From: a virus
Strand: one strand, 5' to 3'
DNA length: 21,913 nucleotides
IMG/VR virus record: IMGVR_UViG_3300046517_001952
Coordinates: 1-21,913 of that record
Below, piece by piece: positions 1 through 21,913 of the stretch (position 1 is the stretch's first letter; the number at the start of each line of letters is the position of its first letter). Made by a program: the position numbers and the translations under genes. The notes under the pieces were generated by a model that saw only the letters and a program-made list of their open reading frames with translations, had not been told where the DNA came from and searched no databases.

Positions 1-18
1 AAGCGGCACGGCGAGTGA
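1..18 (+). CDS. 3' end of an upstream gene (partial)
   Basis: The first frame reads K-R-H-G-E-stop, with the TGA at 16-18. That stop overlaps the GTG start of the next gene in a GTGA arrangement, the same junction used repeatedly in this operon. This suggests that an upstream gene ends here, possibly the small terminase subunit or another packaging gene. Five residues cannot be assigned, so this is inferred only from the overlap pattern. Confidence 0.35.
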   Translation, partial: KRHGE

Positions 19-470
19 CGTCCGCCGATCTGCGCGCGCTTGTTCGAAAGCGCCTCGGCGTTCAGGGTCAGGAATGGGCCGTCTTCGACGAGGTTCGCAA
101 CGAAACAGGGTTCACCACCGGCAAGCCGACGCGCTCGGCCGACATGGTGGCGATGAACCTGTGGCGTTCGAAGGGTCTAGAGGTTCATGGCTTCGAGTTG
201 AAGGTCTCGCGTGGCGACTTTCTGAAGGAGCTGGCCGACCCCGAGAAGGCCGAGGCGATCAAGCGGTACTGCGATCGGTGGTGGCTTGTGGCGCCGCAAG
301 AGGTGCTCAACGGAGACCTGCCTCGCGGCTGGGGCTGGCTCAGGCCGGGTCCAACTGGCGATCTCGAAGTCGCGGTCCGCGCGCCAAAGCTACAGCCGGT
401 ACCGCTCGACCGTCTCTTCGTGGCCGCGCTCGTCCGACGCATCGCCGAAGCACAAGAGTCGGTCGCGTGA
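15..470 (+). CDS. PD-(D/E)XK nuclease-like protein (MmcB/VRR-type fold)
   Basis: A 151-residue protein starting at GTG. It carries a compact restriction-endonuclease-like core: an acidic residue in the SADMVAM strand (D43), then the E-x-K motif in GFELKVSRGDF (E61, K63), then a helix and the strand CDRWWLVAP. This order (D, ExK, basic helix, hydrophobic strand ending in P) is typical of small PD-(D/E)XK proteins such as the MmcB-like family. The predicted activity is metal-dependent DNA cleavage or repair. It overlaps the terminase gene by 4 bases, so the two are probably translated together and the protein may act in DNA processing around packaging. The fold is recognised from motif pattern only. 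It could equally be an inactive DNA-binding relative. Confidence 0.6.
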   Translation: MTSADLRALVRKRLGVQGQEWAVFDEVRNETGFTTGKPTRSADMVAMNLWRSKGLEVHGFELKVSRGDFLKELADPEKAEAIKRYCDRWWLVAPQEVLNGDLPRGWGWLRPGPTGDLEVAVRAPKLQPVPLDRLFVAALVRRIAEAQESVA

Positions 471-2047
471 CCTGGGACCCAAACCTCGAAGAAGCCCAGG
501 CGGAGAAGGCGCGGCGACACCTCGCGCCCTTCATCCGCTTCATGTGGGACGTGCTGGAGCCCGACACCCCGCTGCTCTGGAACTGGCACATCGACGCCGT
601 GTGCGAGGCGCTCGAAGCCATCACCGACGGGTCGCTGCGAAAGCTCATCATCAACATCCCGCCGGGCCACATGAAGTCGCTCATCTTCAGCGTCTTCTGG
701 CCCGCGTGGGTGTGGCAGCGCCGGCCGACGTGGCGGTCGCTGTTCTCCGCGTACGCCGAAGACCTCGCCGAGCGCGACTCGGTGAAGTGCCGCGACGTGC
801 TGACGAGCGAGCGCTACCAACGCCACTTCAGCGGGCAGACGAGAATCGGCGAATGGGGGCTCAGCCTCGACAACAATCGCAAGCTATTCTTCGAGAACTC
901 GGAGCACGGCGGGCGGCTGGCCCTCAGCGTCGGCGGCAAGGGCACCGGCTTCCGAGGCGACTTCGTGGGCGTCGACGACCCCATCAACGCGCTCGACGTG
1001 TACTCGAAGGTGAAGCGCGAGCGCGTGACGCGGTGGTGGAGCAAGACGATGTCGACCCGGCTCAACGACAAGCGGGTAGGCGCGCGCGCGGTCATCATGC
1101 AGCGGCTGCACGAGGAGGACCTCACCGGGTACTTGCTCGAGCAGGGCGGCTGGGAGCACCTGTGCCTCCCCACCGAATTCGAGGAGTCGCGCCGGTGCAT
1201 CGTCGACCTCGGGAGAGGCAAGAGCTTCACCGACCCGCGCACGGAAGACGGCGAGCTGCTGTTCTTCGAGCTGTTCCCGCCAGAGGTGGTCGAAGAAGCC
1301 AAGGTCGAGCTCGGCAGCGACGGCTTCGCGGGCCAGCACCAGCAGCGCCCGGCGCCGGCCGCGGGGTTGATGCTCAAGAAGGAGTGGTGGCGATTCTGGA
1401 GCCGCACCCCAGGCCCGGCGAACATGAACCGGCCGAAGGGCTGCTCGGAGTTGGCGAGCGTGCGCCTGCCGACGAAGTTCGACGTGCTGCTGCTCAGCGT
1501 CGACTGCGCCTTCAAAGACGCGAAGGCGAACGACTCGGTGTCGATGGGCGTGTGGGGCAAGCTCGGGCCGGACCTGTGGCTGCTCGACCGGCTCAACGCG
1601 AAGCTGGACTTCGTCGCCACCGTCGCCGCTGCGAAGCAGATTCGCGCGCAGTGGCCGCCGCGCCCGCCGTTCCACCACGGCGTGCAGGTGGTGCTCGTCG
1701 AGGACAAGGCGAACGGCCCGGCGGTGATGTCGACGTTGCGCCGGGAGATTCCTGGCGTGGTGGCGTTCCGCCCGGAGGATGTCGGCAGCAAGGAAGCCCG
1801 CGTCTCGGCCATCAGCCCCTACGTCGAGGCGGGCAACGTCTACCTGCCCGAGGATGCCTCGTGGTTGGGCGACTACATCGAGCAGACCGCGGCGTTTCCG
1901 CGCGGCAAGCACGACGACGACGTCGACATGACCTCGCAGGCTGTGCTGCGGCTGTTTGGGCTGGGCGGCATCACCGAGAAGGACGTGCTGCGCGTGCCGC
2001 GTAAGCCACACGTGCCGAAGGGCTCGCTTTACGGCGGCGGCATGTGA
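467..2047 (+). CDS. terL: Terminase large subunit
   Basis: The packaging motor that pumps phage DNA into the prohead and cuts it. The 526-residue product starts at GTG 467, overlapping the previous stop; the frame is open further upstream, but those residues are Arg/Gly-rich and not family-like. The ATPase half shows the Walker A-type loop NIPPGHMKS (residues 63-71, K70) and the Walker B strand FVGVDD (D170, D171). The C-terminal RNase H-like nuclease half shows SVDCAFKD (D346), VLVEDKANGP (E412, D413) and KHDDDVDM (D483-D487), the acidic triad expected for terminase nucleases. The motif set fits the TerL family whose C-terminal domain is the psiM2 ORF9 type. Length is normal for the family. 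No recognisable small subunit is visible in the window. Confidence 0.96.
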   Translation: MTWDPNLEEAQAEKARRHLAPFIRFMWDVLEPDTPLLWNWHIDAVCEALEAITDGSLRKLIINIPPGHMKSLIFSVFWPAWVWQRRPTWRSLFSAYAEDLAERDSVKCRDVLTSERYQRHFSGQTRIGEWGLSLDNNRKLFFENSEHGGRLALSVGGKGTGFRGDFVGVDDPINALDVYSKVKRERVTRWWSKTMSTRLNDKRVGARAVIMQRLHEEDLTGYLLEQGGWEHLCLPTEFEESRRCIVDLGRGKSFTDPRTEDGELLFFELFPPEVVEEAKVELGSDGFAGQHQQRPAPAAGLMLKKEWWRFWSRTPGPANMNRPKGCSELASVRLPTKFDVLLLSVDCAFKDAKANDSVSMGVWGKLGPDLWLLDRLNAKLDFVATVAAAKQIRAQWPPRPPFHHGVQVVLVEDKANGPAVMSTLRREIPGVVAFRPEDVGSKEARVSAISPYVEAGNVYLPEDASWLGDYIEQTAAFPRGKHDDDVDMTSQAVLRLFGLGGITEKDVLRVPRKPHVPKGSLYGGGM

Positions 2048-2080
2048 TAGCAAGTGGCCTGTATCCACGGGGAGGTTTTC

Positions 2081-2569
2081 ATGGGCCTGTACGCAGATGG
2101 AACGAAGGTCGCCGAGTCGAAGTCGAAGACGGAAATCGACTCGATGCTTCAGAAGTGGCGGGCCGAGTCGATCATGGTCGGCGAGCACGACGGCATCGGC
2201 GTCGTCGCCTTCAAGATGAACGGGCGGTTCGTTCAGATGCGAGTGCGCACGCCCTCCGAGGCCGACGCGCTCAAGGCGAACCCGAAGCTCAAGGACCGGC
2301 GCTACCTGGAGCGCGACGAACTGGCACGGCAGGGCAAGCTGCGCGAGTGGGTGCTGGCTGAGCGGGCTCGGCGATGGCGCTGCCTCGTGCTCATTCTCAA
2401 AGCAAAGTTCACCAGCGTCGAGAACGCCGTCGAGTCGTTCGAAGAGGCGTTCCTCGCGCACATGCTCATCGGCGACGGGCAGACCGTGGGCGACGTCGTG
2501 GTGCCGCAACTGACGGAGCGGTACAAGTCTGGCGCGCAGGTCGCCGGGCTCTTGCAGTCGGGTCACTAA
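2081..2569 (+). CDS. Conserved phage protein of unknown function
   Basis: A 162-residue protein. The start at ATG 2081 was chosen because GGGGAGG lies just upstream (about 2069-2075); an earlier in-frame start at 2054 has no such site. The N-terminal half (YADGTKVAESKSKTEID, then VAFKMNGRFVQMRV) and the C-terminal block RRWRCLVLILKAKFTSVE followed by FEEAFLAHMLIGDG and TVGDVV resemble a small phage protein I recall from many GC-rich phage genomes (RWRALxLxIKAKLEAVE ... FLAHIxLPDG). I know of no established function. The charged helix around residues 95-135 suggests a soluble cytoplasmic protein. Its place between terminase and portal gives no firm hint of a role in packaging or replication. 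Confidence 0.7.
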   Translation: MGLYADGTKVAESKSKTEIDSMLQKWRAESIMVGEHDGIGVVAFKMNGRFVQMRVRTPSEADALKANPKLKDRRYLERDELARQGKLREWVLAERARRWRCLVLILKAKFTSVENAVESFEEAFLAHMLIGDGQTVGDVVVPQLTERYKSGAQVAGLLQSGH

Positions 2570-2580
2570 CCGGAGGGAAA

Positions 2581-2934
2581 ATGTCGAAGACGAACTGGCA
2601 GAAGTCGTACGAGAACCTCTTGAAGGCGCACGACGACCTCAACGAGAAGATGATTCGCGTGGTCGGTGCGGCAGGCGCGGCGACCGAGGATCAGCTCAAG
2701 ACCATCGCGGTTCTCGAAGGCAAGGTGCGCGAGCGCGACGCGATCATCGAGTGCGGTCGAGAAGAGAACGCGCGGCTGACCAACCTGCTCATCGAGGCGA
2801 CGCTGAAGCTCAAGACCGTCGCCGATCGCGAAGCGGCGTGGCTGCGCTCGGGCGAGGCCAACCTCCGCATCAGCGTCATCGGGCCGACCTTCTCGCTCAA
2901 CGACGCCGCGCCTCACGACAACCCGAAGAGATAA
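2581..2934 (+). CDS. Small coiled-coil protein of unknown function
   Basis: A 117-residue protein starting at ATG 2581, directly after the strong site CGGAGGG (about 2571-2577). Only 11 bases separate it from the previous stop, so it belongs to the same transcript. Residues 5-95 are rich in Glu, Lys, Leu and Ala with heptad-like spacing (LLKAHDDLNEKMIRVV, LKTIAVLEGKVRERDAII, ENARLTNLLIEATLKL), indicating a long coiled coil and probable dimerisation. The tail (ISVIGPTFSLNDAAPHDN) is not helical. No enzymatic motif is visible. It could be an accessory or adaptor protein for the packaging machinery, but nothing in the sequence proves this. Confidence 0.7.
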   Translation: MSKTNWQKSYENLLKAHDDLNEKMIRVVGAAGAATEDQLKTIAVLEGKVRERDAIIECGREENARLTNLLIEATLKLKTVADREAAWLRSGEANLRISVIGPTFSLNDAAPHDNPKR

Positions 2935-3135
2935 TCTTCACGAGCCCCAGGCGCAGGTGGGTTGCGGAATGCGGTGGGAGTTGACTGACCTCCTTTCATG
3001 TCCGCGCAACAGCGCCAGCGAGACCGAGCCAAAGGCCGAACCGCTTTCGGAATCCTCGGAGACCTCGCCGGCCTGACCCCACGAGACGGGGTTTGCTAGA
3101 CGGTCGCGGCCGTTTCGTGCTTCCCTGTCCGCAAC
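2935..3135. other. 201-base intergenic gap with no convincing gene
   Basis: This is the largest gap in the window. It holds two overlapping micro-frames, 2957-3076 (GTG start) and 2998-3099 (ATG start, 33 residues), neither with a well-placed ribosome-binding site. A short inverted repeat, ACCCC (3076-3080) and GGGGT (3088-3092) with a 7-base loop, is followed by only a few T residues, so it is at best a weak terminator. TTGACT at 2981-2986 resembles a -35 box, but no matching -10 box lies at the right distance. Confidence 0.5.
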
Positions 3136-3453
3136 GTGAAGCTGACCGCGATCAACGGGAAGTTCATCACCCACGCGGATGGCCGTTCGGGTACCGGCGT
3201 GCGCTTCAATTGCCAGTGCCGACCTGACTGCGACGAGTTCATCGCGGTCTCGTTTGAAAACCCGGTAGACGGCGGAGTGCCAGACCCAAGCACGTCGGTG
3301 CGTTGGGACCGCAAAGGCAGCACGCTCGACACGCTCACGCTGTCTCCGAGTATCAACTTCACCCACGTCATCGACAGGCCGGGCGACCCGTTGCACGGCA
3401 AGAAATGCAACTGGCATGGATGGGTGCGCGACGGCTCTGCGGTGATCGCGTGA
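3136..3453 (+). CDS. DUF6527-like small phage protein with zinc-ligand pattern
   Basis: A 105-residue protein. Three closely spaced cysteines (C26, C28, C32 in FNCQCRPDCDEF) are followed about 60 residues later by C91 and H94 in KKCNWHGWVRDG. Between them lies DTLTLSPSI. This layout (Cys cluster, TLSPSI strand, CxWHGWVRDG ending) matches my memory of DUF6527 proteins common in phages, and suggests one bound zinc ion. The function of the family is not known to me. GTG 3136 is the only possible start after the in-frame TAG at 3097, and it lacks a recognisable ribosome-binding site. The stop overlaps the portal start by 4 bases (GTGA), so this gene may mainly feed translation into the portal gene. 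Confidence 0.65.
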   Translation: MKLTAINGKFITHADGRSGTGVRFNCQCRPDCDEFIAVSFENPVDGGVPDPSTSVRWDRKGSTLDTLTLSPSINFTHVIDRPGDPLHGKKCNWHGWVRDGSAVIA

Positions 3454-6032
3454 AGAGGCGGAAGGCGAACCCGACTCGCGCAGAGCTGGCGGCTTCGCCG
3501 ATGAACGGCACGCTGGGCATTCCTTCGGGTCCGCCCAGCGTCAAGCCCCCGATGAACGGCGCCGCGTGGAACAACGACGCTTCGAAGACGCCGCAGGCCC
3601 CCGCCGTGTTCTCGCCGAGCGGCAAACCGATGGGCCGCAGCTTCGTGCCCGACGTGCCGCCGCCCGCGTCGCCCGCCCAGGTCGTCGACATGCTGATGGG
3701 CGAAGAGGGCATCAGCGGCGTCGCCAACTACTACGGCCGCATCTGGGACGAAGAGACGCCCGAGCTTCAATGGCTGCTCGCGTTCCAGTTCCCCGGCACC
3801 GGTGTCTTCGGCCAGTGGGAGGCGCTCGAGCGTCGCAACCCGTTCGTCGCCGCCGGCCTGGAGTCGGTGAAGGCGAAGATTCGAGACTGCCGCGTCGACA
3901 TCGAGGCCGCCGAGGGCGTCGAGAACGGCGAACTGCACGCGAAGGTCGTCGAGTGGAATTTGAAGGAGTACCTCGAGCCCGGCTTCGCGCGCGTGCTGGA
4001 GCAGATGGTCACGTCGCTGCTGTACGGCTTCTCGCTTCACGAAGTCTGCATGGAGCCGGTGCAGCACCAGCTGTTCGGCGGCTTCGGTCTCGCCGTCGGC
4101 AAGCTGCAGCACCTGCTGGCGAAGTCGGTCTACGAAAACGGCTGGGTGACGCAGGACCGCGAGCTCAAGTTCATCAAGCAGCGCGGCCCCGTCGACGGGC
4201 AGTTCATGTCGGTCGACCTGCCGTCGCAGAAGGTGTTGCTCACCAGCTGGAACCGCAACGGCGACAACTACGCGGGCTACTCCGTCTACCGCCCGGTTTG
4301 GTACCCGTGCCGCATCATGGAGCACCTGATGCGGTTGAACGGCGTCGCGTCGGTGCGCGAGTCGGCCGGTGTTCCGATCGCCACGGTGGAGAAGGACGCC
4401 CCGACGATGACTGCGGGCGCGCGGAAGAAGCTGCAGCGCACGCTGATGAATCTCGTCTACCACGAGCAAGCGGCAATCGTTTGCCCGCCGGGCGTGAAGC
4501 TGGAGTGGTGGACGTCGCCGGGCCGCGACAAGTCGGGCCTGATGAAGACGTACGAATCGCTCGGCAAGCTGTGCCTGTTCCAGACGCAGTCGCAGCAGAT
4601 GGCGCTCGGGCTCAGCGAGACCGGCAGCCGCAGCGTCGGCGAGACGCACGCGTCGACGTCGGAGCAGTTCGCCCAGGGCGTGATGTCGCTGCTCGAAGAG
4701 GTGCTCAACGGCTCCGGGCGCCGGCCGTACACCGGGTTGTCGCGCAAAATCATCGACGCCAACTTCGGCCCGCAGGTCGCGTACCCGAAGATTCGCCTGT
4801 CGCTGAAGCGCAGCTCGCTCGAGCCCGACGTGTTCGCCCCAGCCGTGCAGCAGCTGCTGGCGGCGAACGCGCTCACGTGGCGCGCGGAAGACGAGAACGG
4901 CGCGCGAGAAATCCTCGGCCTGCCGCCCATCGATGAGGACGAGCGCGCGACCGCACGCGCGGCGCTGCCTCCAGCAGGTACGACTCAGCCGAACGCCGGT
5001 GCACAAGCTCCAGAGCACATGGCACCGGGTTCGCCCGGTGTTGGAGCCCCCCCAAGCCCGGCGGGCGGCAGTTCTCCGAAGCGCGTCGACGTCGTGCGGC
5101 CGAAGGGCTCGAAGCCGATCAGCAACGTACAGGTGAGGCGCCCGCCCGGCGCGCCGCCCGTCAGCGACGTGCACATCCACCCGAAGAAGATGCAGCGCGA
5201 CTGGCAGCCGTGGCGCGAGCTTCGGCCGAGCGAGCAGCACATCGACCTGAAGGCCATCGACAGCTTCCTCAACCGCGCGCGCGACCACTTCGACACCGAG
5301 GCCCGCGCCCAGGCCGCGGCGATGCTCACCCGCGCCAAGGCGCAGATTCGCGACGGGATTGCCCGCGGCGACTTCCACGTGAAGCTCGACACCGGCGACG
5401 TCGAGCGCTTCGTGCGCAGCTACATCGACAAGTGCGCGGCGTTCGGTCGCGAGCAGGTGGCGGCGGAGCGGGCCAAGGGCAACGGCGCGGTGAAGGCGGA
5501 GCGGGCGGACGGCGACCAGCGACTCGCGCCCGTCGCGCGGCAGTTCGCGGTCGGCGACGACGCGGAGGCCGAGAAGCAGAAGGCCGCGATGGCGAAGCAG
5601 GTCGCCCGCCGCATCGGCAACCGCATCGAGTCGAACCTGGAAAACGACATGCTCAACGTCGACCGCACCGGCGGCGACGAAGATGAGGCGATTTCGGAGA
5701 CGATGGGCGACCTGCTCGACTCCGGCGCGTTCCGGCAGGACGCCGGGCTGCTCACCACCAAGGCGTTCAACGTCGGGCGCGAAGAGTTCGCGGCGGCCCA
5801 CGGTGACGAGGTGGAGTCGGTCGAGCTCTCCGCGATTCTCGACAACGCGGTGTGCACCAACTGCGAAGACCTCGACGGCAGCACGTTCGACTTCGGCAGC
5901 GACGACCACGACGAGCACACCCCGCCGCTGAAGGAGTGCGAGGGTGGAGATGCCTGTCGGTGCATGCTCGTATATAACTTCGATAACGGCACTGGTGCCG
6001 CTACCGGAGAAGACGACGATGCCGAAGAGTAG
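3450..6032 (+). CDS. Portal protein (Mu gp29/DUF935 type) fused to MuF-type minor head domain
   Basis: An 860-residue product starting at GTG 3450. Residues about 70-500 match the gp29-type portal: [35 protein letters not shown], then [19 protein letters not shown] and a long block through [19 protein letters not shown]. The portal ring is the DNA gate at one head vertex. A Pro/Ala/Gly linker (about 504-575) leads to a helical region and a C-terminal MuF-like segment. There, [12 protein letters not shown] (C802, C805) pairs with [13 protein letters not shown] (C830, C836, C838), the pattern seen in F-type head-morphogenesis proteins, which are internal minor head components. In Mu these are two separate genes, gp29 and gp30. 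Here the frame is continuous, with no stop or restart signal in the linker. The 3' end overlaps the HNH gene by 14 bases. Confidence 0.9.
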
Positions 6033-6531
6033 ACCGCTGAGGTTTCGATTCGCTGAGAAGGTGATCACCTTCTCGACCACGGAAGGTTGCTGGGAGTGGA
6101 CCGGCGCTCTGAATGGTCACGGCTACGGGTCGATCAGAGGTGAGCGCGCAGACGGCTGGCCAATGCTCGGCGCTCACATCGTGGCGTGGGAGTTGGTGAA
6201 CGGCCCCGTGCCGCGAAGGCTCTGCGTGCTCCATCGATGCGACAACCGGAAATGCTGCAACCCCGAGCATCTGTTCCTTGGCACGAAAGCCGAGAACAAC
6301 GCCGACCGCGACGCGAAAGGGCGAGGCCGCTGGCCGCACGGCGCGGATCAGTGGATGGCGAAGCTCGACGATGCGAAGGTGATGGAGATCCGCTACCGGG
6401 TGGCCGGCGGAGAGAAGCAGCGCCGACTCGTCGAGGAGTTCAAGGTGTCGCCGATGACGGTGAGCCTCATCGTGCGCGGGAAGATTTGGAAGCACTTGCC
6501 GGTCGCCGGCAGAGAGGCGTGGGCTGCATGA
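6019..6531 (+). CDS. HNH endonuclease (HNH_3-type, likely homing)
   Basis: A 170-residue nuclease. ATG 6019 was chosen because GGAGAAG lies at 6006-6012; the frame extends upstream inside the portal gene, but those residues are a shadow. [16 protein letters not shown] and [14 protein letters not shown] (H53) lead to the core [19 protein letters not shown] with C69, H72, C74, C79, C80, N81 and H84, followed by [15 protein letters not shown]. This is the HNH_3 pattern of phage homing endonucleases, with cysteines that may bind a structural zinc. The C-terminal segment [18 protein letters not shown] looks like a helix-turn-helix that would give site specificity. The gene overlaps the portal gene by 14 bases and the protease by 4 (ATGA), so it is translated within the head operon. 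Such genes typically cut homologous DNA lacking the insert. Confidence 0.9.
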
Positions 6532-7901
6532 AAGCCAAGGGCAACACGAAGCGAGACAAGGCAGGCCGCGTACTGCGGCATCTCTACGACGGCGTTCGTT
6601 CCGCGTTCGTTCAGGCCCCGGCGGTGCTCGGCGCGCCGCCCGAGGGCTACCGATGGAACAAGCTGTTTCCGTTCGGCGAGCGGTTCCGCTCCGACTTCCC
6701 CGATGGCTCGATGACCTTCGACCGCGCGTTCTTCGACGCGATGGTGCAGAACTTCGCCAAGCTGAACGGGCGCGACCTGCCGGTCGACTACTTCCATCGG
6801 GGCTCGAGCGACAACAGTCCGGTGCCGAACGACTCGAAGATTGCGGCCGGGTGGATCGGCCGGCTGCAGGTGGTGGGCAGCGGCGCCGACGAAGCGAGCG
6901 ACGGGCTGTGGGCCGCGTTCAAGTGGACCGACAAGGCGCGCGCGCACATTCTCGCCGACGAGCTGCGGTACCTGTCGCCGACCTTCACGGAGAGTGGCGT
7001 TGACAGAACGACGGGACTGGAACAAGGTCCCACACTGTTCGGGGCGGCGCTGCTCAACGATCCTTTTCTGCAAGACCTGCCGAAAGTGGCAGCTGCAGCG
7101 CACCCGAAGTCCCCGGAGCACCGTCGAATGGACCACGCCACCGCCTGCAAGCACTTCGGCCTCGACCCCGATCAGACGTCGCCCGAGCAGCTCTCGCAGC
7201 ACATGGCGAAGGCGGGCGCGGCGTACCAGAAGGCCGGCGGTCACCAGCCGCCCGCGGGTGCCGGTGCCGAAGGTGAAGGCGGCGGCGAAGGTGGCGACGT
7301 CGACCCGGACGGCGATGGCGAGCCCGATGGTGGGCCGCAGGGCGGCGGAGCGGGCGGCGCGGTTCACGTTCACGTTCACGCGGAAGGTGCGGCGGTGAAG
7401 AAGACCAAGAAGACTCTCGCGGCGAAGCCGGCCGAGCACGAGTCGCCGAATTCGAACGAGCGCCGAGAGTTCGCCGCGCAGATGGCCCAGGTCGGCACCC
7501 GGCTGACCGCGCTCGAGACCGAGAACAAGCAGCTGAAGGCCGACAAGAAGACCCGCGACCACGACGACCTCGTGCGCGAGCTCCTCCGCGGCGACCACAT
7601 CGACGCGTCGCAGAAGGGCGAAGTCGTCGAGATGGCGGCGGCGATCGGCGTCGAGAAGGCGAAGCTGTTCTTCTCCAAGTTCAAGCGCGGGCTGCAGGGT
7701 CAGGTCGGGCTGAGCATCGACCCCGACGGCACCATCGAGGCGAAGACCCCCGAGCAGGCGGTCAAGGCGCTCGACGGGCAGGTCGTCAAGATGGTGAAGG
7801 AGCTCAACCTCAAAGAGGGCGAGGCGATGGCGCGCGTGTATGGCGCGGCCGAGAACAACCTCCTCGTCGCCCTCGCGAACAGCTCGTCGCGCCCCCGGTA
7901 A
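6528..7901 (+). CDS. Head maturation protease with C-terminal scaffold-like region (Mu gpI family)
   Basis: A 457-residue protein starting at ATG 6528 (overlap ATGA). The first 190 residues match the Mu I-type prohead protease: [20 protein letters not shown], then LPVDYFHRG with the likely catalytic H90, [10 protein letters not shown], and [12 protein letters not shown] with the likely nucleophile S150. It would cleave the scaffold and itself during head maturation. A Gly/Asp-rich linker (about 244-288) contains [11 protein letters not shown] and a His-Val repeat. Beyond it, residues about 312-355 form a coiled coil ([19 protein letters not shown]) and a charged helical tail, as expected for a scaffold that nucleates the capsid shell. 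In Mu the scaffold is made from an internal start in the I gene, which may also apply here. The gene directly precedes the capsid genes, as in other phages. Confidence 0.88.
7128..7901 (+). CDS. Possible internally initiated scaffold protein
   Basis: An in-frame ATG at 7128, giving [16 protein letters not shown] at the N-terminus, is preceded by GGAG at 7115-7118 with a 9-base spacer. It lies just where the protease domain ends. A 257-residue product would contain only the linker, coiled coil and tail, the shape of a scaffold protein. Mu expresses gpZ from inside gene I in the same way. The site fits that precedent, but a GGAG this close to an ATG can also arise by chance in GC-rich DNA. Confidence 0.4.
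   Translation: MDHATACKHFGLDPDQTSPEQLSQHMAKAGAAYQKAGGHQPPAGAGAEGEGGGEGGDVDPDGDGEPDGGPQGGGAGGAVHVHVHAEGAAVKKTKKTLAAKPAEHESPNSNERREFAAQMAQVGTRLTALETENKQLKADKKTRDHDDLVRELLRGDHIDASQKGEVVEMAAAIGVEKAKLFFSKFKRGLQGQVGLSIDPDGTIEAKTPEQAVKALDGQVVKMVKELNLKEGEAMARVYGAAENNLLVALANSSSRPR
7362..7379 (+). repeat. Three tandem copies of GTTCAC in the protease linker
   Basis: The hexamer GTTCAC occurs three times without a mismatch and encodes the His-Val stretch VHVHVH in a Gly-rich linker. Short in-frame repeats of this kind can gain or lose units without shifting the frame, which would change linker length. Confidence 0.7.
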
Positions 7902-7912
7902 CTCCACCTTTC

Positions 7913-7948
7913 CTTTCACACCGCAGCACGCAGGAGCAACGACATGGG
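7913..7948 (+). promoter_or_regulatory. Translation leader of the decoration gene (copy 1 of a duplicated leader)
   Basis: The segment contains, in order, CTTTCAC, CCGCAGCA, CAGGAGCA and ACGACATGGG. The AGGAG core (7932-7936) lies 7 bases before ATG 7944. The same four blocks recur before the major capsid gene. It probably gives strong, similar translation of both abundant head proteins. Confidence 0.65.
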
Positions 7949-8366
7949 AATCACCGCGACTCGAACGGGTGCCTGGGACCTTCCGGTTTCGGGTGGCGAC
8001 TACAGCTACGTCGCCGCGTCGGCGATCAAGCAGTGGGCTGCGGTGAAGGCCGACACCACTGAAGGTCAGGTCGCGGAGACCAGCGCGATCACCGACATCG
8101 TTCTCGGCATCGCTCAGACCGCGGCTGCGACGGGCGAGACCGTCACGGTTCGCCGGCTCGGCACCACTCCGTTCTTCGCTGACGGCGCGGTCACCTACGG
8201 CGCCGAGCTGATGCCCAGCGCCGCGGGCACCACCAAGACGGGCTGGCTGAAGGTCGCGGCCGGCGCCACCGCGCGCACCGTGGGCGTGTGCGAGCACGCT
8301 GCGGCCGACACCGAACAGGGTTCCATCTTCCTCAGCACTCCGGGCAAGCAGCCGCCCAACAGCTAA
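7944..8366 (+). CDS. Head decoration protein (DUF2190-like)
   Basis: A 140-residue protein whose position, between protease/scaffold and major capsid, is the usual place for a capsid-stabilising decoration protein. The sequence is beta-rich and Thr/Ala-rich with no charged helices. VSGGDYSYVAASAIKQWAAV, TDIVLGIAQTAAATGETVTVRRLG and VGVCEHAAADTEQGSIFL recall DUF2190-type capsid proteins, which contain a 'goes back to baseline plus gain of property' repeat such as TGETVTVR. It would bind the outer surface of the capsid shell and resist internal DNA pressure. ATG 7944 is preceded by a strong site (AGGAG). A minor uncertainty is the exact family, since small decoration proteins diverge quickly. 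Confidence 0.75.
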   Translation: MGITATRTGAWDLPVSGGDYSYVAASAIKQWAAVKADTTEGQVAETSAITDIVLGIAQTAAATGETVTVRRLGTTPFFADGAVTYGAELMPSAAGTTKTGWLKVAAGATARTVGVCEHAAADTEQGSIFLSTPGKQPPNS

Positions 8367-8370
8367 GCCA

Positions 8371-8413
8371 CTTTCACCGAACCGCAGCATCAACAGGAGC
8401 AGAACGACATGGG
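8371..8413 (+). promoter_or_regulatory. Translation leader of the major capsid gene (copy 2 of a duplicated leader)
   Basis: It carries the same ordered blocks as the leader of the preceding gene: CTTTCAC (8371-8377), CCGCAGCA (8382-8389), CAGGAGCA (8394-8401) and ACGACATGGG (8404-8413). The AGGAG core ends 9 bases before ATG 8409. Small spacer differences (4 or 2 extra bases between blocks) show that the copies have drifted. Confidence 0.65.
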
Positions 8414-9407
8414 CTTGAACCGAGCCGACTTCATCACCCGGACGCCGGCAGACAACATGCTGTTCATGTTCCTGCAGGACGACGCCGAGTTCATCGGCCT
8501 CGACGTGTTCCCGTACAAGCCCGTCGACGCCCAGCAGAAGAAGAAGTACCAGACCGACCTCAGCCACCTGAAGGCCGTCGACGACGTCGGCGACTCGAAG
8601 GGCGGCGTGCGGAAGGTCGGGTACGACGTCTTCAGCTCGAACATCACCACGTCGCTGTACAAGCTGGGTGCCGACATCGACCCGCGCGACGAAGCGATTT
8701 TCGATCAGCCGGTGAATCAGGTTCGCCAGATGCAGCTGCGGAACATCGCCAGCCGCCTCCGCATCGCGCACGAGTTGCGCATCGCGACCCTGGCAACCAC
8801 CTCGGGCAATTACCCGAGCGACCTGACGTCGGCGCTCACCACCGGCACGAACCGGTGGATTGACGCGGGCGGCGACTTCGAGGTCGACAGCAACACCGCG
8901 CGCAAGGCCATCAAGGCGCGCTCCGGCAAGCTGCCGAACGCGGTGGCGATGTCGCTGACGACGTTCGACCAGATTCGCACCGGCCCGCTGTTCCGCGATC
9001 GCGTGAAGTTCACCAACTCGTTCATGTCGATGGACGAGGTGAAGAAGACCCTGGCGACCGCGCTGCAGGTCGACCACATCTTCATCGGCTCCGCGAAGTA
9101 CAACACGGCCAACGACGGGGCCACCGACACCACCGCCGACATCTGGGCGGTCGTGGGCGTCGGCATGGTGGTGTTCTTCTACTACAACCCGTCGCCCGCG
9201 ATGTACGACGTCAGCTACGGCCACACGTGGATTCGCAAGAATCTCTACACGTATGAGGCCCTCGACCCGAAGCGCGGCTCGGCTGACGGGCGCATCACCG
9301 AAATCGAAGGCGGCTGGGAGTACGACTACTCGGCGGGCTACGTCGCCGACTCGGCGAACACCACCAAGTTCGGCGCCGGCTACCTGTTCCGCAACGTCAC
9401 GGCGTAA
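8409..9407 (+). CDS. Major capsid protein
   Basis: A 332-residue protein that would form the icosahedral shell. It follows the protease/scaffold and decoration genes in the canonical order. It has the composition of a major head protein: no cysteine, high Ala/Asp/Thr, alternating helical (RQMQLRNIASRLRIAHELRIATLA) and beta segments, and the ending EYDYSAGYVADSANTTKFGAGYLFRNV. AVVGVGMVVFFYYNPSPAM and VSYGHTWIRKNLYTYEA resemble the C-terminal half of Mu/HK97-like capsid proteins I remember. The start is set by AGGAG at 8395-8399. A hairpin directly after the stop may protect or partly terminate the abundant mRNA. Identity rests on order and composition rather than a catalytic motif. Confidence 0.85.
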   Translation: MGLNRADFITRTPADNMLFMFLQDDAEFIGLDVFPYKPVDAQQKKKYQTDLSHLKAVDDVGDSKGGVRKVGYDVFSSNITTSLYKLGADIDPRDEAIFDQPVNQVRQMQLRNIASRLRIAHELRIATLATTSGNYPSDLTSALTTGTNRWIDAGGDFEVDSNTARKAIKARSGKLPNAVAMSLTTFDQIRTGPLFRDRVKFTNSFMSMDEVKKTLATALQVDHIFIGSAKYNTANDGATDTTADIWAVVGVGMVVFFYYNPSPAMYDVSYGHTWIRKNLYTYEALDPKRGSADGRITEIEGGWEYDYSAGYVADSANTTKFGAGYLFRNVTA

Positions 9408-9422
9408 GACTCGCGCGGGGCC

Positions 9423-9447
9423 GCCTGCTGGTGGTAAGTCAGCAGGC
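9423..9447 (+). terminator. Hairpin after the major capsid gene (possible attenuator or mRNA-stabilising stem)
   Basis: A perfect 8-base inverted repeat, GCCTGCTG (9423-9430) and CAGCAGGC (9440-9447), encloses a 9-base loop. No run of T follows, so it is not a classical intrinsic terminator. Its place, 15 bases after the capsid stop, fits a structure that protects the capsid message or lowers read-through into later genes. Confidence 0.55.
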
Positions 9448-9470
9448 ACCACCCGCTCCACGGAGACACG

Positions 9471-9932
9471 ATGGCCGACAAAGAGAAGCTCGAAGAAGGC
9501 GTTTCGCGGGTTGCTCCCGGCCGCGTGCTGCCTCCGCCGACGCGCGCCGAGCTCCACGCGCAGAACGACGACAAAGACGAGTACATCATCACCCACGGCT
9601 CGGTGAAGGTCGGCAGCGGTGACGACGCGCGCATCGTCGAGACGGGCGGCATCGTCGAGCTCACCGAGCGACAGGCCGTCGACGTCGGCCTCGACCACCT
9701 CGCCACGCGCGAGCAGTGGAAGAAGATGACCGACGCGCACGACGCGCAGCTCGAGATGGAGAAGGACTTCGCCGAGGCGCAGGAGATGGCGGCCTCGCTG
9801 GGCAAGAAGGTTCGCCGCACCGGGCTGCCGGCCAACATGGCGCAGATTCGTGCGGCGGCCGAGAAGAAGTCGAAGGCGGAGTCGTCGCGGCTCGCCGATC
9901 AGGTCGACGGCGGCAAGTCCAAGAAGCGCTGA
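9471..9932 (+). CDS. Small head-region accessory protein of unknown function
   Basis: A 153-residue charged protein with no cysteine and no membrane segment. ATG 9471 follows GGAG at 9462-9465. The middle portion (EYIITHGSVKVGSGDDARIVETGGIVELTERQAVDVGLDHL) has a short beta-barrel feel with a 'GGIVELT' strand, a type of segment often seen in small phage proteins next to the capsid gene. The C-terminal half (residues about 80-153) is helical and Lys/Glu-rich, ending KSKKR. It may be a minor head or head-tail joining factor by position, but I do not recognise a named family. Confidence 0.65.
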   Translation: MADKEKLEEGVSRVAPGRVLPPPTRAELHAQNDDKDEYIITHGSVKVGSGDDARIVETGGIVELTERQAVDVGLDHLATREQWKKMTDAHDAQLEMEKDFAEAQEMAASLGKKVRRTGLPANMAQIRAAAEKKSKAESSRLADQVDGGKSKKR

Positions 9933-9945
9933 ACGGAGCCACACG

Positions 9946-10416
9946 ATGAAGCTCAAGGCACTGGGGTTCGGCATCGGTCTCGCGCTGTTTGCGGGGCTGC
10001 TGATGGCGTTCACGCCGCTCATCACCGACATCAAGACGACCGGCGAGTGGTTCAAGGGCGGGGTGAACATCTCGAAGGCGGCCCCGAACACCCCCTCGAC
10101 CCAGGTCATCACCGAGGCTCCGCTCTGCACCCTCGACATCGACTTCCCGGCCCTCGGCGCGGCGAGCGACTACGGCGGGTGCATCGACTCTCCCGCGTTC
10201 GCCTGTCCCGGCGTGGCCCACGGCGACCCGTGCATGGTGGGCATGAAGGAGCCGACCGTGCTCGACGGCGGCTCTCTGACCGCAAACATCACGTTCGAGG
10301 CGATGACGATGGCCGCGGGCTTCGTCAAGGTGCGCGCCTGCATGATTCCCGGTGACGGTGGGTCGGCGAACGCGCCCGACGCCGGATTCGTGGTGCGCTG
10401 CTTCTCCAACCAGTGA
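9946..10416 (+). CDS. Putative exported six-cysteine protein, first gene of the exported cassette
   Basis: A 156-residue protein starting at ATG 9946 after ACGGAG (9933-9938). MKLKALGFGIGLALFAGLLMA is a basic end plus a hydrophobic stretch (about residues 5-23), a signal peptide or membrane anchor. The rest contains exactly six cysteines (APLC, YGGC, AFAC, GDPC, VRAC, VVRC), an even number that allows three disulfides outside the cytoplasm. The C-terminal half has the pattern CPGVAHGDPCMVGM ... SLTANITFEAM ... GFVKVRAC, similar in layout to beta-sandwich 'GVAVGD ... V.V' modules at the ends of phage fibre proteins. DGG and DAG tripeptides are frequent. The gene lies between head and connector genes, where exported proteins are not expected. 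Its function is unknown; surface or virion display is a guess. Confidence 0.7.
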   Translation: MKLKALGFGIGLALFAGLLMAFTPLITDIKTTGEWFKGGVNISKAAPNTPSTQVITEAPLCTLDIDFPALGAASDYGGCIDSPAFACPGVAHGDPCMVGMKEPTVLDGGSLTANITFEAMTMAAGFVKVRACMIPGDGGSANAPDAGFVVRCFSNQ

Positions 10417-10423
10417 GGCCGTC

Positions 10424-10945
10424 GTGAAGCTCGGGCTGAAGATCAGCGGCGCCTTGGTGGTCGCGGTCATCGCGCTGGCGATGTTTCGAGCTCAGGCTTC
10501 GGTCCCCGAGCAGGTGCAGGCCGAGCTGACCGCCGCGCGGCCGGGCGGCGACCTCCAGCTGCTGACCCTGCTGAACGGCGAGCCGGTCGCGTTCTTCCTT
10601 CAGGACGGCGGCCCCGCGGGCTTCTACGGCACGGCGGCGGGCTGCATCGCCCTCGTCACGTCGCAGCCGGGCGTCGTGAAGGGCGACACGCTGATGGTGA
10701 TGCCGCTCGACGGCGGCGCCTCGTTCTGCTTCGACCCGATCGACGCCGGCACCGGCAGCACCTGCCTCGGCGTCACGAGTCACTTCAACATTCCCACCGG
10801 CCTCAAAGACGGTGGCGTGCCGGGCGAGCCGAACGTCGGCATTCCGTGCGCCGCGAACACCGCGTGCTACTTCGTGATGAGCAACTACACCGCGAACTTC
10901 TGCACGTCGGGTGGCTCGGACGTCGCCATCTGGAAGATGCGGTGA
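10424..10945 (+). CDS. Putative exported six-cysteine protein, second gene of the exported cassette
   Basis: A 173-residue protein. GTG 10424 follows GAGG at 10415-10418, 7 bases after the previous stop. The N-terminus (V1-K2-L3-G4-L5-K6, then a hydrophobic run to residue 21) ends in RAQAS, a good AxA-type signal-peptidase site after A25. The mature part again holds six cysteines (AAGC, SFC, STC, IPC, TAC, NFC). QPGVVKGDTLMVMP resembles CPGVAHGDPCMVGM in the preceding protein, so the two may share a distant beta module. DGG and DAG tripeptides recur (LQDGGPAG, PIDAGTG, LKDGGVPG). No enzymatic motif is visible. It is probably periplasmic, surface-bound or secreted; partner proteins are likely its neighbours in the cassette. 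Confidence 0.7.
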   Translation: MKLGLKISGALVVAVIALAMFRAQASVPEQVQAELTAARPGGDLQLLTLLNGEPVAFFLQDGGPAGFYGTAAGCIALVTSQPGVVKGDTLMVMPLDGGASFCFDPIDAGTGSTCLGVTSHFNIPTGLKDGGVPGEPNVGIPCAANTACYFVMSNYTANFCTSGGSDVAIWKMR

Positions 10946-10949
10946 AGCC

Positions 10950-11699
10950 GTGCGACGCCTCGCCGCGCTCGCGCTGCTGCTGAGTCTCGCCTCCGACGCC
11001 GGGCCTCGAGCGATGCGGTTTCTTGCTCCAGGCGGAGCCGGGCGACCGAAGGCGGCCGCGAGCTCATCTGCGCCCGGTTGTTCGCAAAGCATCGACTGCG
11101 CGATTCAGGCCGGCGACAAGGTCGGCAACTGGTGGGCGCTGAAGGCGGACGGCACGATGCTTTCGGGCTCGAGCCTCACCGAGTCGGCGCACGGTTCGCC
11201 CACCGTCTCACCAATCACCCTCAACGGCACGACGCAGTACTACGACAGCGCGGCGGTCGCCTTTCCTGCGACCAGCCAGTCGTTCAGCATCATGTTCGTC
11301 GCGAAGTTCAACGACGTGACGGCGGCCTATGTCGCTGCGAAATGGCCGGTCGCCAATCAGACGTTCATTTGCGGCGTCGCGGTGAGCAATCCGATCTTCT
11401 ACGCGTTCAGCAGCACCCCGACGTTCGTTCCAAACACGAGCGCTGGCGTCGTCTCAACGGGAACGTGGGTTGGGATTTGCTGCTCATTCAATTCCTCAAC
11501 GCAAGACGGGAACGTGCGTTACTCGGGCGTGAATTCACTCGTGTCAATCGGCCCGTCTACACAGAACACGACCAGCGCGCAGACGGTCGGCTCGACGGCA
11601 GCGACTCCGACGTTCAATGGGCAGCTGCGCGGCGTCTTCTACACCGAGACCGATGCGTGTGGCGCGGCGTCGGATCGGGTCATCGCGGGGGCCATGTGA
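10950..11699 (+). CDS. Putative exported LamG/concanavalin-like lectin protein
   Basis: A 249-residue protein. GTG 10950 was chosen because it gives V-R-R-L-A-A-L-A-L-L-L-S-L-A-S-D-A-G, a short signal peptide; it lies 4 bases after the previous stop, with only a weak upstream G-rich site. Residues about 80-245 show the LamG-like jelly-roll rhythm: ITLNGTTQYYDSAAVAF, QSFSIMFVAKF, TWVGICCSFNSSTQDGNVRY, and the closing strand FNGQLRGVFYTETDACG. Such domains usually bind sugars or other surface ligands. Six cysteines are present. The central part is rich in Ser, Thr and Asn and lower in GC (58% at 11341-11580 by my count) than the surrounding genes, a sign of different origin. It overlaps the next gene by 4 bases. 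Confidence 0.65.
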   Translation: MRRLAALALLLSLASDAGPRAMRFLAPGGAGRPKAAASSSAPGCSQSIDCAIQAGDKVGNWWALKADGTMLSGSSLTESAHGSPTVSPITLNGTTQYYDSAAVAFPATSQSFSIMFVAKFNDVTAAYVAAKWPVANQTFICGVAVSNPIFYAFSSTPTFVPNTSAGVVSTGTWVGICCSFNSSTQDGNVRYSGVNSLVSIGPSTQNTTSAQTVGSTAATPTFNGQLRGVFYTETDACGAASDRVIAGAM

Positions 11700-13696
11700 A
11701 ATACGTTCGGCCGGTGGCGGCGGTGGTGACGCTCGCCGCTCTTGGGCTTGTGGCCCGGTCGCTGACGGCCACCACGCCCCCGCCGACTTGGACCCAGGTC
11801 GCGGGCTACGAGTACACCACCACGCAGCTCGGCGCCTTGCCGCAATGCCTCGGCGACCCGTCCTGCTTTGCGCTCTGCACCTTCACCGACGCGGGGTGGG
11901 GCTGTATCGGCAACGACGGCGGCTCGGTCGGCGTCGTCACCAACAACGGCAACATGGGAGCAGGTACCTTCGCGCCCGGCCTGTTGGCGCTTCGCGCGGT
12001 GCAGGACTCGGACGCTCCTAGCGCGACGGGTCTGGAGGCGTGGCTCGGCGGCGACCAGACCTTCGTGATGGGCGGCTTCACGCGAAGCAACACCGAAACG
12101 GGCACCATCGAAACGCCCTTCACCCTCGCCAACGTTTCCGACTACAGCAACGTGTTCGCCACGCGCGCGGAGTCGGGGCTATGGAAGTGCAATTGGATTG
12201 AGGGCGGCAACGCTTCGACGTCCAACGTCACCAACGTGGCGAACAATCTCCAACCTCGAGACGGGTGGTCCATCTCGAGCTGCCGTCGTCACGCAGGCCA
12301 GCACCGCGCGCGCTCGAACGGCCAGAACGGCGAAATCACCACGTCAGATACCTCGCCCGGAGTGACTGCCGGCGCGGTGGCGAACTTCGGCCGCGCGCAG
12401 TCGACCGCTCCGGGCCTGGAGATGAACGGGCCGCTTGCCTTCGTCGCGCTCTACACGGAGTCGAAGTCTGACGTGTGGATGAACGACGTTGAGCAGGATT
12501 TCTCCGGCGCTCCGTTTGCCTACGTCGGCGGCGGCATTGGGCAGGTGGTCGGGCTTGACGACGGACAGGACGTGAACTTCTTTCAGTCGGGCGGGCACCT
12601 CGTGGCGCACGACTTTCACGATGCCGGGATTCGCCAGGGCCTTCGGGTGCTGCGCGGCATCATCGGCGACGAAGACGGCGGGGCTCAGTCGCTCATCACG
12701 AACTACTGGGCCGACGACGCGCTCAACGTCGCTTCGTGGGATGACGTGGGCAGCCCCGGCGTTGCTCCTGTCGCTTCCGCTGGCCCGTTCAGTCGGTATC
12801 TCAATTCGCTCACCGCCTACCGGCTGACCGACGACGACAGTTGCGCTTTTGAGGGCAAGTCGTCGGGCGAAAGCGTCTTTCACCGAGCGGTGCCCGAGCA
12901 CTACTACACCGCGAGCTGCTACCTCTCGGCCGGCACCACCATGAAAGCGCGTCTCGAAATCACTTCGGACGGAAGCGGTGGCGGGGCGTGCGACTTCACC
13001 GACCTCGACTCGACACCTCGCCGAGTCTCTTGCACCAGGAACATCAAGGCGGGCTCGACGGTGCACGGGCGCGTTCTCGTCGGCACCCAGGGCAGCGACA
13101 CCGGCTCCATCATCGTCTACCAGTGCCAGATGACGCCCGAGTCCTTCGCGGAGATGCCGAACCTCGACCGACGCATTCCCATCGGCTCCAGCTATGACGC
13201 GCTCAACGCCAACGGCTGGCCGACGACGGGCCGCGCGAAGTACGAGGAGGTTTTCTGCCCCCTCTACGACTTCAACTCCGAGTGGGACCACGGGGTGAAT
13301 ACGTTGTGGCCGTTCGACATTCAGGACTCCAACGGCACCAGCATCGCCGGGGTTGCGCTGGGCGACGGGTTCCCGGGGCTCATCACTGCGACGACTCGCG
13401 ACGGCGGCGGCGAGCCGTCCTACTTCACTGCGGCCGGATACTCGTCGGAGCCGTCGCAGTGCTACGCGATCAGCCTTGAATGGGAGCTCGACTCCGACGC
13501 CACCTGCTGCCCGACGACGCTGCGCTACGACGTCTGCGCTTCAAATGTGCCGCTGACGGCGTGCCACGCTTCGACAGCCATCGCCTCGCACATGGGCGTC
13601 TGCCCTGGCACGCCGGCTTCGATGAACCTCGGCAACCGAGCAGGAGCAACCGTTTCCACAAGCTTCTACGTGGCCGCCGTTAGGGTGTTCCAATGA
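11696..13696 (+). CDS. Large putative exported, cysteine-rich lectin-like protein
   Basis: A 666-residue protein starting at GTG 11696 (overlap GTGA). VKYVRPVAAVVTLAALGLVARSL is a signal peptide or anchor, followed by a Thr/Pro stretch. Residues about 80-270 look LamG-like (GLEAWLGGDQTFVMGGFTRS, PFTLANVSDYSNVF, then PLAFVALYTESKSD). Residues about 335-500 resemble a carbohydrate-binding beta-sandwich module (NYWADDALNVASWDDVG, YYTASCYLSAGTTMKARLEI). The C-terminal 150 residues are unassigned. I count 18 cysteines, far above the phage structural genes here; the major capsid protein has none. It is followed directly by a connector gene (ATGA overlap), so it is made as part of the structural operon. 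Possible roles are a host-surface adhesin, a virion-associated fibre or an exclusion factor; none can be proven from sequence. Confidence 0.65.
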   Translation: MKYVRPVAAVVTLAALGLVARSLTATTPPPTWTQVAGYEYTTTQLGALPQCLGDPSCFALCTFTDAGWGCIGNDGGSVGVVTNNGNMGAGTFAPGLLALRAVQDSDAPSATGLEAWLGGDQTFVMGGFTRSNTETGTIETPFTLANVSDYSNVFATRAESGLWKCNWIEGGNASTSNVTNVANNLQPRDGWSISSCRRHAGQHRARSNGQNGEITTSDTSPGVTAGAVANFGRAQSTAPGLEMNGPLAFVALYTESKSDVWMNDVEQDFSGAPFAYVGGGIGQVVGLDDGQDVNFFQSGGHLVAHDFHDAGIRQGLRVLRGIIGDEDGGAQSLITNYWADDALNVASWDDVGSPGVAPVASAGPFSRYLNSLTAYRLTDDDSCAFEGKSSGESVFHRAVPEHYYTASCYLSAGTTMKARLEITSDGSGGGACDFTDLDSTPRRVSCTRNIKAGSTVHGRVLVGTQGSDTGSIIVYQCQMTPESFAEMPNLDRRIPIGSSYDALNANGWPTTGRAKYEEVFCPLYDFNSEWDHGVNTLWPFDIQDSNGTSIAGVALGDGFPGLITATTRDGGGEPSYFTAAGYSSEPSQCYAISLEWELDSDATCCPTTLRYDVCASNVPLTACHASTAIASHMGVCPGTPASMNLGNRAGATVSTSFYVAAVRVFQ

Positions 13697-14187
13697 CCGC
13701 GCCCAACACCTTCGGCGTCACCCCGACCTACCTGCAGCAGCGGTTGTTCCCGAGCGCCAAACCCTTCAGCGCCACCACCGCGCCGACCGACACCACGGTG
13801 ACGTCGGTCATCGCCGAGCAGGCCGCGGAGTTGGAGGGCAAGCTGTCGCTGAAGGCAATCGACTCGACGCAGATTGCCAACGACGGCAGCACCGCCGCGT
13901 CGCTCTGGTGCCGGCTCACGCTCCGCCTGATGGTCGCCGTCGAGCTCGTCCAGTACATGACGGGCACCGACCCGAAGCTCTCCCAGGCGCTGCAGGCGAA
14001 GCTCAACGTGCGCTGGAAGGCGCTGAACGAGGGCGGGGCGTCGGCGCTCGGCAACGGTGCGTCGTCGAGCAGCGTCGCCGACCCGCTCGGACCCGACACG
14101 CACATCGGCGAGCTCAACCTCGACACCGGCGACGATTCCCTGGCGAGCGATGCCGCGCCCATCTTCCGACAGAGCGACAAGCTCTGA
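13693..14187 (+). CDS. Head-tail connector/adaptor protein (gp36/DUF1320-like position)
   Basis: A 164-residue protein starting at ATG 13693, overlapping the previous stop. It opens with VTPTYLQQRLFPSAKPF, then two helices (TSVIAEQAAELEGKLSLKAI and CRLTLRLMVAVELVQYMTG) and the segment LSQALQAKLNVRWKAL. This short all-helical layout beginning with a '[T/Y]..yL..R[LV]' segment is typical of neck adaptors that dock under the portal, the role of gp36 in Mu-like phages. It directly precedes a virion-morphogenesis gene, which agrees with a connector role. The C-terminal 40 residues are Ser/Gly/Asp-rich and probably flexible. The exact family is uncertain. Confidence 0.65.
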   Translation: MTAPNTFGVTPTYLQQRLFPSAKPFSATTAPTDTTVTSVIAEQAAELEGKLSLKAIDSTQIANDGSTAASLWCRLTLRLMVAVELVQYMTGTDPKLSQALQAKLNVRWKALNEGGASALGNGASSSSVADPLGPDTHIGELNLDTGDDSLASDAAPIFRQSDKL

Positions 14188-14198
14188 CGAGGTGAGCC

Positions 14199-14717
14199 GT
14201 GTCGGTCGCCTTCTTCGAAATTCGGTACCGCCTCAACGGCCGCCCGGTCGACGACCCGTTCGAGAAAATCAAGGTGGCTGCCGAGCGCGCCGGCGCCGAG
14301 CTGCTGCGCTTCGAGAAGCACGTCTGGCCGCGGGTGATTCCGGTGCTCGAAGCGGGCATTCGGCAGCAGTATGAAGAGGAGGGCGGCGGGCCTCACCGCG
14401 GGGCCTGGGCGGCGCTGTCGGCCACCTACCTTGCATGGAAGGAGCGCCACGGCTTCAGCAGCCGCATCGGGCAGCGCACCGGCAACCTGATGGCCGCGCT
14501 CACCCAGTCGGACAGCCCCTTCGCGCGGCGCGACTACGACAGCGAAAGGCTCGACTTCGGAACGGTCGGCATCAACTACGCGAGCTTCGTGCAGGAGGGC
14601 GCCCGGTACGCGCCAGACCGGCCGCCGCTCGACTTCCATGACGACACCGAGCAAGATTTGCGAGCAGCCCTCGTTGCTGGCATTCGAGAGGCGATGCAGC
14701 CCTTGGAGGGTCTCTGA
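14199..14717 (+). CDS. Phage virion morphogenesis protein (tail completion, Mu gpG/P2 gpS-like)
   Basis: A 172-residue protein starting at GTG 14199 after GAGGTGA (14189-14195). The body fits the virion-morphogenesis family: RVIPVLEAGIRQQYEEEGG, then GAWAALSATYLAWKERHGFS, IGQRTGNLMAALTQ, and FGTVGINYASFVQEGARYAP. The 'W..L...T...K' helix followed by 'L..tG.L..sl' and 'G.. ..YA..hq.G' is characteristic. These proteins act at the head-tail junction to complete the tail or neck. The gene ends in CTGA, where the stop overlaps the probable CTG start of the following gene, so the two are coupled. Confidence 0.85.
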   Translation: MSVAFFEIRYRLNGRPVDDPFEKIKVAAERAGAELLRFEKHVWPRVIPVLEAGIRQQYEEEGGGPHRGAWAALSATYLAWKERHGFSSRIGQRTGNLMAALTQSDSPFARRDYDSERLDFGTVGINYASFVQEGARYAPDRPPLDFHDDTEQDLRAALVAGIREAMQPLEGL

Positions 14718-15595
14718 GCGTCATCGTCGAACAGATCGCAATCGACGCGCTGCGCGACTGGCTGCTGCTCACGTTGCCGGCAAAGGTGCTGGAGGTGAAC
14801 AACGCCCGCGCCGCGTTCATTCGAAGCACGACAGCCGGGCCGTTCGTCATTCCCTCGAGCTTCGTACTGCAGCTGTCGTTCACCGCGGTGAACGTCGATG
14901 AGAACCCGGCGAGCTTCGGTGCCTACCCACTCATCGCCTCTGGCTCGCGTACGGCCGCGCAGGTGGCGAGCGACGTCAACGCGTCGTCTTCGGTCGGCAC
15001 CATCGCGACGGTCGACGTCGAGGGTCGGCTCGTCATCACTTCGCCGTTCGTCCCGAGCGCGGTCACCGACAACGTCTCTCTTGTCGTGGTGGCCCCGAAC
15101 GCGGCCGTGGCGGGTCTCGATGTGTTCGGCTGGGACCGGGGCGGAGAGAAGGAACGCCGCAGCCCCATCTACCCGCCGACGCGCTCTGCGGTACTCGACG
15201 GCTGGCCGCAGTCGCCCGTCGCTCAGATTGGTCAGGGCTTCGTCGTCGTCATCGGCGGCCGGCCGGCCAAAATGTGGGGCCCGGTGCTGCGGCGCGACGA
15301 GTACGAGGTCGAACTCAACGTCGCGCTGTTCCACTTCGTCGACGCCGCGGAGGCCGGTCTCGGCCGCGAGCACATCAGCTCGGTCGTGCGGTGCGTGCGC
15401 GAGGTTCTGATGACCGACCGCGGGCACCTTCTCGGGCGCGAGTCGCAGAAAGACGTCATGCTGGCGCTGGTGAAGGGTTCGGACATCTCCGAGCGGCCGT
15501 TCAAGTGGCTCGACGGGCAGGCACCAAACAGCCTTTTCGATGTAGGGTCTGTGGACATTTCGGTGCGCGTCTTCGAGCGCCCCGCGCAGTTCTAG
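14714..15595 (+). CDS. Tail-region protein, probable CTG start (tail terminator-like position)
   Basis: The frame is open from before the previous stop. The only common start is TTG 14774, but the residues before it (SVIVEQIAIDALRDWLLLTL) read as genuine protein. GGAGGG at 14705-14710 sits just before CTG 14714, so that codon is my choice, giving 293 residues. The N-terminal helix is followed by a beta-rich repeat-like region (FVIPSSFVLQLSFTAVNV, SRTAAQVASDVNASSSVGTI, GRLVITSPF) and a C-terminal part with VAQIGQGFVVVIGGRPAKMW, DEYEVELNVALFHFVD and FDVGSVDISVRVFERP. The last half resembles small tail-terminator proteins in layout. It lies between tail-completion and tail-tube genes, which agrees. 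No family is firmly recognised. Confidence 0.7.
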   Translation: MSVIVEQIAIDALRDWLLLTLPAKVLEVNNARAAFIRSTTAGPFVIPSSFVLQLSFTAVNVDENPASFGAYPLIASGSRTAAQVASDVNASSSVGTIATVDVEGRLVITSPFVPSAVTDNVSLVVVAPNAAVAGLDVFGWDRGGEKERRSPIYPPTRSAVLDGWPQSPVAQIGQGFVVVIGGRPAKMWGPVLRRDEYEVELNVALFHFVDAAEAGLGREHISSVVRCVREVLMTDRGHLLGRESQKDVMLALVKGSDISERPFKWLDGQAPNSLFDVGSVDISVRVFERPAQF

Positions 15596-15605
15596 GAGGA
15601 GCACC

Positions 15606-16826
15606 GTGTCGAATTTCGCACCCGTACCCGGCTGGGACTCGAGAGTCTTCATGTATTACGAGGGCGTCTACCCCGGCAGCTTCGGCACCCCCGTCACGCC
15701 TGTCGCAGCCCATGCACGCGAGATGATCAGCCTCAACCTCGGAGGCTCAGAAGTCGGGGCGGTGCGCGACAAGAAGGACCGCAACCCCGGCCGCGGAATG
15801 CGCAACGCCTTTGTCGAGGGCCGGGTCGGCCCGATGCCTTTCTCAGGGCAGACGTCTGTGAAGTCGCGCGCGGCGGTCGACACTGTTCCGCAGGAGTCGG
15901 TTATTCTGACGGCGGCTGGGTTGGTGCAGACGGTGAACAGCGGCACCAGCGTCGTCTATTCGATGAGCAGCGACCCGTTGAGCACGCTCGAATCGATGAG
16001 CATTTACCGCGTACTCGGCTCGGCCGGCGCCTCGGCGATGGAGGCCGAGTGGATGCGTGGTTGCATCACGAAGTCGCTGAAGTGGAGCGCGGCCGACAAG
16101 GAGTTGCTGCTCGACTTCTCCGGCGTGGGCATCGGCAAGGCGACGACGGGCGTCATCAGCTCGATCACCACCGACATCAGCCAGACCACCCTCGCGACCA
16201 TCACCACCGAGGAGGCGTACCGAATCAACAACGCGCTGGGCACGTTCGGCCACCTCTACATGCAGGTCGAGTCGGAAATTCTCGACATCACCGCCGTGAA
16301 CATCTCGACGCACACGCTCACGTTCGCGCGCGCGGCGCTGAGCTCGAGCGCGGCCGCGCACACCGCGAAGCCGCTCTACCCGTACCAGCCGGCGCTGACC
16401 GGCTACGCGGGCAGCCCGATTCCTGAGCCGGTCTCGTCGGTCACCATCGACAGCGTCGCGCTCCGGGCGATGTCATGGGAGGTCAACCTCAAGGCGACCG
16501 GCCTCGACCTGTTGCCGGGCGAGACGAACAGCAAGCACCTCCAGGGCATCAAGGTGCTCCGCTACGACCTCGAGGTGAGCGCGAAGCTGGTGTGCCACGG
16601 CGACGACGTCGCTCTGCTCGGCAAGGCCACCAACCGAAACACCGTCGCATGGAGCGTGGTTCAGGGTGGCACCACCGGCGGCATCATCACCATCGGCGGA
16701 AGCTACGCCGAGGTGATGCCCATCACGGTTCCCGACACCGCAGGCGACGCGAGCATCATCGACCTCAAGCTGCGAGTGCGCGACGACACGCTCGGGAACA
16801 ACTCATTTCTCGTGACGTACACGTGA
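15606..16826 (+). CDS. Major tail tube protein
   Basis: A 406-residue protein starting at GTG 15606. The ribosome-binding site AGGAGG (15594-15599) overlaps the previous stop codon. Its position, between tail-completion genes and the tail-assembly chaperone, is that of the tail tube gene in siphophages. It contains the beta-rich strands expected of tube subunits (KSLKWSAADKELLLDFSGVG; SWEVNLKATGLDLLPG; LRYDLEVSAKLVCHG) and an extra middle domain (about residues 205-260, MQVESEILDITAVNIS). The N-terminal part (VFMYYEGVYPGSFGTPVTPV) resembles the start of other tube proteins that line the tail lumen. It would polymerise into stacked hexameric rings around the tape measure. The insert makes it longer than the simplest tube proteins. 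Confidence 0.75.
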   Translation: MSNFAPVPGWDSRVFMYYEGVYPGSFGTPVTPVAAHAREMISLNLGGSEVGAVRDKKDRNPGRGMRNAFVEGRVGPMPFSGQTSVKSRAAVDTVPQESVILTAAGLVQTVNSGTSVVYSMSSDPLSTLESMSIYRVLGSAGASAMEAEWMRGCITKSLKWSAADKELLLDFSGVGIGKATTGVISSITTDISQTTLATITTEEAYRINNALGTFGHLYMQVESEILDITAVNISTHTLTFARAALSSSAAAHTAKPLYPYQPALTGYAGSPIPEPVSSVTIDSVALRAMSWEVNLKATGLDLLPGETNSKHLQGIKVLRYDLEVSAKLVCHGDDVALLGKATNRNTVAWSVVQGGTTGGIITIGGSYAEVMPITVPDTAGDASIIDLKLRVRDDTLGNNSFLVTYT

Positions 16827-16839
16827 TATCAGTTGGCGC

Positions 16840-17301
16840 ATGGCCAACCTGAACAGCGCGGTGCGGTGGGAGCGGTGGGTGCCCAACGTCGGCGACAACC
16901 GGAAGCTGAAGCCGTACGAGCAGCTGAGCTTTCTCATCGCCGTGGGCATCTCGACGACCGAGTCGCTCAGCCTGCTGGCCGGGCTCGACCTGGAGCAGTC
17001 GCAGCCGGTGCCGGGCGAGACGCCCGAGCAGCGAGCGGAGCGGGTGGCGGCGCGCGAGGCGAAGACGCTCGACCAGCTGGCGGTCTCGCTCGGTCGGTTC
17101 GCGAAGCTGACCGGCACGCACACCATCGACGGCAAGACCATCACCAACCTGCGCGAGTACATGGGCGCGGTGCCGATTGAGGTGGCCTTCGACGTGGTCC
17201 GGGTCATCAAGTACTGGAACACGATGCAGGGGGCTGATGAGCTTTTCTTCGCGCGGTCGTCTGGCGTCTCGCCTACTACCGACGACCCGGCCGGCCAGTA
17301 G
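16840..17301 (+). CDS. Tail assembly chaperone, short form (G-like)
   Basis: A 153-residue protein encoded directly before the tape measure gene. A soluble charged helical protein in this place is the normal tail assembly chaperone, which coats the tape measure while the tail tube polymerises. It opens MANLNSAVRWERWVPNV, continues with KPYEQLSFLIAVGISTTESL and a Glu/Arg-rich helix, and ends about 18 residues after a likely slip site at 17244-17250. The ribosome-binding site is weak (no clear GGAG before ATG 16840), with 13 bases after the tail tube stop. A minority of ribosomes probably shift to the -1 frame to add a second domain, as lambda does with G and G-T. Confidence 0.75.
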   Translation: MANLNSAVRWERWVPNVGDNRKLKPYEQLSFLIAVGISTTESLSLLAGLDLEQSQPVPGETPEQRAERVAAREAKTLDQLAVSLGRFAKLTGTHTIDGKTITNLREYMGAVPIEVAFDVVRVIKYWNTMQGADELFFARSSGVSPTTDDPAGQ

Positions 17302-17597
17302 GCCCGACGTGGGAGGGCGACCAGCGTCGCGGGTGGTTCGGCTACAGCCCGTCGACGAAACAGGGCGTGCCAGCGCAGCCCAGGCACCGCAGCCGGGTCA
17401 CCATCGAGCGGGCGTTCGAGGTGGCCCAGCCGGCGCTCGACGTCTGGCTCACGACGCGGCGGCACCCCGAGCAGCCACCTTTCTCGGGCGGCGTGTTGGA
17501 CTGGCCGCAGTGGCTCAGGCAGGCTCTTGAGGTGATGGACGTCGAGCAGGCGGTCGTCGAAGCTGTCGTTGCGGGAGAGGAGCGGCAGCGTGGGTGA
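17241..17597 (+). CDS. -1 frame extension of the tail assembly chaperone (T-like)
   Basis: This open frame is relative -1 to the chaperone. It is blocked upstream by two adjacent TGA codons (17235-17240) and then runs to the stop at 17595-17597. It reads AFLRAVVWRLAYYRR, WEGDQRRGWFGYSPSTKQG, then TIERAFEVAQPALDVWL and a helical end MDVEQAVVEAVVAGEE. The only internal common start, GTG 17367, has no good ribosome-binding site and would discard the well-formed first half. A -1 shift at TTC 17245-17247 would join the two frames as (16840-17247, 17247-17597), about 252 residues. It overlaps the tape measure start by 8 bases, again as in lambda-like chaperones. Confidence 0.7.
   Translation, partial: AFLRAVVWRLAYYRRPGRPVGPTWEGDQRRGWFGYSPSTKQGVPAQPRHRSRVTIERAFEVAQPALDVWLTTRRHPEQPPFSGGVLDWPQWLRQALEVMDVEQAVVEAVVAGEERQRG
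17244..17287 (+). promoter_or_regulatory. Programmed -1 ribosomal frameshift signal (slip site plus stem-loop)
   Basis: The slip sequence TTTCTTC (17244-17250) lets the tRNA on TTC re-pair with TTT one base back. Four bases later begins a stem of 7 perfect pairs, GGTCGTC (17255-17261) with GACGACC (17281-17287). Inside it is a smaller hairpin, GGCG (17263-17266) with CGCC (17270-17273). The heptamer is not a classical X XXY YYZ site because the second codon slips imperfectly. The combination of slip codon, short spacer and stem, exactly where the frames must join, is good evidence. Confidence 0.6.
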
Positions 17598-19461
17598 CAT
17601 CACGACGCACATCGAGCTGACCGGCAACGCGGGCGACGCGAAGAAAGCGCTCGAAGACGTCGGCGGCTCGGCGCACGAGGCGAAGACCGCCTTCGCCGAC
17701 TTCAAAGAGGAACTGGAGAAGGGCTCAGCGGAAATCGGGAAGCAAATCACCGCGTACGCGCTGCTCGAGCGCGCGGTCGAAGGTGCGCTCGAATTCGTGA
17801 AGGAGTTCACGGCCGAGTCCATCAAGCTCGCCGAGGCGCAAGAGACGGCCGACCGCAACCTGTCGCTGTTCGCCGGGAACCTCACCGCCGCCTTCAAGTC
17901 GCAGGCGGAGGAGTTCGAGAAGACCTACGGCGTCGCGGCCGAGCTGACCGAGAAGGTGCAGACGCTCGCCCTGGCGCACGGCGCCGACCGCGATCAGGTT
18001 CTGGAGTTGACCGAGGCCACCACCAAGTGGGCGGCCATCACCGGCACCGACGCCGCGGGCGCCGCGCAGCAGCTCGTCGTCGCGGTCGAGGCCGGGCGGC
18101 ACGCGTCGCGACAGTTGGGCATCCAGTGGGAGGAGACGGGCGACAAGTCGCAGGACCTGAAGAACGCCATCGACGCGCTCAACGAGAAGCTGGCCGGCGC
18201 CGACCCCACGGCCGAAGCGACGCTGCAGGGCCGGACTCAGCGCGCGGCGATCAGCTTCGACAATCTCAAAAAGGCGTTCGGCAACTGGATCACGGTCGTC
18301 GAGTCGAAGGCCGGGGTGCTCGACAAGCTGGGCGGCGCGCTCGATTCGATTCGCGGCGGGCTCTCGGCGAAGGGCGCCGGGGCGATCGCTGGCGGTCTGG
18401 CATACGGCCCGCTCGCCGCCGTCGCGGGCGCGGGCATCGGCAGCCTGGGTGAGAACGACATCGAGCCCGCGCCGGCGCAACAGAACTACGACCAGCAGCT
18501 GATCGGCTCCAACACCGACGAGAAGACGCTCGCCGCGCTGAAGAAAGCGAACGAAGCCCAGGCGAAGGAGCAGCAGAAGAGCATCGAGGAGAAGCTCAAG
18601 AAGGACGCCGAGTACTGGGACAAGCGCGGCGTCACGCATCAGGCCGAAGACGCGAAGGAGAACGCGGAGGCCGAGCGGCACAGCGAGGAACTTCAGGCGC
18701 AAGAGCAGGCGGCCTACGACAAGTCGCTCACCGATGAGCAGACCGCGTACGACGCGCAGCTGACCGCACTGAAAGAGGAGAAGCTAAAGGAGGAGGAGGA
18801 GGTTCAGAAGTCACAGGATCGCCAGTTCGAAATCAACCTCCACGCGTGGCAGAAGTACGAGAAAGCCCGCTTCAAAGCGCAGGAAGAGGCGAACAAGAAA
18901 CTCGAAGACGCCGAGAAACAGGCGGCCGAGGAAATCGGCGCGGTCATCACGAACACCATCACCTCGACGTTGCAGAACGCGATGAACGGGCAGCAGCAGT
19001 CGTGGCAGGACGTGGCGGGCTCGGCAGCGAGCTCCATCCTCACCATCGTCGGCGGCATTGTCGGCGCGTACTTCGGAGCGCCTCAACTCGGCGGCGCGCT
19101 CGGCTCCCTCGCCGGCACGGCCGCCAGCTACGGCATCCACCAAATCAAGCACGAGGGCGGCATGGTCGAGCGGTACCACGCGGGCGGGTACCCCGGCACG
19201 CTCGGCCCCAATGAGCAGATGATTATCGCCGAGGCGGGCGAAGGCGTCGTCGACAAGCGCACGATGGCGCGCATGGGTGGACCGGGCGGGCTCGAGCAGG
19301 CTAAGCGCGGTGGTGGCGGAGGCGGGCGCACCGTGGTGATTCAAGCGATGGACGCGCAGAACGTTCGCGACGGCTTCGAAGGTCGGCTCGGGCGCGGCAT
19401 GTCGATCGCGCTGCGCACCGGTCGCGGCTCCCTCCCGCGCGTCGTGGGGCTCGGGCGATGA
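17590..19461 (+). CDS. Tape measure protein
   Basis: A 623-residue protein starting at GTG 17590, 7 bases after AGGAG (17578-17582); an earlier GTG/ATG-type start at 17569 gives extra Arg/Ser residues and is less likely. It begins VGDITTHIELTGNAGDAKKAL, a typical tape-measure opening. Helical segments run through the protein, with a long coiled coil at about 310-453 (ALKKANEAQAKEQQKSIEEK, EEEEVQKSQDRQFEINL). A hydrophobic Gly/Ala region follows at about 481-517. The C-terminal EGGMVERYHAGGYPG, EAGEGVVDKRTMARMGGPGG motif is a hallmark of this family. It sets tail length and is ejected on infection. At the usual 0.15 nm per residue it predicts a tail near 93 nm. No cysteine was seen. Confidence 0.92.
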   Translation: MGDITTHIELTGNAGDAKKALEDVGGSAHEAKTAFADFKEELEKGSAEIGKQITAYALLERAVEGALEFVKEFTAESIKLAEAQETADRNLSLFAGNLTAAFKSQAEEFEKTYGVAAELTEKVQTLALAHGADRDQVLELTEATTKWAAITGTDAAGAAQQLVVAVEAGRHASRQLGIQWEETGDKSQDLKNAIDALNEKLAGADPTAEATLQGRTQRAAISFDNLKKAFGNWITVVESKAGVLDKLGGALDSIRGGLSAKGAGAIAGGLAYGPLAAVAGAGIGSLGENDIEPAPAQQNYDQQLIGSNTDEKTLAALKKANEAQAKEQQKSIEEKLKKDAEYWDKRGVTHQAEDAKENAEAERHSEELQAQEQAAYDKSLTDEQTAYDAQLTALKEEKLKEEEEVQKSQDRQFEINLHAWQKYEKARFKAQEEANKKLEDAEKQAAEEIGAVITNTITSTLQNAMNGQQQSWQDVAGSAASSILTIVGGIVGAYFGAPQLGGALGSLAGTAASYGIHQIKHEGGMVERYHAGGYPGTLGPNEQMIIAEAGEGVVDKRTMARMGGPGGLEQAKRGGGGGGRTVVIQAMDAQNVRDGFEGRLGRGMSIALRTGRGSLPRVVGLGR

Positions 19462-20306
19462 GCAACGGCTACTCGGTGAGCAACCTCGTGCTGCCGCTCG
19501 CGCCGGCCGCCATCAAGTTCGAGCTGAGCGGCAGCCCGCTGGCGCCGGCCTTCGGCTCGTCGGCATTTCTGCAGGACAACCGGATGGACAAGGTCGTCAG
19601 CTTCGCGTCCGAAGACCTGAGCGCCGACACGCTAGACATCGACATCGACATGGGCGGAGCGGTGAGCCTGGGCGGCTTCGCGATTCTCAACCACAACTTC
19701 GCCTCGGTCGGGTGCAACTGCACCGTCATCTGCTCGGCCGCCTCCGACTACTCCTCACCCACCACGGCAAAGGCGGCGACGCCGCTGACGAGCACCCGCT
19801 TCAAATCGAAGGACCACGCGCTGCAGTTCACTCCGGTCTCGAAACGGTACTGGAAACTGCGCTTCAGCAACGGCGACGCGCTCGTTCCGTACATCGGCGA
19901 GGTCTGGGCGTTCGGAGCCGCGGTGACGCTGCCGCGATTCAGCATCTACGGCTCGGGCGAATCGCGCGACGTGTTCGGCCCCGAGGTGGACTTCGCCAAT
20001 GGCAACAAGACCGCCTACTTTCTCGGCGGGCCGGTGCGCACGAAGAACTACCAGTTCGCCGACCTCTCGGCGTCGGACCTCGCCGCGTATGACGCGCTCT
20101 GGGACGCGACGAAGGGCTTCACGCTGCCGTTCCTCTGGCTCGAAGACATTGAGTCGACCGCCACAGCCGCGACGGTCCCCGCGCAGGAGTGCATCTTCGG
20201 GCGGTTCGAGCTGCCGTCGAACGCGTACGCCCAAGACGACTACGGCATCTTTCAGCCGGGGGCGCCGTTCAACATTCGCAGCCTCGGGCGTGACGTCGGC
20301 TCATGA
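19458..20306 (+). CDS. Distal tail/minor tail protein with discoidin-like domain
   Basis: A 282-residue protein starting at ATG 19458, overlapping the tape measure stop (ATGA). Residues about 20-155 resemble a galactose-binding, discoidin-like beta-sandwich: SFASEDLSADTLDIDIDMGG, LGGFAILNHNF, and FTPVSKRYWKLRFSNGD followed by PYIGEVWAFG. Such domains occur in the tail-tip proteins of siphophages and may touch the cell surface. The C-terminal half (TLPRFSIYGSGESRDVFGPE, ... LPFLWLEDIESTATA, ... FELPSNAYAQDDYGIF) looks like a distal-tail ring domain. Its position right after the tape measure is that of the distal tail protein. It overlaps the next gene by 4 bases. Confidence 0.75.
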   Translation: MSNGYSVSNLVLPLAPAAIKFELSGSPLAPAFGSSAFLQDNRMDKVVSFASEDLSADTLDIDIDMGGAVSLGGFAILNHNFASVGCNCTVICSAASDYSSPTTAKAATPLTSTRFKSKDHALQFTPVSKRYWKLRFSNGDALVPYIGEVWAFGAAVTLPRFSIYGSGESRDVFGPEVDFANGNKTAYFLGGPVRTKNYQFADLSASDLAAYDALWDATKGFTLPFLWLEDIESTATAATVPAQECIFGRFELPSNAYAQDDYGIFQPGAPFNIRSLGRDVGS

Positions 20307-21913
20307 GCGACACGTTCCAGTCGCTGCTGGCGCAGGACGGCCGCGGCATTTGGTGGGGGCTCGAGGTCTCGTTCGACCAGGACTTCTCGACCGTCGCCTA
20401 CCGCTGGGCCACGCACTCGGGCGTCGTCGGCGGCCACTTCTTCGAAGCTCGTCTTGTCTCGCCGCTGCGCGACATCACCCGCGGCTTCGGCACCGACCAC
20501 CTGCCGGCCGCCGCCAACCTCGACGTCGAGCTCGACAACACCGACTTCGCGGTCGACTTCCTCTGCAACCCGACCACCTTCGAGACGAACACCGTGCGCG
20601 CGCGGTACCGGCTGCTGATGGGCGTCTTCAGGATTGACCCGGCCAACCCGAACGCGGCGGTGACGGTGCTGACGCAGACGATTGGCTATTTCGTCTCGCT
20701 CGACTTCCCGACGCAGTACGATGACCGCATCGTGCTGTCGCTGGCAGATGATCAGCTCGGGCAGCTGAACGACCTGCTCACCCCGCCGACGACGAACGAC
20801 TGGCTCACCGCAGGCAACGCGGCGACGGACCCGCTCGTGAGTGCCACCGGCGTCGTGCCGAACATCGACTTCAATCAGCCCTGGCCGTTGATGTTCGGCG
20901 CCGGCAAGGTGCCGGGGTTACCCATCACCCAGCGCTACACCGGCGCTGGCGGATCGTTCACGTGGCCCGATGGGAACACCACCGGCAGCGTCGCGGGTGG
21001 TGGCTGGCGAATGATTATGGTCTGCGCGACCGCCGAACTGTCGGTGGTGAACACCGCGGACGTTGTCGCGCTCGAAGGCGTGTTCCGCTCGGCGCTCGCG
21101 TTCCAAACGCAATGGGCGAACAAGACCATCTCGATTCCGAGTTCTCACACCTTCCCCGACGGCACCAAGGAACTGATTTGGTCCGCGCAGAAATCGGAGT
21201 CGTTCACCGCAAATGGCTACAACTGGAAGCTGCTGTGGATCGCCTTCAACGGCGCTGGGTACTCTGATTGGTTTCAGGCGACGTTCCCGTCGTCGGCCGC
21301 CGCGGGCTCGCCTGGACCGAGCACGCCTTCAGCTGACCCCAACGACGCATGGGGCAGCGACGCGCAGTTCCTCGCGTTCGACCACTTCAACGTCTACTCG
21401 TTCGGTGCCCTCTCGGCGGTGAACGGCGTCGCGAACACGAATCAGAACCCGGTCGACGTCATTCAGGACCTGATTCAGTACTACAGCTACATGCGAGCCT
21501 TCACTGGCGGCGCCATCGACACGGCGCGGTTCGACCGCGCGCGCGCAGCTCGCCGCGGCTTCTACGTGAAAGGCACTGTCTCGGTGCAGTTCGCGTCGAG
21601 CATATCCACCGAGGCCGTCGTCACCGGCAAGGACCCGGTCATCGGCGGGCAGTTGGCGTACAAGGGCGGCGTGCTGCGGCAGGCCCTCACCGGCGTGTGC
21701 GGCTCGAGCGACGTCGACCTGTTCCTCACGTACAACGGGCAGGCTGCCGTCTCGGTTCAAATCGCCGACTTCCAATCGGCGACCGCCAGCTATCCGACCA
21801 TCGAAGAGACCCACGTCATCGCCGATTCGAAGTTTCGCCGCGTGCCGTCGCTCGACGAGCGGTGGTCACCGTTCAACGCCTGCTTCATCAGCACGCCCAA
21901 CAACGGCGGCGAG
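20303..21913 (+). CDS. Tail tip/baseplate hub protein (partial, runs off the window)
   Basis: An open frame from ATG 20303 (ATGA overlap) to the last base, 537 codons without a stop, so the C-terminus is missing. The N-terminal part (MSDTFQSLLAQDGRGIWWGL, ARLVSPLRDITRGFGTDHLP, LDVELDNTDFAVDFLCN, RYRLLMGVFRI) has the beta-strand pattern of hub-like tail proteins placed after the distal tail gene. Later segments include FNQPWPLMFGAGKVPGLPI, VDVIQDLIQYYSYM and ARRGFYVKGTVSVQFASS. The 'QPWPLMFG..KVPG' and 'VIQDLIQYYSY' sequences recall phage tail-tip proteins I have seen after DUF2163-type genes, though I cannot name the family firmly. It would form the central hub that contacts the host and anchors fibres. 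Confidence 0.7.
   Translation, partial: MSDTFQSLLAQDGRGIWWGLEVSFDQDFSTVAYRWATHSGVVGGHFFEARLVSPLRDITRGFGTDHLPAAANLDVELDNTDFAVDFLCNPTTFETNTVRARYRLLMGVFRIDPANPNAAVTVLTQTIGYFVSLDFPTQYDDRIVLSLADDQLGQLNDLLTPPTTNDWLTAGNAATDPLVSATGVVPNIDFNQPWPLMFGAGKVPGLPITQRYTGAGGSFTWPDGNTTGSVAGGGWRMIMVCATAELSVVNTADVVALEGVFRSALAFQTQWANKTISIPSSHTFPDGTKELIWSAQKSESFTANGYNWKLLWIAFNGAGYSDWFQATFPSSAAAGSPGPSTPSADPNDAWGSDAQFLAFDHFNVYSFGALSAVNGVANTNQNPVDVIQDLIQYYSYMRAFTGGAIDTARFDRARAARRGFYVKGTVSVQFASSISTEAVVTGKDPVIGGQLAYKGGVLRQALTGVCGSSDVDLFLTYNGQAAVSVQIADFQSATASYPTIEETHVIADSKFRRVPSLDERWSPFNACFISTPNNGGE

Follow-up and report, generated by a model that had tools for sequence, protein, structure and literature searches.

The window analysed here is a whole IMG/VR virus record of 21,913 bases, and the four genes that are the subject of this work (the cassette, 9946-13696) lie in it between a gp35-like and a gp36-like gene (Table 1). 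A second contig, IMGVR_UViG_3300047319_001241, repeats window 3681-21913 without a difference and adds 9.7 kb beyond it; the two contigs combined place a Mu-type head before a siphovirus-like tail, in the order terminase, Portal_Mu with a fused Mu F-like part, Mu I-type protease, cement protein, capsid (phrog_1005), neck (phrog_26), tape measure and tail proteins. A putative endolysin, so identified by reading its sequence, follows the tail proteins, and the lysis genes of the window phage are located elsewhere than the cassette. The GC content and the DGG/DAG-rich proteins of this phage are, as an impression, reminiscent of Myxococcota. No RNA family was found in the window, nor any tRNA in five related loci. 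Two features of the head module may be recorded in passing. Portal_Mu and Phage_Mu_F form a single protein of 860 aa (3450-6032), the F part falling under the Pfam cut-off; and a free-standing HNH endonuclease-like gene (6061-6531) separates the portal-F and protease genes, its place being taken by two different accessory genes (5113 onward) in L007, a locus whose terminase is 80% identical to that of the window.

Table 1. Cassette genes and flanking genes, in window coordinates
Feature	Position	Strand	Description
Major capsid protein (phrog_1005)	8409..9407	+	PHROG match; 0 Cys, without signal sequence; upstream flank
gp35-position gene	9471..9932	+	assigned by position only; directly 5' of cassette
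Gene 1	9946..10416	+	156 aa, 6 Cys; ATG start; signal sequence 9946-10008; exported-type, post-capsid family
Gene 2	10424..10945	+	173 aa, 6 Cys; signal sequence 10424-10498, ending AQA/S; small exported-type Cys protein
Gene 3	10950..11699	+	249 aa, 6 Cys; signal sequence about 10950-10991; weak LamG-like beta-sandwich
Gene 4	11696..13696	+	666 aa, 18 Cys; GTG start; signal sequence about 11696-11746; large adhesin-like protein
Gene 4 region, residues ~321-485	12656..13150	+	homologous to exported adhesin family and, via that family, to phage tail-fibre domains
gp36-position adaptor gene	13693..14187	+	4-base overlap with gene 4; 43% identical in IMGVR_UViG_3300029930_000020
Neck / tail-completion protein (phrog_26)	14199..14717	+	PHROG match; downstream flank

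The architecture described in the initial annotation was reproduced in full: the four reading frames are open from the proposed starts, exactly those starts were chosen by an independent codon-usage gene caller, the genes are separated by gaps of 13, 7 and 4 bases with 4-base overlaps of gene 4 with its neighbours at both ends, and the cysteine counts are 6, 6, 6 and 18, with none in the capsid protein or in the tape-measure protein (gene at 17590). The cassette looks like part of the late operon because no promoter, terminator or GC shift was seen at its borders.

Signal sequences and cysteines of the cassette proteins

The N-termini of all four products carry 2 net positive charges followed by a hydrophobic core of 11-12 residues, in keeping with the basic cluster and hydrophobic stretch claimed for them. 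Signal sequences were scanned for with a hand-made rule (basic n-region, uncharged hydrophobic core of 9-12 residues, core start within 20 residues), whose charge requirement is failed by short adhesin signals of the form MLxALLxLAQ. The cassette genes score 8.4-10.6 and the next best structural gene of the window phage 6.4, so that by this rule no structural gene of the phage besides the four has a signal sequence. At the same threshold 56 comparator loci, mostly Myxococcota prophages with a Mu-type portal, yield 17 passing genes out of 992 (some of the 17 being cassette genes of one locus, L005), and of 112 genes located past the capsid gene on 20 contigs with related capsids none passes. 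Across phages the cassette N-termini are organised as in typical signals, with an n-region before a hydrophobic core; many also have an AXA-type cleavage site and some a lipobox; a lipobox is present in the adhesin of ctUh1700 (L102), and a lipobox Cys in none of the window's four. Judged by the rule, the four products differ from tail fibres or virion adhesins that lack a signal and stay in the cytoplasm. Separately, locus L019, from an Armatimonadetes MAG, has downstream of its capsid gene a tail-fibre-like protein (17073-17573) with a textbook signal sequence and 0 Cys, and three genes after it a LamG-like gene without signal sequence.

The cassette proteins examined, 38 from 13 phages, all have an even number of cysteines (2 to 18) when these are counted past the predicted cleavage site and with the lipobox Cys excluded. 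Of the controls from the same contigs with at least 2 Cys, 56 have an even and 26 an odd count (Fisher p 2e-5, a value that overstates independence, as the 38 proteins are partly homologous and their parity counts not independent). Within the adhesin family described below the counts vary from 6 to 14 and are all even, and therefore cysteines appear to have been gained or lost in pairs. Cysteine density is 3.0% in the cassette versus 0.74% in the remaining genes of the window phage, a fourfold difference. A further 15 exported-looking genes on the cassette contigs have an even mature count in 13 cases and an odd one in 2.

All four window genes, which are coupled and belong to a structural operon, thus combine a signal sequence with an even number of mature cysteines. 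Even and high cysteine counts together with Sec signals point to a life outside the cytoplasm, and the earlier proposal that the four products are exported and disulfide-bonded is well supported by these sequence features, which include, besides the uniform parity, the retention of signals at the same locus in a divergent relative (see below).

Relatives of the cassette genes in other phages

The initial annotation also held the set to be lectin-like, with LamG-like sequences in two of the genes. For gene 3 a Laminin_G_3 match was recovered, yet one below the Pfam cut-off (E 0.016; 15.8 bits versus 27.6), and no homologue of this gene was found; gene 4 gave no LamG match, nor any other in Pfam and PHROG searches. 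PDB sequence searches with all four products returned nothing useful. Gene 4 is not isolated: its internal region (Table 1) matches a family of adhesins of 405-489 aa (E 4e-9 to the member in L106, HMM 1.4e-7, shuffle z up to 17.4), for which a scan of IMG/VR yielded 11 contigs. Of the 10 sequences aligned for the adhesin family, 9 match PHROG 5939 ('tail protein'), and homologues of the domain in RcapMu and S-WAM2 are annotated tail fibre or tail protein; among the window's four genes such a tail-fibre-type domain was recognised in gene 4 only. Homology to the PHROG 5939 domain (RcapMu58; S-WAM2 P29B0810_196, among others) extends over the greater part of the exported adhesins and by way of them reaches the gene 4 region. 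These two proteins, the known examples compared here, are Cys-poor and have no typical signal sequence, whereas the exported forms have signal sequences, 6-18 Cys and exported neighbour genes. An AlphaFold2 model of gene 4 from its single sequence has a mean pLDDT of 34; that of the adhesin family (10-row alignment) has a mean of 43 and one better beta-sandwich stretch. With this low-confidence model Foldseek returned carbohydrate-binding modules (best E about 5e-3), a resemblance in predicted fold that is only a hint. A carbohydrate-binding-like adhesin character is supported for gene 4, by its adhesin-family domain, and less so for gene 3.

The adhesins usually come in company. In 11 phages the whole adhesin could be read, and in each it is export-tagged; 10 of these have a small Cys protein of exported type ahead of it (in L109 the adhesin stands alone after the tail genes); and a third exported-type Cys gene follows wherever the sequence continues, usually with overlapping genes, the third gene of ctUh1700 having a borderline score. 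In phages other than the window phage the adhesin lies mostly between tail and lysis genes. Neither gene 4 nor the third exported family had a match in 379 Myxococcota genomes, although for gene 4 this search was insensitive, missing relatives that local BLAST had found. Exported-looking fibre-type genes also occur outside the trio (L104 10659-12529, L108 4904-7152, L112 11160-12763, L113 11619-13546 and L102 12952-14087) and are among the 15 counted above.

The resemblance to known fibres raises the question whether the four proteins are ordinary virion fibres assembled in the cytoplasm, their hydrophobic N-termini being docking or membrane-interacting segments and not signal peptides. The domains of gene 1 and of the adhesin do have the look of virion modules, the adhesin has relatives with a tail-fibre annotation, and the cassette is inside a structural operon. 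We nevertheless judge this explanation improbable: n-region and core are typical of signals, with many AXA-type sites and some lipoboxes, even counts in 38 of 38 proteins are unexpected in a reducing cytoplasm, and the non-exported homologue in S-WAM2 has no hydrophobic start.

Genes 1 and 2 are best understood from IMGVR_UViG_3300029930_000020, a distant relative that is colinear with the window phage through head and tail (identity 39% for the capsid, 37% for the portal, 43% for the gp36-position protein and 47% for the neck) and has two signal-peptide genes between its gp35- and gp36-position genes. With gene 1 the first shares 38% identity (E 6e-13, shuffle z 21.5) and is its homologue. 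The second, which occupies the place of gene 2, resembles it in a short N-terminal match (z 4.0, 3 of 1000 shuffles as good) and belongs to the 'small' exported Cys family (profile E 4e-4), to whose profile gene 2 itself showed no significant match by hhalign. Other homologues of gene 1 follow the capsid gene immediately in ctUh1700 and IMGVR_UViG_3300043464_001446 and, by our own reading of the gene order, stand a few genes past it in ctLwi270; these three have signal sequences and 2-4 Cys. Over the five phages, gene 1 and its homologues all have a signal and an even cysteine count, two abutting the capsid gene and three lying within four genes of it. In 50,697 phage records searched by tblastn, genes 1, 2 and 3 had no match or chance-level matches only, and a portal alignment search of genome contigs found no relative.

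Unlike the window phage, IMGVR_UViG_3300029930_000020 has its adhesin and a 'third-family' protein after the tail genes. The window phage has thus brought together, at one site after the capsid gene, elements that are divided between two sites in others. The Mu-like head module of Myxococcus phage Mx4 has the same order (terminase, portal, capsid, small gene, Ad1, Ne1), but it lacks any gene at the site of the window's four, its Ad1 coming next after the small post-capsid gene. In a Myxococcota prophage (L096, G215:C25; 3149-7813) the cement and capsid genes occur as tandem duplicates (products of 126 and 329 aa; 3149-4618 and 5967-7436), which could be a real duplication or an assembly error, and after the second of the capsid genes comes a signal-bearing gene of 96 aa whose product has 7 Cys.

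That the four are unrelated, host-derived genes inserted into the operon by chance or as a moron is highly improbable. Gene 3 has no homologue and the position of the adhesin cassette varies between phages, as this explanation would have it, but the gene starts are coupled; it was rejected for want of a promoter, terminator or GC shift of the insert's own, and it is contradicted by the signal-bearing genes at the conserved locus of IMGVR_UViG_3300029930_000020.

Predicted export, proposed maturation and possible roles

Taken together, these observations suggest that the four genes encode a late-expressed, exported and disulfide-bonded adhesin-type set of beta-sandwich modules, a reading to which we assign a probability of about 0.5. 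In the favoured mechanism, proteins built from beta-sandwich modules of the kind used in phage tail fibres would be synthesized together with the capsid, acquire their fold and disulfides in the periplasm, and encounter completed virions when the cell lyses; there they would attach as late decorations, the gene 1 family to the head and the adhesin family to the tail, and the decorated particles would stick better to host or matrix glycans. Decoration proteins that can bind finished capsids are familiar from T4 (Soc and Hoc) and phage L (Dec). We favour decoration because of where the genes lie: next to those for capsid and tail, they would be expected to be expressed late and in quantity, and their products may have a link to the virion; as a mechanism taken by itself, the addition of periplasm-matured proteins to virions at lysis is plausible at somewhat less than even odds.

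The main rival to decoration is that the exported adhesins mask receptor or matrix, covering the glycans that serve the phage itself as receptors, both on the infected cell and on debris; progeny would then not be lost on debris, and superinfecting phages would be blocked. Receptor blocking has been proposed for the T5 lipoprotein Llp (PMC4728585), and the cassette resembles Llp of T5 and BF23 in that, going by the signal sequences, its products are phage-encoded exported proteins; the Llp gene also adjoins adsorption genes (PMC4728585). Masking agrees with the usual location of the adhesins between tail and lysis genes, with the lipobox of the ctUh1700 adhesin, and with the separate tail-fibre-like gene, so identified from its N-terminal sequence, that precedes the cassette in L106, L108 and L111. 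However, Llp is a single lipoprotein, early-expressed according to the title of ref. 22 in PMC4728585, whereas the cassette is a multi-gene, disulfide-rich set with mostly SPase I-type signals and fibre-type domains, placed in a structural operon; most cassette proteins are not lipoproteins, the window's four have no Llp-type lipoprotein anchor, and the position of gene 1 beside the capsid gene suggests a head link. We regard masking as possible though rather unlikely, and the sequence evidence does not separate it from decoration.

A set that modifies the envelope or assists lysis, changing the host envelope or surface late in infection with adhesin domains aimed at wall or capsule polymers, is a long shot. 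It draws on phages other than the window phage, in which the cassettes precede holin-like and lysis genes, in which a peptidase-like gene (recognised by eye) follows gene 1 of ctLwi270, and in which the third cassette gene of ctUh1700 (L102 10227-10739) has a lipobox-like N-terminus and an HExxH motif that suggests an exported metalloprotease. Against it, Pfam and PHROG searches found no enzyme domain in the window's four genes, and the lysis genes of the window phage are elsewhere.

With decoration still the preferred role for the window's set, a broader statement can be made with slightly greater confidence: many environmental tailed phages probably turn tail-fibre-type proteins into Sec-exported, disulfide-bonded adhesins, arranged in standard cassettes beside capsid or tail genes and acting extracytoplasmically, either by decorating virions when the cell lyses or by coating host and debris in secreted form. 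The suggestion that no described system has this layout stands as regards the literature searched (which lacked most subscription journals), where no description of exported fibre-like cassettes was found, but must be modified in that related exported cassettes occur in more than 12 other uncultivated phages. No precedent was found there for tailed-phage virion proteins that join the particle after export. The parts, tail-fibre domains and Sec signals, are known; what would be new relative to that literature is the recurrent multi-gene exported cassette in structural operons.

The prevailing view is that tailed phages produce and assemble their structural proteins inside the cytoplasm. If the present reading is true, the cassettes would represent an undescribed class of phage-secreted structural-type proteins, whose signature (signal sequence, even cysteine count and capsid- or tail-side position) is a simple criterion for searching metagenomes, and the host periplasm would be a second workshop of these phages, finishing particles after lysis or secreting proteins that condition the surroundings for progeny.
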